This document shows, one piece after another, positions 1-64,000 of a stretch of DNA of 64,000 nt (position 1 is the first letter of the stretch; each line of letters starts with the position of its first letter). The notes under the pieces were generated by a model that saw only the letters and a list, made by a program, of their open reading frames with translations, had not been told where the DNA came from and did not search any database. The DNA comes from a virus. The stretch is taken from positions 1-64,000 of the IMG/VR virus record IMGVR_UViG_3300025138_009100; one strand, given 5' to 3'. The translations under genes and the position numbers were made by a program.

Positions 1-1
1 A

Positions 2-634
2 GATCAAGCCAAGGAGGATGAAGACAAGAGAAGAAAATCGGAAAAAGATCTACAAGAGGCAGATTCAGCAGACGTTAAAGTTGGTAAAGGTGGAAAAGTG
101 TATGTCGATGGAGAGGAAGTGAAGGAGTTTGCAAGAGGTGGAGCAGTCTATGCCAGTCGCGGCATGTTTATTCCTCGCGGTACAGATACAGTACCGGCTA
201 TGCTCACGCCCGGCGAGTTTGTTGTAAATCGAGCTTCTGTACAAAGAGGTAATAACCTACAAGTACTACAAGCCATGAATGGAAACAGCGCAGCAGCCGC
301 TCCTGCTCAGGGGATGTCTAAGGGCGGTCCTGTCTACATGGATGGCGGAGGTACAGTACCATCTACTCCAGATATGACTGCTATGTTCAAAACGTTTGAG
401 TCTTCTGCGAGAATGTTTAATGACGCTGTAACCAAACTAGCTGGATTTAAATTAAACATCCAGTTAGATCCAACAAACGTGAATGTAAATCTTAACGGTG
501 GAACATTCTTAAATCAAATGAAAAAAGAACTTAAAGACGAACTACTTGTGATAGTTAGCGAAAGAATTAGAGGGTCAAGCTTTGACTTTACTGGTGACAT
601 AAACATGGACCCGTACACTCAAAACTTATCTTAA
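2..634 (+). CDS. Tail tape-measure protein, C-terminal part (5' end outside window)
   Basis: The reading frame is open from base 2 and has no start in the window, so this is the C-terminal 210 residues of a longer protein. The visible part starts with a highly charged, probably coiled-coil stretch (Lys/Glu/Asp rich). The segment with PRGTDTVPAMLTPGEFVVN follows; it is a hallmark of the C-termini of many phage tape-measure proteins. A Gly/Ala-rich linker and a terminal domain of about 90 residues end the protein. Tape-measure proteins set tail length and sit inside the tail tube. The next gene begins 19 bases downstream after an AAGGAC Shine-Dalgarno sequence, and the following genes are all large tail-tip candidates, which fits. 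A GTG at base 98 is in frame, but the upstream frame is fully open and protein-like, so it is probably internal. Confidence 0.8.
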   Translation, partial: DQAKEDEDKRRKSEKDLQEADSADVKVGKGGKVYVDGEEVKEFARGGAVYASRGMFIPRGTDTVPAMLTPGEFVVNRASVQRGNNLQVLQAMNGNSAAAAPAQGMSKGGPVYMDGGGTVPSTPDMTAMFKTFESSARMFNDAVTKLAGFKLNIQLDPTNVNVNLNGGTFLNQMKKELKDELLVIVSERIRGSSFDFTGDINMDPYTQNLS

Positions 635-653
635 ATGCCATCAAGGACAAACA

Positions 654-3600
654 ATGAAATCTTGTGAAACAATTTCGGTTACAATGGAGGGCGTAGGATC
701 TTTTAATTCTACGGCCAGTGTTGATTTAGGCGCATCTCAAGAATTAATTGGTAAAGGAAGTATAACTTCTCCAGACATAGAGAAAATATGTACTTCTAAA
801 AAATTAATAACAACTGCTATCGGGTCTGGTCCTCTTTACGACATAACTATTGATGAAGATATTGAAGATCATCACAGAAGTTATTTTGACGATAATACTA
901 TACCAGTAGAAGCTGTAATAGAGTATGACAGAACATTAGAAAAACCAGAAATATTAAAAGCTCTTTTGGGCGGAGAGCAGTTTTGGTTATCACCCAGTCT
1001 GTACGATCCTAATTATGAAATACAACAGGATTATCTAGAATATCTCTTCACGCGAGGAGAAAATCAAAACGTCACCAGAATTCTTAAATCTAAATTAAGC
1101 GGCGATGGCTCTAGGCTCGCCGTCCTTGTTGACAAAGATTTAGACTCCGATAGTAAATATTACATACGATTATTTATCTTTCAAAGGTCGGGAGATCGTT
1201 GGACTCGCATTGAGAATATAAAAGTCCGCGAAGACACATTACACATAAATGAATACTACGGTCAAAGAAACACGCTTCCTTCTATAGATATAGACTATGA
1301 TGGAGATACAGTAGTTTTATGCGACCCTCAAGAATTGGAGGGTATTGGGCAACTTAAAATTTACAGACTCGACACTACAACTAATAAATATTTGTCTATA
1401 GACGGAGATTTAATTATAGGTAGTTATAGTATTTTCAATTCCAGAGTCAGGGTTGGTCCAGATGTTTCTATTAGTGACGACGGAGAAATAGTTGCTGTTT
1501 CTGAAAGGGAGCCTACCTCATCTATATACTTCGGGGGTAATGTTTTAGTATACAAAAGAAACTCTAGTACGGAAATTTGGGAGCAGCTTGGAGTAAAACT
1601 TTCTCAACAGACTGGAAGATACGCTAGAATAAATACTTTTGGAGAAAAGATATGTCTTTCTAGTGACGGGTTGAGGCTCATTGTTCTTGTTTTAGATACC
1701 GATAATTATTATTATAGTACTTCAGAATCCGTAAAAACTAAGATCAATGTTTACGACTATCAGGATTCTTCTTGGGTCAAAACAAAGGTTCTTGACTCAT
1801 TTAAAATTGATCCCGGAGAGGGAGCGATAGATACAACAGACAATTACAATTTTGATGAAGATGGATACAGACAGGAGTCTTGGACTCCTGCTTTTGATAT
1901 TTCTATAAGTAGTGACGGAAGTACAGTCGCTTTTGGTGCTACAGACCCATACCAAGACGTAGCTTATTCAGAGGCTCGTTCTGGAAAAGTTGAAATCTGG
2001 AAAGAAGGTTCTGGTGACTGGGAAAGTTTAATCATAGAACCTGATTATATTAGAGAAAGAAATGATTTTGAACGATTTGACCCAGTTTCACTAGGGCGTA
2101 TTATACAACTATCAAACGACGGAAACAAAGTATTGATAGCCCAGAGTCAGGCTGCTTGTATATATGAATATAGCTTAGATGGTCCTTCTATTGTAAGCGG
2201 GAGCGCAAATATTATAATTGGCGATAATGATATTGCCTCTAGCTTTTTCTCGGAAGATAATTTTGATTCTTTTATAATTGGTTCTACTACTGAAAATCGT
2301 GGTAAATTTGGTTTTGATAAAACTACCTATAACGTAAACGAGGGCGCAGGCTCTGTAGAGCTAACGATTGTTCGCACAGAAGGGTTTAAGGGAAAAGTTT
2401 CTGTTTCCTATCAAACTGTTTCAGACACCGCTATTGCCAATGAGGATTTTATACCCAAGAATTCTGTTATTACATTTGCAGAAGGAGAAACGCAAAAGAA
2501 AATAAATATTAAAATAATAGACGACTCCGATATAGAGGGTGAACATCAATTTAGTGTCAAAATAACCGACGTGTCGGTGTTGCAAGAGCCAACTTATTTT
2601 GTTGTTGGTCAGACAACTCTGGAGGGATGGGTTAAAGTTTCTCAGATAGACACCTTTTATTGTCCTGCTATAACATTTAATGATAATGTCGCAAGAACAT
2701 TTTCTTCAAATTTTCTGATTACCGACGTGTCTATGAGTCAAGATGGGTCGTATGTAAATATTTTGAAGAATAATTGGTTTTGGGACGAGTACCATAATTA
2801 TGGAGATGACTCTTTCAGTAATGTTATTTACAAGGTTGATTACACAAGGCCGCTTAATAAACTTGATTATGACACACTGGGTTCAAATTATATAAATTGG
2901 AATCAAGCGCACATATCCTGTAAAAATATACTTCAAAACGGGACAACTCCTATACATCCAGACTCTGTTCAGGATTATAGATCTATAGACTGCCTCCATG
3001 ACGCAGGGGTACGCACAGCAGGGCAATCCGACCATTCCATAGGTCGAGTTTTAGCTGCGGACCACCAGTCTATTGAAGAAAATATGACTTTTTCTTTCTT
3101 TATTAATGGAGAATTTGAAGGAACTCTATTAAGATTAGTTGAAGATCAGAAAAGTGTAAACGATATCTTGATAAAGTTAAAAAATAATAGTTCGCAGGAA
3201 TCTTCTAATACTGTAGAAGTACAGGTTTATGACTCACAATTTTTATCCAACGACCCTCACAAAAGCCACATATTACGAGGACTAACTCAAGCTCAAAATT
3301 CAACAACCGAGATAAAAAGTCCAAGTTACGATTCTTCTTGGAATCACTATGTTATAACTATTGACTCTACGTCTATCTCTCCTAGCATTAAGGTTTATGA
3401 AAACGGAGAGTTTATATCTTCCACCCCGCTTAAAGTAAAGTTAACACCTTGTTTTGGTGCTTATCTTGAATTATATGACGGCCAACGCTGCATAGATGAC
3501 AATGCAGGTTGTGATTCTGTTGATAATAAGTACCTTGCTTTTGACGACATAAGAATATTTAACAGAGAAATATCCAGAGATGAAGTAAAACTACTTGCTA

Positions 3601-6600
3601 GTCACAGAAAAAGAGTCACGTTAAACGAAATATATTATTATGACTATTTAGGTGATAGCAATGGAACATTTTCTTTAGAGTATAATAGATCTACTTATAC
3701 AGATACTCCGATAAATAAATTTTGCGTGAATAATGTTATTGACGAGTGCGGAACTATAGACTGTGTTATTGACGCTAGAATTAGTTTCTGCTACAATTCT
3801 AATCTTCCAAATATAGTTCCTGTTTTTGGGTTATATGCAAGCGGAATAAGCGGCCTAGGGTTTATTGAAGGTAATTCTCCTCCACGTCTCCAAATAGAAC
3901 AGTATCATTCAAAAGAACTAGAAGGTGTAGGAAGAATATTCACAGAGGGTGCTGTAGGTCAATATAGTCTGACACAAAAAATATCAGGCATCTCTGATTT
4001 ATCTACGGGGTTTGCTGACAAGTATAACGGTGACTTCTTTGATTTATCTTGTGTTCAGAAGCTTTATCCTTCCAGTGATATTTCTAGCATAGGTTTTGTA
4101 AGCTCTGAGGGCGAAAATACGCTGTTCCCTCGAATAGACGAAGGTGTATACGAAGGTGACTGGAAGATAGATAGCACTAGAATTTCTGACGACTCTCAAT
4201 CTTACATACAGCTAATTGCACCTGATACAGAGGGTAGTTTTTCCTATAAGTGTGGAATGACTAATACTCTAGTAGACCCAGAAGATTCAGTTATTAAATT
4301 TAGACTGTCTGGTCCAACCTCTACGTTTGACTGCGGTGTTCCTCCTAAATATACAATAAGCAATATTAAACTAGAAGACCCGCAAGGAACACTAATAGTA
4401 CAATATGAAGATATAATTTTTATTGGCGACTCTGACTTTACAAATGATATAAACTACACAACTGTTGTTCGTCAGGAAAAAATAAATAATGTCAAAGGTT
4501 TTTATAGATGGGGCGATAATTATCCTACTCTAGATAGTGGTAACGCCCCTAATGGGTTTTCATTATCGTTTGATATTGACGCTGAAGATCCCGGCGCAGA
4601 GTTTACTCTGGGGTATAATCAAGCATTCAAAGAAAGCACGACTAGAAGCTCTCTTGGTCAATTGAACCCCGCCCTAAGAATATCTGCAATAGAAATTTGC
4701 AGTAGCGGCAGACTGTCTAATTATCAAGAAGAATACATAAACTTAATGACACCAGTTGTTGATACTGGTAGAAGAATTGAGAAGTGTTTTCATCCTACAT
4801 TCTTCCCTAAATTTGATTTTGACACTGGTGTTTGGCCGTCAGTTAGTAGTGTTTGGTATGCTAACGGAGACGCATCTCTCTCCAACCAAAGTTCACAAGG
4901 GTCTATACAGCTACTAGAAAACATTAGAGATTCAGAAGATACCACGTTTGCTACTTTACATTCTATGGGTTCCATAGAAAATTCTGGTAAATTAACGCTA
5001 AGGTTCGGCTATTCACCAACCTCTCAACAGCAAGTTGAAGCTGGGTCTTTTTCTGACGCTTTCGGTGAGGGTAGGAACAAAAGAGATAATATTTGGTTTA
5101 GTCCTCTTGGCGCTTTCTCTGGCTTGACTACTACAGATCAAGACATTGATCATAATTATTTTGAGTTTGATTCTATAACACTTAAAGTTAGAGCTAAAAA
5201 ATCGAGCGGCAGTAGAGATTACGTATTAGACGTTGTTGGATATAGTGATGACTGTCTAATTAACGTCACCCCTGCTGTTGGCGGATTTTTACAAAATACT
5301 TCCGGCGTGATTTTACCAGACCATTCAGATGATAGTCTAGTGTTCTATGGTAATACCGGAAGTATACCTACAACATCAGGATTTAAAGACGTAGACGATC
5401 TAGGTTTATCCACTGAGCCATTTTCTAACAAAGATGAATACTTTGAATCTAGCACAACAAACAACGATGGTGGAGATCACTATCTTTTAACAACTTATCC
5501 TACAGTTACGTCTACTGATTTTGAATGGTACGAGATTCCACTGAAAGTTTACGATGATAACGTTGATCTAGGAGCTTCAAGAAAATACAACCTAAGCTCT
5601 TTACTTGAAAGATTATATTTAGACATCTATCCACTCCCAACTGGCGCTGCTATATCTAACATTCATCTGTGCGTTAGATATGCTCCTCAGAATGCATTCA
5701 ATTTAATGTCTCAAGGTGGAGAGAGAATACGTAGCATACAAGACGGAAGAACAGAAGGGTCTTACTATCCTACGTCAAGACAGTCTAACGACCAAATGCT
5801 TAACGCAGGTTCTGGACTCTCTCCTTTGTCTTATATATCTGGAATACCTCAAGCCTTTACTACTCCTGATAGTATTAAATCAAATTACTCCAGAAGATGG
5901 AGAGGCATGGAGGGTACTGTTCAAGGTCCGTATGACGTGGATCAATTTGGGTTTGGTTTCTCTAACCCTCTGTTAGATTATCCCTTCTTGTCTGGTTTCT
6001 ATCTCTTTGAAGATAACTCAACCTCAATTAAACCCGTCGTTGGCGGCCTAGAGGGAACTCTTACCACTTCGTACAATAACTTCCACTTTACAAATATAGG
6101 TTGGAGATTTTCTAATAGCGGGATATTTGAAGATCAAAAACCGGGATACTCTTCTGCTCACACCACTACGGATTGGACCTCACTATCTAATGGTAGTAAT
6201 AATCTTCAGGGACATGAGTTGTACGGCCAAATAGCAGATGCTTTCAAACATGCTGTTAGAATTTCTGGCGATAACTCCTTTATTAACTTTGGGAATACCC
6301 ACTACGGAACAGAAGGAGACCAAGGACTTTCTGTCTATATGAGATTTACGCCTGATATTAATGTGTCTGGAACTAATTACGACTGTTTTGAAAGCGGCGT
6401 ACTTGTTTCTAAGTGGGATGCCGGTCAGGACATGGAGTTTACTCTCGCTTATTCTGGTGGGTATTTAGCAGCAAGAGCTAAAGATTCGCAAACAGGTAAC
6501 ATCAAAGAAGTTTACGATACTGTACCTTATTCTGGATATCAGTTTCCACTAAGTGTTATCATGACTTACAATGATGACGAAAGCCAAAAATTAAAATTAT

Positions 6601-9600
6601 ATACCGACAACGAATTTGAATCTGACTGGAATGTTCTTCGTGGTTCATCAGATTCGTTTTATATTGACACTAACAGTAGTGATTTGAGAGTTGGGTACTG
6701 CCCGTCTTCTGGTGTTGGTTTTAATATGTTCTTGTTTGAGTTTGGTCTTTCATCTGGAAATATTGTCGAGTCAAATCCTGACGCTACACATAAAGAAGTT
6801 ACTGCTCAAAAATTCTTTGAAAACAATAGAGTTTACTGGTCTGACGAAAAAGAGGGAGTCGCTAACGACACTTCTAAACTTTGGGATTATGTAAATGAAA
6901 ATACATATAGCGATTGGCATATAGGCGCGTTTAAGCATTGTTACTTTAATTTTGAGTTTGATAATCTTGGAAGTAGAACTGGTAAGCGAACTAACAGGGA
7001 TTTAATTAATTTTAATATAAATCATCATGGCTCAGGGTATTCTCAGTATGCAACCCTAGAAATGCCTACAAGTATAGACTCTGGAGTTTCTTATCATACT
7101 CAAATAGAAAACGATTTTCTTAGGTTTCACCTAAGTGATACTCCTGATAATTTTTACTCAGCTTATCCTAGAGTTAGTAAAAACTTACCTCATGGATACA
7201 ACTTTGCAGAAAAAGCCTTAGTTGTAGAAACAATACTTGATCATAAATCTGATAGTCATAATATTGTATGGGAAGACGGTAGCGTCGGACCTAAACTTAT
7301 AGTAAGTCTCTATACAAAGAATCAAGAACCAGAGCATCCTTTGGTTGAGCCATTCACAGAGCCTAACTGGGGCCTTGTGAATAGAGCTATACATTATCTA
7401 CCACCTTCTAGCTGCTTGATGAGATTTGACAGTACGTTCAACTATGATGATTATTGTGATGATTCTGAACAGTGGGCGCTATTCCCGCATGAGCCAAGAT
7501 TAACAGAGTTGACAGAGAAGTATTTCTCTAAAGATGTTGACGATATGTTTTTGCAATATGATTTGGTGTATCCATCTGGCCCAGCTTTTGATTCTCGTAT
7601 TGATATGCACACATGTCATGTGAGAGCAGAAGACGCTTTTGTAAATGCGACTGCTAATTCTGGAAGCTTTAATTTATATGCTAGTGGCGATCCTAGCCCT
7701 GTAGTCAATAGTTTAGATCTACATCTATTTAGTACTTCTGGTATGGAAGATTCCGGTTGGGGTCCAGCAAGTGGTCTTAACTTGGTAACACTTGGGCCAG
7801 TGAACGTTAGCGACTCTGGTTTTATACTGTATGCTAGTGGCGAAACAATTTCTACAGGCGCTTTATCTGCGTTTATTGACGGTCACATTTTAATTAAAGA
7901 ATCTGGCTTTAACTTAATCGCTTCTGGTGACGGTAGAACTTGGACTTCTTACCCTCCTGCGGGTGATGGTGTTGTCGGAGGGATGATTGTTGGCGAAGAA
8001 TTTGTTGTTGGCGCTGCTCCAACGATTCCTCCCTTGCCGATGTTCGTGTATGGAAAAGGAGTTGAAAGCGGCATATTACCATTAGTTGTTAATAACAATG
8101 AATCAGCATCTTCTCCAGATGGCCCTGTTCTTCCGCTGTCACTATTTCCTTCAAACCCCGGCTCTGGTGGTATACGTGACTTCATGCCAGTATATATGTT
8201 GCAAAACTTTGCGAATGAGCCGGGACCAAGATCTGGAACTTTGGATCTAAGTATTATTGGCGCTGCCGCACTTTCTTCTAGATACAGAAACGCATCTACA
8301 AACCTGTCTTTACGCGCACCAGATCAGCTACCTCTTCTAGAAAAAATGAATATCACTTTATATGGTGATAATTTATCAGAAGTTGTTTCTACTGGTAGTT
8401 TAAATTTGTTTAGTTCAAATTACACTGGATTTAATACACCGTTTTATCTTTGGTATAATAATAACTACGGAACTGGAATAACACTTCAAGACAATCAGAT
8501 TGCTAGCGTTGATGTAGGCGATGAAATTCGCGGCGTTGACCTGTTTGGTTACGGGTCATGCACTGGTGACAGTCCTAGAAAAGCAGTAGACTCTGCGTTA
8601 ATTACAGACGATACTATCTGGAGACCAGAAACATGCAATGAAGGCGGTATATTCAGAGCTACTCAGACTTATACAAATTTGAGTGCTGGATATAGCGGAA
8701 ATTATTACGGTATAAGAAAACTACAAGGTCTTATTCCAGACGCTCCATATATTACAACCCTTAAAATAACAACGGGGTCTACAGAGGCTATTAAAGTACC
8801 TAGAGATTGGGAAGAATGGGAGTATGGAACCTGTGGGCCAGATACGATTGGCGGTTGTTGTCCAGATGACCCTTGCTCCAGAAATATAAACTTTAGTGGA
8901 ATCAAGTTGATTGGCGACTACCCCTATCTAAGCGGTCAGCCTGCCCTTTATGATTCTAGCTCTAGGCTGGCTGGAGACAATTATGGACGATCCGTAGCAG
9001 TCAAGAAAGACCTAATGGTAGTGGGCGCTCCAAAGCATAAAATATATGACGAAAGAGGTGATCTATTAAATGACGCTGGTGCTGTATTCTTGTATAGAAG
9101 AGACGAAGATCTTGCAGGACTAAAAGCAGATTGGGCGTTAGAGGAGAAGATAATACTTCCTTCTGGGTATAGACAAGACTACATCAGTGAAACATATCAA
9201 AACCTTCTATGCTATCCTAACAACTTAGCTAAAGAGTTCTGTATTTCTGGTCAACAGTGGAATATAGGTCAACAGGGTAGAGAGTTTGGTCACTCGTTAG
9301 ACTTGGCAAGCAGTGGAGACAGAGAAACACTTGTAGTTGGTGCGCCGGGAGCTTATTGGAACAGGACATTTGAAGACATTGTTGTTTCAGGTGTGCCTGT
9401 ATTTATGCTTGTGTTTACCGATAAATTTTCATACAACAAAGAGAAAATTGCCGCTATAGGTAACACTGCTTTAAAATATGATATACTGTACAAATATTTT
9501 TCTGCACCTTGGGTTCTTGATGGGTCTCAGTTCCAACCTGAGCTAGATATAAATGTTCTACTATGTCAAATTTACGATAACGATCAAAAAGACAGCTTAC

Positions 9601-12600
9601 CAAAAGTTAGATCAGATAAACCTTGGTTCCATCACTTATACATAAATAATTTACTTGATGACAATGAAGATCCTGCGGTATTAAAAAACACCGCTTTGAG
9701 TGGAATACAGAAGAAGTTCTTTGAAATGTTCCCTTACGGAGACGCTCTTTATAGCGGTGTTCCTCCTATTGTCGGAGTGTTTGGTGACGATACTCCATCA
9801 ACATTCAATAAAGCTGCATTCCAGCCAGCGCTAGATGAATTTTTGTCTTTCTATCAAGAGTACGCATATGAAAGTGGTATTAAAGACTTAACGAATGACA
9901 CCTCTCAGTCCGGGTATGTTAAGCAGATTTATTCTGATAGTTTTGCTTGGGACAAAGCTTCTGTCAAAATACTTAGTGATACTTTGGCTACCGGAAATTT
10001 ACTCACGCAAAAACAATCTAGATTCCCAGACTACAACTTTACTGGCAATCCAGTTATGAATTATGTAACCAGTGGAGTAGGTCAAGAGTGGGCTAGAAGT
10101 AATTCTTATGAGTTTCAAATTCCGCCAGAATCTGGTGGTCGTGCTTACATCTTTGAAAAAGAGAATGGTAGATTTAACCTTGTGCAAGAGATTGTTTCTC
10201 CTCAAGAAGATTTACAGCTTTTTAGCAGTGATGATTTCGCAGGGGCGATGGACCAGACAGGACTTCCATACGGAACAAAACCAAACGACAGGTTCGGCCA
10301 TTCTGTTTCAATAAGTAACAATTCTGAAGTTGTTACTATTGGATCTCCTTACTCAACAGAAGCTTGCTTAATCTATGAGCGAGACGAAAAAGAAAACACA
10401 AGAATGTATAAGAAGATTAGAGAGTGGTTAGTCTCTAAGTCTTTGGACGAAGAAGTTACAAAGTATGATAATCTCCTAGTTGTGTCTGGAGAGTTACAGG
10501 TACAGAAAGCGACATATAACGAGCTTAATCAAACTAATAAGTTTGCACTAAGAACAGACAAGAGTTTTTGGGGTAAAACTCCTATTAATTTATATAAGAA
10601 AATATTCAAGTACGACTACACAGATATTGCGTATACAGGAACTTGGGGTTTCATTCCTCAAGAATTTGCTGGAACTTCTAGACTTGGTTACAGTACCGCT
10701 ATTAGTGAAGACGGCGGCGTAGCAGCTTTTGGTGCGCCAACAGACTCCTTTAATGAATTTGATGATTATAACGTGTATCACAGGTCAGAGGATACTTGGG
10801 CTTCTTATATGCAAGCTGGAGCGGTTAGGGTATTTGAATCTAGAAGGTATCACCCACACAGTGGTGCTGTTGAGTTCACAAGGTTTGGAAATCTTGACAG
10901 AAGCGTTCATGGTTCTGGAGACATGGCTCAGTTCTACGACCAGATGGGTCTTTATCTCAAGCCTAAGAATATTTCGTTTGAAAGACTTCCGTTTTCCGAG
11001 ATAGAAATACCCGAAAGCGCAGGTCTCGCATTTATCATTACTCCTGAATTAGATGCTGCTAGTGACGAAATTATAGATAATATTAAATCTTGGCTTGCTC
11101 TAGGTGACAGAACTTTAGTTCTGGCTGGTAACGACCCAATCTGGGAAGAGAATGGACTATACTTCGATTCTAATAAAATAGTAAATAAGATTCTTAAAAA
11201 GCTTGGATCAAGAATGAGACTTGTTCCTGCTAGAAATGAATATGAATCATTAGTAGGTGGTGTTTCTGAGTTAGATTATAATAATGATAAATACAATGTA
11301 ACCAAAGCATTTATTCCTGAGTACATACATGATACACATCTAACAAATAATAATATGTTTGCTAGTGGTGTTGCAGATATTAGAATAGATATTTCCGATT
11401 TGGAGTTACAAGATTTACTACTACATTCTCCTTGTGATACAATTAACACAAAGTGTGAGCATACTATTCAGCATCTAGGAGATTTGAGAACACAGTGGAA
11501 CTCTGAGTGTATTGTTGCCGGTACTCCTCCCGGTAAAATAGAATACAAGACAAACTGGCCTTTCCATTTTAATAATCCAAATCCAGCAAGAGGTTGCAGT
11601 TTCTGGCCTCAAAATCCAAAACCTTATGTAGATCGACCGGGAGAGGCAATTAGACCTGTCCTCACGGCTGCTGAACACATAACACCACCACCAGTTATTA
11701 TACCTGCTTCCAGCGGCGAAGATAAAAAATGCACTACCAGTCTTTCTGGGATTATAACGACTACTTATGAAACAAGTACTAAACTCTATGAATTTGCCGA
11801 CACGCAACTTGACGAGTTGGCGTTTTCCATAAGTCAACCCTCTGGATCGTTTCTGTCTGGAATATTTGAAGATTTTACTAGAGGTGAGTTCTTTGACCCA
11901 GAGCCTTTTGAGACTAGAAACTCATTCATGCAAGCCGCAGGTACTTCTTACGAAGTAGATGTTCCTCCTAGTGATTTTGTTGTTTCGCCAGAGAGTGTTT
12001 GGGCCACGGAAGAGTCTTACTACAACAACTCCGTTAACACTAACTCTAAAGTAATACTGTTTGCTTCTATGCAGGCTGAAACAGATTTTGCTGTAGGTAA
12101 GTCAAATAACGCAGGAGAAGATCCTAATAATAAAGATCAAAATATATACTTCTACAACAACCTTGTTTCTCAGGATTGCAATAGCGCTGGAAACATTATT
12201 CAGCTTGGTGGCTGGACGGGAAGAGACTCTTTCAGTTCTGCATTTGCTAATTCGGCAGTAGCCAAGGTCTTAAAACAGGGACAGCATGAAGTTTCTTCTG
12301 GAGTGATATTTACTGAAACTGATTCAATTTCTGTTATACATAATGTCGTCTGGATTGCAGATCCTATCGCCAAACCTTCTGATTCAGATATAAATAGAAT
12401 CAAGAACTGGTTAGATACAGGAGATAAAAAACTCGTAATAACATATTCTAACAGTCAAGAAAAAGCAAACCACGTAGAGTATATTTGTGATAAGTTGGGA
12501 TTGAACACTAAGCCTTACTACTCTAAGGCGAACGGCGCGTATTTTGTTCAGGATACAGATCTGATAGCTCAAGGTAACACTCAAGCTATACCTTATGATA

Positions 12601-15524
12601 ATACGGGAGGTTTTGAACCAGCCCAATTGATTGATGAGACCGCATCTGTGTTTATAGGATGTCCTGACGGATATGCTTTCAACGCAATTACAGCAGAGAC
12701 AAAAGTTGAAAAACTTGCAATTATTCCAGAAAACGCCAACCCTATTGATTACTCTTCGGAGATAGACTTTACTACGGGTTACACTGAGTATGCGTTTATT
12801 CCGCTCAAGGTTGGCGACAATACTAAGAAGTTGGTTCGCTATCAAGCGCCATTAATCGAGAAAAGATACAATAATCCTTATGTTTACTGGAAGATAGACG
12901 CTAATGCTAGCTCTGACTTTAAAGTAGTTCCAAACTCTGGATATAAAATGTTTATAGATTATATATCAGAAAGCCCCGACGAGAAGTACGATATAACCCT
13001 AGATATTGACGGCGTTTCTTTCTCTCCTTATCCAGATGACAGAGAAGAGTCTGGAGATGGAAACGTAGATGATAGCAGTAGAAAACTACAAAGAACAGAG
13101 ACTTATAAAAAACAAACGAAGATATTTGACTTTAGGGTTAAGAAAGAGATTAGCGAGATATCGTTAAGACTTGACACTAAAGAATGGAGACAGATTAAGA
13201 GCGAAGACTTTGATGGAAATAGACCTTTGACACCAAGAGTTATTTCTGTTTCAGGTTGCCCTCTTCCGATCAATGTCGAAACAATAACATCAACAAGAAC
13301 AAAAGAAAGAAAGATTTATATCACTAAATGCTCTGGTGTACCTTGGTATAACCCAGAGCAGGCTATTACTTTTGATCCAGAGTTTAGACCTATTAAAACT
13401 CTTAATGATAAATATTGCTCGTCCTCTCCTGCTTGCGATGGATATGGAAATCAATTTATTGAAGATGGCCCTGTCATCGCGGCAGATGAGCTAGAACATT
13501 TTACTACGTTTAATGTGGGTAGGAATAGATCTAGAATCGTTCTTCTTTCCGACTCTACTATAATACAAGGGCAATCCCCTTACTTCATGAATGATGCTAT
13601 AGAAGAAAACCAAAAGTTTATTCGTAGCCTGTATCCGACAAGTCCAGAAAAATACGGAAACATGGAGTATAGTGAGGATACAAACTTTGTTGACGGAGTC
13701 AGGAAATTCTCATTTACTCAAAAAGTCTTGTCTCCACAAAGAGGAAGTGCTGCTAAATATTACGCTGCTAGTGGCTTGGATAATTTAGTAGAAAGATACA
13801 CAATAGGAGGTGTTGCCGGGTCTCTGCAAAACTATACAGATTCTGAGAACAACAAAAATCCCGGAGATGTCTTTAGAGAGTTTTCACCAGAAACACCCGA
13901 AAGAGTAGAACAAGAACTAGAAAGGTTTGGCGAAGATATTATCCCTATCTACGGAGTCTATCCAAGATATAGCGGGATTATAGACGGCAAGCTTTACATA
14001 GATGCTGGAATAGAGGGTGGCATTCCAGATTTCATGGTAGATAAAGATAAAGATTATATTGATTTTGATATGCTCGCTTCTGGATATGCTGGCGATCTGT
14101 TTGGCATATCTATTGATATTCATGAAGACAAGTTAATTGTTGGCGCGCCATTTAATGGATTCTTAAATGAAGATATTGAATCATGGTCTGGTATATATAA
14201 TTTACATGAATCTGGCGCTATAGGGTCTGGCCTCAAATTGAGTGGTAACGGTGGTGCTGGCGCTGCATTTTACTACGAAAGAACTGGACGTGGAAAAAAT
14301 GCTGTTTCAGAATTTCTACCTTGGGAATTCCAACAAAAAATTAGACCTAGTAGTATCAATGTTGGCATAGAAAATTCAACACTAGGAAAACTTAAAGAAG
14401 AAAAAGCCCACAAGCCAATTAACATTACTAGTGATTTTGTTATGAAGAATGCAATCATGACAGATAGATTTGGATATTCGGTTTCAATAGATTCTGACTT
14501 TGCTGCCATAGGCGCGCCTGCACACGATTTTGAGACAATCCATGATCACATATATAGTGGTAACGCTGCGTTTATAAGAAAAGAATTTGGTGGACAATTT
14601 GATATTCCTCAACATTCATTCTTTGACCTCGGAAGCTCTGGTGTAAGGATAGACGATTTCAGTAGAACTAGTGGAGATATGGTGTTGAATAATGGCGCAG
14701 TCTTTACTTATCGTCACAAAATTACAAGTTGGACAGCAAGATCTAAGAAGTGGGTTTATGCGCAAAAAATGAATCCAGAAGGATACAAAGATAGAAATAA
14801 TGTAGATCCTACTGGTTGTGAAAATGATTTCTTTGGTTTTTCTGTTGGTATAGATAGAGCTAGACGTGGAGATAGTGATTATGTTCTGGTTGCGGGTTCT
14901 CCTAATCACAACTTCTCAACCAGCGGAGATCATCCAACGCAAACACTTGAAGACGCTGGAGCTTCATACACCTTTGACGCCATGCTCAGAGAACAAATTG
15001 CCTCCGTACCTAATTCTGGGAGCTATATTGACGCTCAGGTATTTGGACACAAGCCGGAAAGCCAAGCGGACAGGTTGAGAAATATTGTATACCAAAACAC
15101 TACAGGTCAGCAAGAAGGCTATGAAGTAAGCGGAATAATAATTGCAAATGAAAATGGAGATGTGTTCATAGAAGTTTCAGGCCAAGACCCCGCAGAGAAG
15201 GGGTTCGTTGCTCATCGTCCATATGTAGAATATGTTAGAGGTGAGTTAATTTCTGGAACAGGTGTCAATCAAGAGTTTAATTTGATAGCGTCTGGAAGCC
15301 CAGTTTCTGTTAGTGGACAAATAATAAACTTATCTATTCCCGGTCCATCGTCTGATATAGTGTATAATAATGTGAATCTATATAGTTTCGGATCTTACGT
15401 AGGAAGCGGAGACATGCCTTTGTACATGCAGGTTTATAGCGGTATTTATAATAATTCTTTGAATTTGAATTTAACTAGTACTCAAACCATAGCGAATCTA
15501 AATTTAAGGATGAGGGGTAAATAA
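654..15524 (+). CDS. Giant 4956-residue multidomain virion/adhesin-like protein
   Basis: This single uninterrupted frame covers almost a quarter of the window. Residue positions are approximate. Residues 140-500 carry repeats of the type SxDG..hAV (for example near 141, 270, 332, 415, 482), which look like a beta-propeller. Residues 550-640 match a Calx-beta domain (YNVNEGAGSVELTIVR, then a DEDF-like turn). LamG/concanavalin-like domains lie near 800-985 and 1866-2036. Repeats of the form NLYASG occur near 2340-2430 and again at the C-terminus. A Cys-rich patch lies near 2730. FG-GAP/integrin-alpha-like repeats (FGHSV...VVGAP) fall near 2771, 2877, 3211, 3341, 4478, 4604 and 4724. Two GATase/ThuA-like Rossmann segments lie near 3450-3500 and 3890-3955. 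The position after the tape measure suggests a tail-tip or fibre component that binds glycans or proteins on the host. Start: ATG behind AAGGAC. It ends in a TAATG overlap with the next gene. No whole-length homologue is recognised. Confidence 0.72.
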   Translation: MKSCETISVTMEGVGSFNSTASVDLGASQELIGKGSITSPDIEKICTSKKLITTAIGSGPLYDITIDEDIEDHHRSYFDDNTIPVEAVIEYDRTLEKPEILKALLGGEQFWLSPSLYDPNYEIQQDYLEYLFTRGENQNVTRILKSKLSGDGSRLAVLVDKDLDSDSKYYIRLFIFQRSGDRWTRIENIKVREDTLHINEYYGQRNTLPSIDIDYDGDTVVLCDPQELEGIGQLKIYRLDTTTNKYLSIDGDLIIGSYSIFNSRVRVGPDVSISDDGEIVAVSEREPTSSIYFGGNVLVYKRNSSTEIWEQLGVKLSQQTGRYARINTFGEKICLSSDGLRLIVLVLDTDNYYYSTSESVKTKINVYDYQDSSWVKTKVLDSFKIDPGEGAIDTTDNYNFDEDGYRQESWTPAFDISISSDGSTVAFGATDPYQDVAYSEARSGKVEIWKEGSGDWESLIIEPDYIRERNDFERFDPVSLGRIIQLSNDGNKVLIAQSQAACIYEYSLDGPSIVSGSANIIIGDNDIASSFFSEDNFDSFIIGSTTENRGKFGFDKTTYNVNEGAGSVELTIVRTEGFKGKVSVSYQTVSDTAIANEDFIPKNSVITFAEGETQKKINIKIIDDSDIEGEHQFSVKITDVSVLQEPTYFVVGQTTLEGWVKVSQIDTFYCPAITFNDNVARTFSSNFLITDVSMSQDGSYVNILKNNWFWDEYHNYGDDSFSNVIYKVDYTRPLNKLDYDTLGSNYINWNQAHISCKNILQNGTTPIHPDSVQDYRSIDCLHDAGVRTAGQSDHSIGRVLAADHQSIEENMTFSFFINGEFEGTLLRLVEDQKSVNDILIKLKNNSSQESSNTVEVQVYDSQFLSNDPHKSHILRGLTQAQNSTTEIKSPSYDSSWNHYVITIDSTSISPSIKVYENGEFISSTPLKVKLTPCFGAYLELYDGQRCIDDNAGCDSVDNKYLAFDDIRIFNREISRDEVKLLASHRKRVTLNEIYYYDYLGDSNGTFSLEYNRSTYTDTPINKFCVNNVIDECGTIDCVIDARISFCYNSNLPNIVPVFGLYASGISGLGFIEGNSPPRLQIEQYHSKELEGVGRIFTEGAVGQYSLTQKISGISDLSTGFADKYNGDFFDLSCVQKLYPSSDISSIGFVSSEGENTLFPRIDEGVYEGDWKIDSTRISDDSQSYIQLIAPDTEGSFSYKCGMTNTLVDPEDSVIKFRLSGPTSTFDCGVPPKYTISNIKLEDPQGTLIVQYEDIIFIGDSDFTNDINYTTVVRQEKINNVKGFYRWGDNYPTLDSGNAPNGFSLSFDIDAEDPGAEFTLGYNQAFKESTTRSSLGQLNPALRISAIEICSSGRLSNYQEEYINLMTPVVDTGRRIEKCFHPTFFPKFDFDTGVWPSVSSVWYANGDASLSNQSSQGSIQLLENIRDSEDTTFATLHSMGSIENSGKLTLRFGYSPTSQQQVEAGSFSDAFGEGRNKRDNIWFSPLGAFSGLTTTDQDIDHNYFEFDSITLKVRAKKSSGSRDYVLDVVGYSDDCLINVTPAVGGFLQNTSGVILPDHSDDSLVFYGNTGSIPTTSGFKDVDDLGLSTEPFSNKDEYFESSTTNNDGGDHYLLTTYPTVTSTDFEWYEIPLKVYDDNVDLGASRKYNLSSLLERLYLDIYPLPTGAAISNIHLCVRYAPQNAFNLMSQGGERIRSIQDGRTEGSYYPTSRQSNDQMLNAGSGLSPLSYISGIPQAFTTPDSIKSNYSRRWRGMEGTVQGPYDVDQFGFGFSNPLLDYPFLSGFYLFEDNSTSIKPVVGGLEGTLTTSYNNFHFTNIGWRFSNSGIFEDQKPGYSSAHTTTDWTSLSNGSNNLQGHELYGQIADAFKHAVRISGDNSFINFGNTHYGTEGDQGLSVYMRFTPDINVSGTNYDCFESGVLVSKWDAGQDMEFTLAYSGGYLAARAKDSQTGNIKEVYDTVPYSGYQFPLSVIMTYNDDESQKLKLYTDNEFESDWNVLRGSSDSFYIDTNSSDLRVGYCPSSGVGFNMFLFEFGLSSGNIVESNPDATHKEVTAQKFFENNRVYWSDEKEGVANDTSKLWDYVNENTYSDWHIGAFKHCYFNFEFDNLGSRTGKRTNRDLINFNINHHGSGYSQYATLEMPTSIDSGVSYHTQIENDFLRFHLSDTPDNFYSAYPRVSKNLPHGYNFAEKALVVETILDHKSDSHNIVWEDGSVGPKLIVSLYTKNQEPEHPLVEPFTEPNWGLVNRAIHYLPPSSCLMRFDSTFNYDDYCDDSEQWALFPHEPRLTELTEKYFSKDVDDMFLQYDLVYPSGPAFDSRIDMHTCHVRAEDAFVNATANSGSFNLYASGDPSPVVNSLDLHLFSTSGMEDSGWGPASGLNLVTLGPVNVSDSGFILYASGETISTGALSAFIDGHILIKESGFNLIASGDGRTWTSYPPAGDGVVGGMIVGEEFVVGAAPTIPPLPMFVYGKGVESGILPLVVNNNESASSPDGPVLPLSLFPSNPGSGGIRDFMPVYMLQNFANEPGPRSGTLDLSIIGAAALSSRYRNASTNLSLRAPDQLPLLEKMNITLYGDNLSEVVSTGSLNLFSSNYTGFNTPFYLWYNNNYGTGITLQDNQIASVDVGDEIRGVDLFGYGSCTGDSPRKAVDSALITDDTIWRPETCNEGGIFRATQTYTNLSAGYSGNYYGIRKLQGLIPDAPYITTLKITTGSTEAIKVPRDWEEWEYGTCGPDTIGGCCPDDPCSRNINFSGIKLIGDYPYLSGQPALYDSSSRLAGDNYGRSVAVKKDLMVVGAPKHKIYDERGDLLNDAGAVFLYRRDEDLAGLKADWALEEKIILPSGYRQDYISETYQNLLCYPNNLAKEFCISGQQWNIGQQGREFGHSLDLASSGDRETLVVGAPGAYWNRTFEDIVVSGVPVFMLVFTDKFSYNKEKIAAIGNTALKYDILYKYFSAPWVLDGSQFQPELDINVLLCQIYDNDQKDSLPKVRSDKPWFHHLYINNLLDDNEDPAVLKNTALSGIQKKFFEMFPYGDALYSGVPPIVGVFGDDTPSTFNKAAFQPALDEFLSFYQEYAYESGIKDLTNDTSQSGYVKQIYSDSFAWDKASVKILSDTLATGNLLTQKQSRFPDYNFTGNPVMNYVTSGVGQEWARSNSYEFQIPPESGGRAYIFEKENGRFNLVQEIVSPQEDLQLFSSDDFAGAMDQTGLPYGTKPNDRFGHSVSISNNSEVVTIGSPYSTEACLIYERDEKENTRMYKKIREWLVSKSLDEEVTKYDNLLVVSGELQVQKATYNELNQTNKFALRTDKSFWGKTPINLYKKIFKYDYTDIAYTGTWGFIPQEFAGTSRLGYSTAISEDGGVAAFGAPTDSFNEFDDYNVYHRSEDTWASYMQAGAVRVFESRRYHPHSGAVEFTRFGNLDRSVHGSGDMAQFYDQMGLYLKPKNISFERLPFSEIEIPESAGLAFIITPELDAASDEIIDNIKSWLALGDRTLVLAGNDPIWEENGLYFDSNKIVNKILKKLGSRMRLVPARNEYESLVGGVSELDYNNDKYNVTKAFIPEYIHDTHLTNNNMFASGVADIRIDISDLELQDLLLHSPCDTINTKCEHTIQHLGDLRTQWNSECIVAGTPPGKIEYKTNWPFHFNNPNPARGCSFWPQNPKPYVDRPGEAIRPVLTAAEHITPPPVIIPASSGEDKKCTTSLSGIITTTYETSTKLYEFADTQLDELAFSISQPSGSFLSGIFEDFTRGEFFDPEPFETRNSFMQAAGTSYEVDVPPSDFVVSPESVWATEESYYNNSVNTNSKVILFASMQAETDFAVGKSNNAGEDPNNKDQNIYFYNNLVSQDCNSAGNIIQLGGWTGRDSFSSAFANSAVAKVLKQGQHEVSSGVIFTETDSISVIHNVVWIADPIAKPSDSDINRIKNWLDTGDKKLVITYSNSQEKANHVEYICDKLGLNTKPYYSKANGAYFVQDTDLIAQGNTQAIPYDNTGGFEPAQLIDETASVFIGCPDGYAFNAITAETKVEKLAIIPENANPIDYSSEIDFTTGYTEYAFIPLKVGDNTKKLVRYQAPLIEKRYNNPYVYWKIDANASSDFKVVPNSGYKMFIDYISESPDEKYDITLDIDGVSFSPYPDDREESGDGNVDDSSRKLQRTETYKKQTKIFDFRVKKEISEISLRLDTKEWRQIKSEDFDGNRPLTPRVISVSGCPLPINVETITSTRTKERKIYITKCSGVPWYNPEQAITFDPEFRPIKTLNDKYCSSSPACDGYGNQFIEDGPVIAADELEHFTTFNVGRNRSRIVLLSDSTIIQGQSPYFMNDAIEENQKFIRSLYPTSPEKYGNMEYSEDTNFVDGVRKFSFTQKVLSPQRGSAAKYYAASGLDNLVERYTIGGVAGSLQNYTDSENNKNPGDVFREFSPETPERVEQELERFGEDIIPIYGVYPRYSGIIDGKLYIDAGIEGGIPDFMVDKDKDYIDFDMLASGYAGDLFGISIDIHEDKLIVGAPFNGFLNEDIESWSGIYNLHESGAIGSGLKLSGNGGAGAAFYYERTGRGKNAVSEFLPWEFQQKIRPSSINVGIENSTLGKLKEEKAHKPINITSDFVMKNAIMTDRFGYSVSIDSDFAAIGAPAHDFETIHDHIYSGNAAFIRKEFGGQFDIPQHSFFDLGSSGVRIDDFSRTSGDMVLNNGAVFTYRHKITSWTARSKKWVYAQKMNPEGYKDRNNVDPTGCENDFFGFSVGIDRARRGDSDYVLVAGSPNHNFSTSGDHPTQTLEDAGASYTFDAMLREQIASVPNSGSYIDAQVFGHKPESQADRLRNIVYQNTTGQQEGYEVSGIIIANENGDVFIEVSGQDPAEKGFVAHRPYVEYVRGELISGTGVNQEFNLIASGSPVSVSGQIINLSIPGPSSDIVYNNVNLYSFGSYVGSGDMPLYMQVYSGIYNNSLNLNLTSTQTIANLNLRMRGK

Positions 15525-17326
15525 TGCCGATCAGAATAAGATACAATAACGATCCTAATCAACCCTGTACGCTAAGACCTACGCCTTTTATGTCTATAGG
15601 CACGTCTATTTTAAAAAACGGAGCGGGAGAAGCGTTCGGTAGCGTGTATACAATTACTTTAAACGGAACATTGTTAGCGGACCAAGGCACTCCCTACGCA
15701 ACAAAACCTGTAGCGGTTGGACAATCCCACGAAAGGTTTGACTTTCATACTTACCCAGCAGACTACCCGGTCGTGGAAAACAGCAAGGTTGGTCCTTATC
15801 TTGGGTTTGACGCTGTATTAGGGGCAGATAAATACCCTCCTAAGCAACAAATCTCTGCAAACGCTTCTTCTCATTCTTTATTTGTGAAACAGAAAGCTTT
15901 AAGAGCGCTTTTCGCTAGAGATGGACAAAGGTTTGAATTGTCAGACTGGGATGACGACGAAGAGTCTATTATTTGTTATCCTAGAGTTATAGATATTAGC
16001 TTTGAGGAAGGGATATACGTAGATAAGTGTTCTTACACAATAACTTTAGAAGCAGACACTCTTTTAAACAGTAAGTTGCATGTAGACGCAGAAGGTGCGC
16101 TTATACTCGGAGATGGAATAGCTAGAAGCGGACTTCTAGAGCAAGACCTACTGAGAGATGGAGTCAAGCAGCATCACCCAGATCTACACCCCACCTTAGC
16201 TAGTCTTAGTGGCGCATTTATAAATGATTTTTCTGAAGACTGGTCTTTAGAGGTGGACGAGTCTCTTTCAGAGCAGCCTAATATAAATAAATCATATAGA
16301 ATCACTCATAGTATTAATGCTACTGGCAAGACGCACTATGGCCCTAAAGATAACACAGAGAATGAAATAGTAAAAAGAGAAGCGTGGGAGCAAGCGAGAT
16401 TGTTTGTTCAAGATAAACTTTGTAGTAACATAAAAGATGTGTATCCAAATAGCGCTGGTATTATTGGTAAAGGTATAATAAATTTACACAGCTCTTACCA
16501 AGGCTATAACCACACAAGAACAGAGCAAATAAATCAAAGTGCTGGAAGTTATTCTGTTACAGAGACATTTTTATTAGCTAGCGGAAATGCTTACGAAACG
16601 TACAACATGAGCATCTCTAGTGACACAAGTAATCCGTTTGTATCTGTTTCTGTTGACGGTAATGTAAAAGGTTTAACACCTATAGACCCTAGTGGCGCTG
16701 CGTTTGGAGGAGTACATTTAGAAAACGCTACATCTGGAGCTTACGATGTAGCTATAAGTAAGTATATGTCGATATCAAATAGTGGACAGTTTGGACTTGG
16801 TTGCGATTTATATAAAAGAGCAAACGCTTCCGTTGCTGTTCAGCTTAATTCTCAACCAAACTCTATCTCTTTAGGTATGAATGAAAACACGGGAGAGATA
16901 ACCTATAATCTTTCTTTTGACAACAGACCTACAAACATTATATCTGGAGTGCTATCGGAAAACATAACCGTGAATGATACTTACCCCGGAGACATATTCG
17001 CGGTCATCCCTGTTCTTGGTCGTCCAACCGGGCCTGTTCTTCAGTACATTGGCGGTAGAACTGAATATAGAAGAGAAGTACAACTTAGTCTACAAATGGA
17101 TTACACTAAAATACCTTACGGTTCCACTAGAAAGTCTTTACTCCTAAAGAAACCTAGCGTTGTAGAACCAACCGCTAGTCAAATTGGCAGTTTAATAAAA
17201 GAATTAAGTCCAGAAGGAGAACAAGGCGTTAGAAAGTATTTTTTATCTGCGCCGCAGGAGACTTGGAGTCCAAAAGAAGGTTCTTACAACATTAGTTTGT
17301 CTTGGGTTTATGAGTTGGATAAATGA
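15524..17326 (+). CDS. Probable tail/baseplate structural protein
   Basis: This protein has 600 residues. The start codon shares one base with the stop of the giant gene (TAATG), and the Shine-Dalgarno AAGGATGAGGGG lies inside the end of that gene, so the two are translationally coupled. The composition is beta-rich and Ser/Asn/Thr-rich with few Cys, as in tail-tip proteins. No signal peptide or membrane segment is visible. I do not recognise a named family. Early residues (about 20-110) discuss a Gly/Pro-rich strand pattern, and the C-terminus ends in SLSWVYELDK. The gene sits between the giant putative adhesin and another tail gene and overlaps the next gene by ATGA. A baseplate or tail-tip role is inferred from position only. 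Confidence 0.6.
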   Translation: MPIRIRYNNDPNQPCTLRPTPFMSIGTSILKNGAGEAFGSVYTITLNGTLLADQGTPYATKPVAVGQSHERFDFHTYPADYPVVENSKVGPYLGFDAVLGADKYPPKQQISANASSHSLFVKQKALRALFARDGQRFELSDWDDDEESIICYPRVIDISFEEGIYVDKCSYTITLEADTLLNSKLHVDAEGALILGDGIARSGLLEQDLLRDGVKQHHPDLHPTLASLSGAFINDFSEDWSLEVDESLSEQPNINKSYRITHSINATGKTHYGPKDNTENEIVKREAWEQARLFVQDKLCSNIKDVYPNSAGIIGKGIINLHSSYQGYNHTRTEQINQSAGSYSVTETFLLASGNAYETYNMSISSDTSNPFVSVSVDGNVKGLTPIDPSGAAFGGVHLENATSGAYDVAISKYMSISNSGQFGLGCDLYKRANASVAVQLNSQPNSISLGMNENTGEITYNLSFDNRPTNIISGVLSENITVNDTYPGDIFAVIPVLGRPTGPVLQYIGGRTEYRREVQLSLQMDYTKIPYGSTRKSLLLKKPSVVEPTASQIGSLIKELSPEGEQGVRKYFLSAPQETWSPKEGSYNISLSWVYELDK

Positions 17327-18153
17327 GCCATAGTGGAATAACACCTTTAACAGAGCAGCAAAAATTAGTTTCCGGCAAGCAGTTAGTTGCTTCTGGTGAA
17401 GCTAATTTTGTTGATTTTAGGCAGCATACATCTTCTGATTGGGATTCTACAATCCCTACCGGAAATGTTTATGTTATATCAACTCCTCAAGTTAGACATA
17501 AAGAGTTTGATGTAAACAAACCTGAAAAATATATTATTGCCTCTGGAATTAATTTTCCTTTTCCTAATCCTTATAATATTTCTTATCCAGCGAATGTTAC
17601 AGGAGAAATGTTTTCTTTGGCTTGGTGGGAAGTTAGTGGTGTATTTAAAACCTACCCCGCATCAACACTTTTACTTATAGACCAAGAAAGACAAAGTGGC
17701 ATTCTTCATTGGGAGGGTTTTAAACAAGTAGAAGATTTTTCAAACTCTCCTAACGTTGCACCTCTTGTTCCAGAAGTAAAGTTTAATAATTATATTCATT
17801 ACTTTCCAGAATATCCTAACCATATGCATAATCCTCCTTCTAAATTGGAGGCTCCAGACTACTCAGACCCTAGCACTACGCTTGCAAAACTAAGAAGTAA
17901 ACAAAGTAGAAAATATATAGAAATAGAATATCTGTCAGATGTTACCAAAAGAACTAAGCCTTCAAGTAATAATAATCAAAACTACGAATATGATGACGAC
18001 GGACTATTTCCTTCTGTGAAATCAGAAGTGCCTTTCGTAGAAGGTAGGTGTGAATACACAGACGGAACTTGTAGAAATAACATTTCGGAAGAAGCTTGTA
18101 CGGCTTACCCCGGAGCTATTTGGACTTCAGGAGAATCTTGCCCAGAGGAATAA
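17323..18153 (+). CDS. Tail-region protein with C-terminal four-Cys motif
   Basis: This protein has 276 residues and starts in an ATGA overlap with the gene before it. The first 220 residues are unremarkable, aromatic-rich and acidic, with no family I can name. The last 35 residues form a distinct unit with cysteines spaced C-x6-C-x8-C-x13-C (CEYTDGTC ... GAIWTSGESC). Similar short Cys motifs, with DGxC and GxxWxGxGxSC, are common in secreted proteins of Planctomycetota and some other bacteria, and they probably form disulfides. Its presence on a virion protein suggests an exposed, oxidised position. The role is unknown; tail-tip location is inferred from the neighbours. Confidence 0.55.
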   Translation: MSHSGITPLTEQQKLVSGKQLVASGEANFVDFRQHTSSDWDSTIPTGNVYVISTPQVRHKEFDVNKPEKYIIASGINFPFPNPYNISYPANVTGEMFSLAWWEVSGVFKTYPASTLLLIDQERQSGILHWEGFKQVEDFSNSPNVAPLVPEVKFNNYIHYFPEYPNHMHNPPSKLEAPDYSDPSTTLAKLRSKQSRKYIEIEYLSDVTKRTKPSSNNNQNYEYDDDGLFPSVKSEVPFVEGRCEYTDGTCRNNISEEACTAYPGAIWTSGESCPEE

Positions 18154-18154
18154 G

Positions 18155-21100
18155 ATGTCAGAAAAACATAAACCAGACTATTCAGTAGTGCCTCCTACGG
18201 GAGCTTTTGATCAAGACCAAGCAGCCGGATCAGGTTCTGAGTGGCCTAGTAAATTTGTATTACCTCAAGGTCCGTCAGGAACTTTTTCTAACGGAGGGTG
18301 GACTGAAGGAAACGAGGGGTTTGTTCAACAAACATTCTTAGGCGCTAGTATAAGAAATTTTAATATAGCTGGCGGATTTGGAGATAGTAGCTCTAACCTG
18401 TCTGTAGAATTAATAGAAGATGAATATAATAAATCGGACTCTACATTTTTAGGTTTAGGAGACGACGTTTATCATTCTGGAAATGGAGACAAGTTTGTTG
18501 CTCCTCCGGTTGGATCTCCTGTATTTTTTAAGTTTGGTAAAAACTGGGCGACCGTAGAGCAGGCTTACAGAAGAATAATTGATGAAACATACGGAATATC
18601 TTCTATTGACTTAGAAAAGTGGAACTTTGAAGACGAATTAATCCAGACTAGTGGAGCTTTTTCTAGGACTCCTTATGAAGCTTCTGGAGAATGGCCCAAC
18701 GAAAGGGAAAAATACTATCTTAGAAACCAAGAAAAAACAAAGCTTTTTTCAGACATAGAAGATCCAAGAGACGACTTGAGGACTTGGGTAGATAAAAGCT
18801 TTCTGTATACCCACGACGACAAGGACAGAGGCTACCAACACTTTACGTTTGGTGGTATATTGCAAAGCACAAGTGAAACGAGGGGGGCAAACGGAAACCC
18901 TTCTCATAGCGCGAAAGTGACAGACCCTAGAGAAATATTGTCAAATTGCGCTATTATTTTAAATGATTACGCAGGAACTACCTTTAATAATAAAAATCTT
19001 TTTAACGTATATGGATTTTTAGAATACGACCCAAGCGATGAATTACAAAAAAGATTAGACGAGAAAGCTCAGTATAAATGGACTATAAAAAAACAGGTAA
19101 GTAGTACAGGCCAAGTAAAACATGTTGGGTTTGACGCAAAACTTGGTACATCAGCATTAAATCCATCTGATACAAATTGGGATCTATACAAATTTCCTCA
19201 AACGGTTCAGAGTGCTGGTTCTGCTGGTAAAATTTTCACAGCCGAAGCTATAGACACAGACGTAGGGGCAGCTAGCGAGCTATATCCTAAATTTTTCCCA
19301 ATAACTGGAGAGGGTTTTTCCAGAAGGTCAGAACAAGGTATTCCTTGGTATAGGGTTAGTCATGCTTTAGCAGCCCTTTTTGAACAATACGGAAAGCTTC
19401 CTGAAGAGTACTTAGAAGCTGGTTTTGGTGGAACCATAGATTTTAGGGGTTTCAATTATATCGTAGATTTTGGTGGAATACCCACTGAGAAAATTCCCAA
19501 TATCTATATGATGAACTATAATCAAACAGATTTATTATCAATAGCTCAAGAGCTTTGTGATATAATTAGCCATGATTTATTTGTCAGTTTATTCCCTGTT
19601 ATAGATCCTTTAACGAGCTTAAAAGAAGACACAGACGAAAAAGCTGCGATTATGAATTCTGCTTTTGCAAAAAATAATTATTGGACAAAGAAAGCTTCTG
19701 GGTATGATCCTAGTAGCGACAAGTATAAACAATACATGTCTAATATTATTCATGGTATAATTCGAGTCGATGCTATTGATAGATCAAAACAACCTACCTA
19801 CGGTTCTATACAGTCGTATATAAATAGGCTTGAGAATCAAGGGATATATGTCGAGAATAGAAATCTTGGATTTGAGCTTGCTAATATAACTACTGATAAA
19901 TTTGTGGCTGGCGCGCAAGAAGTCGAGATGCATTATTTTTCCACCTACAAAGATAGAGACAGCTTAGAAGCTAGAAAACAAGCTGCGGGAATACCAAACA
20001 AATTACAATATATTAACGAAAAACAATGGAGCCTAGAAGCTTCCTTGAAGCAACAAGTGCTTCCTTTTTATGGTTTTTTAGGTAAGGGCGCTTTATCTAT
20101 ACCTAGAGGGTTTGGTTCTTATCAGCAAATAATGTTAGACACCAGCGCTTTAGATGCCCACGGTGTTGGTAATTATTATGTAGCCACAGAAATAGAGCTT
20201 AGGGCAGCTTTGGTATCTTACGATAACTGGGCGGATCTTTTAGCTAGACAATATAACGAAACTTATATTCAAGAAGTAGGAAACTTGAAGGGATTTTACA
20301 ATGAGCTATTCAGAACTAAATCCGAAGATATAGAGGGTCTTGGAAACATACCAGAGGGAGACCCTTTTAATATTAGGGATTTAGAAAATAGAGAATTTGG
20401 CGTCTCTGTTCCCAGATGTGTCTTTAACTCAGAAAAGAATTTCATGGGTCCAGACGGATATCCTGCTAGTCCATGCTCGCCTCCTTATGGATATCCACTT
20501 TATTATAAACGCGCAGAAAAACTAGGGATAAATAGAGCTAGCCTTGCTAATCTCTCTAGTAAAATAGATGAAGTAATCACACAGGTAAACAAGATAGAGG
20601 ATTTCGCTAACTCTGACGAAGACACAAACTCTTTAAAGATAGAAAAAAGATCATTAGAACAGATACTCACCACTAGTTATAATCTAATTGTTGCTACTTC
20701 TTCGCAAGCTGCATTCGACGGCAGTTCCAGATATTATACTAATGAAGCTTTTAACGAAGCAAATACCTGTGTTTTCTCGCAAATAGAAGCAATTGAAGAG
20801 GAAATTGAGAAATTCACAGAGGCTGGGAATCATCCTGCAATACTAAGCCATATCAAAGAGTCAGCAGTCGCGTTAAGCGCAGAGGTCGGAAGGATGTCCA
20901 GAAGGGGTTACAAGAATTCTAAAAAGGTTTACGATTTTATAAGAAAAATAGCAGAAGAAAACCTAGGCAAGAAATTTCTTGTTAAAATTCCTCGGTATTG
21001 CAACGTAAACTATAGCGAAGATATTAAATTAAAAAAACAAATTGGAATCCAAGGCGTTGATGAAGATGAAAATCCAATATATGGAGACTTTACGGACTCT

Positions 21101-23485
21101 GTAAGAGAGGTTTATAGGGGGCCATTTGGATTTAAACCTTTACCTGTTAACGCAAGTGGTCAAGATTTGATTGAATCTCAGTCTTATATATTTAAGATGG
21201 AGCAAATTAGATCTGATCAATTAAAGGTAAAGAGTTGGAATTACGAAAGATTTTTATATAAAGATAACTACGAGGATAGTATTGACCCTTTGACGGCTGA
21301 TAAAACATATGGATACGGCGCACTTAAAGGAAATTATAATCCTATTTCTGAAAAATGGGCGTTTAATTATAAACCAGAACCGCAGGGTGGATTTTTTAAT
21401 TTTGCTCTTTATCCTAGAAACCTTTCTCTTTCTGAGATAGAGTCTAGGTCTATGCCGGATAGTAAACTGTCTCCTGCTACTCGTTATAAGTTTATTCCAA
21501 AAGATCTAACTAATTTTGTGTCAGAAAACGGAAGAATACATTGCTATGTCAGGTACGATAATAGTCAGTATTTAGATTTTAGAGGAATATCTGCTGATTC
21601 TATTACACAGGAAGTTGTTGCAGGAAACACTCTTATTCCCGACATGCTCTCTGAGTTAGATAATGTTTCAGTGAACATACCTCTTCCAGAAGGTAGCAAA
21701 AGCAGAAGAGAATCAAGCGATGAAAAAAGAAAACCTGCTGTAGCTTTTGTCAAATGTGATGTTGACGAAAAATTGTATATGCCACCGAAAAGCGAAAATA
21801 CCCCCGCAATGGTTTACGGGAGAGATATAAAATACATTCCAAATTATTCTGCGCCAGAGGTTATAGAAGGAGAAGATGAGGATGGCTGCCGAACTTTTAC
21901 TTGCGTCCAAGCTTATTCTCAGCCCATATTTGCTCCGAACGACAGGACGGTTAAGATAACAGCATCTGATGTCGGATACGAAAGAATATTACCACCTCAA
22001 ACTATAGCATATAATGATACAGAGTTCATTGTTCGTCCTACATTTGGAAATCCTAATAGAATACTTGTAGGTGGAGGTCTAGATAGAACCGTTATAACAC
22101 ACGAAGAATACGCAAGGAGGTATGACAAAGAGCAAGATGCTTTTATTATAGACACAGAAAAAGAGAATTTAGACAGCGATCATGTATATGCTCTTATAAC
22201 CGTTCCGGGTAGAGTCACGACTACTATTAATCAAAGATATATGGATTCTGATTTCTTTAGCTTGGAAACAGTCAGTATTAAGAATGCTTTGACTCAAGAT
22301 GTTGTTAGGGGTCCAAAAGGATTTGAAAAGCCAGCGGAAATTGTTAACGAAAAAGTTCCCATAGATTGTTCACAGTTTACCTTTGAAGAATTAGAATCCG
22401 CAGCGAACACTCAAAGAGAGGCTATGAAATCCTCTGCAAATTCGAGGATGGATCGGCAGTATGCTACAACGCAACCTTCACCAATTTATCCAAACATTGT
22501 TGCTTTACCTCTCATGTCAACGGAAAGGTGCTATGGACCTTGGAGGTCTGCTGCAAATATAGCTGGTGGTAAAGATAGATATACAGACATTGGAGGTAAA
22601 ATAGAATTTGTTAAAGATGAAAATCTAGCGCCTTGGAATTACGCTGGATATCAATTAATGGACGAGGGTGGAAAACTTCAAGCGGAATTTTCTAATAGTT
22701 TGATGTTGTTTTCCGAAAGAGGTGGATTTGTTTTTCCTTCTACTCCATCTGGGATATCAATAGGAAAATCACTACAGGAAGGTGGACCGCTAGTAACATC
22801 TCTGTCAATCAATGTTTCTGAGGCGGGTGTAAAAAGTACTATTAAAATGGATCTTTATACTTCTAGGTTTGGTAAGCTTCAAAAACAAAAAGAAGAGGCT
22901 ATAGCACAAATCGTTAGAGAAAGACAAAAAATTATTGATACTAATAATGAAATGATCAGGAAGGGTATGATCAAAAGCGCTTCTAGTTCAAATATGAGTG
23001 CAGCGATTGCTAGTCAGGTGAATCAATTTTTCGCCACTACTGATGATTTCACTGGCATAGAAAGAAATAAAGAAGCTTCCCAGAATCTTACTTACGAAGT
23101 TAGAAAAAGCTCAAGGGTCGTTAAAAATCTTGAAACTGGTGAATCTTTCACTAAAGAGGAGCAGGCACAAATGGTGGCAGACTTTGATGCATATGGAAAA
23201 GAACTTGGGGATTATTGGAGTCCCATTGACTGGGAGCTTATGTTCACCCCCCAGCCCGGTCATAATACTTCAATATATGACACGGAGACTATTCTTCCTG
23301 ATGGTCTCGCGGGAAGTCGATCAAAATTCGCCACGACATCAAACCGTAACTTGGGTCAGATGGTATTTGGACCGAGACCTATGCCTACGGAGGAATCGCC
23401 AGACACGCAAGCTATCATAGAGAGGACGTATGGAGAAGGGTTCAAGCTCAATGAGAGATTTAATAGCACTCTAGAAGGCTTTTAA
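18155..23485 (+). CDS. Large baseplate/tail-hub-like protein (1776 residues)
   Basis: The ATG at 18155 is chosen over an in-frame upstream codon (18050) because it directly follows the previous stop with AGAGGAA at a good distance, and the upstream codons overlap the preceding gene. The protein has 1776 residues. Residues of about 100-320 include APPVGSPVFFKFG and later FGGILQST and DPREIL, a pattern resembling hub or gpD-like baseplate proteins in which a 'F-GIL' strand leads into a DPREIL helix. A middle region (about residues 790-930) is rich in Glu/Lys/Leu heptads and may form a coiled coil. The C-terminal quarter contains the stretch with SLSINVSEAGVKSTIKMDLYTSRFG, a typical tail-protein strand pattern, then a helical region. 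A hub or baseplate role is an inference. The next gene begins 49 bases on. Confidence 0.55.
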   Translation: MSEKHKPDYSVVPPTGAFDQDQAAGSGSEWPSKFVLPQGPSGTFSNGGWTEGNEGFVQQTFLGASIRNFNIAGGFGDSSSNLSVELIEDEYNKSDSTFLGLGDDVYHSGNGDKFVAPPVGSPVFFKFGKNWATVEQAYRRIIDETYGISSIDLEKWNFEDELIQTSGAFSRTPYEASGEWPNEREKYYLRNQEKTKLFSDIEDPRDDLRTWVDKSFLYTHDDKDRGYQHFTFGGILQSTSETRGANGNPSHSAKVTDPREILSNCAIILNDYAGTTFNNKNLFNVYGFLEYDPSDELQKRLDEKAQYKWTIKKQVSSTGQVKHVGFDAKLGTSALNPSDTNWDLYKFPQTVQSAGSAGKIFTAEAIDTDVGAASELYPKFFPITGEGFSRRSEQGIPWYRVSHALAALFEQYGKLPEEYLEAGFGGTIDFRGFNYIVDFGGIPTEKIPNIYMMNYNQTDLLSIAQELCDIISHDLFVSLFPVIDPLTSLKEDTDEKAAIMNSAFAKNNYWTKKASGYDPSSDKYKQYMSNIIHGIIRVDAIDRSKQPTYGSIQSYINRLENQGIYVENRNLGFELANITTDKFVAGAQEVEMHYFSTYKDRDSLEARKQAAGIPNKLQYINEKQWSLEASLKQQVLPFYGFLGKGALSIPRGFGSYQQIMLDTSALDAHGVGNYYVATEIELRAALVSYDNWADLLARQYNETYIQEVGNLKGFYNELFRTKSEDIEGLGNIPEGDPFNIRDLENREFGVSVPRCVFNSEKNFMGPDGYPASPCSPPYGYPLYYKRAEKLGINRASLANLSSKIDEVITQVNKIEDFANSDEDTNSLKIEKRSLEQILTTSYNLIVATSSQAAFDGSSRYYTNEAFNEANTCVFSQIEAIEEEIEKFTEAGNHPAILSHIKESAVALSAEVGRMSRRGYKNSKKVYDFIRKIAEENLGKKFLVKIPRYCNVNYSEDIKLKKQIGIQGVDEDENPIYGDFTDSVREVYRGPFGFKPLPVNASGQDLIESQSYIFKMEQIRSDQLKVKSWNYERFLYKDNYEDSIDPLTADKTYGYGALKGNYNPISEKWAFNYKPEPQGGFFNFALYPRNLSLSEIESRSMPDSKLSPATRYKFIPKDLTNFVSENGRIHCYVRYDNSQYLDFRGISADSITQEVVAGNTLIPDMLSELDNVSVNIPLPEGSKSRRESSDEKRKPAVAFVKCDVDEKLYMPPKSENTPAMVYGRDIKYIPNYSAPEVIEGEDEDGCRTFTCVQAYSQPIFAPNDRTVKITASDVGYERILPPQTIAYNDTEFIVRPTFGNPNRILVGGGLDRTVITHEEYARRYDKEQDAFIIDTEKENLDSDHVYALITVPGRVTTTINQRYMDSDFFSLETVSIKNALTQDVVRGPKGFEKPAEIVNEKVPIDCSQFTFEELESAANTQREAMKSSANSRMDRQYATTQPSPIYPNIVALPLMSTERCYGPWRSAANIAGGKDRYTDIGGKIEFVKDENLAPWNYAGYQLMDEGGKLQAEFSNSLMLFSERGGFVFPSTPSGISIGKSLQEGGPLVTSLSINVSEAGVKSTIKMDLYTSRFGKLQKQKEEAIAQIVRERQKIIDTNNEMIRKGMIKSASSSNMSAAIASQVNQFFATTDDFTGIERNKEASQNLTYEVRKSSRVVKNLETGESFTKEEQAQMVADFDAYGKELGDYWSPIDWELMFTPQPGHNTSIYDTETILPDGLAGSRSKFATTSNRNLGQMVFGPRPMPTEESPDTQAIIERTYGEGFKLNERFNSTLEGF

Positions 23486-23534
23486 TGCAGATAATCTTAC
23501 GGAATAAGAATAACTAAGGACAAGAGAGAAAAAA

Positions 23535-26500
23535 ATGAAACCAAATTTATATTCTAATCAAGAAAAAAGCAAAAGCGAAAGCTTTCACTCTATAACTACA
23601 GATAATCTCAGATTTCAAGATTTGGGACTAGGAGTATTTACAACCGGAACGCTCTACGACTGGATTTGCACTTTACCGCAGGGGCCAAAAAGAGTAGATT
23701 TTGAATATATTGGTGCAGTTTACGACAGGATAAGAGGTGAGCCTGATACTCCAAGCGAAGAAGATTATTACAAACAGCAGGTAGGACAATATAAAAACCT
23801 TAGATTCTGGTTGAATAAATTTTCAGGAACTGTTTCTTCTACTAGCAACTCATTATACTCTCAACTTCCGCTACAGAATATTTTCGAGCCAATCGCAGCA
23901 TCCATCGACGAATCCTGTTCGCGTTACGAATTTCCGTACACCGTATCTTTTTACGCTTGGAGAAACAGCGGAAGAAATGGAGAATATATTCTTGTGAAGG
24001 GAGGGGGAGACACAGAGCAAGACGTGATGAACTGGGAGTTTTCTGAAGGTAGTGAAAACTACAGATGGAGTGATCTTAGGATAGAAGATCTTGTTGGCAG
24101 AACATATAATAGAAACTCTAAATATCTTTATAATATAGAAAAGTTTCCTCTTGGTTCCAGAGGTGATTCTCTCCTAATAAGAAATATTATAGAGATGAAT
24201 AATTATGTCAACACCCTGAGAAGTGTAAACTATAATGATTGGACGAGTACAGATAGGGCTAGATATAGATTTATACAAGACATCAAGTCTAGCAAATATG
24301 GATGTCTTGAATGGAAAGCCAATATTACTTTTCTTTTGGATATACCTAACGTTTTAGTTGAAGAAGGTATAAGTCTTGACGGATGTAATGATTGCGCAAA
24401 AGAAGTTACTACTACATTTAAACTGCGTCTGTTCGGTATAGATACTAAAAAAAGAACGGGAAGATCTGTTGCTTCTACAGACACGACGATAATTCAAACA
24501 AAAACCACTCCTGTTGGCACACCTTATATCTATAGAGACGAAACTGGTGCTGATCCACCAAGTATAAATCCAAGCCCTAGAAACGGAACCGCTGGCGAGC
24601 TTTCTAATCACTACGTACCGCTTGAAGGTAAATTCGAGTCTGGAACTACTCAGGTTTTTGCCATAATGACGGAAGACCTCCCCGGCGCAGAGCAGCCTAC
24701 AGTGCAAGAGACGCTAGAGGAAGATTCTCCCTTTTTGACAAATAAAAGTACTGGATTCGGTGTACAGACTGGGAAGGCGGTTGTCGTAAGTATGCAAAAT
24801 GCAAACCCTAAACAATGGATGCCAGACTTTGCAAGCCCTAGAAAATGTAGAAACAAAGATAACACAAAGGTTGTTTTAACTGTTCATAATCCTACAAGTA
24901 GATCGTTTACTAAGGGTGAGAATGTAATATTACAAAAATTAGACGGTGTCTGGGTTCCACTTAGCGTTGGAGAGGGTTCTGCCTCCATAGCTCCCGCCGA
25001 CCCCAACTGGGATTTTATGTACTTAATGACTAATAGTATGTTTTTCTTTAGAAATCATGATTGGGTAAGAAAGCAAGCAAAACGCGGTAATACAAAACTA
25101 ACAGATTGGGATGATATTGGCGGAGAAGATCAAACCATATCCAAACCAAATAATTACGAACAGTCTTTTTATTATAACTACTATCGAAGACAAGAAGAAC
25201 AAGAGAGACAACAAGTCTCATTCACTAATCCTTCCATAATTGATATCACAGACAATCAACAGAGATATCCAACGTCTGTTTTTCATTATGCTGGTGTTAT
25301 TAATGGGTATATGCAGGTTACCTCTTGGGATTTTATGGGTATTGGAATTGGTGGCACAAGAAGAAATATGTCTGCCAACAGCAATCCTGTACTATCAGAA
25401 GCAGCGGCTACCGGCGAGGCATACGCTGGTGACGACGGTATAAATGGTAACGCGCTTTCTACAACCCAGTTTAGCATAGACACAAATGGTAACCCATTTG
25501 ATAATGGTGGTATTGATGGCAAATTTAATTCCTACCCTTTCTTTGGGTGTGTTTTTCCAGAGGGGTATCAGGCTCAGTCTCAGTACGCCGAATTAATGGC
25601 GGACGACACTGATTTCTTTTTAGCGCCCAAAAACTTTCAATCAACCAATGACAAATATGAAGCTAATGGTAAATTCTTCTATGCTTCTAACGGTAAGCCA
25701 TTTGAAAATTTAAATAATGTTGCAAATGCTATTACTACTACTAAACATCAGGAGGCGGGAATGTTCCCTCAGTCAGAGGTCGGTACTTTAAAACATCTAC
25801 CTGCTGATATAGGAACGAACTGTGAGCCAAGCGGAACTTACGGAAGACCTATTTCAAATATTGGAATGATTGGATCTTTAAATCATCATATTGGAGATTT
25901 AACTTTTAGAAACACAGTAGCTGACTATTTTCAAGACGATAACCAAGGTCAGCCTAAAAGATATTCTTGGATGCATAAAAAAGACAGGACACAGGCTGAT
26001 GTAAATAAAACACATGAAAATGCACAAGACTTTATTTATGATTATAGTGATAGTGTGTTTGATCTTCAGCCAATGAACTCTTCTAAAATAGAATTTAGAC
26101 CTTTATCTCAAGAGGTTTATGCTTGTTTTGAATCTATAAACTTCGCCCCAAATACTAATCGAGTTTCTTTTGACGGTCTTTACGATCACCTTGGAGTAGG
26201 TACAGATAAAAGAGGTAAATTTTCTGTTAATGGTTATCAATTCGTACAAGCTTGGTTCAATGCCGACATCTCACCTTACGTTCCTGTTATATCTCCATTT
26301 GCTCTTTATAGAAATCCTCAAATTGTGCAAGTACCTGTGATCGCAGATCTTACGGACGTTAACGACGGAAGTAGCAATATAACAAAAGATTTGACGCTGT
26401 ATCATACATATAGAACTACTAATACGCCTGATAATACTAATGGTCTTAAATATAATATAGACTTAGCTGAATCAACTTTGGGTAGTCCCGTTGGACACTT

Positions 26501-28007
26501 ACCGGAAGGTCCAAACCACTCTTCTCAACGTTGGTTTGATGAGAACTGGATGACTCAGGATTTGAGTCCAGCGGGTGCTGTCGGAGTTATAGGCGCTGTT
26601 GCTACTTTTGCTACAAGAGATGCTTTACAGTTTGTTACAGAAAATGCCGTTGGCTTGGATGACTATATAGTTGGAATTGGCGCTGGTAGCGATTATTTTC
26701 CTTCTTATAGGGGCGGGGACTATGCTACTCTTGACACTACTCAGTTATACGCTAGAGTTTATCAGCAGTGGCCCAGAGATCAAATGATTTATGATCCTAG
26801 ATTTTTTGTTGTACATCACTTTAATGATGGTATTAAAATTTCAAGAGATACTGTAAATAAGGAATATTACGTAAACGGATCTCCCATAGATCGTGAACCA
26901 ACAGAAGAAGAACTCTCAGAGGGGTATCCGCTAGGAGCCTACGAAGTCGATAAAAAAGAAGCTGATGTTGACTTCAGGATTCCTACATCTTGGAATAACT
27001 CGCTCTTTGAAGTCGGAGGTTATGTTTATTCTGATTCTAAAAATGCCATTTTAAACGAACCCCATGCGGAGGCAGTATCTAAAATTAGAGAAAAATCTCA
27101 CTGGAGAATACAGCCACAGAGGAGGGGTAAGTTATTGCCCTATACTTATTCTAACGTAACAATTGGTATATCTAAAGAGCCAAAACAAGGAACGTTATTG
27201 GAAGGTCAATTTGCCTCTGCTAAACTTCACGACATTGTAATCATAAATCCCGGCTCTAAGTATGGAAAAGGCGATACATTCAAGCTTTCTGGAGCTAGCG
27301 GAGGTGGAGTTGTATTAAAAGCAAAGACATTAAATGATGAAGGGGGAGTTAGGACGTTTGAGGTTCTTGAGGTAGGTCTGGTTTTTGATACTAATGATTT
27401 TTTAAGTTCTGACCAAGAGATGAGATGGGAGACGGGAGGATCGTCTCCAACAGCACCGACTTCTATAATCGCAAGAGAAGTTGATAAGGGAACCGGACTT
27501 GAAGCTTATGTTATAAGGGGTCGAATGACAACAACGAAGATGACTGACACGAAACCCGCAGAAGCACTAGAAACAACGGGTCCAATAAAATTAGGGCCAG
27601 ATCCGTCTCTAGCTAACTCAGCAGTGCTGCAATTACAGCAAACAGACCCTAAAAATCAAATACTAAAGATAAATCCCAACGCAAGATCTAAGAATAATCA
27701 ATATGACGTGTTTTTTCACTACCATAATGACATTTCTCACAATAGAGTAAGTGAAACGGGTCCACCAAACGGTGTAGAACAAATGATTAGATTGAATGTG
27801 ATAACAGACGGCGGAGGGGGTAGCGCTGGCTCATTAACCTCTAACGCTCAGGGTGTTGGCTCAGATATTGACTTCCCTCCCGGTGGTGGTCCAGATCAAT
27901 TTGCCGGGTCGGACTGGGCTTTTCAGTCTAATGGTTTTGGAGGAGGGTTTTTAAATGGCGCTGGCGATTTCTTTGGCGCTGGTGGTATTGGTGGTGGCGG
28001 TTTTTAA
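23535..28007 (+). CDS. Large tail structural protein with Gly-rich C-terminus (1490 residues)
   Basis: This 1490-residue protein starts at an ATG preceded by AAGGACAAGAGAG, similar to the AAGGACAA before the giant gene. Most of it is mixed alpha/beta without a family I recognise. It has many Tyr, Asn and Asp residues, as virion proteins often do. Near residues 1225-1290 there is a segment with VIINPGSKYGKGDTFKLSG, a turn pattern seen repeatedly in phage fibre and tail proteins. The last 70 residues are strongly Gly-rich (runs such as GGGFLNGAGDFFGAGGIGGGGF broken by aromatic residues), which suggests a flexible or assembly-directing tail. No transmembrane segment is apparent. The assignment to tail structure rests on gene order and composition only. 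Confidence 0.55.
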   Translation: MKPNLYSNQEKSKSESFHSITTDNLRFQDLGLGVFTTGTLYDWICTLPQGPKRVDFEYIGAVYDRIRGEPDTPSEEDYYKQQVGQYKNLRFWLNKFSGTVSSTSNSLYSQLPLQNIFEPIAASIDESCSRYEFPYTVSFYAWRNSGRNGEYILVKGGGDTEQDVMNWEFSEGSENYRWSDLRIEDLVGRTYNRNSKYLYNIEKFPLGSRGDSLLIRNIIEMNNYVNTLRSVNYNDWTSTDRARYRFIQDIKSSKYGCLEWKANITFLLDIPNVLVEEGISLDGCNDCAKEVTTTFKLRLFGIDTKKRTGRSVASTDTTIIQTKTTPVGTPYIYRDETGADPPSINPSPRNGTAGELSNHYVPLEGKFESGTTQVFAIMTEDLPGAEQPTVQETLEEDSPFLTNKSTGFGVQTGKAVVVSMQNANPKQWMPDFASPRKCRNKDNTKVVLTVHNPTSRSFTKGENVILQKLDGVWVPLSVGEGSASIAPADPNWDFMYLMTNSMFFFRNHDWVRKQAKRGNTKLTDWDDIGGEDQTISKPNNYEQSFYYNYYRRQEEQERQQVSFTNPSIIDITDNQQRYPTSVFHYAGVINGYMQVTSWDFMGIGIGGTRRNMSANSNPVLSEAAATGEAYAGDDGINGNALSTTQFSIDTNGNPFDNGGIDGKFNSYPFFGCVFPEGYQAQSQYAELMADDTDFFLAPKNFQSTNDKYEANGKFFYASNGKPFENLNNVANAITTTKHQEAGMFPQSEVGTLKHLPADIGTNCEPSGTYGRPISNIGMIGSLNHHIGDLTFRNTVADYFQDDNQGQPKRYSWMHKKDRTQADVNKTHENAQDFIYDYSDSVFDLQPMNSSKIEFRPLSQEVYACFESINFAPNTNRVSFDGLYDHLGVGTDKRGKFSVNGYQFVQAWFNADISPYVPVISPFALYRNPQIVQVPVIADLTDVNDGSSNITKDLTLYHTYRTTNTPDNTNGLKYNIDLAESTLGSPVGHLPEGPNHSSQRWFDENWMTQDLSPAGAVGVIGAVATFATRDALQFVTENAVGLDDYIVGIGAGSDYFPSYRGGDYATLDTTQLYARVYQQWPRDQMIYDPRFFVVHHFNDGIKISRDTVNKEYYVNGSPIDREPTEEELSEGYPLGAYEVDKKEADVDFRIPTSWNNSLFEVGGYVYSDSKNAILNEPHAEAVSKIREKSHWRIQPQRRGKLLPYTYSNVTIGISKEPKQGTLLEGQFASAKLHDIVIINPGSKYGKGDTFKLSGASGGGVVLKAKTLNDEGGVRTFEVLEVGLVFDTNDFLSSDQEMRWETGGSSPTAPTSIIAREVDKGTGLEAYVIRGRMTTTKMTDTKPAEALETTGPIKLGPDPSLANSAVLQLQQTDPKNQILKINPNARSKNNQYDVFFHYHNDISHNRVSETGPPNGVEQMIRLNVITDGGGGSAGSLTSNAQGVGSDIDFPPGGGPDQFAGSDWAFQSNGFGGGFLNGAGDFFGAGGIGGGGF

Positions 28008-28056
28008 ATAACACTGGCTTTTGTATGAGTTAAATAAACAAATAATTTTTTTCGTG

Positions 28057-28062
28057 TATAAT
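28057..28062 (+). promoter_or_regulatory. Likely -10 element before the 240-residue virion gene
   Basis: The 88-base gap between two plus-strand genes contains GTGTATAATATAAC, with a perfect TATAAT and a TG just upstream. No good -35 is found at 16-18 bases, so recognition could depend on the TG or on a phage factor. The downstream gene has a strong Shine-Dalgarno, AGGAG, nine bases before its ATG. A separate promoter would allow high expression of a major virion protein. Confidence 0.4.
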
Positions 28063-28095
28063 ATAACAGAATATTTCTTAATAGGAGATTAAATA

Positions 28096-28818
28096 ATGGC
28101 AGCTATAACATTTCATGTAAACCAAACTGGTTTTACAGCTACAGATAGAGACGCTACGCTCATTGGTCACGCACAGGGGTCTGGACTTGGCTTCTTTGGT
28201 AACAGTTTTGGCCTATCTGTTCCGGTTGGTCAATATCAAGAAAGTACGTTTGTTAGTAATTCAAACGGAACTGCATCTGGAGTTAAAGCCTCTAACACTA
28301 AATATATGAGTGCTAGCGGAGTATCTCACAACGGAGAAGGTGAGCTTGATAATGAAAAGATGCCAAATTACTACGCCCCATTGAATATTAGGTTTACTCA
28401 TGACGAGGCGGTTAGAGTTCAAAATTGTAAACTACGTATTTTTGACAGAGCAGACATTGCAAATCAAGCTAGCGGAGTGACAACCAAAGTTTATGAGGTT
28501 CGACATCCAAACCCACTTGCTACAGACACAACAAAGCTAGCCCATAGAGGTATATCTACTCATGACTGGTACGAATTCGATCCAGAAGAAAACATGACAG
28601 ACATGGCTCTAACCTCATCTCCGGGGATCAGCGGTCTAAATACAACTGCTGGAGACACCGTTAGTGCGGACGATGGAACTTATATAAATCAGACTTCAAA
28701 AGAAGGTGCTGCCCACGAATCTCTTCGTCACGATTGGTTTACTGCTCTTAGCGCTTCTCCCGATAGTATTGGTAGTAAAACGCAATATGGATTATATTTT
28801 ACTTTAGAATATCTATAA
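28096..28818 (+). CDS. Probable virion protein (240 residues)
   Basis: The ATG follows a strong AGGAG, and a TATAAT element lies about 35 bases upstream, so this gene can be expressed separately from the tail genes. The protein is beta-rich and Ser/Thr/Gly-rich without Cys clusters, signal peptide or membrane helices. A central part has VQNCKLRIFDRADI followed by ASGVTTKVYEVRHP, a pattern I associate with virion proteins from environmental phage genomes, although I cannot name a Pfam family. It is the last gene of the plus-strand late block and is followed at once by a terminator. A decoration, tail or tip protein is most likely. The separate promoter suggests many copies. Confidence 0.55.
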   Translation: MAAITFHVNQTGFTATDRDATLIGHAQGSGLGFFGNSFGLSVPVGQYQESTFVSNSNGTASGVKASNTKYMSASGVSHNGEGELDNEKMPNYYAPLNIRFTHDEAVRVQNCKLRIFDRADIANQASGVTTKVYEVRHPNPLATDTTKLAHRGISTHDWYEFDPEENMTDMALTSSPGISGLNTTAGDTVSADDGTYINQTSKEGAAHESLRHDWFTALSASPDSIGSKTQYGLYFTLEYL

Positions 28819-28844
28819 AAAAAGAGCCGCCTTTCGACGACTCT
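28816..28844 (-). terminator. Intrinsic terminator for the minus-strand operon
   Basis: Read on the minus strand, AGAGTCGTC-GAAA-GGCGGCTCT forms a 9-bp stem (G-U pairs included) closed by a GAAA tetraloop, followed by seven T residues. It lies just past the stop of the zinc-ribbon gene, the last gene of the minus-strand operon. The T-run overlaps the stop codon of the plus-strand virion gene. Confidence 0.8.
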
Positions 28845-28850
28845 CTAACT

Positions 28851-28880
28851 AGGCCAGTAGTGGTGTGCTACTGGCCTTTT
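28851..28880 (+). terminator. Intrinsic terminator for the plus-strand late block
   Basis: AGGCCAGTAG and CTACTGGCCT form a perfect 10-bp stem around a 7-base loop (28861-28867), followed by TTTT. It stops transcription from the virion gene and sits beside the opposite-strand terminator, so the two blocks are insulated from each other. Confidence 0.85.
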
Positions 28881-29216
28881 CTATTCATTCTGGCCTGTTT
28901 TGGCATTCCATTTTACCCAACCTCGATCTGGCAGCCAATTGCCGTCCCCATCCTTACGTTTAGGGAATAGGGTTCCACCCTTCTTGTTAACTCCAAACGC
29001 CAGACGCGCCCCGCAGTCTGCACATCTTAGTTCGTAATAGTCGTTCTCTTCTACGCTTCTTACTACAAATTTGACGTTGTCACTTCCGCACTTAGCACAA
29101 GTAGTCTCTTCAAAGACCTCTTGAAACCTAGCGATTTCTGCAAAGATTGACTTCTGGTCATCTCCAGAAAGTTCTACATTGAGGCGACCGTTTCTTGTTT
29201 GATATACTACTTTCAT
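28881..29216 (-). CDS. Zinc-ribbon protein
   Basis: The protein has 111 residues when started at the ATG at 29216, which makes an ATGA overlap with the upstream gene; a TTG at 29228 is less likely. Two CxxC pairs (CAKCGSDN and CADCG) about 25 residues apart form a typical zinc ribbon. The N-terminus (VVYQTRNGRLNVELSG) looks like a short beta-sheet. The C-terminus is basic and aromatic (FPKRKDGDGNWLPDRGWVKW). Zinc-ribbon proteins of this size often bind nucleic acid or accompany recombination proteins. It follows a putative annealing protein in the same operon, which supports a DNA-metabolism role. The specific function is unknown. Confidence 0.7.
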   Translation of the reverse strand: MKVVYQTRNGRLNVELSGDDQKSIFAEIARFQEVFEETTCAKCGSDNVKFVVRSVEENDYYELRCADCGARLAFGVNKKGGTLFPKRKDGDGNWLPDRGWVKWNAKTGQNE

Positions 29217-29968
29217 ACATTTCTCCAATCTTGTTGATAACCAGTAATTGAACTAGGGATTGTCCCTTTGTCTTGTTGATATTCGTTTAGCTTTTCAATA
29301 GCGTCACTTGCTTGTTTCTTGTCTATCTTCTTTGAGACAGACAAATTAAATACTTCCTTAAACAATTTTGCTGGATGGATATCCAGTTGTTTAGACTTTC
29401 CGTCTACGAACCGCTCTTGGTTCTCTGTCATTCTACCTGCTGATTGATATTCTCCTTGCGTAGTGTGTACCGCATTAGTTTGACTAATACTCTTAGCGAT
29501 CTCTGCGGTATTCTTTTTAGTGACTTCTTCTGCGGCTACAACACGTATTCTAAGCGCTTTCCTCAGAGCGCGACCTTCTGCTCGCGTTGCTGCTGTAGCA
29601 GTGTTATAGACACAAAATGTGTCGTCTGTGTTGCCCTCCCAAGAGTCAGCAACATCAGAGAAAGCAGACCCGTCTTCAAACTCTACCCGCCAAACGACAG
29701 TGGACCTGCCTATCTCGTTTCCTCCCTGCGGAGGAAAGACCTGAGTGGGACCACTAAATACGATTCTACCCATCAACAACTCTGCAACTCTCCTGAGTCC
29801 ATTACAGAGAGGCATCTTTTCAAACATCTCATTCTTCTCAAAGTGTCCTAGCACATAGTCATTCCACTCTGGATCTGTAGGACAAACTGCGCTCTCTACA
29901 ACATCCTTAGTTCCAGCCTTGGCGTTAGACGGGGTGCTAAGTTCAACATCTTCAAACAAATCGCTCAT
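29213..29968 (-). CDS. Putative single-strand annealing protein
   Basis: The protein has 251 residues and starts by ATGA overlap with the homing endonuclease gene. A beta-hairpin region of about residues 70-110 (STVVWRVEFEDGSAFSDVADSW) is followed by a helix with ATAATRAEGRALRKALRI. This sheet-plus-helix with a T-x-A-x-GRAL helix resembles Rad52-superfamily (Rad52/Sak/Erf) annealing proteins. The C-terminal 70 residues start with MTENQERFVDGKSK and form a small helical domain of the type often found at the end of phage recombination proteins. The role would be annealing single strands during recombination-dependent replication. It neighbours a zinc-ribbon protein and a homing endonuclease. 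The family assignment is by motif only and could be wrong. Confidence 0.45.
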   Translation of the reverse strand: MSDLFEDVELSTPSNAKAGTKDVVESAVCPTDPEWNDYVLGHFEKNEMFEKMPLCNGLRRVAELLMGRIVFSGPTQVFPPQGGNEIGRSTVVWRVEFEDGSAFSDVADSWEGNTDDTFCVYNTATAATRAEGRALRKALRIRVVAAEEVTKKNTAEIAKSISQTNAVHTTQGEYQSAGRMTENQERFVDGKSKQLDIHPAKLFKEVFNLSVSKKIDKKQASDAIEKLNEYQQDKGTIPSSITGYQQDWRNV

Positions 29969-30735
29969 AATTCAACCTCTATAAATCTTTTAGTCTTTGG
30001 TGGAAACTTTTCTTCAATGCTTTTTAATGTACTTACAATATTAGATATTAGGTTCTCCTTCTTTTTCAAACTGGCATTTGCTATTGCCTTGACTCTTATT
30101 ATAGCGAATCCACGGCTTAAAATTCTACCGCTTTTCTGTAAATCCGCTTTTATTTGTTTCTGTAGCTTCTCCTCTCCCCAGATAGGAAGGAAGTGTGAAG
30201 GTCCATCCACTTCTATTATAGTCTTGAGAGAAGGAATGTAAAGGTCTATTTCTAGTTTTTCATTAGGAATTAAATTCTTATTATGAAAATCTACTGTATA
30301 TCCGTTTGTGCTTAACTTGTCTGCTACAAACTTCTCTAGCTTAGACCCTTCCCTTCCAGCTTTTCTGATGGCATCAGTTGCTAATTTACACATTTTATCT
30401 CTTTGTGCAGCATCCATGTTTTTCCATCTTTCTTTAGCTTGGTCTACACGACCCTGCCGTTCTTCCTTTGTCATTGACTCCCAATGATTTTCCATTCCTT
30501 CACTAATTTTCAGCTTTTCATCCTCTGTTCTTTTTTTTCCCGCAGTAGGATGTTCACATCTTCCGCTCTGTAAAGCATTCTTCTGCGCCTCGCTCTTATT
30601 CTTTAGCTTGTATCCATTCTTAATCAAAGTCCTTCTTACTTTATTTGGATATGTATCCAGAGACTTAGCTATTTCATAAGTGCTTTTACTTTCTTCATTG
30701 TACATCTCTATAATTTGTTTGTCAAGATTGCTCAT
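29965..30735 (-). CDS. Vsr-like (EDxHD-type) homing endonuclease
   Basis: The protein has 256 residues. Residues 1-45 form a helix-turn-helix (STYEIAKSLDTYPNKVRRTLIKNGY), a common DNA-recognition end of free-standing homing endonucleases. A basic helical linker with repeated modules follows (about residues 50-125). The nuclease domain (about 130-235) has LEIDLYIPSLKTIIEVDGPSHF..., with the D, E and DGxxHF positions of the Vsr/EDxHD fold known from I-Bth0305I. The enzyme would cut DNA and spread by repair. It overlaps the genes on both sides (14 bases upstream, 4 bases downstream), so it is neatly embedded beside the putative annealing-protein gene. No intron is evident. All the key residues appear present. 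Confidence 0.75.
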   Translation of the reverse strand: MSNLDKQIIEMYNEESKSTYEIAKSLDTYPNKVRRTLIKNGYKLKNKSEAQKNALQSGRCEHPTAGKKRTEDEKLKISEGMENHWESMTKEERQGRVDQAKERWKNMDAAQRDKMCKLATDAIRKAGREGSKLEKFVADKLSTNGYTVDFHNKNLIPNEKLEIDLYIPSLKTIIEVDGPSHFLPIWGEEKLQKQIKADLQKSGRILSRGFAIIRVKAIANASLKKKENLISNIVSTLKSIEEKFPPKTKRFIEVEL

Positions 30736-31165
30736 CGAAAACCTCTCTTATTTTTTCTAGGTCCATAGATTCTACCAGTTTTGGCTCTTTACCAGTTATT
30801 CTTTTAATGTAGTCATAGTCTTCCTTATTTTTTACAATAAAAGGAAGTGTATTATAGATCTGGATAATTTGCATAATGTTTTTTTCTTGCTGTTTTGTGT
30901 ACAAGAAAACCGCTTTGAATTTATTAATTACATTATGGATTGAAGACGCTGCATTATAGCTTGTTATAATTAAATTACCTGTAAACTGCCATATGTCGGT
31001 AGAATTGAACAGTCCGAATTTAGGGGTTATAGAGTTAAATCCTATATCCTCATAAAATAAGCTTCCATTATCAATATCTTTGCTGTCAATCCATTTATTC
31101 AAGCACTCGTATATTTCCTGAGCGCTAGGGTCGGCTGATGAATTTACATAAAATCCTAAGTTCAT
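30722..31165 (-). CDS. Hypothetical protein (147 residues)
   Basis: I do not recognise this protein. It is soluble-looking, acidic, and of mixed alpha/beta composition with no signal peptide. Its pattern, such as GNLIITSYNAASSIHNVINKFKAVFLYTK followed by a helix, resembles a Rossmann-like sheet in which strands alternate with helices. It starts within a TAATG overlap with the GDP-L-fucose synthase gene, which suggests co-translation and possibly a role in sugar transfer or in glycan control, and it overlaps the homing endonuclease gene by 14 bases. Confidence 0.55.
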   Translation of the reverse strand: MNLGFYVNSSADPSAQEIYECLNKWIDSKDIDNGSLFYEDIGFNSITPKFGLFNSTDIWQFTGNLIITSYNAASSIHNVINKFKAVFLYTKQQEKNIMQIIQIYNTLPFIVKNKEDYDYIKRITGKEPKLVESMDLEKIREVFDEQS

Positions 31166-32103
31166 TATTGTATCTCCCAGTTATTATCGTTCATAAACCA
31201 GTCAATGGTTTGTTTTAGTCCTGTTTTTAAATCTGTTTTCGCTTCAAAGTCTAGCAGTTGTTTAGCCTTTGTCGTGTCTAAACAACGTCGGGGTTGACCG
31301 TCTGGTTTACTGTCATCATACTTGATAAATCCAGTATAACCCATTTGATCGGATATCTCAGTTACTAACTCCTTGATTGTTATTTCTTTTCCTGTACCTA
31401 TGTTTATTGGTTGGAGTCCCGGTTCTGTCTCTATCGCTCTGGCAATCGCCTCTACGCAGTCTGGCGCATATAAAAATTCCCTAGAAGCTTTTCCTGATCC
31501 CCACGCCGTTACCATTTTCTCCCCATTTTTAATAGCATTATAGAATTTAAGAATCAAAGCAGGAATAACATGACTACTAGTTGTGTTAAAGTGATCGTGT
31601 GGTCCGTACATGTTGACCGGAATCAAGTTAGCACCCCTCATGCCATACTGCTCTCCATACGCTTGCAGAAGCCGCACAAGGGTCTTCTTGGCGATCCCGT
31701 ATGGAGCATTGGTTTCTTCTGGGTATCCATCCCACAAGCTTTCCTCTAAGAAAGGGACAGGAGTGTGTTTAGGGTAGGCGCATACCGTTCCAAGTAGAAT
31801 GAATTTAGGGGTCTTCTCTATCCTAGCTCTTTCTATAAGGTTTACTCCCATAATAAGATTTTCATACATAAACTTGCCGGGATTTTCTTTGTTAGCACCA
31901 ATCCCACCCACAGATCCAGCCGCATGTACTATTACATCTGGATTGTGATATTGCATCATCTTTCGGCAGGCATGTTGACACCGAAGATCATAGACGCTAG
32001 AACCCATCACGCTTAATGAGTAGTCTTGATTCATAAATTGACCAAGGTTTTCTTGAATGTTTTTCCCAAGAAACCCCGTACCGCCAGTTATTAATATTCT
32101 CAT
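31165..32103 (-). CDS. fcl: GDP-L-fucose synthase (SDR epimerase/reductase)
   Basis: The protein has 312 residues, the normal length for the family. It begins with a GGTGFLG dinucleotide-binding loop (GxxGxxG) and has HAAGSVGGIGAN, a signature of WcaG/Fcl. The catalytic Ser/Cys region (LLGTVCAYPK) and YxxxK (YGIAKK) are visible. The family converts GDP-4-keto-6-deoxymannose to GDP-L-fucose with NADPH. The preceding enzyme, GDP-mannose 4,6-dehydratase, is not in this window, so the phage may draw the substrate from the host or encode it elsewhere. The gene is first in its operon, 20 bases after a TATAAT box, with AAGGAG before the ATG. Confidence 0.88.
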   Translation of the reverse strand: MRILITGGTGFLGKNIQENLGQFMNQDYSLSVMGSSVYDLRCQHACRKMMQYHNPDVIVHAAGSVGGIGANKENPGKFMYENLIMGVNLIERARIEKTPKFILLGTVCAYPKHTPVPFLEESLWDGYPEETNAPYGIAKKTLVRLLQAYGEQYGMRGANLIPVNMYGPHDHFNTTSSHVIPALILKFYNAIKNGEKMVTAWGSGKASREFLYAPDCVEAIARAIETEPGLQPINIGTGKEITIKELVTEISDQMGYTGFIKYDDSKPDGQPRRCLDTTKAKQLLDFEAKTDLKTGLKQTIDWFMNDNNWEIQ

Positions 32104-32123
32104 GTATAGTTCTCCTTACTCCT

Positions 32124-32153
32124 ATTATAGTTTAGGAAATACATTTTTGTCAA
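32124..32153 (-). promoter_or_regulatory. Sigma70-type promoter of the fcl operon
   Basis: On the minus strand TTGACA (plus 32153-32148) is separated by 18 bases from TATAAT (plus 32129-32124). Both hexamers are perfect. The -10 is followed by AGGAGTAAGGAG before the ATG of fcl. One of three such promoters in the window; each precedes a functional block. Confidence 0.85.
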
Positions 32154-32168
32154 GTAAAATAAATAAAT

Positions 32169-32960
32169 TTACCAATAACATCCACCCTCTACATAATTCT
32201 TCATGGGTGGAATTTCATGAGGTAATGGCCTAATCCAGTCGCCTGTGCCATACCAATCATGGTGTTTAAATCCTTCGTCCCATCTTCTTCCTCTTATTCC
32301 GTAAAGTATTTGGTTGCCACCCCCAAGATGAACACATGGTTTACCTAGTTTTTTTATGTAATCACAAACAATTAAAGAAAATCCACCACAACCCACGGTG
32401 GCGAAATCAAAATCAGTTTTTTCTATCTGCTCAAGCATTTGGTTGAGTTTATCTTCCCAAGGTTTTGGCGGTTTGCCAGTAAGCGCTTCTGAGTAAGGAG
32501 ACTCAACAGTAATCACTTCGCCTATCTCTGCTCCATCCCATATTTTACTGAATTTTTTTGCTTGAGTTTGAACTGTATCTGGAAAAGGAGAGACGCACAA
32601 AACCTTTTTATTTTTTAGATGGTAGTGCCATCCCTCGCGCCCAAAGACAAAAGGTTCTATTCCTTCAAAAGAATGAAATATCTCTCCAGTGTATCCTATA
32701 TTAGATAGTACAGCTTCGTCTTCTTTACACCACTGTAGCACGCAGTCTAGATTTTTTACTGCTTCTAAGTATTCAAAACACCACTTATTAAATGTCTCTA
32801 GTGAATCAACATAGATTCCAGCATTAATAAACAACTGCTGTCCAATTAATGAAGGTTGATTGTTTAAGTGTGTCAGTAAATGTGAAGCTTCTATATTTCC
32901 CATTTTACCAAAAGATTTACTAGTTTTATTTTTTAGGCATTCTATAATTAAGTTATTCAT
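32169..32960 (-). CDS. Glycan-cluster protein, GT-D-like (263 residues)
   Basis: The protein has 263 residues. Around residue 17 it has FGKMGNIEASHLL, similar to the N-terminal loop of GT-D glycosyltransferases. The middle has VSPFPDTVQTQAKKF. The end has TVGCGGFSLIVCDYIKK, HLGGGNQILYGIRGRRWD and VEGGCYW. This combination recurs in proteins of capsule and LPS gene clusters; I do not know a biochemically defined activity. It starts inside the ketoisomerase gene (8-base overlap), so it is translationally coupled, and is the last gene of the large sugar operon. A sugar-transfer role is the best guess. Confidence 0.6.
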   Translation of the reverse strand: MNNLIIECLKNKTSKSFGKMGNIEASHLLTHLNNQPSLIGQQLFINAGIYVDSLETFNKWCFEYLEAVKNLDCVLQWCKEDEAVLSNIGYTGEIFHSFEGIEPFVFGREGWHYHLKNKKVLCVSPFPDTVQTQAKKFSKIWDGAEIGEVITVESPYSEALTGKPPKPWEDKLNQMLEQIEKTDFDFATVGCGGFSLIVCDYIKKLGKPCVHLGGGNQILYGIRGRRWDEGFKHHDWYGTGDWIRPLPHEIPPMKNYVEGGCYW

Positions 32961-33333
32961 TTATAATCCTTAAAAATTGTTGGTAATCTTTTATATAGTC
33001 TTTTTCGTCATATTCCATAGAACATAAAACCAATAAAATATCTTTACCTGTTAAATAAGTTTGTTCTCCCCATACCATGTTTTTCATAAGTAAAGACTGT
33101 CCGGGCTGCATTATTTCTTTTTTTGTTTCTTTCCCGTCGTCTAATGAAACTAAAATTTTTCCACTTACACAAATTAAAAGCTGCTTATCTTTTAAGTGTG
33201 CGTGATTACCTCTAGTTTCTCCTTTTGGAACGTCTGACACAAAGAACATTCTTTGTGCAACTAAATCAATATTTTTATTGATCGCAAAAAGAGTTCCTCC
33301 AGAGCTTTGAAATTTATCTAAATCTTTTAACAC
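32953..33333 (-). CDS. dTDP-4-dehydro-6-deoxyhexose ketoisomerase (WxcM/FdtA/QdtA-like cupin)
   Basis: The protein has 126 residues and starts at GTG. The cupin core carries RGNHAHLKDKQLLICVSG, matching the RGxHAH signature of sugar 3,4-ketoisomerases such as FdtA and QdtA. These convert dTDP-4-keto-6-deoxyglucose to the 3-keto isomer. It lies beside a DegT-family aminotransferase, its usual next enzyme, and RmlB (42107-43006) supplies the first step, so all three steps to a dTDP-3-amino-3,6-dideoxyhexose are present. FdtA and QdtA differ only in stereochemistry and cannot be told apart here. The gene overlaps the aminotransferase by 20 bases. Confidence 0.82.
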   Translation of the reverse strand: MLKDLDKFQSSGGTLFAINKNIDLVAQRMFFVSDVPKGETRGNHAHLKDKQLLICVSGKILVSLDDGKETKKEIMQPGQSLLMKNMVWGEQTYLTGKDILLVLCSMEYDEKDYIKDYQQFLRIINE

Positions 33334-34231
33334 AGGATATTACCCTTTCTACATCTTCTTGAGTAAGTTGTTCGTGGAATGGCAAGCTTACTGTTTGCCT
33401 AGATTCTTTTTCTGAATTTGGTAAAGTTTCTAATATTATCTGTCTATGTGCGTATGCAACTTTTCCATGACAGTGTTCATAATGAATTCCGCATTGAATA
33501 TCATCTTCTTTCATTCTATATAAAAATCTAGTGTTAGATTTAACACGTATTCTATATAGATGCCTACTTGTATTATTATAGCCAAACGCATCATTATATG
33601 CAAGTTTTATTTCATCTAATTTGTTATTTTTTTTATCTAAATTTTTAAGATTTTCATTTGCTACATACGCTTGCACTGATGTCCAGTGCATTTTGTAACC
33701 TGCGAGCCATTGCTTTCTTTTCCAGCTATTTTTATCAAAAGTTGTACCGTTCATGGTCATCATTCTAAAGTCTTCTATTTTCTTCTCATTGTTTGATACT
33801 ATGATGCCTCCGTCACAACCGCTGACAGGTTTTGTTGGATAAAAGCTAAATATCATGAGCGCATCATCATCTTTTAGCTCTGCATACTGATTTTTACTAA
33901 CTTGCTGCGCTGAATCATAAATGTCATCGTGCAAGTGATAGTAGCTCCCAACCCATTCCACGTCGTCGTAAAATTCTATTTTATGACCTGCGTTAACAAT
34001 AGCGTTAGGAACAACGATTGGCATTGTGCTTGGAATTTTTACTATTTGATTTTGATATCTTTTTAGCGCTAATAATATTAAGCTAGAAGCGCTATTTGCT
34101 GTGCAGGCGTATCTTGCGCCAACGTAATTGGCAAAGTTTTGCTCAAATTCTTGTACAATATCACCGTGAAGAAGGTTGCCAAGCTTAGATGTATCTATAT
34201 TGTGATTCGGTATATTAAAAAGTTGAATCAT
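33314..34231 (-). CDS. DegT/DnrJ/EryC1-family sugar aminotransferase
   Basis: The protein has 305 residues, shorter than the usual 360-400. It is a PLP-dependent aminotransferase of the DegT family. The motif SFYPTKPVSGCDGGIIV corresponds to SFxxxKxxxxGEGG, with the internal Lys as the PLP anchor. The upstream VGARYACTANSASSLILLAL resembles the phosphate-binding TxSxTxAL segment. With the ketoisomerase next to it, the substrate is probably dTDP-3-keto-6-deoxyhexose (FdtB/QdtB role). A PseC-type role on a UDP-keto sugar is the alternative, because a PseB-like gene is also in the cluster. Shortening appears to be mainly in the middle and deserves a structural check. Confidence 0.82.
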   Translation of the reverse strand: MIQLFNIPNHNIDTSKLGNLLHGDIVQEFEQNFANYVGARYACTANSASSLILLALKRYQNQIVKIPSTMPIVVPNAIVNAGHKIEFYDDVEWVGSYYHLHDDIYDSAQQVSKNQYAELKDDDALMIFSFYPTKPVSGCDGGIIVSNNEKKIEDFRMMTMNGTTFDKNSWKRKQWLAGYKMHWTSVQAYVANENLKNLDKKNNKLDEIKLAYNDAFGYNNTSRHLYRIRVKSNTRFLYRMKEDDIQCGIHYEHCHGKVAYAHRQIILETLPNSEKESRQTVSLPFHEQLTQEDVERVISCVKRFR

Positions 34232-34829
34232 TTTTTCTTTCTAATAAGAATGTTTTTTTACTGTCTAATCCTTCAAAAGAATTACAAATATGAATCATAT
34301 CAAATCCGCTTTTTTCTATTGCCTTGTGCAGATCTTGTTCTAAGATTACACAATTTGTTGCTATCAGAGATGACTCATATGGAGTATATTTCTCAAGGCG
34401 ACTTTCTTCTCCAACGTCTTGTCTATGTATTATTACATATTTTTTTGAATGATATAATATTTTACTTAATATATCAATCGGATTTTTCATTTCGCTAATA
34501 AAAGCATTAATTAAAATTACATCATAATCACCTAAAAATTTTAAATCGTCTTTAAACATATCAAATTTTACATAATTAAAGTTTGGTCTTTGCGCTAAAG
34601 CAACTTTTTCTATTATGTGAGGAAGGTCTGCGCCAGTATAATCTATATGTTTATAGATGTCACCGAACTCAGCGTTGCCGCATCCCATATCAATTAATTT
34701 TTTTGAGTCTTGTATTTTTTCTACACAGCTATGCAAACTATTAAAATGATCGCTATGCATTATGTGTGGAAAGTTTCTATTGAGTATTAAGTCGCAAATT
34801 TTTTCGTCTTGCCACGCTGTCTTTTCCAT
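34215..34829 (-). CDS. Class I SAM-dependent methyltransferase
   Basis: The protein has 204 residues. It has the SAM-binding motif I KLIDMGCGNAEFG, then YTGADL (motif II acid), and the DVILINAF strand (motif IV), in the order of a Rossmann-fold methyltransferase. The target is unknown, but O- or N-methylation of a sugar fits the surrounding genes. It overlaps the aminotransferase start by 17 bases and is 4 bases from the next gene, so it belongs to the same transcript. No transmembrane segment or signal is seen. Confidence 0.72.
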   Translation of the reverse strand: MEKTAWQDEKICDLILNRNFPHIMHSDHFNSLHSCVEKIQDSKKLIDMGCGNAEFGDIYKHIDYTGADLPHIIEKVALAQRPNFNYVKFDMFKDDLKFLGDYDVILINAFISEMKNPIDILSKILYHSKKYVIIHRQDVGEESRLEKYTPYESSLIATNCVILEQDLHKAIEKSGFDMIHICNSFEGLDSKKTFLLERKNDSTF

Positions 34830-34833
34830 GATT

Positions 34834-35475
34834 TTAGTTCCCGTTTGTTTTTATAAAATGTTCTGGTACAGGTTTTTTAAAGGGTGTAAGCGCTTTTCGT
34901 TTAGCAAAGCAACATATGAGAGAGTCATTAGGTATACTGCTAATAAAGTCTCCAGAGTCTTGTTGAAAGTCTAAATTTGCGCTCCTAAGATATGTATTAT
35001 TTGCGTCAAACTGCCTCCATCCTCCCCCTCTTGGTTTAGTTGCTGTAAATTCTATATTAAATCCATTAACATTGTAAAAATCCTTAAATAGCGATGGACT
35101 TAAAGAGTAAAATCCACGACCAAAAAAACCACAAAGGTTGCTGGTGTGCATCACGCAGCCACTTTCTTTTAGCATAAAAAGTATATTTCTAAAAACAGTA
35201 CACGGATCAAAACAACAGTATAGCGTTCCAGAGTCTATCACCCAGTCATATTTTTTTTCAAGCTGCTTGCTTACAGGTTCGTTTAGATCAATTTTGTAAG
35301 TAGGACTTCCGTTTATATCGAATGTGTCCAAGGTGGCAAACCCCATACTATCTTTAAAAGAGTCTAAGGAATGACCATAAATATGACAATCCCCTAATAT
35401 TGCACAGCTTTCCCCTTCTGGGTTTTGTTGTCTTATTGTCTTCAAAAGATGAAAATCTTCTGGTTCAATAGCCAT
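34834..35475 (-). CDS. SAM methyltransferase-like protein
   Basis: The protein has 213 residues. It has GDCHIYGHSL, then KYDWVIDSGTLYCCFDP, HTSNLCGFFGRGFYSLSP and FYNVNGF. These correspond to the strand order of a class I SAM methyltransferase in which motif I (normally GxGxG) is degenerate, a pattern seen in several polysaccharide-cluster methyltransferases. The SAM motif is weaker than in the gene next door. The two adjacent genes might act on the same sugar. It overlaps the PseB-like gene by 11 bases. Confidence 0.55.
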   Translation of the reverse strand: MAIEPEDFHLLKTIRQQNPEGESCAILGDCHIYGHSLDSFKDSMGFATLDTFDINGSPTYKIDLNEPVSKQLEKKYDWVIDSGTLYCCFDPCTVFRNILFMLKESGCVMHTSNLCGFFGRGFYSLSPSLFKDFYNVNGFNIEFTATKPRGGGWRQFDANNTYLRSANLDFQQDSGDFISSIPNDSLICCFAKRKALTPFKKPVPEHFIKTNGN

Positions 35476-36283
35476 TATAGTGCCTCTCTATTATTTTTTT
35501 AAGTAATTGTATATCCGTTTCTACAACCTTCATCCCTTGTGGCACTTCTTCTGTGATTTTCTCGACAGAAAAAGAATCGTAATCATCCACCTTATCGTAA
35601 TTGTGATATTCCATAAAAGCTTTTGATAACTCATGTAAACTTACTTTATAGCATTTTTCTAACCTTATATATTCGCCTTTAGTCTCTAGGTTGTCTAGAA
35701 TTTTATTGGCTATTTCACAGGTTTCTACAAAGTATCTAGTAGTATCTCTAGCATTAAGTAAAATGGGTTTATTTTCTGACACCGCCTTATTCCACAAATA
35801 AAGAACGCTACCGCTAGAAAAAAGAAAATTTACACCCTGAACCACGGAGTATCCATTTTCAAGCATCAAGCTCTCCATCAGTAGCTTAGTGCAACCGTAA
35901 ACACACGAAGGATTTATAGCCTTATCTGTACTTACGGCTATCATATTTTTTACACCAAGCTTTTTGCAGATGGTAATCAGATTTCTGCTTCCGATAATAT
36001 TAATATCTATCGCCCTTCCGGGGTTATTTTCGCATATTCCTACATGTTTCATTGCCGCTGTATGAATCACATAGTCTATATCATGTTTTTTAAATATGTT
36101 TTCTATTTGATCTGAATTTAAAATATCTTGACAGTACATAGGAACGTTTTGAAATTTATTTTTTAGCGACTGCGATCTTTCTTCTGAGTGTCCAAGGGCT
36201 ATTGGTGAATACCCTCTTCTCAAGCATATCTTGACAAGTTCTGCGCCTAATGTGCCGGTAGCTCCTGTTATAAGTATATTCAT
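35465..36283 (-). CDS. NDP-sugar 4,6-dehydratase/epimerase, FlaA1/PseB/CapD-like
   Basis: The ATG at 36283 gives an ATGA overlap with the deacetylase; an upstream GTG (36292) is less likely. The protein has 272 residues. It begins NILITGATGTLG (NAD loop), then HTAAMKHVGICENNP, INIIGSRNLI and STDKAINPSCVYGCTK. This is the FlaA1/PseB/CapD pattern, with catalytic Asp-Lys and YxxxK. In that family it performs C6 dehydration of UDP-GlcNAc with or without C5 inversion, the first step in pseudaminic acid or N-acetyl-fucosamine formation. It is shorter than typical PseB (about 330). Together with NeuB- and NeuA-like genes it suggests a nonulosonic acid route, though no clear PseH or PseG gene is in the window. 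Confidence 0.75.
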   Translation of the reverse strand: MNILITGATGTLGAELVKICLRRGYSPIALGHSEERSQSLKNKFQNVPMYCQDILNSDQIENIFKKHDIDYVIHTAAMKHVGICENNPGRAIDINIIGSRNLITICKKLGVKNMIAVSTDKAINPSCVYGCTKLLMESLMLENGYSVVQGVNFLFSSGSVLYLWNKAVSENKPILLNARDTTRYFVETCEIANKILDNLETKGEYIRLEKCYKVSLHELSKAFMEYHNYDKVDDYDSFSVEKITEEVPQGMKVVETDIQLLKKIIERHYNGY

Positions 36284-37008
36284 CTGTACCACCCCTTACC
36301 CGCTGGGGAGTCTAAATTATTATGTATATTTTCAAATATTTCAAATCCTTTATCATCCAAAAAATAAAGACTTTCTACACAACTATCCCAAGAGGCGTAT
36401 CCTTCATAATGTTCCTCTAGGTTTATAGATTGATAACATTCTAGCATTTCATTTTTTACATCACAGTCAACCCTAAATTGAATAAAATGTTTTATTGCCT
36501 CATGCTCACAGTCTCCATAGCTGATAACGTGAGTCTTTTCGGATCTTCTCATGTCTATTTGTTTTCCAATCATTTTTATTGAAGGAATAGAAAAGGTTGA
36601 GAAGAAAGCAAACGGAATGTTTTTAACATTACAAAAACTTCCTACATACTGAAATAACTGTGAATGTTGCGCATGTTGGTGTTCATCTCCATAGTAGGAA
36701 TGAGTAACTACTAAATCTAAATCCTCTAGCCCCATTTCAGAAATACCTTCTTCAATAGACTCTGCTAGATTTGTTAGTGCGATGCCTCCGCGATCAGGTA
36801 TGTTTTCCGCCGCTATAAATCTATTTTTAATTCCTGCTATATCTAGCGCATTTTGAAACTCATTGTTTCTTTGTGGATGATGTCTACCAGTAACACATAT
36901 TACATATGGGTCAACTTCATTTCTTTCGCTCAAAAACTTTAACGTACCCCCTATCCAAAGACTTTCATCGTCAGGATGAGCAACTACAAATAGTACTTTA
37001 CTTTTCAT
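36280..37008 (-). CDS. PIG-L/LmbE-type deacetylase
   Basis: The protein has 242 residues. The N-terminal motif VVAHPDDESLWIGG is the AHPDDE zinc-binding signature of PIG-L deacetylases; a second ligand His is in YYGDEHQHAQHSQ. The family removes acetyl groups from N-acetylglucosamine-type sugars or from small thiol conjugates. In this context the likely substrate is an N-acetylated sugar nucleotide or a glycan residue. It lies next to the PseB-like dehydratase and translation of that gene is coupled to its stop by ATGA. Confidence 0.85.
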   Translation of the reverse strand: MKSKVLFVVAHPDDESLWIGGTLKFLSERNEVDPYVICVTGRHHPQRNNEFQNALDIAGIKNRFIAAENIPDRGGIALTNLAESIEEGISEMGLEDLDLVVTHSYYGDEHQHAQHSQLFQYVGSFCNVKNIPFAFFSTFSIPSIKMIGKQIDMRRSEKTHVISYGDCEHEAIKHFIQFRVDCDVKNEMLECYQSINLEEHYEGYASWDSCVESLYFLDDKGFEIFENIHNNLDSPAGKGWYR

Positions 37009-37018
37009 TATCTTTTCC

Positions 37019-38074
37019 TTAAATTAATTGTGATTCAAATATTTCAAACTGATCTCTATCTACCATGTGTCCATTATAAAATCTATTTTTAGCCCAAGGC
37101 AATTCAGTATAATGAGATGGAAGCCTGCTAACCAAGTCGTCTGTATTAATTAATTCGCCATCAAAGACTTGTCCGTGATTATCGTACAGTCTAGTAAAAT
37201 ATTCTTTAACTTTCTTTAGACCATAGTCTTCTCTGTAGTTATCGTATATTGTATCTATATCAAATTCAAACTTGTCATAGTTTTCAACAGCTTTTATTAG
37301 AGCTTCATGAGCTAAGTTGTCGTCGTGCCAATAAACAGAATTTTTTGTATTTAAAAAATCTCTTCCGCTGCCAGATTGATTTCCGTGTATCACCACCGGC
37401 ACTTCAGACAACAAAGATTCTGCTACTACACCCGGACTGCCTTCACACATAGAAAACAGAGTAGAAACTTTAGACGCTTGGTAAAAAAAGGATAACTGTG
37501 TTTTACTGAGACCTTTAAATTCTAAATTCTCATCTAATCGCATTAAAGTAAATAATTGGCGTTCTTCGTTTGTAAACATTTCATAGTAAACATCTTCTAT
37601 GTCCATAAAATGGTCTTGAGGCCAAAGTTTCTCTTCATTTCTTTTTGCGCACACAAGGAGTATTTTGTACTTCTTTCCGCTTTCGTATATCTTTTTTATT
37701 TCCCTAAAAAACAAATCTAGCCTTTTTACATTTCCTGATCTTGAAACATTAATAATATCCCAATACTTTTTAACATCTGGATCTTTTTTGAAAACAGTTG
37801 ACGTAAAATTAGAGCTAACAACCGGAATCTCAAAAGAATGAGGACATCTTACTGCTATATCAGTTACGGAGGGTCTACCCATAAAGAAGTCGGCAAAGCT
37901 TGGGTACAAAGCGCCCAATGAAAGGCCGCCATAATGTATCCCTATAAAATATCCTTTATCTTTTATTTTTTGTATAATGTCTCCATGACTCTCAAAAGCG
38001 CGGTATGCCTCTTGGTGAGAGATAACTATTATGCCTTTTTGCTCAGGCGTTGTTTTTTTAAATATATGAGCCAT
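37019..38074 (-). CDS. GT-B fold glycosyltransferase
   Basis: The protein has 351 residues. The C-terminal half has FYQASKVSTLFSMCEGSPGVVAESLLSEVPVVI, close to the family-4 E(x7)E donor-binding pattern (E-G-SPG-V-AES). The N-terminal half has GIIVISHQEAYRAF..., a Rossmann strand typical of GT-B enzymes. It probably transfers a sugar from an NDP donor to a glycan. The sugar and acceptor cannot be told from sequence. It lies one base after the HAD phosphatase and ten bases before the deacetylase, within the nonulosonate sub-cluster. Confidence 0.72.
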   Translation of the reverse strand: MAHIFKKTTPEQKGIIVISHQEAYRAFESHGDIIQKIKDKGYFIGIHYGGLSLGALYPSFADFFMGRPSVTDIAVRCPHSFEIPVVSSNFTSTVFKKDPDVKKYWDIINVSRSGNVKRLDLFFREIKKIYESGKKYKILLVCAKRNEEKLWPQDHFMDIEDVYYEMFTNEERQLFTLMRLDENLEFKGLSKTQLSFFYQASKVSTLFSMCEGSPGVVAESLLSEVPVVIHGNQSGSGRDFLNTKNSVYWHDDNLAHEALIKAVENYDKFEFDIDTIYDNYREDYGLKKVKEYFTRLYDNHGQVFDGELINTDDLVSRLPSHYTELPWAKNRFYNGHMVDRDQFEIFESQLI

Positions 38075-38075
38075 T

Positions 38076-38372
38076 CTATTCCTTAAAAAATTCTTCCGAG
38101 TTTATATTTTTGTCATCAATAAATAGGTCGTAGTAGGGCTTTCCCATTCTTAATTCAGAGTATTTGCAGTCCCATCGTTCTAATTGCTCTTGCGTGACTT
38201 TAAACCAGTTCATATTTGTAATAGTTCCTCTGGCCGTCCAATAAATTATAGTATTGCCCTGTTCATATAGCTTATTTATTTTTTTAATTCTATCTTCAAT
38301 TGGTTCTGCTAAAGAATACTTTCCATCCGTAAAAGAGCAAATTGTTTCATCTATATCAACAAATATAATCAT
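38076..38372 (-). CDS. Small HAD-type phosphatase
   Basis: This short protein (98 residues) has a complete minimal HAD core: FVDIDETIC (DxDxT), the YWTARG strand (motif II Thr), and GKPYYDLFIDDKN (Lys of motif III plus DD of motif IV). No cap domain is present. Such proteins occur in capsule clusters (BcbF/KdsC-like), where they probably remove phosphate from a sugar-acid phosphate. Directly after NeuB, it could dephosphorylate a nonulosonate 9-phosphate, if NeuB acts on a phosphorylated substrate. It overlaps neuB by ATGA. Confidence 0.82.
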   Translation of the reverse strand: MIIFVDIDETICSFTDGKYSLAEPIEDRIKKINKLYEQGNTIIYWTARGTITNMNWFKVTQEQLERWDCKYSELRMGKPYYDLFIDDKNINSEEFFKE

Positions 38373-39184
38373 TTTCTTAAACTTTCTTTTTTCATCCTTT
38401 CGCTTCCTAATATTTTTCTTTCGCTGGGTGGATTTTTTAAACTTAGTTCTATATCCCTTGTACCCTTTACTAATTTTATTAACCCTTGAGGTTCTACAGA
38501 TGCTAGTTGATCGCTACCCCACATAGTCCTATCTATTGTTATGTGTCTTTCTATCCATTCCGCGCCAATTGCAACTGCTGCAAAAGTTGTACATAGTCCA
38601 TATTCATGACCACTATAACCAATCTGTTTTGTTGGATACTTATCTTTTAACCATTTTATGTAATTTAGATTTAGTTCATCTATTGGTGATGGGTAAGTTG
38701 AGTTTGTGTGGAATATTATATCTGGATTACAGTGAGCTATACACTTTACTATTTCTTGTTCTTCACTCATACCCGTAGATACCATTAAAGTTTTAAATTT
38801 CTCTCTAGCGTACTTACATAATTCTAAATCTGTAATTAATGCTGATGGTATTTTTGCAACTTCTGTGTACTCTGACATGAAATCTACAGAGTCAATATCC
38901 CAAACAGAAGCAAAGGTTTTAATCTTATCGTCACAGTATGAAAATATTTCATCATACTCCTTTTTTCCAAATTCTATCTTGTGCTTATATTCAATATATG
39001 TCATATCACCCCAAGGTGTAGACTTGTTTTTTAGTTTTTGCTTTTCTGGAACGCAGATGTCAGGATTTCTTTTTTGAAATTTTACATATTCACAACCAGC
39101 AAGCACAGCAGAATCAATTAATTTTTTTGCGGTTTGTAGGCAACCGTTGTGGTTTATACCTATCTCAGCAATTATATTAGTCAT
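38369..39184 (-). CDS. neuB: Nonulosonic (sialic) acid synthase, NeuB family, lacking SAF domain
   Basis: The protein has 271 residues. It has the NeuB signatures: AEIGINHNG at the N-terminus, VKFQKRNP, STGMSEEQE, TNSTYPSP, IGYSGHEYG and IERHITIDRTMWGSDQ. The family condenses phosphoenolpyruvate with a hexosamine to make sialic, pseudaminic or legionaminic acid. The TIM barrel is complete, but the protein ends after SERKILGSERMKK, where the usual antifreeze-like (SAF) domain of about 70 residues should begin. In bacterial NeuB an Arg from the SAF domain of the partner subunit helps bind substrate, so its loss is notable. Downstream genes supply a HAD phosphatase, and upstream NeuA lies overlapping by 8 bases. 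The substrate type is not decidable from the sequence. Confidence 0.88.
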   Translation of the reverse strand: MTNIIAEIGINHNGCLQTAKKLIDSAVLAGCEYVKFQKRNPDICVPEKQKLKNKSTPWGDMTYIEYKHKIEFGKKEYDEIFSYCDDKIKTFASVWDIDSVDFMSEYTEVAKIPSALITDLELCKYAREKFKTLMVSTGMSEEQEIVKCIAHCNPDIIFHTNSTYPSPIDELNLNYIKWLKDKYPTKQIGYSGHEYGLCTTFAAVAIGAEWIERHITIDRTMWGSDQLASVEPQGLIKLVKGTRDIELSLKNPPSERKILGSERMKKESLRK

Positions 39185-39797
39185 TTAATTTTTCCAAATC
39201 TGACGGGGTATCTATATCTAATGTTTTTGTTATAGGGAAGTATATGGTATCTTCGTTGTATATATTTGAGTTAAGATTGTGTATTTCTTCATGATTAAAA
39301 ATGGCTATTTTATGACAAATTTTAAAACACTTGGGATAGTCTTGCCTTCTACACAAATTGTGTTTTACAATCTGCTTACCCCTAAAATTTTTATCTTCGT
39401 AAAGACATAGATATGGGTGTACTTCCACTTCTTCTTTACATAGAAGCGATCTAGCCCTGTGTTTATGGTAAAATACTTGCGCCCTTTCTACTTCTTGCCA
39501 AGTTCTCTGAGGATATGTTAAGTATAACATACAAATATCCCCCATCAAGCATAAATCGCTAATTACTTCTAAGATAAAGTCTTTTGTGGACGCTTGATCG
39601 CTAGAGGTAAATTCACTTCTAACATGAACTTTAAATCCATGCTCTTTTGCTAGATCAATTATATGGCTATCATTAGTCGATACTATTGTATTTTGGTGTT
39701 CGCTTTTAGGAATAGTCTTTGCCGTATAGCCAAATAGCCTCCTGTTTTTAAGAGGAATTCCTTTAGAATCTTTTCTCGCCGGTATAATTATTTTCAT
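39177..39797 (-). CDS. neuA: CMP-nonulosonic acid cytidylyltransferase (NeuA/PseF-like)
   Basis: The protein has 206 residues, a bit short. It begins IIPARKDSKGIPLKNRRLF, the nucleotide-binding IxARxxSKxxPxKN signature of CMP-sialate synthetases, and ends with ITKTLDIDTPSDLEKL, matching the family's DIDTxxDL. It activates a nonulosonic acid with CTP to make the CMP-sugar donor. Together with NeuB just downstream, and a sialyltransferase-like gene two positions upstream, this completes the activation and transfer steps. The specificity (sialic, pseudaminic or legionaminic) cannot be told from the visible motifs. The start is in an ATGA overlap. Confidence 0.88.
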   Translation of the reverse strand: MKIIIPARKDSKGIPLKNRRLFGYTAKTIPKSEHQNTIVSTNDSHIIDLAKEHGFKVHVRSEFTSSDQASTKDFILEVISDLCLMGDICMLYLTYPQRTWQEVERAQVFYHKHRARSLLCKEEVEVHPYLCLYEDKNFRGKQIVKHNLCRRQDYPKCFKICHKIAIFNHEEIHNLNSNIYNEDTIYFPITKTLDIDTPSDLEKLND

Positions 39798-40543
39798 AAT
39801 GGCCTACTATGTATATAAATTGCCAACCTTTCTTTGCCTTTTTCCTCTATTAGTCCTCCGCCGTGATACATATCTGTGTCTACAACGCAAAGGTCTCTCG
39901 GAGTACACTCCATATAAACAACCTCGTTTTCGTTTCTTGTCACTAATTCTGCACATTGTTTTTTAAATTCTTGCATGGTGTGCGCCACACCCCCATTTAA
40001 ACCTGCTGGATTTTTAGACATAAACTTTATCCTTATATTTGCGCCTTCTTGCCTTGAGCCGGGAATGACCCTCAATGCGCCGTTTGATTTACTTGCCCCA
40101 CTAGGGAAAAATGCTATTTTTAAAGCTGCATAAGGATCTACATGAAGTCTACTATGTCTACCCAAGTCTTTGTCTTTAACAACTTTGTTTTCATATGTAC
40201 AAAAGGTTTGTAAAAATTTTTGACATCTTCCAGAGTAATATGTATCTATCACACTGTTTAGAAACGGGTCATAAAATATATTTTTAACCAGATAAGGAAA
40301 AGCGTTGTAGCTTTGTGGATATAATGCCATAGCCTTACCTTGGTTAAATTCTTCTTGTTCTTTTCTGTCTCCTAAAAACATAACTCTTTTATTATCTTCT
40401 ATATCACTATAAAATTCTAATTGCTCATCTTTTAGGTCTTTTGCTTGATTTTCTGTAAACCAGTTCTTTATTATACATAATCCCTGATCCCTAACGGTTT
40501 GTACAACAGTGGTTAAGTCTATGTCTTCTTTTTCAAATATCAT
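39794..40543 (-). CDS. Phytanoyl-CoA dioxygenase-like 2OG-Fe(II) oxygenase
   Basis: The protein has 249 residues. HVDPY (HxD) and DMYHGGG supply the two His and one Asp iron ligands, and KERLAIYIHSR contains the Arg that binds 2-oxoglutarate, so the facial triad looks intact. The SKSNGALRVIPGSRQ segment is typical of the PhyH family. Family members hydroxylate small molecules or sugar-linked groups. Surrounded by sugar genes, it probably modifies a nucleotide sugar or glycan substituent. It sits between NeuA and the sialyltransferase-like gene, overlapping both by four bases. Confidence 0.82.
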   Translation of the reverse strand: MIFEKEDIDLTTVVQTVRDQGLCIIKNWFTENQAKDLKDEQLEFYSDIEDNKRVMFLGDRKEQEEFNQGKAMALYPQSYNAFPYLVKNIFYDPFLNSVIDTYYSGRCQKFLQTFCTYENKVVKDKDLGRHSRLHVDPYAALKIAFFPSGASKSNGALRVIPGSRQEGANIRIKFMSKNPAGLNGGVAHTMQEFKKQCAELVTRNENEVVYMECTPRDLCVVDTDMYHGGGLIEEKGKERLAIYIHSRPL

Positions 40544-41220
40544 AAGTACCTCTCTGCTATTTCTAGTGATTCTTTTGTTGCTTCAATTGTATTGCCTATT
40601 TTTAAAGGCTGTTCATCAAGTATATCGCAGAACGTTGCATCTACTAATCCTAAGTTATGCATTTTAATAATTAAATCACACTCTAGATCATCTTTGTGAC
40701 ATTGATTTACTTTCTCAATAGCTTTAGTATTAAACGCATGTTTTCCTAGACTAGATGGGTTTAAAGAATAACCAACTAGAAAAGGCTTAATGTTTTCTGA
40801 GACAAGCTTGAAAGCAAAAGATAATCCAGTTTTCAGTAACGTCTGCTCTTTCCTAAATGGATGGTCTATGTTATGTTTTTGTAAAATTGATTGCATCAAT
40901 CCTGTATTATTGTCTAAAAAGTGGACAACTTGAGGTTTCTGATTTTTCATATAATCTAAAAATTTTATTATATGCGCTTCCGATAAACCGTATTCTTCAC
41001 AATAAATATCAAACCATTCTTGATTGCTGATTTTTTCGTTATAGAATTTGTTTATGTGAGAGTTTATAACCTGAATGCTAGAAGTTTTTTTTCCATAACC
41101 TGAATCTGGAATAAGCATATTGTGCCGTATTATAAAATCAAAACTGTCTACAAGTCTATCTAGATTTAAATTATCATACTTTCTTGATCCACAACAAATA
41201 AATGAGTTATTTCTTCCCAT
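40540..41220 (-). CDS. Sialyltransferase-like protein
   Basis: The protein has 226 residues. It starts NSFICCGSRKYDNLNLDRLVDSFDFIIRHN, resembling the first Rossmann strand and 'GNGPSL ... I...FDxxIR.N' pattern of sialyltransferases such as GT42 and GT29. A later segment, VSENIKPFLVGYS, has similar strand character. The expected catalytic His of GT42 is not assigned. Its place two genes upstream of NeuA and NeuB, with the CMP-sugar being the donor, makes this role plausible. It could also be another type of small Rossmann enzyme. Starts 9 bases after the previous stop. Confidence 0.45.
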   Translation of the reverse strand: MGRNNSFICCGSRKYDNLNLDRLVDSFDFIIRHNMLIPDSGYGKKTSSIQVINSHINKFYNEKISNQEWFDIYCEEYGLSEAHIIKFLDYMKNQKPQVVHFLDNNTGLMQSILQKHNIDHPFRKEQTLLKTGLSFAFKLVSENIKPFLVGYSLNPSSLGKHAFNTKAIEKVNQCHKDDLECDLIIKMHNLGLVDATFCDILDEQPLKIGNTIEATKESLEIAERYL

Positions 41221-41229
41221 TTCGTTTTC

Positions 41230-42114
41230 CTAGTATTTATTTAATTGATTTGTAAATTTATATTTTAATTCGTTAATATTGTCTTGTATGCTTTTAGGAT
41301 GTTTGCCTTCAAACTTGTCCGTAAAACATTCGCCTCTCACATTTGGCTTGAATTCATGAACTCCCATCCACCTTTTCTCTATTTCTAATCTTTTATCGTC
41401 ATCGCCTTTCACCCAAGGTAAATAAATCTGATCATAATAATTATCAATACAAAGTTCTTTAGAGACACTATCTTTGTAATATGAAACTTTTTTGTGGACC
41501 TGATACGGAAAGACATAAGAGTAATGATACATTTGCGCTCCCGTCATATTATATAAAGTGTTGCTATCTACGTGCTTTCTTGGTATATCAGGATTATATT
41601 TCATTGTTGGCGGGCGATGTGTGAGCCAAGTAGATCCCGGCTGGTACTTAAATATTCTTAAAAAGTTATCACGATTTAATTCAAATCCAGTTAAGTAATG
41701 ATCTAATCCACCGTAAAATGAGCAGCTTCTAACACCTACACTTGTGGGTCCATACTCTTCCAAGAAAGAAATTATATTTTCTAAATCTTTTGATTTGTAA
41801 ACTTCGTCAGAATCTAGATTCCACAAATAATCTGTATCGTCATCAATAAATTTCATATACGCTTTACATTGGTCGTCTTTTTCCGAATATTGACCGTGTG
41901 TAATTTTTATTTTATTTTCTGGGTCTGGAAAACTATCTAGTATTTCATTGGTTTTGTCTGTAGAAGTTATTCTACCCTGCCTCTGCCAATAATCAACTGG
42001 CCCTTCTGCTATAAGTATCTGATGCGCAAAGGGGTATACTTGCTCTAAACACTCTTTTAAAACATAGTCGCCTTCAAATACTATCATGCCAAATGTTATT
42101 TTTAAATCAGACAA
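41230..42114 (-). CDS. Family-2-like glycosyltransferase (GT-A)
   Basis: The start is a TTG at 42114, inferred because the first strand KITFGMIVFEGDYVLKECL is needed for the GT-A fold; AGGAG lies 11 bases upstream. The protein has 294 residues. The strand-DxD region YLWNLDSDEVYKS carries the metal-binding DSD. The remainder has aromatic Trp and His residues and a helical end. It should transfer a sugar from an NDP donor; the identity is unknown. It overlaps rmlB by eight bases. Confidence 0.75.
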   Translation of the reverse strand: MSDLKITFGMIVFEGDYVLKECLEQVYPFAHQILIAEGPVDYWQRQGRITSTDKTNEILDSFPDPENKIKITHGQYSEKDDQCKAYMKFIDDDTDYLWNLDSDEVYKSKDLENIISFLEEYGPTSVGVRSCSFYGGLDHYLTGFELNRDNFLRIFKYQPGSTWLTHRPPTMKYNPDIPRKHVDSNTLYNMTGAQMYHYSYVFPYQVHKKVSYYKDSVSKELCIDNYYDQIYLPWVKGDDDKRLEIEKRWMGVHEFKPNVRGECFTDKFEGKHPKSIQDNINELKYKFTNQLNKY

Positions 42115-43006
42115 ATTTATATAGCTCCTTTTTAATAGGCTGCCAGTTTAGATTTTTCCTAAGTTTAGAAGAATTAATCGAATATCTCCAGTCTTGTCCC
42201 ATTCTATTTTCTGTAAATTCTATGTGATCGCTTGCATTATCTATACCCTTCCACTCGCAAACGTTTGTTACTATATCTAAGTTTGTCATATAGTTATATG
42301 CTGATACATTCCAAATTTCATTTTCTAGTTCAGTAAAGCAAATCTTATATATCGCATCTACGTTATCTTTGACGTAAAGCCAGTCTCTTACATAGCTTCC
42401 GTCTCCATGCAGTGGTATCTTTTGTCCTGTATCTAAGCTATGGAGTATCTTGGGGATTAGCTTCTCTGGGTATTGTCTGAGACCGTAATTATTTGTACTT
42501 CTAACAATCTGGTAATTCACGCCAAACGTTCTAGCATAAGCAAAAATAAGCATCTCTGCTGCTGCTTTCGTTGCGGAGTATGGATTACTAGGATCTAGTA
42601 TACTTTCTTCTGTTTTATCTTCTTCGTTTAGGTTTACGTCGCCGTACACTTCGTCTGTGCTTATATGAACAAACTTAGGCTTCTGATACACCTTAGCTCT
42701 AAGGAGGCTTAGAATGTTAAATACGCCCTCTACGTTTGATTTTAGAAATACCTTGGGCGCTTCTATTGAATTATCTACGTGAGACTCTGCTGCGAAGTTT
42801 ACAAACACATCGCAGACTGGTATATGTGTTAGGTCACATATGTCTTCTTTGATATGTGTATATTTTGGGTTATCATCCCAAGGTAAAGTTTTATTCGATG
42901 CGTAGGTCATCTTGTCTATATCAACGACTTCGTGACCTTCACTTAGTACCTTCTCAACAAAATGGCTGCCGATAAACCCCCTACCCCCTGTTACCACAAA
43001 GATCAT
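42107..43006 (-). CDS. rmlB: dTDP-glucose 4,6-dehydratase (RmlB-like)
   Basis: The protein has 299 residues. It has GGRGFIGSHF (NAD loop), NFAAESHVDNSI, STDEVYGDV, YSATKAAAE (YxxxK) and STNNYGLRQYPEKLIP, a set diagnostic of RmlB. The family converts dTDP-glucose to dTDP-4-keto-6-deoxyglucose. A ketoisomerase and aminotransferase for the following steps are at 32953-34231, and a nucleotidyltransferase is at 46107-46850. The length is a little below the usual 330-360 residues, mostly at the C-terminus. The start overlaps the preceding gene by four bases. Confidence 0.9.
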   Translation of the reverse strand: MIFVVTGGRGFIGSHFVEKVLSEGHEVVDIDKMTYASNKTLPWDDNPKYTHIKEDICDLTHIPVCDVFVNFAAESHVDNSIEAPKVFLKSNVEGVFNILSLLRAKVYQKPKFVHISTDEVYGDVNLNEEDKTEESILDPSNPYSATKAAAEMLIFAYARTFGVNYQIVRSTNNYGLRQYPEKLIPKILHSLDTGQKIPLHGDGSYVRDWLYVKDNVDAIYKICFTELENEIWNVSAYNYMTNLDIVTNVCEWKGIDNASDHIEFTENRMGQDWRYSINSSKLRKNLNWQPIKKELYKFV

Positions 43007-43887
43007 TTAATACCCTCCAGATTATATTTCTTGTATGTGTTCTTTATTTGATTAAAATAATCATCGTATATAAATTTTAAATTCTCGTCTTCTTCGTATA
43101 GCTTCATTGGCGTAAAGCAGTGGTGTGTAGTAGACGGCATGTAGTTATTTTCTTCTACCGAATACTCAAACTGCGAAAAATGACTAAACACTAATTTTTC
43201 TACCTTCCCGTTCCAATTAATTGTACCGTTTTTTTGGTAGTTACTAAAATCATAAAGTTGCCATTCCCAAGGAGATCCATGCCCAACGGTTCCGTCTATG
43301 AATAAATTTTTAGGGTCAATTTCTAAAAAGGCATCTAAGTATCTCTGATCTCCGCAGGTCGCTAACTCAGGATATTTTTGATACAAAACTGCATCCTTCC
43401 ACCAAAAAAGATATTTCTTTGCTAATTCTGAATTTTTAAAATGAACAACACCGACGTTAAATCTTCCGTTTGGGTTAGGTATGTTAATCGGATATTGTCT
43501 ATGCCTAAAAATTCCAATGTCTTTTTTTTCTATTTCGTCTAATAAAATCTTTATACTTTGATGAAAATAAATATCACTATCTATATATGTAACAGTGTCT
43601 TGTATCTTGTTTACTAGAAAATTTGTAAAGTATGAAGCTAGCGACCAACAAAAATATCTATAGTCTTTATTTTTTAAATTTAAGAGCGCGGTATCATTTT
43701 CTAGAAATTGACTTATATTGTAGGGAATTATTCTTTTGTTTTCTAGGCTTTTGAGTTTTGTATATGTTTCATTGTCTGCGCACAAATAGTGCATATTAAA
43801 ATCATCGTCAAATCTTTCTAGAGAATCATATAATGTTAGCCCTCTAGACAAAAATTTAAAATCAGACCCACAGCATAAATTAATCAT
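43003..43887 (-). CDS. Family-8-like glycosyltransferase
   Basis: The start is the ATG at 43887, which forms an ATGA overlap with the FkbM gene; a frame extension upstream of it is less likely. The protein has 294 residues. It begins INLCCGSDFKFLSRGLTLYDSL, typical of the GT8/nucleotide-diphospho-sugar fold. The DxD motif is in VTYIDSDIYF. The strand with RFNVGVVHFKNS follows. GT8 enzymes retain the anomeric configuration and transfer glucose, galactose or related sugars. The donor cannot be told. It overlaps the rmlB start by four bases. Confidence 0.78.
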   Translation of the reverse strand: MINLCCGSDFKFLSRGLTLYDSLERFDDDFNMHYLCADNETYTKLKSLENKRIIPYNISQFLENDTALLNLKNKDYRYFCWSLASYFTNFLVNKIQDTVTYIDSDIYFHQSIKILLDEIEKKDIGIFRHRQYPINIPNPNGRFNVGVVHFKNSELAKKYLFWWKDAVLYQKYPELATCGDQRYLDAFLEIDPKNLFIDGTVGHGSPWEWQLYDFSNYQKNGTINWNGKVEKLVFSHFSQFEYSVEENNYMPSTTHHCFTPMKLYEEDENLKFIYDDYFNQIKNTYKKYNLEGIK

Positions 43888-44528
43888 TTTCTTACCTTTA
43901 AATAGAGTCCATCGCCCCAAGTCCCACCGTCCTGCTGCCAGTACGTAGCGATTCTTTGAAAGTCTCTTTCAAATAAGTATTGGTCCATGTCCTCAACTAA
44001 AACACAGTTTTCGTACATTTCTTCTTTGTTTATCTCTGTTAATATCAAATCTACATGCTTTAGTGTTTCTTCTGCGCCTTTAAAAACCTCTAGCTCGTAG
44101 CCCTGAACGTCTATATTTATAAAATTATATTTTTCTCTGTCAAATTCTTCGTCGTCTAGTTTTGCTATTTTAACGGTTTCTGTTTTGTCGAATTTGATCT
44201 GTGGGTACTGCTCAAGATGATATTTTGGTTTTAGCACAGAAGATGACAATCCTCTATCCTCCAAGTGCATTTCGACGGTTCCATTTTTATTACCAAGCGC
44301 TATATTCCTAGCGTCTACAAGAAAGTCTGTTCCTATGGTTTTTTTTAGTTTTTCAAAATTGTCGGGCAACGCCTCGTAAAAAAGAAGGTTATCTATGCCG
44401 AAGTGCTTGTAAAGCGGGTATTCTTGACCTTCATGCGCTCCAATATGTATACAGCCTTCTATTATTAAATCTATACCTTGGTTTTTCATGTGACCCATCA
44501 AGCTGGGTAGCTGTTGTAATATTTCCAC
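43884..44528 (-). CDS. FkbM-family methyltransferase
   Basis: The protein has 214 residues and starts at GTG 44528, five bases after AGGAG, which leads directly into the first helix. It has IIEGCIHIGAHEGQEYPLY (SAM motif), LFYEALPDNFEKL, and NFINIDVQGYELEVFKGAE, the FkbM signature (motif III with IDVxGxE). FkbM enzymes O-methylate sugars or polyketides. This is the better conserved of the two FkbM genes in the window, the other being at 49936-50574. It overlaps the GT8-like gene by four bases. Confidence 0.88.
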   Translation of the reverse strand: MEILQQLPSLMGHMKNQGIDLIIEGCIHIGAHEGQEYPLYKHFGIDNLLFYEALPDNFEKLKKTIGTDFLVDARNIALGNKNGTVEMHLEDRGLSSSVLKPKYHLEQYPQIKFDKTETVKIAKLDDEEFDREKYNFINIDVQGYELEVFKGAEETLKHVDLILTEINKEEMYENCVLVEDMDQYLFERDFQRIATYWQQDGGTWGDGLYLKVRK

Positions 44529-44536
44529 GTTTTCTC

Positions 44537-45238
44537 CTAATCGCTTGTTATTCTTTGTTTTGGGAATCCTAATTCTTTTCTTTTATTGAAAACCATCTGA
44601 TCTCTACCGGAATAATATAAAGTTTTTTGAGTAGCATTGTCGTGCTGAAGGCTTTCCATAAGGCTATAATGCTCATGCGTAATAATCACCTTATCAATAT
44701 ACTTCTCTTTACTCAACCTCTTTACCTCTTGTGTAAATTCATCATCACAATATAAACTCTTGTAGTCGGGGTGATACACGTAACCAAAATGCTCATATAA
44801 TTTTCGACCCAGAATAGAAAAAGTAATAAGCTTCCCCTCAGTGTTCCCATCGTTGAAATGAACACACCCGTCTAGGTCTGGGAAATGTTCCTTCATGGCG
44901 ATAGCGATTTCGTTGTCCCAACTGTGAGCCTTTGGTATCATGTCGTCAGAGGCGCAAATCACGATATCAAAGTCTCTACCTTCAATGTGGTCGTTGATAG
45001 CACTGATCTTATCTGTGTCTTTATCAAAGTTTACAATACCTCTTATCCAAGATTTACGCATCAAAAGTTTAGTTATTTGGTTCTGCACATGAGAGTCTGT
45101 CATCGTCAAATCATCCGAGTCACAATTAATATTAAAAAATATCTCATGCTTCTCTCCACAGGTATCAATATACTGCTTTAGTACGTCAAGGAACTTTTGT
45201 GGTCTACTGTATGTGGGGAATTGTATTAATAACTTCAT
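44537..45238 (-). CDS. GT-A glycosyltransferase-like protein
   Basis: The protein has 233 residues. It begins LLIQFPTYSRPQKFLDVLKQY, as in GT-A folds, and has a candidate metal site DIVICASDDMIPK. A later conserved-looking stretch, HPDYKSLYCDDEFTQEVKR, could contribute an acidic residue for catalysis. It is short compared with typical GT2 proteins. The start overlaps the preceding GT-like gene by four bases. Donor and acceptor are unknown. Confidence 0.7.
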   Translation of the reverse strand: MKLLIQFPTYSRPQKFLDVLKQYIDTCGEKHEIFFNINCDSDDLTMTDSHVQNQITKLLMRKSWIRGIVNFDKDTDKISAINDHIEGRDFDIVICASDDMIPKAHSWDNEIAIAMKEHFPDLDGCVHFNDGNTEGKLITFSILGRKLYEHFGYVYHPDYKSLYCDDEFTQEVKRLSKEKYIDKVIITHEHYSLMESLQHDNATQKTLYYSGRDQMVFNKRKELGFPKQRITSD

Positions 45239-46110
45239 AATTGTTTTACCGATTCTAGTAGTGTTTTTGAAACCTCTTCTTCTCCTAGCTCTAGTGCTAG
45301 CTTCGCCGCCCTGTTAAAACAACTGTGATGTTTTTTTATCTGCTGTTTTATATTATCTATATTTGGTGTGTCTTCTTCTTCGTAAAACAGTGTTGCTAAA
45401 ACTTGATTGAAAAGTTCTTTCTGTTCTTCTGGAACTCTTACTGTCAATTTCTTTGCTTTTACAAACCCGTCAAAGAATACTTGAGAACATGTAAAGTTTA
45501 CATCGCCTACAACAACAACTTCTTCGTATTTTTCGTACAGTGAGTCCATATTAAGGACGTTAGCCTGTAAGTCAAAATTAAGATCTGGGTTATCTGCCAT
45601 TATGATTTTGTGATATGTTTTATACATAGAACACGCTTCTGTGAATTTATCGCAAACCTTGTTGGAGACGACTGCTGCTTCTATATTATAGTCTGGAGTA
45701 GGTGTTGCTATAGCAAAAATATCGTAACAAGGCAAAAGATTTACAATCTTTTTATCTGTTTTAAGATTTGATAAAAATTTATAATCTTGTGATACAAAAA
45801 AGGGACAATCTATATCCTGATTCTTAACCATTGCTTCTAGATTATTTAATATATTCTGATCTATACCAGTAATATCTACGACGAGTTTAACCTGTTTGTT
45901 CTGGGAGATATATGCAATTAAATCTTGATGCATAGTTTGAAAGCTTGTCAGTACTAAGTCTGGTTTTTCTGAGTCTAGCTTGTCGTATACACTGGTGGGT
46001 TCATTTAAATTCCAAAGCTTAGAATCTAAACCTACCCTAGAAAGGCATTCGTTTAAATACATAGGCTGACTAGAACATGAGTTTGAGTAATTCTGAATTA
46101 ATAGTTTCAT
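45235..46110 (-). CDS. Glycan-cluster protein, possibly degenerate GT-B
   Basis: The protein has 291 residues. It begins KLLIQNYSNSCSSQPMYLNECL, similar to the N-terminus of the gene downstream (KLLIQFP), and has Rossmann-like strands such as KPDLVLTSFQTMHQDLIAYI and VKLVVDITGIDQNIL. The C-terminus has helical HHSCFNRAAKLALELG. I do not find the E(x7)E motif of GT4. It may be a glycosyltransferase with a lost site, or an accessory protein of the cluster. It overlaps genes on both sides by four bases. Confidence 0.5.
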   Translation of the reverse strand: MKLLIQNYSNSCSSQPMYLNECLSRVGLDSKLWNLNEPTSVYDKLDSEKPDLVLTSFQTMHQDLIAYISQNKQVKLVVDITGIDQNILNNLEAMVKNQDIDCPFFVSQDYKFLSNLKTDKKIVNLLPCYDIFAIATPTPDYNIEAAVVSNKVCDKFTEACSMYKTYHKIIMADNPDLNFDLQANVLNMDSLYEKYEEVVVVGDVNFTCSQVFFDGFVKAKKLTVRVPEEQKELFNQVLATLFYEEEDTPNIDNIKQQIKKHHSCFNRAAKLALELGEEEVSKTLLESVKQL

Positions 46111-46850
46111 TTTTTAATTCTCTTTAGGGTTTTTATATCGTTTAGTTTCGTTACTTTTTGTTTTCCAACATCTGTTACTGAGACGGTATCGTTTTTCAAA
46201 AGTTCGTTAATCGCTTCAAACATAAATTTATTTTTAAAGTCTGGATCAGATACTATCGAGTAAAACCGATCAACTACATCTTGTCCGTTTAAGTATAAAG
46301 TCTCTGTCCAAAAGTCTGTTTTTTCACCCAAACAAAAAGACTGTAGCTTTTTATTGTTTACAATTGCTGAGACAAAAAATTCTGATTTAAAATTTTCTTG
46401 CTGTACGTTTATGGAGGTTCTTTTATAATTAATAGCAGCGAGGTACGAGGGTGTTAAAAGTATGTTTCCTGAGCATATTAAAATTTTTGTATTCATCGTA
46501 TTATTCAGGCATAGTCTCGCGCTTTCACAACAGTTTGAATTGTAATGTAGTTGATTTTCTACAATTCTTATATTCTCTTTCTTAAAATTAGCTTTTACGT
46601 ATTCCGTTGTTTTCTGCGCATCAAAACCAGAACATAGTATTATTTCGTACTTTGGAAACACTGCCTTTATTGCATCTATTTGCTTGTGTAGCAGTGTCTT
46701 GGTGTCTACTTTTATTAAGGGTATAGGTCCGTAGGACTTCATTCTGTGACCATGATTCTCTCCAAGTAAAATCACTGTTACAGAATCTTTTATATTATTT
46801 TCTTTGTATTCAGATTCTTTAGCTGATACAATGTATTTATCATTTCTCAT
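46107..46850 (-). CDS. Nucleotidyltransferase-like protein (sugar-phosphate NTP transferase)
   Basis: The protein has 247 residues. The segment VTVILLGENHGHRMKSYGPIPLIKV (residues about 24-48) resembles the G-x-G-x-R-M...P-K-x-L loop of sugar-phosphate nucleotidyltransferases such as RmlA, though the second Gly is Asn and the following Lys is Ile. Later strands EIILCSGFDAQK and TKILICSGNILL match the family layout. It could supply dTDP- or other NDP-sugars, but the altered binding loop means activity is uncertain. Confidence 0.6.
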   Translation of the reverse strand: MRNDKYIVSAKESEYKENNIKDSVTVILLGENHGHRMKSYGPIPLIKVDTKTLLHKQIDAIKAVFPKYEIILCSGFDAQKTTEYVKANFKKENIRIVENQLHYNSNCCESARLCLNNTMNTKILICSGNILLTPSYLAAINYKRTSINVQQENFKSEFFVSAIVNNKKLQSFCLGEKTDFWTETLYLNGQDVVDRFYSIVSDPDFKNKFMFEAINELLKNDTVSVTDVGKQKVTKLNDIKTLKRIKK

Positions 46851-47448
46851 TTAATCTCAAATAATTACTAGAGTCCGATTGATCAATCAAATATTGAGAC
46901 ATTTTATCATAGCTATTAAAGTATAAATAATTTTTTGAAACCATCCTACGGGGAATAGCCGTTACATCTCCTTGGCTAATAATCAAATCAATATTCTTTG
47001 ACGCTTCATCAACTTCGTAGGAGCGATTTCCAGTTTTAGATATTCTAGGTTTATGATAACTATCACACACTCTATTAAAAAAATCTGGTTGAATTTTTTC
47101 GTCGTGGTTCATTTTTACCAAATAATTTGCATGAGAGCAAATTGAAAAGGCGTTATGATCTACGTCCTGTTCCTTTTCTAACTGATGATTCATAAGTAAT
47201 CTAGTGTGTTTAAATTTTTCCAGTAAAACATTAGCATGGTGTACATAATTATTTAAGCTTTTTTCTGCTGATAGATATGAACATAAGATTATTTTTAATT
47301 TATCAGCAGGGTAGTTTATTTTTAATATAGACCCAATTGCTTGCTCTATTTGTGACTTCTCTTTAGAATCAAATAAAACCAATCCAAACAATAACTTTTT
47401 ATTGGACTGCGGCTCGTCTTTCTGCTGTGACTTCATAAACGACTCCAT
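46840..47448 (-). CDS. GT-A-like glycosyltransferase (short)
   Basis: The protein has 202 residues. It has KLLFGLVLFDSKEKSQIEQAIGSI, as at the start of GT2 proteins, and VKMNHDEKIQPDFFN in the place of the DxD motif (H-D-E instead), so the metal site may be altered. The end of the protein is short, without the usual acceptor region. It overlaps the upstream gene by about 50 bases, an unusually long overlap. A second in-frame ATG (47436) would shorten this overlap. Confidence 0.55.
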   Translation of the reverse strand: MESFMKSQQKDEPQSNKKLLFGLVLFDSKEKSQIEQAIGSILKINYPADKLKIILCSYLSAEKSLNNYVHHANVLLEKFKHTRLLMNHQLEKEQDVDHNAFSICSHANYLVKMNHDEKIQPDFFNRVCDSYHKPRISKTGNRSYEVDEASKNIDLIISQGDVTAIPRRMVSKNYLYFNSYDKMSQYLIDQSDSSNYLRLNEK

Positions 47449-47827
47449 TTATAGTGGAAGATTTGATAAAAAGATTTAAAGATCTAAGTAAGTCTTTTAC
47501 TGACCCTATAGTAGATAGTGATAGGTTTTTACCAATTAATAAAGATGCATCTTCTTCTTTAATGATTCCGTTAATAACATTTTTGAAAAAACATCTTAAC
47601 TCAACGCCAGATACCACAATAGAACCACCGGATCTTAGCTTACTGCAAATTTTAACCAATGATTCTTGCGAACTTGAAGTAGAGTCCAAAGTATTCTTGC
47701 TTATAATTAATTCGCACGAATTATTTGGTATATGGTCTAAGTTTAAACTTGAGTTTTGCTGGTTAACGATAACTGTTTCAAATCCATCAATTTTTTGTGA
47801 CTCGTCTTCTATTATTTGTAGTTTCAT
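47399..47827 (-). CDS. Truncated methyltransferase-like protein
   Basis: The protein has 142 residues. The sequence NSCELIISKNTLDSTS...LVKICSKLRSGGSIVVSGV resembles the second half of a class I SAM methyltransferase (motif IV strand and the post-motif loop GGxhhh), but the N-terminal SAM-binding GxGxG is missing. It may be a small specialised domain or a remnant of a larger methyltransferase. It overlaps the following gene by about 50 bases. Confidence 0.5.
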   Translation of the reverse strand: MKLQIIEDESQKIDGFETVIVNQQNSSLNLDHIPNNSCELIISKNTLDSTSSSQESLVKICSKLRSGGSIVVSGVELRCFFKNVINGIIKEEDASLLIGKNLSLSTIGSVKDLLRSLNLFIKSSTINGVVYEVTAERRAAVQ

Positions 47828-48810
47828 TTTTTCATCCTATATGCGAGGTCAAATGTTTCATTCCAATTATTTATAAATGACTGCTCAGAAAATTTTTCTA
47901 GTATTGTTTCTCTGGCGCAGCTTCCTAGTTTTTTAGCAAGTTTGGAGTCTTCTAGCAACTGTTGAGTATATTCTCTTAGTTCATCTTCATCGTTTGAAAT
48001 AAAGCCGTTAACACCATTCTCAATGATTTCTGGGATCATACAAGTTGCGGTACTAACAATCGCACAGCCGCATGACATGGCTTCTAAGAGAGATGTAGGA
48101 ACAGGACTAATAGTAGACGTATTTAGAAAGACAGACGCTTGCTGATACTCTGAGGCCAGTTCATGTATATCTTTTGCTGGCTCTGACAATCCGGGAGTAT
48201 TACCCACAAGTCTTACCGGCAACTCGTTTGTAACTCTTTGCCAACCAGAATAGTTACAGCAGTAGTCTCTGTTTGCAAAATCATTAACAACACTAAGAAC
48301 TTTTCCGTTTTTCTTTACGTCCGATGAAGTAAAAAGCTCTGTGTCAACTGAGTGGTGAATTACTTTGTTGTCACAATTTATATTCCACTCATTAACAGAA
48401 TATTCCGAGATAAAAACATTAATATCTCCTCTCATCTGCCTAAACGCCTCTGTTTGTTGTTCAGGCCAACTAGGAATGGGCAGTGTGTGTTCTAGAGAAA
48501 GGACTGGTAAACCAAGGGTTTGATTTATTCTTTGAGCCATTTGAAATTGACCAAACTTGCTATGAGAAAGTATGAAGTCAAAGTCAATACTTGTCATTAT
48601 GGAATTTTTGGGCATACTATAGTAATTTTCTGGTCTTTCTGAATAGGTTGTATCCCATTCTTTTCCTCCTTCGTAATTAAACGCAAAGAAGTTATGACCA
48701 GTTTTAGCTTGCTGAAACTGGTATCGTTCGTGTGTGTCAAAAGTTAGTATATTGTATTTATCTTTCTTTTGTGTAGCGGTGCTTATTATAGACGCTGTTT
48801 GACTACTCAT
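47824..48810 (-). CDS. Family-4-like glycosyltransferase
   Basis: The protein has 328 residues. The C-terminal region SVFLNTSTISPVPTSLLEAMSCGCAIVSTATCMIPEII carries the P-T-S-LLEAMSCGxAIV donor-binding pattern of GT4, and IIENGVNGFISN is the typical following turn. The N-terminal half has NILTFDTHERYQFQQ and KFGQFQMA..., consistent with an acceptor domain. It transfers a sugar from an NDP donor. Overlaps with neighbours are four to eight bases. Confidence 0.85.
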   Translation of the reverse strand: MSSQTASIISTATQKKDKYNILTFDTHERYQFQQAKTGHNFFAFNYEGGKEWDTTYSERPENYYSMPKNSIMTSIDFDFILSHSKFGQFQMAQRINQTLGLPVLSLEHTLPIPSWPEQQTEAFRQMRGDINVFISEYSVNEWNINCDNKVIHHSVDTELFTSSDVKKNGKVLSVVNDFANRDYCCNYSGWQRVTNELPVRLVGNTPGLSEPAKDIHELASEYQQASVFLNTSTISPVPTSLLEAMSCGCAIVSTATCMIPEIIENGVNGFISNDEDELREYTQQLLEDSKLAKKLGSCARETILEKFSEQSFINNWNETFDLAYRMKK

Positions 48811-49939
48811 TTATAATCTCCTTCATGCATTTTCCAATGTTCTCGTAAGAGTAGTTCTCTGCTCTTTTTAGTCCTGCTGCTTGATTTCTACTTTTATACA
48901 TTATGGGATTATTTTTCCACGACTCAAAATACTTTCTCATTTGCTCTCGTATGTTTCTTTCACAGGGTTGGAACCAGTACTCTCTACCTGTAAATATATC
49001 TGGAAAGGCAGCGTCTGAGCATTTGCATACAGAAAAAACACCCCTAGCTAGGTGTCCTGTTCTCCAGCTAGACTTGTCGATAAATTCCTTTGGTCCACCA
49101 AAGTCGCTACAGATCGGGGTATTCCCAAAGCACATTGCGTCAAACGATGGTATTGACCAAGCTTCTCCGTGGCTTGGGCAGATAAAACAATCCATATGTT
49201 TATGAATTGCGAATATATCTTCGTCAGAAACTTCGTCAGAAATAATTACAAGCTTCTTATACTCAGTAATATTGTCGTGCATTCTTAAAGAAGTCTTTAC
49301 TTTTGAAGCTATAGCATCTACAAGTTTTGATGTCTGTTCTGGAGAATGTCCAAACTTTTTAACTTTTAAAATTAGATTTGCTTGCTCTGACTTGTCAAAC
49401 TCACTGTAAAAACAAGTTATTATAGACTCTATGTTTTTTCTATCGTTTACGTCTCCGATATAATAAAACTTAAAAGAATTCTCTGTATCTGGAATGCTAA
49501 TATCTCTATACTGTTTCTTATATTTTTCCATTTTACATGTGTGCGGGACCACTTTTACAGATTCTATCCCCCCATCAACTAGGGTTTGTCGTGAGTCAAT
49601 ATTAGCAACCCAAACTTGATCAACCTGTTTAAGATGTTCCACCCAAGGTAAATGTTTAATACTTAAAGTTTCTGTTTCCATGAAGGCGATATTCTTCTTA
49701 AAACTATCAGACCCGACCAAGTGATGAGGTAGAACGTGTTGAATACAAATATCGCAATCTTCTGTAGTCTTTTTTTCTATCTCTAACAACCTTGGATCTA
49801 TATTTTGCTTATCCTGCGTCAGTGTGACGTTTCTGCAAACAACATCTACACCAACCTTGTCGAGCGCTAAGATATTGTCCGTGGCAGCTTGCGCCCAGCC
49901 ACCAAATTCTTTGTAGTGTCCTATGTATAGTACTTTCAT
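48803..49939 (-). CDS. Family-4-like glycosyltransferase
   Basis: The ATG at 49939 forms an ATGA overlap with the upstream FkbM gene and is preferred over an ATG 21 bases further upstream, which would add MLGDNEY before KVLYIGHYKEFGGW. The protein has 378 residues. KVLYIGHYKEFGGW is the N-terminal strand and glycine loop of a GT-B enzyme, and CPSHGEAWSIPSFDAMCFGNTPICSDFGG corresponds to the GT4 donor site (E-x7-E-like). It probably acts with the adjacent GT4-like genes to build one glycan. Confidence 0.82.
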   Translation of the reverse strand: MKVLYIGHYKEFGGWAQAATDNILALDKVGVDVVCRNVTLTQDKQNIDPRLLEIEKKTTEDCDICIQHVLPHHLVGSDSFKKNIAFMETETLSIKHLPWVEHLKQVDQVWVANIDSRQTLVDGGIESVKVVPHTCKMEKYKKQYRDISIPDTENSFKFYYIGDVNDRKNIESIITCFYSEFDKSEQANLILKVKKFGHSPEQTSKLVDAIASKVKTSLRMHDNITEYKKLVIISDEVSDEDIFAIHKHMDCFICPSHGEAWSIPSFDAMCFGNTPICSDFGGPKEFIDKSSWRTGHLARGVFSVCKCSDAAFPDIFTGREYWFQPCERNIREQMRKYFESWKNNPIMYKSRNQAAGLKRAENYSYENIGKCMKEIINE

Positions 49940-50574
49940 ATATTCATTGTCTCCAAGCAATTAGCATACTCTTTGTAGATATGCTTATGTTTATCAAATG
50001 TTTCCTCATCCACAAACCAATCTTCTACAGGTCCGTATTCATTTAGGCATACATTAGCCCATAATAATTTATATCCGTAGTCTGATAAGACCTTTCTGTA
50101 GTAAGTGTGTTCTTTTAATATATTCTTCTTATGTTCTTCTGATCCATCCTGAGTGCATTCCGGTAAAGACTGGAACAGATTATGCTCTAATGTCAATACT
50201 TTGAATTTATATCTGTCAAAATCAAAATCGTTAAACACTTTTAATTGTGCGTCATCTACGTCTATAGACAGATAATCAATTTCTTCTGGGCAATTGTAAT
50301 CATCTAATACTTCATTTATATTTTTTTCTAGAAGGTCTACACACACGCAATCTGCTAATCTTAATTGACTAGTTCTTGACCACCAATTAGTATCATAGTC
50401 AATAGCTATACCTTTCCAGTTTTTAAATGTCTCAAAATAATAGGTATTGCTATAAAAACCCGGAGTGTGGGTGGGGAGACCACCCGTTCCTGCGCCTATG
50501 TCAACAAAAAACCCTTCTGTTTTATTAACAATTTTGTCCACAAATATATCTTGACAAGCTTGCGCATTATACAT
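49936..50574 (-). CDS. FkbM-family methyltransferase-like protein
   Basis: The protein has 212 residues. It has CQDIFVDKIVNKTEGFFVDIGAGTGGL (motif I), FETFKNWKGIAIDYD (motif II), and IDYLSIDVDDAQLKVF (motif III-like, D-V-D in place of D-V-x-G). It resembles FkbM-type methyltransferases without the strict IDVxGxE signature. It overlaps the genes around it by four to eight bases. O-methylation of a sugar is the likely role. Confidence 0.72.
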   Translation of the reverse strand: MYNAQACQDIFVDKIVNKTEGFFVDIGAGTGGLPTHTPGFYSNTYYFETFKNWKGIAIDYDTNWWSRTSQLRLADCVCVDLLEKNINEVLDDYNCPEEIDYLSIDVDDAQLKVFNDFDFDRYKFKVLTLEHNLFQSLPECTQDGSEEHKKNILKEHTYYRKVLSDYGYKLLWANVCLNEYGPVEDWFVDEETFDKHKHIYKEYANCLETMNI

Positions 50575-52261
50575 TAGCCACCTGTTGACTCTGAGATAGC
50601 TGTTGTATCTTTTGCACTCTAGCTTGCTCCCAATGATTTCTTAAATCACACTGCATCTTCATTTGATCGTAAGCAACGTTAAAATTAAAGGGAGTTCTGT
50701 GGTTCTGGCCGTCGAAAGCGGCGGAAGACTCATTAAAATACATACCTCCAGTAGAAGAGGTACTTTGATTGTAAATTAAGTCTCTTGTCATTCTAGATTC
50801 AAAGAAAGTATTTAGCTTACTTTGATCTCCTAATACGTTTGTTATTAGCCATTTTGAGAGATGGGAATGATTTTCATTTCCTTTTATCTCAATTTTTTGA
50901 GCAGATTGATGTAGCTTTGGTTGAGATGCCCAACCCTTCTCGTAAGAAACTGGCTCTGTTTCATCAAAATATTTTTCCCAAACAGAACCGCTCAGATGCC
51001 ACTGGTAATATTCTTCAAACTGTTCTCTTGTATGTTCACCCTTGATATATCTCCATTCGTCTGATTTGCTGAAAAAATTCAAGAAATAGTTAGCAGCTTC
51101 TTGATTGTCTGGGACTGCGCGTAAACATCCAGTTTCTAACTCTTTATATAAAGCCGCTGGCTTGATGGGGTATCCGCCTAACTTCCTTAAAACACTTTCC
51201 ATAGCAGAATAATCTGTTCCGCAGACGGGAACCCCACAAGCCGCAGCTTCTACTTGAGGTAGTCCAAAACCCTCAGAGTTTGCATATTGAGTATATAGGT
51301 CAAAACAATTCATAACCTTTGCTAATTCTTCATAGCTTAATCCGTTCTTTACATTAGACAGCGTAGAACCCCATTTGTCAGTATATGGAGACTGAGCTAT
51401 AGCACCTTTAAAGGTTGATACGAATGATTTTTTTGTTTCTGGGCAGATATATGTAAACAACACGTTAGAAGCTAGTTCGTGTTGATGTAATAATTCTGGA
51501 ATATCCCATCCCAAATCTGGATAAGATGTATGACAGTAGAGATAATATTTTTTATTCTCTGACTTATCTAAGAATAACTTGAACGCTTCAAACAAGTCCG
51601 GGTAAAGCTTACGTCTTTGGTTTCGCATGACCGTTCCGATAACTTTATACTCTGGGTCAATACCCATAGAAAGTTTATGCGCATCTTTATCTTCTACAGG
51701 TTTGTAGGCAGGATGAGCAGAAGGGGGCGAGCTACCTAAATAGTTAATTTTACCTCCAGATTGATCTTCTAAAACACCTCCAGCCCAATCAGAGTATGTT
51801 AAACACGCATCTGCGTTAGCGTAAGTGGCAATCCACTGTCTAGCTTGCGGTCTCGCATCTACTGTTGGCATTATAACCCATTTAAAGTAAGGTCTAAATG
51901 GTGAGCGTTCCGCAAAGTCTAACATCCAGAAGTCACGAATATCACAAACAAAATCTGGTAAGAAATCTAAACACACATGCTCAAAAGCCCATCCACCAAA
52001 CTGATTTGTTGGGTTTGAGTTATAGGTATTGATTTCTTCTTCGGAAGATTTTGGTTCGCACTCTGTGTTAGGAGCTACTCCGTAGTATTTCCAAGGAATA
52101 TTTGCTGCTCTAGGGTCATTCTTTTGACCGTAGGATGCCATCTCAGCAATTTCATACTTGCCAGTGCTGTGCAAATAGTTTAGGATTTCTCTAGTATAGG
52201 TTGCATACCCCGTGTTTAGAAAGGTAGCTTCGCTGCAAAACAAAATTCTTTTCTTTCTCAT
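50567..52261 (-). CDS. Large GT4-like glycosyltransferase (564 residues)
   Basis: The protein has 564 residues. The N-terminus RILFCSEATFLNTGYATYTREIL is a GT-B Rossmann start with a GYAxY loop. The C-terminal donor region has YANSEGFGLPQVEAAACGVPVCGTDYSA, the classic EGFGLPxxEAxACGxPV of GT4, followed by about 200 extra residues that are helical and Gln/Asn-rich at the end (QQLSQSQQVANV). The extra region has no visible family and may contact partners or acceptor. It is the first glycosyltransferase of the sugar operon, 1 base after ssb. Confidence 0.85.
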   Translation of the reverse strand: MRKKRILFCSEATFLNTGYATYTREILNYLHSTGKYEIAEMASYGQKNDPRAANIPWKYYGVAPNTECEPKSSEEEINTYNSNPTNQFGGWAFEHVCLDFLPDFVCDIRDFWMLDFAERSPFRPYFKWVIMPTVDARPQARQWIATYANADACLTYSDWAGGVLEDQSGGKINYLGSSPPSAHPAYKPVEDKDAHKLSMGIDPEYKVIGTVMRNQRRKLYPDLFEAFKLFLDKSENKKYYLYCHTSYPDLGWDIPELLHQHELASNVLFTYICPETKKSFVSTFKGAIAQSPYTDKWGSTLSNVKNGLSYEELAKVMNCFDLYTQYANSEGFGLPQVEAAACGVPVCGTDYSAMESVLRKLGGYPIKPAALYKELETGCLRAVPDNQEAANYFLNFFSKSDEWRYIKGEHTREQFEEYYQWHLSGSVWEKYFDETEPVSYEKGWASQPKLHQSAQKIEIKGNENHSHLSKWLITNVLGDQSKLNTFFESRMTRDLIYNQSTSSTGGMYFNESSAAFDGQNHRTPFNFNVAYDQMKMQCDLRNHWEQARVQKIQQLSQSQQVANV

Positions 52262-52262
52262 C

Positions 52263-52583
52263 TTATTCCTTATCTAAACACCCAAAGTCAAATTCGTTAA
52301 TTCTAAATAGAACATCGTCTCTAGCGTCTGTTTTCATGAAGCCGTTTCTAGCCGAAGCGTAGACGGTCATTTTAGTTCCCTTCTTTCCTAGTTTAGCGAT
52401 TGTTTCAGCGCCGCTAGCCCAAGCTTGTAGGGTGATAGTCGTTGGAACCTTTTTCTTTTCTCCACGCTTGTTCTTTCGGTATTCGTAAGTTACCATTTTT
52501 ACGGTACAACAAGCTGGCCCATCTTCATCGCTATCTATCTGTGGGTCATGAAGTAGATACCCAGTAAAAGTGCAATTATTCAT
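52263..52583 (-). CDS. ssb: Single-stranded DNA-binding protein
   Basis: The protein has 106 residues and shows an SSB-type OB fold: NNCTFTGYLLHDPQ, then ACCTVKMVTYEYR, TITLQAWASGAETIAKLGKKGTKMTVYASARNG, and FRINEFDFG. It lacks the usual acidic C-terminal tail; only CLDKE remains. It would coat single strands at replication forks. It is the first gene after a strong promoter and is followed with a one-base gap by the glycosyltransferase cluster, an unusual pairing. Confidence 0.8.
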   Translation of the reverse strand: MNNCTFTGYLLHDPQIDSDEDGPACCTVKMVTYEYRKNKRGEKKKVPTTITLQAWASGAETIAKLGKKGTKMTVYASARNGFMKTDARDDVLFRINEFDFGCLDKE

Positions 52584-52614
52584 AAATTTCTCCTGTCAAA
52601 CTGTCTTACTTAAT

Positions 52615-52643
52615 ATTATAGTATATAAGAGTAAAAAAGTCAA
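52615..52643 (-). promoter_or_regulatory. Sigma70-type promoter of ssb and the sugar operon
   Basis: On the minus strand TTGACT (plus 52643-52638) is followed after 17 bases by a perfect TATAAT (plus 52620-52615). It directly follows the stop of the polymerase C-part, and the ssb ATG is about 30 bases downstream, preceded by CAGGAG. Confidence 0.85.
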
Positions 52644-54206
52644 TTATATTTCATGTATTTTATTAATAATAAACGAACCGTCTTTTTCTACCTCTCCGCA
52701 GAATAATAAATTAAGACCTTCGTCTAATATGTATTTAGTTTTCTCTGTAGTTTCTGGGAAAACTACCACGTTATCAATAGAACATGTTTCATCTTCTAGT
52801 GTTAAAAAACACATGTCCTTACCCTTACTCTTTCCTTTCTTGCATTGATATTTTTGCAGCCTACTGACGTTTGCTACTATGCAGATATCTTTACCGTGTT
52901 TTCCATTTAGTATTTCTTTGCAGCTAGTATTAGAGTGAGATGTGTCAGCCGCTTCTACTTTAGAAAGAGAAATGGGACACCCTAGAAACTTCTTCTCTTG
53001 TTCTACAATCCACTCTGGGTCGTCAGACAGCTCATAAGGAGGATTCTTTATAAAGAATGTCTCATTCTCAATAATCTGTTTTCTGTCTACCTTAGATGTT
53101 CCTCCACCCTCTTTCTTTGTCGGCGCTAAAGATTTAAAAGCATCGTGTAAACTTGTCCATTTTCTTACGGGATAATTAACCGTTATCCATTTTAACTCTG
53201 CTTTTGTAAGATTCCTAAATATAAGGTACTCGTATAGCGCTTTGTTTCTCGTTACACCTGTAGACTTGGTGGAAAAGAATCCAACGGAACATAGAGCCTT
53301 AAAAGCTGTAGCGTTAATCTTAGGAGACAAGTAAATAAGAATGTCCAGCCAAGTTAATTGCTTTGGTTTCTTCTTTGTTTCTTGGCATCCTTCTGCTATT
53401 GCTGTAACAGTTTTCTCTCCGTTAACACCTGTTAAGGATTTAATATCTTTAAGTCCAAAGTAGACATTCTTCTTGTAAACACCGAACTCCTTGCTAAACA
53501 AACTTATGTTGGGTATCTTTACTTCTATATCAAATAACTTTGCTTCTGAGACAAGTTCGTATATTTCTTGATGTGGGTCTTGCTTCTCATTCGCATAGGT
53601 TAGGTATGACAGGAAGAACTCTTTAGTGTGGTTAGCTTTATACCAAGCGCTCTTATAAGAGTTATCTGCATAGCAGATAGCGTGAGATTTATTGAAAGAA
53701 TATCTAGAAGACTTTTCAATCCAACCAAAGATTTCCTCGGCAGTCTCTACGTTTACAGTTCCTTGTTTCACACAACCCTCTAGGAAGTCTTTTCTTACTT
53801 TAGCCATAAGGTCTGCTTTTTTCTTTCCAATCGCTTTACGTAGCACGTCTGCTTCTTTTAAGTTAAAACCGCCAAGCTCTTGGGCGATTCTCATGGATTG
53901 CTCTTGATAGATCAATACACCTTTGGTAGATTTTAATACCTCTGTTAGTGATTCATGTAAATACTTAATCACATCTAGTCCGCTTTTTCTATCAACGTAG
54001 TGCTGAGTCATAGACTTACCATCTGTTATCGCTTTTAGCGATCCCGGTCTAATCAAAGCAATCAAGGCTCCAAGTTCTTCAAGGTTAGTAGGTTGTAGTC
54101 TTTTGGACCAAGCGCGACCAAGATTGCTTTCTAACTGAAAGACACCTTTAGTTCTACCTTCTTTAAAAAGATCCCAAGTCTTTTCATCATTATAATCAAA
54201 GATCAA
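52644..54206 (-). CDS. dnaE: DNA polymerase III alpha subunit, C-terminal part (split)
   Basis: The protein has 520 residues. It begins at TTG 54206 with GAGG 8-11 bases upstream; no earlier in-frame codon is possible because a TAA lies three codons upstream. The first residues, EGRTKGVFQLES, align with the FQLES motif of DnaE fingers. ALIALIRPGSL, GVLIYQEQSMRIAQ, ADVLRKAIGKKK, and YSFNKSHAICYA follow in the usual order. The last 90 residues are an OB fold (DICIVANVSRLQKYQ, MCFLTLEDETCSIDNVVV). There is no catalytic aspartate in this part: those are in the other gene. It should assemble with the N-part (55237-56904) to form the polymerase. Confidence 0.88.
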   Translation of the reverse strand: MIFDYNDEKTWDLFKEGRTKGVFQLESNLGRAWSKRLQPTNLEELGALIALIRPGSLKAITDGKSMTQHYVDRKSGLDVIKYLHESLTEVLKSTKGVLIYQEQSMRIAQELGGFNLKEADVLRKAIGKKKADLMAKVRKDFLEGCVKQGTVNVETAEEIFGWIEKSSRYSFNKSHAICYADNSYKSAWYKANHTKEFFLSYLTYANEKQDPHQEIYELVSEAKLFDIEVKIPNISLFSKEFGVYKKNVYFGLKDIKSLTGVNGEKTVTAIAEGCQETKKKPKQLTWLDILIYLSPKINATAFKALCSVGFFSTKSTGVTRNKALYEYLIFRNLTKAELKWITVNYPVRKWTSLHDAFKSLAPTKKEGGGTSKVDRKQIIENETFFIKNPPYELSDDPEWIVEQEKKFLGCPISLSKVEAADTSHSNTSCKEILNGKHGKDICIVANVSRLQKYQCKKGKSKGKDMCFLTLEDETCSIDNVVVFPETTEKTKYILDEGLNLLFCGEVEKDGSFIINKIHEI

Positions 54207-54576
54207 TTTGTTTTACCTCATTCTTCAAATTAAATTTCAACTCTTCGTAACTCATTCCATACATAGGTTTTTTAGGTATGGGTCTTTTATTGTGAGTTTG
54301 TTCCATGTGACAATTATGACAGAGTATTCTGCATTTCAATATTTCATCTAGTAGTACGTCGTTAGAATACTTTTTACCATAGAGCATAAACATTCCACCC
54401 GCATGGTTCCTTTTAGAGCAACCGTTCTTTGTCATTTCATGTTTATCATTAGTGTTCAAATGATCAAAACAAAGCGCTGATGGATGTTTATCATATCCGC
54501 AAATAGAACAACCATGAGACATTTTAAAAAGATTAATCCAATATCTTCTATGTTCTATGGTCTCTTTATTGTTCAT
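54196..54576 (-). CDS. HNH homing endonuclease
   Basis: The protein has 126 residues. It carries CSICGYDK (CxxC), LCFDHLN (the His of HNH), and CRILCHNCHMEQTH (C-x-x-C and N-x-x-H). The layout matches free-standing HNH endonucleases of phages. It lies between exonuclease and polymerase C-part genes, overlapping them by 4 and 11 bases. No intron or intein sequence is visible on either side. Such enzymes often target the neighbouring polymerase gene, so it may have played a part in splitting it. Confidence 0.82.
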   Translation of the reverse strand: MNNKETIEHRRYWINLFKMSHGCSICGYDKHPSALCFDHLNTNDKHEMTKNGCSKRNHAGGMFMLYGKKYSNDVLLDEILKCRILCHNCHMEQTHNKRPIPKKPMYGMSYEELKFNLKNEVKQIDL

Positions 54577-55250
54577 AGGTAAGTATTTCCATCTGCAAAT
54601 GCTTTTTCAAGTTTTAGGTTTCTGTAAACAGCACGATGTGTCTTCATAAACTTAATCATTAGATTAGCCGTATCCTTAACGTCCTGTAGAGCATCGTGAG
54701 CATTCTCTGTTGACATGCCCATTCTGTCTCTAATCGCGTCCATACTCCTAGATTTTACACTAGGATCTCCCTCTGTCCACATATAATAGTTGTCCATCAT
54801 GTCGATTTTATGAATTTGATGAAACAACTTCTGTCTTTGTCTCTGGTCGTCCCAAGGTCCATGTTCTTTACAAAGCCTATCTACAATAATCATATCGTAT
54901 CCCAGAATATTATATCCCGCAGCAATAGGAGCGAAAAACGAAGTCCCCTTCCAGTTGTACTTGTCCACGAAAGCGCAGAACTTTTTCCACACAACTTTTG
55001 GCTTGGGTGCTTTTGCTATTTCTTCTCTAGTTTGCCCCGTCACTTTAAGCGCACCTTCTTCTATTGGACCCAGTCCTTTTTTAATAGCTTTATCGTCGTC
55101 CGTTTCAGCCCAGATTTTACTATTAAACTCACCCTTGAGTCTAAAATTTCTTCCGTCCAAAGCTATCGCTGCCAACTGAGTTGGTTGACATGTAACTGGA
55201 TTTCTACCACCTGTCTCAAAGTCAAAAACAATTATATCACGGTTCGACAT
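54573..55250 (-). CDS. DEDDh 3'-5' exonuclease (proofreading, DnaQ-like)
   Basis: The protein has 225 residues. All three Exo motifs of the epsilon family are visible: IVFDFETGG (Exo I, D and E), GYNILGYDMIIVDRL (Exo II, D), and ENAHDALQDVKDTANLMIKF (Exo III, H and D). It would remove mismatched nucleotides during replication. It is encoded between the two halves of the polymerase gene, which strongly suggests that it works with them. It overlaps the N-part by 14 bases and the HNH gene by four. There is no visible clamp-binding tail. Confidence 0.9.
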   Translation of the reverse strand: MSNRDIIVFDFETGGRNPVTCQPTQLAAIALDGRNFRLKGEFNSKIWAETDDDKAIKKGLGPIEEGALKVTGQTREEIAKAPKPKVVWKKFCAFVDKYNWKGTSFFAPIAAGYNILGYDMIIVDRLCKEHGPWDDQRQRQKLFHQIHKIDMMDNYYMWTEGDPSVKSRSMDAIRDRMGMSTENAHDALQDVKDTANLMIKFMKTHRAVYRNLKLEKAFADGNTYL

Positions 55251-56904
55251 TATTTTCCTTCATTTTTACGGAATCTGGATTGGCTACAATGTAGTCAATA
55301 TACATAAGTTTATCTAGCAGATTAATTGCTAAAACGTCAAACTTAACGTGACCAAGTGCCTCTAAGTCTGCCATCTCTAACCCTGCTATCTTTTCACTAC
55401 CACTTTTAGGGTTTACCATCGGACAAACTTCTGACAGTCTGTTAGCTGATATAACAACGCCAGCAGCATGTTTACCCTGCGTCTTTAGTGTCCCTTCAAT
55501 CTTAATTGCTTGTTCAAAATATTCTGCATAATCACCTTCAAGATAACCTTTCTCGTTTATGTGACAATAATCATATAGGTCTTGCTCGTTGTTTTGTAAT
55601 GCCCACCTAATAATAGACCTGTCTTCTTCGTCCATTTGAGAAAGTTGATCAGAAATAGCAGCTTCATCTGGGATGTATCTAGTAATCTCATTCATCACAC
55701 TGAATCCACAAGCTTCGTTTACACGTAAGATTTCTTTAATTGCACTGCGTCCCTGTAGCTTACCAAATGTCACCATCTGACTAACGTTACCGTGACCGTA
55801 TTTGTCTTTAATATACGATATGATCTCGTCTCTTTTCTTTCCCGGAATATCTATGTCGATATCAGGAAGAGATATGTTATCCTTGGTGTTTCTACCACTA
55901 TTATAGAAGCGTTCAAACAATAAGTCAAACTCAATCGGGTCAATTTGTGTAATTCCAATCAGATAAGATATCAAACATCCAGCAGCGGAGCCACGACCCG
56001 GACCTACCATCCATCCTTGACCTACCGCATAATTGATAATATCACGAACAATAAGAAAGTAACCAAACAAATCTGCTTCTTCAATAACTTCAAATTCTTT
56101 TCTGAATCTGTCTCCATATTTTTTTCTACCTTCTTCGTCTGTAATCTTGTCCGCCAATATTTCTTTCCATCCTTTTCTAGCCAGCGTCCTTAGATAATCT
56201 TTTTCTGACTCTCCGCTAGGAGTGTCGAATTTAGGAAGAACTGGTTTGCTCAGGATATTGTAGCTTTCGCATTGATTGTATATGTCATCAAGACTTTGCA
56301 ATCCTAAAGGATCTTCTATCATAACTTCTGTTGCTCCAGTTTGATCTGGAACATAAAAGTGAGAAAAGTCAAAGAACTTCTTATTTGGGAAGTCTTCTCC
56401 CTTCTGGTATTTTCTTCGTATCTTAGGAAGAGTAGTCTTCATTTCAGAGCAAAGCAAGATCCTGTGAAGATTGGAGTCTTCTGAATCTGTGTAATGCAAG
56501 TCTTGGAAGCATCTGCTTTTTTTAATCCAACCGTTTCTAATTGGGGAATCAGCGGCAGAGTTCGCTAGAACAATCAAGTCGCCTTTGTTGCAGATCTTAG
56601 ACAGGTCGCTACTATTGTAGTCTCCGTCTTCATTTAACAAAGATACAATTTTAATAAGATCGAACCAGCCGTCTTTGTTCTTTGCAAATAGGGTAAAATT
56701 ATCAAACGAACAGCCTATAATTGGCTTTATGTCATTTGCTATACAAGCTTGATAGAAAGCTACAGCGCCAGAGATAGTTTTATAGTCAGCAATACCGCAG
56801 GCGCGAAAACCATTTTTTTTACATTTCTTTGCAAGTGGTTTAGGTTTAGAAAAACCTTTAAGCAAAGAGTAATGCGTGTAATTACAAAGTGGGAACCAAG
56901 TCAT
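55237..56904 (-). CDS. dnaE: DNA polymerase III alpha subunit, N-terminal part (split)
   Basis: The protein has 555 residues and begins at ATG 56904 with AGGAAA upstream. The N-terminal PHP domain is degenerate: the first metal-binding pair is replaced (CNYTHYS in place of HxH[ST]xYS), and TDH is ADY. The palm has GPGRGSAAGCLISYLIGITQIDP, PDIDIDIPG (two catalytic Asp, about residue 345) and HVKFDVLAINLL (third catalytic Asp, about 523). It ends soon after, at NNVEP, just before the point where DnaE continues into the FQLES fingers region encoded by the other gene. Combined length with that part is 1075 residues, near normal for DnaE. It has a strong own promoter. Confidence 0.9.
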   Translation of the reverse strand: MTWFPLCNYTHYSLLKGFSKPKPLAKKCKKNGFRACGIADYKTISGAVAFYQACIANDIKPIIGCSFDNFTLFAKNKDGWFDLIKIVSLLNEDGDYNSSDLSKICNKGDLIVLANSAADSPIRNGWIKKSRCFQDLHYTDSEDSNLHRILLCSEMKTTLPKIRRKYQKGEDFPNKKFFDFSHFYVPDQTGATEVMIEDPLGLQSLDDIYNQCESYNILSKPVLPKFDTPSGESEKDYLRTLARKGWKEILADKITDEEGRKKYGDRFRKEFEVIEEADLFGYFLIVRDIINYAVGQGWMVGPGRGSAAGCLISYLIGITQIDPIEFDLLFERFYNSGRNTKDNISLPDIDIDIPGKKRDEIISYIKDKYGHGNVSQMVTFGKLQGRSAIKEILRVNEACGFSVMNEITRYIPDEAAISDQLSQMDEEDRSIIRWALQNNEQDLYDYCHINEKGYLEGDYAEYFEQAIKIEGTLKTQGKHAAGVVISANRLSEVCPMVNPKSGSEKIAGLEMADLEALGHVKFDVLAINLLDKLMYIDYIVANPDSVKMKENNVEP

Positions 56905-56935
56905 TCAATTTCCTTTCAATTATGGGGTTCTAGTT

Positions 56936-56964
56936 ATTATAGAGGAATAATCAACTTTTGTCAA
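56936..56964 (-). promoter_or_regulatory. Sigma70-type promoter of the split polymerase operon
   Basis: On the minus strand TTGACA (plus 56964-56959) is followed after 17 bases by TATAAT (plus 56941-56936); both hexamers are perfect. The -35 overlaps the final codons of the upstream glycosyltransferase. The polymerase ATG lies about 30 bases beyond the -10, preceded by AGGAAA. Confidence 0.88.
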
Positions 56965-58079
56965 CCATCTTCTTTCCTTTCTGTGAAATAACTTAGAATA
57001 TCTTTCTCAATTCCGGGTTTTGTTCCTGATAGTTCTAATATCCCGTCTTTATTTACAAATGTATCTGTGTCTGGATGAAAGTTATATTTACCTAATACTT
57101 GATGTCTCGTTGTATACTGTCTATTCTTAGGGTCTCCATGCCATAAGTGGTAGCATTTCCCACTCGTAAAGCCAATGTTTAACTTCATGTTGGATATTTT
57201 ATCTAGGTAACACATTAAAGAATCTTGAACATCTAAAGAGTAAACATCTAATTGATCTTGCATGGGTTTTGATATATTTTTTGTTCCATAAAAACCATAC
57301 GCCAGCCACTCATCCCCACTGCCTATAACAATACTTGGGACTGGAAATATGTTCTTTAAAGTTTCTACGCGACCCATCCAGCCACCTCCGGGGCAGCCAT
57401 GAGCATTTCTAGACTGAAATTTAACGTTTAAGTTTTTCATCTTTTTAGATCTACCTACAGATCTATGAGAAACAATAGCCTTTTGATCCAAGTAAACAAC
57501 TTCTTCAAAAAGTTGTACTAAATCATTTCCCGATTCTAACTTTTGTACAGATTCTATTAGCCAGTTCTGGTTGCTAAACGGTAAGTCATGGTCTATCCAA
57601 GCAAAATATTTTTTATTGGTACTTATATTATAAAAAGCTAGATTTAAAAGCGATTCTTTTTGCCACAAGCAATGCTTTTCTAGAGACCCTCTGATTAGTA
57701 TAGAGTTTTTTATCTCTCTATCTCTATCGTCAAATACAATTTCGTAACATTTTACATATTTACCTAGATTACCTAAAGACTCTATCCACTCTGCGTAGGT
57801 TTCTTGTAGTCTTTTTGAGCCAGAAGTATTAAAGTGAAAAGTTACAATTTCTACTTCTTCAATGTTCTTTGGTATCCTGTATATAGCAGGAAGATGATAA
57901 GATTTTTTTACAAGATCAATATACCTTGTCTGTAAATCATTACCATTGTTACTAGCTTCGTATCTTTGTCTTTTCTGAGTATTAGTTTTTTTACACCACT
58001 CATGATTTTTAGCATCCATACTACGACAAAAAACGGGACAAAATCCCGCTTTTTCGCATTGACATTTTGATAAATCCAA
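56961..58079 (-). CDS. Glycosyltransferase with Cys-rich N-terminus
   Basis: The start is a TTG at 58079 with GGGAAG eight bases upstream; the N-terminal Cys cluster supports it. The protein has 372 residues. The first 30 residues have CQCEKAGFCPVFCRSM then CKK, five or six Cys that may form a small zinc or disulfide domain, as seen fused to glycosyltransferases in several environmental bacteria. Then a GT-A core: IVTFHFNTSGS, the metal site KYFAWIDHDLPF (DHD) and GCPGGGWMGRVETLKNIF with GDEWLAYGF. It is set apart from the main sugar cluster, between replication genes and a small membrane protein. Donor is unknown. Confidence 0.72.
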   Translation of the reverse strand: MDLSKCQCEKAGFCPVFCRSMDAKNHEWCKKTNTQKRQRYEASNNGNDLQTRYIDLVKKSYHLPAIYRIPKNIEEVEIVTFHFNTSGSKRLQETYAEWIESLGNLGKYVKCYEIVFDDRDREIKNSILIRGSLEKHCLWQKESLLNLAFYNISTNKKYFAWIDHDLPFSNQNWLIESVQKLESGNDLVQLFEEVVYLDQKAIVSHRSVGRSKKMKNLNVKFQSRNAHGCPGGGWMGRVETLKNIFPVPSIVIGSGDEWLAYGFYGTKNISKPMQDQLDVYSLDVQDSLMCYLDKISNMKLNIGFTSGKCYHLWHGDPKNRQYTTRHQVLGKYNFHPDTDTFVNKDGILELSGTKPGIEKDILSYFTERKEDG

Positions 58080-58080
58080 T

Positions 58081-58371
58081 TCACTTCCCTAGAAAAAATC
58101 CTACAAACGCTCCAAACCCCAAAGAAACAAAACAAGATAATATATACCCTGAAGTTCCGCAGCATAATCTTAATGTATACTTAGGTATATCTTCTTTATT
58201 TTGTTTTGCTCTTTCTGCACATCTTAACAAATCTGTATCGGAAAGTAATAGATTTGTTAAGATGTCGTCAGCGTCTTCTATAACTATCATGTTATAGCTT
58301 CTGTTTGCTGCCTTGTGCCTATCCTTGTTTATAACGGGATAGATTTTAGTGGGTGTTACTCCGTGAATCAT
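58081..58371 (-). CDS. Small membrane-anchored protein
   Basis: The protein has 96 residues and starts at an ATG behind GGAGATT. Residues 1-65 are hydrophilic with an acidic helix (IEDADDILTNLLL). The C-terminus (about 74-95) is one hydrophobic helix: SGYILSCFVSLGFGAFVGFFLG. It has two adjacent Cys (LRLCCG) at the start of that helix. The single C-terminal transmembrane helix suggests a membrane-tethered protein with an N-terminal domain inside the cell. A plus-strand frame over the same bases is less likely because it lacks an RBS and would interrupt the operon. Confidence 0.55.
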   Translation of the reverse strand: MIHGVTPTKIYPVINKDRHKAANRSYNMIVIEDADDILTNLLLSDTDLLRCAERAKQNKEDIPKYTLRLCCGTSGYILSCFVSLGFGAFVGFFLGK

Positions 58372-58380
58372 AATAATCTC

Positions 58381-59043
58381 CTACCATGCTCTACAGGACC
58401 AGTAACGTGCTTTCCAGCGAGGACCGGGACTAGAACACTTGTGTCTTGCCCTAAACGACTTGCGGTTCTTGGGTTGGTCTTTTTTAATGCTCATGTTTGG
58501 ATCACCAAACCTGACTATAACTACTTTGCCAGATCCGTTTTTCACATAGACGGCACTTTTCTTCGGTCCTTTTGGGGTTCTAAAAGGTTTACCAAGCTGA
58601 ACCTTGCGACCTTGATATTCTGCTGACTCTGTATAATCAAGTTCTGCCTTAACAGGAACGAGCGCTCTGCCGTCTTTTGTATAAATACCTTTACGGTCAT
58701 ACTCATATACTTGACCTGTTTTGGGATCTTTGTACTTATATTTAGACTGAGCCTTCTTCCAAGACTCTGGATCTGGACGATCCTTATCTCCTTTTTTGGC
58801 GGGTTTATATTTCTTACCTTCACGATCTTTCTTTTTGCGTATGTTGTCCCAGAGACCCGGACGATCTGCTGCCCAGTTCCATTCTTCCTCCGGTTCTCCT
58901 AAGTCTTCATACTCTGCTTCGGAGGGGACGTAAAAATTCTCTTCTGTAATCTCTTCCGTCCAGCCGTGTTCATCCATATCAAAACCTAAGTTTTTATTAT
59001 AGTGAATATTTTGATCCATATCGTTAATGTAATCTTTAGACAT
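58381..59043 (-). CDS. Conserved-looking phage protein with basic Cys/Trp C-terminus
   Basis: The protein has 220 residues. Residues 1-65 are acidic with many Glu, Trp and Tyr. The middle is very basic, with KKKDREGKKYKPAKKGDKD and repeated Lys-Tyr-Lys. The last 70 residues form a compact domain: KPFRTPKGPKKSAVYVKNG, IVRFGDPNMSIKKDQPKNRKSF, then RARHKCSSPGPRWKARYWSCRAW. I recall this RFGDP ... RARHxC ... KARYWSC ending from uncharacterised proteins of other environmental tailed phages, but no function is known to me. The pattern suggests nucleic-acid or virion binding. Confidence 0.6.
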   Translation of the reverse strand: MSKDYINDMDQNIHYNKNLGFDMDEHGWTEEITEENFYVPSEAEYEDLGEPEEEWNWAADRPGLWDNIRKKKDREGKKYKPAKKGDKDRPDPESWKKAQSKYKYKDPKTGQVYEYDRKGIYTKDGRALVPVKAELDYTESAEYQGRKVQLGKPFRTPKGPKKSAVYVKNGSGKVVIVRFGDPNMSIKKDQPKNRKSFRARHKCSSPGPRWKARYWSCRAW

Positions 59044-59044
59044 T

Positions 59045-59716
59045 CTAGCTCCTAAAAGGTTTTAAATTGGGGAATAATTTGTATCTTACATCCTGCCAGA
59101 TAGCACCGGATATAACCATAGACGCTTCGTTGTCAGATGGATAATGTACACCTTGTAAACATCTCGCAAGCCCTGAAAGATTTATTGTCTTAAAAAATTC
59201 AGATGAGTGATGTGGATACATATCCGAAAAAAGATACGCACCCATAGCGGTATATACAGTATGTCCCGAAGGATATGCTGGCGTTTGATGTGTGTCTGTC
59301 TCTGTCACATTTACCTTAATATTTAATAAGTCACCTAGCTGCTTTGGTCTAGGTCTGTTAAACTTATGTTTAAGGTTCATCACCAAAGGTTCTGCGATTT
59401 TCCATATTTTCTGAAAATCTTCTTTGGGTATAGGCTGCCCTATTTTTTTAAAGATAGGAACAAAAAGCTCTAGCGGTTCTTTGTCAACTAGCGTCACTAA
59501 GTTCTTTTCTTCATAGTTTAAGTTTTTAGTTAAACTTTCTAAGTATTTTAATTCGTACTTAGTTTCTTCTGAGGTATTTTTATGTGGTGCTGGCAGAACC
59601 CCCTCCCAGTCTATTGTGATATGTTTGGACACCTTCCAAGTTTTTGGGTTAGATGTGTACACAACAGAGTCTAGCCTTGTTGACAACGATTTATTAAATT
59701 CAGATATGATATCCAT
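59045..59716 (-). CDS. Soluble PAP2-superfamily phosphatase
   Basis: The protein has 223 residues. It has KHKFNRPRP (KX6RP), YPSGHTVYTAM (PSGH), and ARCLQGVHYPSD, the R-X5-H-X3-D of the third signature, with Ala in place of the usual Ser. The active site is therefore complete. The rest is helical without clear transmembrane segments, as in class A acid phosphatases and vanadium haloperoxidases, and there is no signal peptide. It could remove phosphate from a lipid, a nucleotide or a sugar. The start forms a TAATG overlap with the small secreted protein gene. Confidence 0.85.
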   Translation of the reverse strand: MDIISEFNKSLSTRLDSVVYTSNPKTWKVSKHITIDWEGVLPAPHKNTSEETKYELKYLESLTKNLNYEEKNLVTLVDKEPLELFVPIFKKIGQPIPKEDFQKIWKIAEPLVMNLKHKFNRPRPKQLGDLLNIKVNVTETDTHQTPAYPSGHTVYTAMGAYLFSDMYPHHSSEFFKTINLSGLARCLQGVHYPSDNEASMVISGAIWQDVRYKLFPNLKPFRS

Positions 59717-60021
59717 TATCTTCTATAGTTAAAGTAGTGATTAGTTGGCGCTTGATAACCGTTATAGAAATTAAATGTATTAACCCGTGGGATGTGATAG
59801 AATTGAGCATTCACCCCAACGGTTACAGTCCTTCTGTATGGATCAACATACGCACCGTTTATATTTAAAGTAGTTCCTTGTGGGAGCCATACAACATGAG
59901 GTTGATACCCAACGACCCTTTGGCGATAGCTATAACCCCAAGGCCACTGAGCCGAAACTGTATCACTCATGCTACAAAAACAGAAAGTTAAAACCAATGC
60001 TGCTGCTAATTTTTTAATCAT
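59716..60021 (-). CDS. Small secreted protein
   Basis: The protein has 101 residues. A typical signal peptide is visible: KK at residues 3-4, a hydrophobic stretch LAAALVLTFCFC, and SDTVSA-QW as a likely cleavage site near residue 24. The mature part of about 77 residues is rich in Tyr, Asn, Arg and Gln (PWGYSYRQRV, HVVWLPQG, AQFYHIPRV). I do not recognise a family. It overlaps the DUF1501 gene by four bases and the PAP2 gene by one, so the three are co-expressed. Small Tyr-rich exported proteins of this kind are found in Planctomycetota, though that comparison is a recollection. Confidence 0.7.
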   Translation of the reverse strand: MIKKLAAALVLTFCFCSMSDTVSAQWPWGYSYRQRVVGYQPHVVWLPQGTTLNINGAYVDPYRRTVTVGVNAQFYHIPRVNTFNFYNGYQAPTNHYFNYRR

Positions 60022-61247
60022 ACTACATCCTTTAAAATGTTCTTAGAATCTTCTTTTACAATACTGTGAGGTCTGCCATCCGTAGCAGTATACCGTGTCA
60101 ATTTAACCATGTCAAGATGATTATAGATAGTCCACGCTAAATCTTCTGGTCCACATCTTCCGCTTTCAAAATCGTCTGCGTTAGGAGTTGATGCCCCAAT
60201 CGTTCTCCCCATTTCATAACTCCCGCAACTAATCATAAGGGGAGCGAGTTTCCCAAAATGGTCGCGTCCTTGATTTTGATTCACCTTTGGGGTACGACCA
60301 AACTCAGAGGTTACAACAAGCATAACCCGTTCGTACATCCCTCTTGCTTCTAGCGTATCCATAACTTTAGCGAGATAGTGGTCTAGTTCTACCTGTTTTG
60401 TTGCAAGAGATTGGCCTATGTTTGTGTGCATATCCCAGCCACCATAACTTAACGATACAAACTTAGAGCCAGCTTCTAACAATCTAATCGCAGTAAGGGC
60501 ATCCTGCCCCAATGTTGCTTCCTTGAACTTATCATAATCTTTGTCGTTTTCTACTCTAAATGCCTTAGAACCATCACCAAGAATAATATCTACCGACTGA
60601 TTTCGCAGATCTCGCCAATCTTTAGACATTTGTTGGTCTTTTGCTAAGAAATTATTATCAATTACATTTAAAGCCTGTAATCTACGGTGAAAATCTTCGC
60701 TTTGCCCCAGCAGTCTAAGGTCTTTTCTACCTTCTTTTGTTGCATCAAAACCTGTATACTTTCCACCAAGCCATGCAGCACCGTTATGGTCGTACTGTCC
60801 TAGCTTGACATATGTGGGCAACCCGTCATCAGTGTTTACTCCGTGATGCTTACTCATCATAGACCCGTAACTAGGCCATTTAGAGCTTGTTCCCGCTCCG
60901 AAATTAGCCTCGCCTGTAACCATCCAATGAACAGCGGAAGCATGGTTCTGATCTCTGTGACCAAATGCTCTTGGGATTGCAATTTTATCTGTACGTTTAG
61001 ATAGTTCTGTAAACAAACCTCCTAGCTCCACCCCTGCTACGTTGGTTTTTATAGCTCCGGTTACAGATCGTCGGTCAGCAGGAGCAAATGGTACAGGATT
61101 AAAAGTCTCAATATGAGAAGCCCCACCGCCAAGAAAAAGGAATAATACTGCTGTATCGTCCTTCTTCTCATCTTCTGCATAAGTCGCCGTGACATTTCCA
61201 TAAGCAAATGTTGTCGCTCCTAATTTAACAAAATCTCTTCTTTTCAT
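60018..61247 (-). CDS. DUF1501 family protein with Tat signal
   Basis: The protein has 409 residues. KRRDFVKLG at residues 2-10 is a twin-arginine export signal, and the cleavage is likely after residue 24 (TYA-ED). The body has the DUF1501 signatures: VLFLFLGGGASHIETF, GHRDQNHASAVHWMVTGE, SYGGWDMHTNIG and SEFGRTPKVNQNQGRDHFG. The domain looks complete. DUF1501 belongs to the alkaline-phosphatase/sulfatase superfamily and is very abundant in Planctomycetota. The catalytic function is not established for this family. In a phage genome, in a replication operon, it is unexpected. It is transcribed with a small secreted protein and a PAP2 phosphatase. Confidence 0.9.
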   Translation of the reverse strand: MKRRDFVKLGATTFAYGNVTATYAEDEKKDDTAVLFLFLGGGASHIETFNPVPFAPADRRSVTGAIKTNVAGVELGGLFTELSKRTDKIAIPRAFGHRDQNHASAVHWMVTGEANFGAGTSSKWPSYGSMMSKHHGVNTDDGLPTYVKLGQYDHNGAAWLGGKYTGFDATKEGRKDLRLLGQSEDFHRRLQALNVIDNNFLAKDQQMSKDWRDLRNQSVDIILGDGSKAFRVENDKDYDKFKEATLGQDALTAIRLLEAGSKFVSLSYGGWDMHTNIGQSLATKQVELDHYLAKVMDTLEARGMYERVMLVVTSEFGRTPKVNQNQGRDHFGKLAPLMISCGSYEMGRTIGASTPNADDFESGRCGPEDLAWTIYNHLDMVKLTRYTATDGRPHSIVKEDSKNILKDVV

Positions 61248-61251
61248 AATA

Positions 61252-62289
61252 TCATCCCGGTGCTTCGTAATAACCTATTGAAAATCCTTCTTTTGTACAT
61301 TCTTTAACGGTCTTTTTCATTCCGTCTTTTTTTATCTTCTCTCCTATATGTATACACATTGGAGTGTCTGTTTCCGGCCAATTATTCTTATAAAAGTGGC
61401 ATAGCTTAGTGCATTTCCAATGACTCCTGTCCTCCTTTAATGGCTTGGGAGATACATTATCTCTTATTCCCTCGAATTGTTTTCTGAGCATTCCTAAGAA
61501 TCTTTTCTCATCTTCTGGCCCAAGACAAATACTGAATGGCATTGGGTCAACTTTTCCGTCCTTATCCTTATAAAAGAAAATACTCATAATTCTATGCGGA
61601 AAATCTTTATATATTTTAGATATAGCGTAAAAGTATAATAACAATTGAGGATCTTGTTCTAGTTTTTTATAATCCTTTACTTGTCCTGTTATCCAGTCCA
61701 TTCTGCGACCGCTCTTCCAGTCGATAACTTCAATTGTATCATCTGAAATCAGCGTTGTTAAGTCGATAGTACCTTTAATTGCTAGTTGACCTTTTACAGT
61801 TTCTCCATCAATTTCATATTCAAATGTAGCCCAATCTTCTTCAATTGGTATATCAAATTGCGCCTCTGGGTGATAAATGTGCCTTTGCCTTGGGTCAAAA
61901 AGGCTGTCTGAATGAGTAAGAAAAGTAAAAACGGTATCTCTAACAACCTTCCTGTCTCCTTTTGTAAAGTTATGAATTGATCCTTCTGCATAGTCTGTTA
62001 CGGCTAATTCACACATTCTTTCTACGAATTCGTCTGTGTACAACTCATCCTTGGTGATTCTAATTTTACCGCACTTGTCGTCTTCAATGACTAAGTACTT
62101 TCTCTTAGGGTTTTCTTGCTGAAACTTTTTTAGACCAGCCAGAATTTCCATTACCTTGTGAGCCATAGTTCCTAGATCTGCTTTTTTGTTGCTGTCAGAT
62201 CTGTAGCCAAGCACATAGGTTAAAAAGTATTGCATTTGACAGAAATCGTAGTTGTTATAACTTGACGACCTAATATATGTTACTATCAT
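61252..62289 (-). CDS. PD-(D/E)XK nuclease, Cas4/AddB-like with probable Fe-S cluster
   Basis: The protein has 345 residues. The start region has YNNYDFCQMQYFLTYVLGY, with the first Cys, then GTMAHKVMEIL (the His motif). The nuclease core is IKGTIDLTTL followed by TIEVIDWKSGR (D, D/E-x-K). Three Cys near the C-terminus (KCTKLCHFY and PMCIH) complete a C...CxxxC...C set typical of 4Fe-4S Cas4 and AddB proteins. It would be a DNA exonuclease in recombination or in replication fork processing. The start and stop overlap or abut neighbours by 0-4 bases, so it belongs to the primase operon. Confidence 0.85.
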   Translation of the reverse strand: MIVTYIRSSSYNNYDFCQMQYFLTYVLGYRSDSNKKADLGTMAHKVMEILAGLKKFQQENPKRKYLVIEDDKCGKIRITKDELYTDEFVERMCELAVTDYAEGSIHNFTKGDRKVVRDTVFTFLTHSDSLFDPRQRHIYHPEAQFDIPIEEDWATFEYEIDGETVKGQLAIKGTIDLTTLISDDTIEVIDWKSGRRMDWITGQVKDYKKLEQDPQLLLYFYAISKIYKDFPHRIMSIFFYKDKDGKVDPMPFSICLGPEDEKRFLGMLRKQFEGIRDNVSPKPLKEDRSHWKCTKLCHFYKNNWPETDTPMCIHIGEKIKKDGMKKTVKECTKEGFSIGYYEAPG

Positions 62290-63074
62290 TAAATTTTCTC
62301 CAGTATAGATCTAACTTCAATTATGGTTTGTCCAATGTCAATATCTCTATTATCTAATACTCTCCAGAAATTAGAGTGATTATAATTATCTACGTCTAGC
62401 GCAGTTTCACTATCATGCTTGTCTTGATGTACGTCTCTTTCTAATCTTAATACTTTGCCTCCAGCTTTATTAATTGCTTCTACTTCGTTGGGGAATCTAA
62501 CGTCTGCAACGATAGAAAATTCACTACCCTCTTTTGTTATTTTACTGAGGCAAGCGTTGGTCCACACATTTGGGTGTATCTTTCGCATAATATCTGTCCC
62601 AAGAAATTGCATGAACTCTCTTGCGGTCATTTCCCCTTCTCTCCACCCCCAGCTTTTTCTTGCGTCAATTGGCATCTTTACCATGAGATTCATGTTTTGA
62701 TGACGTGGCATGTCTTCCCACCTTATGTCAGCAAGGGTTTCATTCTTTTGTTCGTCTGTCCCGTATGCCTGCTCATATGTAAATCCAAATAGATTTATAC
62801 ACATATCTTTTACGGGGTCGGCATAATTATAGAGTTTAACATAAGGCCACATGTTGTAGTGAGCATACTCCATAAATTCTTCATCTTTACGTTCTATGTC
62901 AAATTCACCCCAACCCTCTTTACCTTGAGCGTTAGTCGTTTTTATAACTAGTTTTCCTTGATCGCTTATATTATAATCAGTTATCAGTTTGTTTTTTAGT
63001 AAAACTTCTCCGTGGATAATATTCGCTACAGTTGTCTTGCCTGCCTGCTTTCTTCCAGATATGCCTAGAATCAT
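62289..63074 (-). CDS. Deoxynucleoside monophosphate kinase
   Basis: The ATG at 63074 (1-base overlap with the primase stop) is preferred to the TTG one codon earlier. The protein has 261 residues. It begins LGISGRKQAGKTTVANII, a P-loop. Later, SIVADVRFPNEVEAINKAGGKVLRLERD is the signature region of phage T4 gene-1-type dNMP kinases. The family converts dNMPs to dNDPs for phage DNA synthesis, using salvaged host nucleotides. Location between primase and nuclease genes supports the role. Confidence 0.88.
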   Translation of the reverse strand: MILGISGRKQAGKTTVANIIHGEVLLKNKLITDYNISDQGKLVIKTTNAQGKEGWGEFDIERKDEEFMEYAHYNMWPYVKLYNYADPVKDMCINLFGFTYEQAYGTDEQKNETLADIRWEDMPRHQNMNLMVKMPIDARKSWGWREGEMTAREFMQFLGTDIMRKIHPNVWTNACLSKITKEGSEFSIVADVRFPNEVEAINKAGGKVLRLERDVHQDKHDSETALDVDNYNHSNFWRVLDNRDIDIGQTIIEVRSILEKI

Positions 63075-64000
63075 CAATAAAGTCCTTCTGCTTGAGATAA
63101 AATATGTTTCTGTATCTTTTTAACGGATGTATCTCCCACATCTTTCTTGGGCATGGGGGGATAAATTAAATTAAACATTCTGTTCAATTCTCTTTGTATC
63201 TTCATTCTTCCTTCTCTACCTGCCTGATCATTATCTGTTAGTACGACTAAGTCTGTCACTCCTGACTTTATTAGTAGTGACTTTTGAGTTTCAGAAATAT
63301 CTTTACCAAAAAGACCTACACAGTTCGTAACTCCCGCTTCGTACATTCTCCAAACATCACCTTGTCCTTCCACTAAAAATAAAGCATGTTTTTCCTTCGC
63401 CGTTTCTATTGCGTTGTCGTAATTATAAAGATACTCTGTTTTCTTAAATCCGGTAGAGAATAAATACTTTGGTTGTATAAAATTCTTTACTGCTCTAGCG
63501 ATATATGCTATCTCTTTTTTTTCAAAGGTAACTGGGATTATCGCGCGATTCCACATCTTGGAGTTTTTATCTATACAATCTTGTACTTCAAAATGAGCTA
63601 ATGTGTCAGGTAAAAATCCTCTTTTTTCAAAATAAAAAGAATTGTTTAGAGTTTCTACATCTCTTACGTATTCTGACTGCACGGTCTTTCTCTTTTTACT
63701 GAAGATGTTAACTATCTCGTCAAACTCGCTTTTTTTATTCTTTGGCTTTGTAGAAGTAGACTGGTATTCGTTGCCGATGTTATAAAGTTGACATACGTAT
63801 CTTAATGTGTCTGAAAAAGTTGAGTCTTCCCTAACACCTCTTATAAATCCGAAAATATCTGTACCGAAATCTTCGTGACAACTACGAGTCCAGCACCTCC
63901 AGTTCTTTTGTTTTAAAGATATTGACAATCCTTTATCATTATCACCTCCATGTATAGGACACCTCATGAAAACATTGTCAGACATAGATTCATAGTCTAT
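63074..64000 (-). CDS. DnaG-type primase (N-terminus possibly outside window)
   Basis: An ATG at 63985 would give 303 residues, but the frame stays open to the edge (63986-64000 encode IDYES), so the true start may be outside. A CHC2 zinc finger is visible right after: RCPIHGGDND, then CWTRSCHED (C, H, C, C). The Toprim domain has LFLVEGQGDVWRMYEAG and VVLTDNDQAGREG. It lacks the helicase-binding C-terminal domain of bacterial DnaG. The primase lays down RNA primers for the phage polymerase. It overlaps the dNMP kinase gene and is the first of a chain of co-directional replication genes. Confidence 0.85.
   Translation of the reverse strand: MDYESMSDNVFMRCPIHGGDNDKGLSISLKQKNWRCWTRSCHEDFGTDIFGFIRGVREDSTFSDTLRYVCQLYNIGNEYQSTSTKPKNKKSEFDEIVNIFSKKRKTVQSEYVRDVETLNNSFYFEKRGFLPDTLAHFEVQDCIDKNSKMWNRAIIPVTFEKKEIAYIARAVKNFIQPKYLFSTGFKKTEYLYNYDNAIETAKEKHALFLVEGQGDVWRMYEAGVTNCVGLFGKDISETQKSLLIKSGVTDLVVLTDNDQAGREGRMKIQRELNRMFNLIYPPMPKKDVGDTSVKKIQKHILSQAEGLY

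Follow-up and report, generated by a model that had tools for sequence, protein, structure and literature searches.

A DnaE-type DNA polymerase encoded in two parts, with an exonuclease gene between them, in a large group of uncultured bacterial viruses

The stretch of viral DNA analysed here (the window; 64,000 nucleotides of the IMG/VR record IMGVR_UViG_3300025138_009100) carries four overlapping open reading frames (ORFs) on its minus strand between positions 56904 and 52644, in the order N-part, EXO, HNH and C-part (Table 1). This split DnaE-type polymerase locus, first described from the nucleotide letters alone, is confirmed as real. The N-part of the polymerase III (PolIII) alpha subunit comprises a degenerate PHP domain, the palm and the thumb, and ends ∼32 residues past the third catalytic Asp. 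Pfam bears out the original prediction of a PHP domain in this half, which also holds all three catalytic Asp residues (D348, D350 and D523, invariant in 32 diverse members of the family). The C-part had been expected to begin at the FQLES fingers motif and to end with the OB fold. It contains the fingers, an HhH region and the OB fold, the OB and HHH Pfam matches being weak and below the Pfam cut-off; its start, however, lies ∼20 residues ahead of the fingers motif, at a TTG codon with GAGG ∼9 nt upstream.

Two complete genes separate the polymerase parts, as had been proposed: a DEDDh exonuclease gene, recognised by RNase_T, and an HNH endonuclease gene, which matches HNH PHROGs and has no Pfam match. 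PHROG_192, to which EXO belongs, is annotated as 'DNA polymerase exonuclease subunit', and EXO is a probable proofreading subunit. Neighbouring genes overlap by 14 (N/EXO), 4 (EXO/HNH) and 11 (HNH/C) bases, within the predicted span of 4–14. The strong promoter placed upstream of the N-part is present as a 12/12 match to the sigma70 consensus, and promoter-like sites with 11/12 matches lie at a comparable distance from the N-part in four relatives (L002, L004, L009 and L012); the genes would be transcribed as one operon. A gene for an SSB-like protein follows the C-part in most family members and in the basal lineage. Elsewhere, the window contains a 4,956-aa ORF with Calx-beta, FG-GAP and weak Laminin_G_3 matches (654–15524) and a long co-directional run of minus-strand genes (28881–52261), in which the glycosyltransferase-like gene at 50567–52261 corresponds to a gene located downstream of SSB in the basal locus L343.

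Table 1. Features of the split-polymerase locus in the window and, in the last row, of small genes in related loci
Feature	Position	Strand	Evidence and remarks
Sigma70-like promoter TTGACA-17-TATAAT	56936..56964	-	upstream of N-part; consensus match only
N-part of PolIII alpha	55237..56904	-	555 aa; PHP and PF07733 (E 9.8e-69), Pfam/PHROG
EXO, DEDDh 3'-5' exonuclease	54573..55250	-	225 aa; RNase_T (1.7e-11), PHROG_192
HNH gene	54196-54576	-	126 aa; four HNH PHROGs, best 1.7e-15
377-bp insertion, nearly whole HNH gene	54201..54577	-	flank comparison; HNH PHROGs
C-part of PolIII alpha	52644..54206	-	520 aa; PF17657 DNA_pol3_finger (1.3e-45), Pfam/PHROG
SSB-like OB protein	52263..52583	-	PF00436; position conserved
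Small genes between N and EXO in relatives	L161:6611-6787, L184:4917-5090, L046:7063-7308, L067:7071-7289		no Pfam family, only weak PHROG matches

Three scans of viral contigs yielded relatives with protein identities from ∼91% down to ∼40%, among them 220 loci in which N, EXO and C are all complete, about 170 of these being distinct by sequence. The comparison of intact and split versions in related phage genomes, suggested with the original prediction, gave this result: in 220/220 complete loci N and C are separate ORFs with the same break and with EXO between them, EXO is fused to N or C in none (0/220), and intact relatives of ∼1,100 aa were also found. Polymerase catalytic motifs are retained in 224/227 and 227/227 loci, and dN/dS values of ∼0.01–0.07 for N, EXO and C reveal strong purifying selection on both halves and on EXO. 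N and C distances correlate (r 0.86), as shared ancestry alone would also produce. The two-gene polymerase with EXO between its parts is an old and conserved feature of a large group of bacterial viruses of which no member has yet been cultured. A cultured family member was sought and rejected, the best isolate match to the C-part reaching ∼35% identity; a cellular origin was likewise rejected, only four MAG contigs having been found, which resemble the viral locus. As regards the host of the window's phage, primase matches are distant.

Alignment with E. coli alpha, through its PDB sequence, superimposes D348, D350 and D523 on the DxD and KFD motifs. The N-part is alignable up to residue ∼564 and the C-part from residue 591, and the break therefore lies in the connector between palm and fingers. 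In the complete loci the N-part ends at a median of 21 aa past the third Asp, and the C-part starts ∼20 residues ahead of FQLES, where intact sister forms have 21–22 linker residues, so that little was lost relative to the intact linker. Each half on its own is confidently predicted to fold as its own part of alpha: the AlphaFold model of the N-part has a pLDDT of 91.1 (with its last eight residues of low confidence) and Foldseek TMq values of 0.70–0.76 to DnaE-type alpha in the PDB, and that of the C-part a pLDDT of 91.5 and TMq values of 0.48–0.66, the targets being full-length alpha. The hallmarks of C-family polymerases are present, namely a Polbeta-like palm with the PDxDxD and KFD Asp residues, and fingers, HhH and OB domains, with the exception of the single polypeptide, which is replaced by two ORFs in every complete locus. 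The window polymerase is homologous to PolIII alpha and probably works like it, without being a standard one-chain member of the family.

The split polymerase appears to be the only one these viruses encode. Fourteen large member contigs (149–231 kb) each have one N locus and one C locus (an intein divides the fingers match of contig G005 into two), and neither PolA nor PolB was found in them; as virus records may be fragments, this absence is not proof. The halves are separate genes and the PHP domain is degenerate in part of the family, as might be expected if N and C no longer acted together, one half having adopted a separate role or the whole polymerase being in decay. We consider such a loss of joint function highly improbable, given the purifying selection on both halves, the near-universal retention of catalytic motifs, and the finding of one N and one C per large contig with no other polymerase.

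The original prediction took the degenerate PHP ligands to be consistent with proofreading by the separate exonuclease. PHP is indeed shortened and degenerate in the window's part of the family, but not in the family as a whole: at least three of the four PHP ligand motifs are kept in 93/227 loci, and since these also carry EXO between the halves, EXO occurs independently of PHP loss, and the proposed connection holds only in part. EXO itself preserves its DxE motif in 225/227 loci and its HDAxxDV motif in 190/227.

Most clades, with the window's clade as an exception, have further small genes between N and EXO (Table 1). These belong to two families, the first of ∼60 aa with the motif VSCCKxxNA and the second of ∼72 aa with SICxIND...YQVHCD. 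The clade with the ∼60-aa gene also has a conserved CGCSF-like extension ahead of the fingers (L161:7473-7569, and the C-part N-termini of L206, L239 and L249), which from its sequence is possibly metal-binding.

An alignment-based scan identified 66 one-ORF relatives. In an IQ-TREE phylogeny of N and C combined, the split forms, L275 and the basal L343 among them, all fall into one clade (UFBoot 100), and an intact form of ∼1,100 aa (L283/L288/L273) is its sister (UFBoot 99). The simplest reading of this topology is a single fission, and the gene most likely broke only once. In the basal lineage (L343/G001) the break point is the same, the halves are 12 kb apart and EXO does not lie between them; close linkage is thus not essential everywhere, and the position of EXO may have been acquired in a later step or lost in L343. 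Other, independent breaks of PolIII alpha occur in Cellulophaga phage phiST and Bacillus phage KLEB27-3.

The original prediction associated the fission with a mobile HNH gene, and this part of it is not supported. There are precedents for phage genes split by homing endonucleases (PMC2988022), the PolIII alpha of KLEB27-3 is encoded by two CDSs that flank an HNH gene, and an HNH gene does occupy the gap in the window. However, the whole family is split, nearly always without HNH: the window's HNH type occurs in only five distinct loci (the window counted once), most relatives have no HNH gene at all, and the gene lies between EXO and C rather than directly between N and C. In close relatives with empty sites (L008, L009 and L012), EXO overlaps with C and the sequences that flank the insertion are contiguous, whereas in the window 377 bp are inserted between 54578 and 54200. 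In L012, the C-part starts at ATGGAAACA inside the 3' end of EXO; in the window, ATGGAAATA survives as a relict but now leads into a stop, and the C-part starts at the TTG instead. Other relatives have different genes at the EXO/C border: an HNH_3 gene, one that resembles endonuclease VII, or a member of another ORF family, which has no Pfam match. Nucleases at this border fit the published clustering of nuclease genes near essential phage genes (PMC10448857).

From these comparisons, the present HNH gene appears to have moved in later, at an EXO/C border that already existed, and would be a mobile and dispensable insertion that displaced the original start codon of C. Empty sites, rarity and position lead us to reject it as the cause of the fission. 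The pattern of Aeh1 nrdA, with an endonuclease at the break and an intact gene in relatives that lack it, is not seen here, and a split of the polymerase gene by a mobile HNH endonuclease is very unlikely in general and refuted for the gene now present by the split relatives without HNH. An older mobile element is a possible cause of the original break.

In agreement with the original prediction, no intein families were matched at the ends of the N- and C-parts facing the break (Pfam), and the break region of the window has no Rfam RNA or intron match. The 14-bp N/EXO overlap, together with the EXO/C overlap in relatives with empty sites, leaves no space outside EXO in which an intron could lie. 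A covalent joining of the halves through either RNA splicing or a split intein, to which the inteins found elsewhere in the same polymerase in relatives, some of them split, might lend some plausibility, is in view of these results extremely improbable. With no intein, intron or fused ORF at the break, non-covalent assembly of two chains is most likely, and the expectation that they would have to assemble without splicing is upheld. A sequencing or assembly artefact, conceivable in a record of metagenomic origin, has practically no probability left and is refuted by the same layout in ∼170 distinct loci spanning ∼91% to ∼40% protein identity.

Additional breaks and inteins are found within the polymerase of some relatives. 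In L142, L344, L209 and L245, the N-part has another break, at GPGRG^C, where the first ORF carries the N-terminal sequence of an intein and, in L142 and L344, the next ORF carries intein C-terminal sequence; a short ORF lies between the pieces in L142 (L142:5788-8044) and an endonuclease-like ORF in L209 (L209:2954-6027). These are split-intein 'fractured genes' within an already split polymerase. A second, intein-free palm break just ahead of the catalytic SLPDIDID occurs in L160 (L160:1861-4932), L275 (L275:2326-5174) and L344, with a LAGLIDADG ORF between the palm pieces in L160 and L275. In the C-part, inteins at the FNK^S(H) site, which is also the one used by cyanobacterial split DnaE, are in frame in L142 and L344 and split in L091 (L091:10473-14109), L162 has an in-frame insertion at about this site, and L091 has an HNH-bearing intein earlier in the fingers.

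Taken together, we regard it as very probable that a single fission gave rise to a non-covalent two-chain PolIII alpha with EXO, into whose locus the HNH gene was inserted later. The ancestor of this phage group would have encoded alpha as one chain of about 1,100 aa, which would have been broken once, in the 20–22-residue connector after the third catalytic Asp, and the DEDDh exonuclease gene would have come to lie between the halves. N, EXO and C are most likely translation products of a single operon; N and C most likely associate non-covalently, by way of the palm-fingers interface, to form the active polymerase, and EXO would act as the proofreading subunit of this two-chain alpha.

In the cyanobacterial split DnaE, the chain is interrupted at the FNKSH site and restored by a split intein. 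This enzyme is likewise a split replicative DnaE, but in the window that site is intact (FNKSHA), the break is at a different point, as originally predicted, and lies upstream, and intein N and C parts are absent from the break. With bacterial DnaE (E. coli, Taq, M. tuberculosis) the window family shares domain order, catalytic Asp residues and matching predicted folds, and with E. coli also a separate DEDDh exonuclease; it differs in having two polypeptides, broken at E. coli residues ∼565–590, and an exonuclease gene between them. Group 2.2 jumbo phages have a 'minimal' PolIII alpha catalytic module split into two proteins, with core domains only, encoded by genes that lie far apart, and these phages also have a B-family polymerase (Iyer et al., 2021, PMC7824862), whereas the window family has the content from PHP to OB and no PolB was found in its 14 large contigs. 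Phage genes in pieces include Aeh1 NrdA/mobE, T4 topoisomerase/mobA and Aeromonas phage gp43A/43B; Aeh1 NrdA stays functional in pieces, and Aeromonas gp43 may likewise have been invaded when already split (PMC2988022). These systems resemble the window in having a fragmented phage enzyme with nuclease genes nearby, but involve different enzymes, and in the window family a large clade has the break as a fixed trait and the nuclease gene now present is demonstrably later. Split DNA polymerases have also been reported in Cellulophaga phage phiST (PolIII alpha gp044/gp045) and in an OM43 phage (PMC10580990); that of phiST is broken before the catalytic DxD, and its genes adjoin. A literature search limited to open-licence papers found no published description of the N-EXO-C arrangement.

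Bacterial-type replicases are normally one large chain. On balance, we think it likely that the ancestral replicase of a large viral clade, and the only one it has, is a PolIII alpha that obligately consists of two chains and lacks an intein, that this enzyme is assembled with EXO with the help of the N-EXO-C gene order, and that it represents an ancient, fixed and previously undescribed fission between palm and fingers. A two-chain replicase broken beside its active site would be a natural experiment in dividing and reassembling a polymerase core without splicing. It would account for polymerases whose annotation in viral metagenomes is missing or truncated and would offer a ready-made split polymerase, and the locus provides a well-resolved case of nuclease genes invading an already broken gene, and not the reverse.
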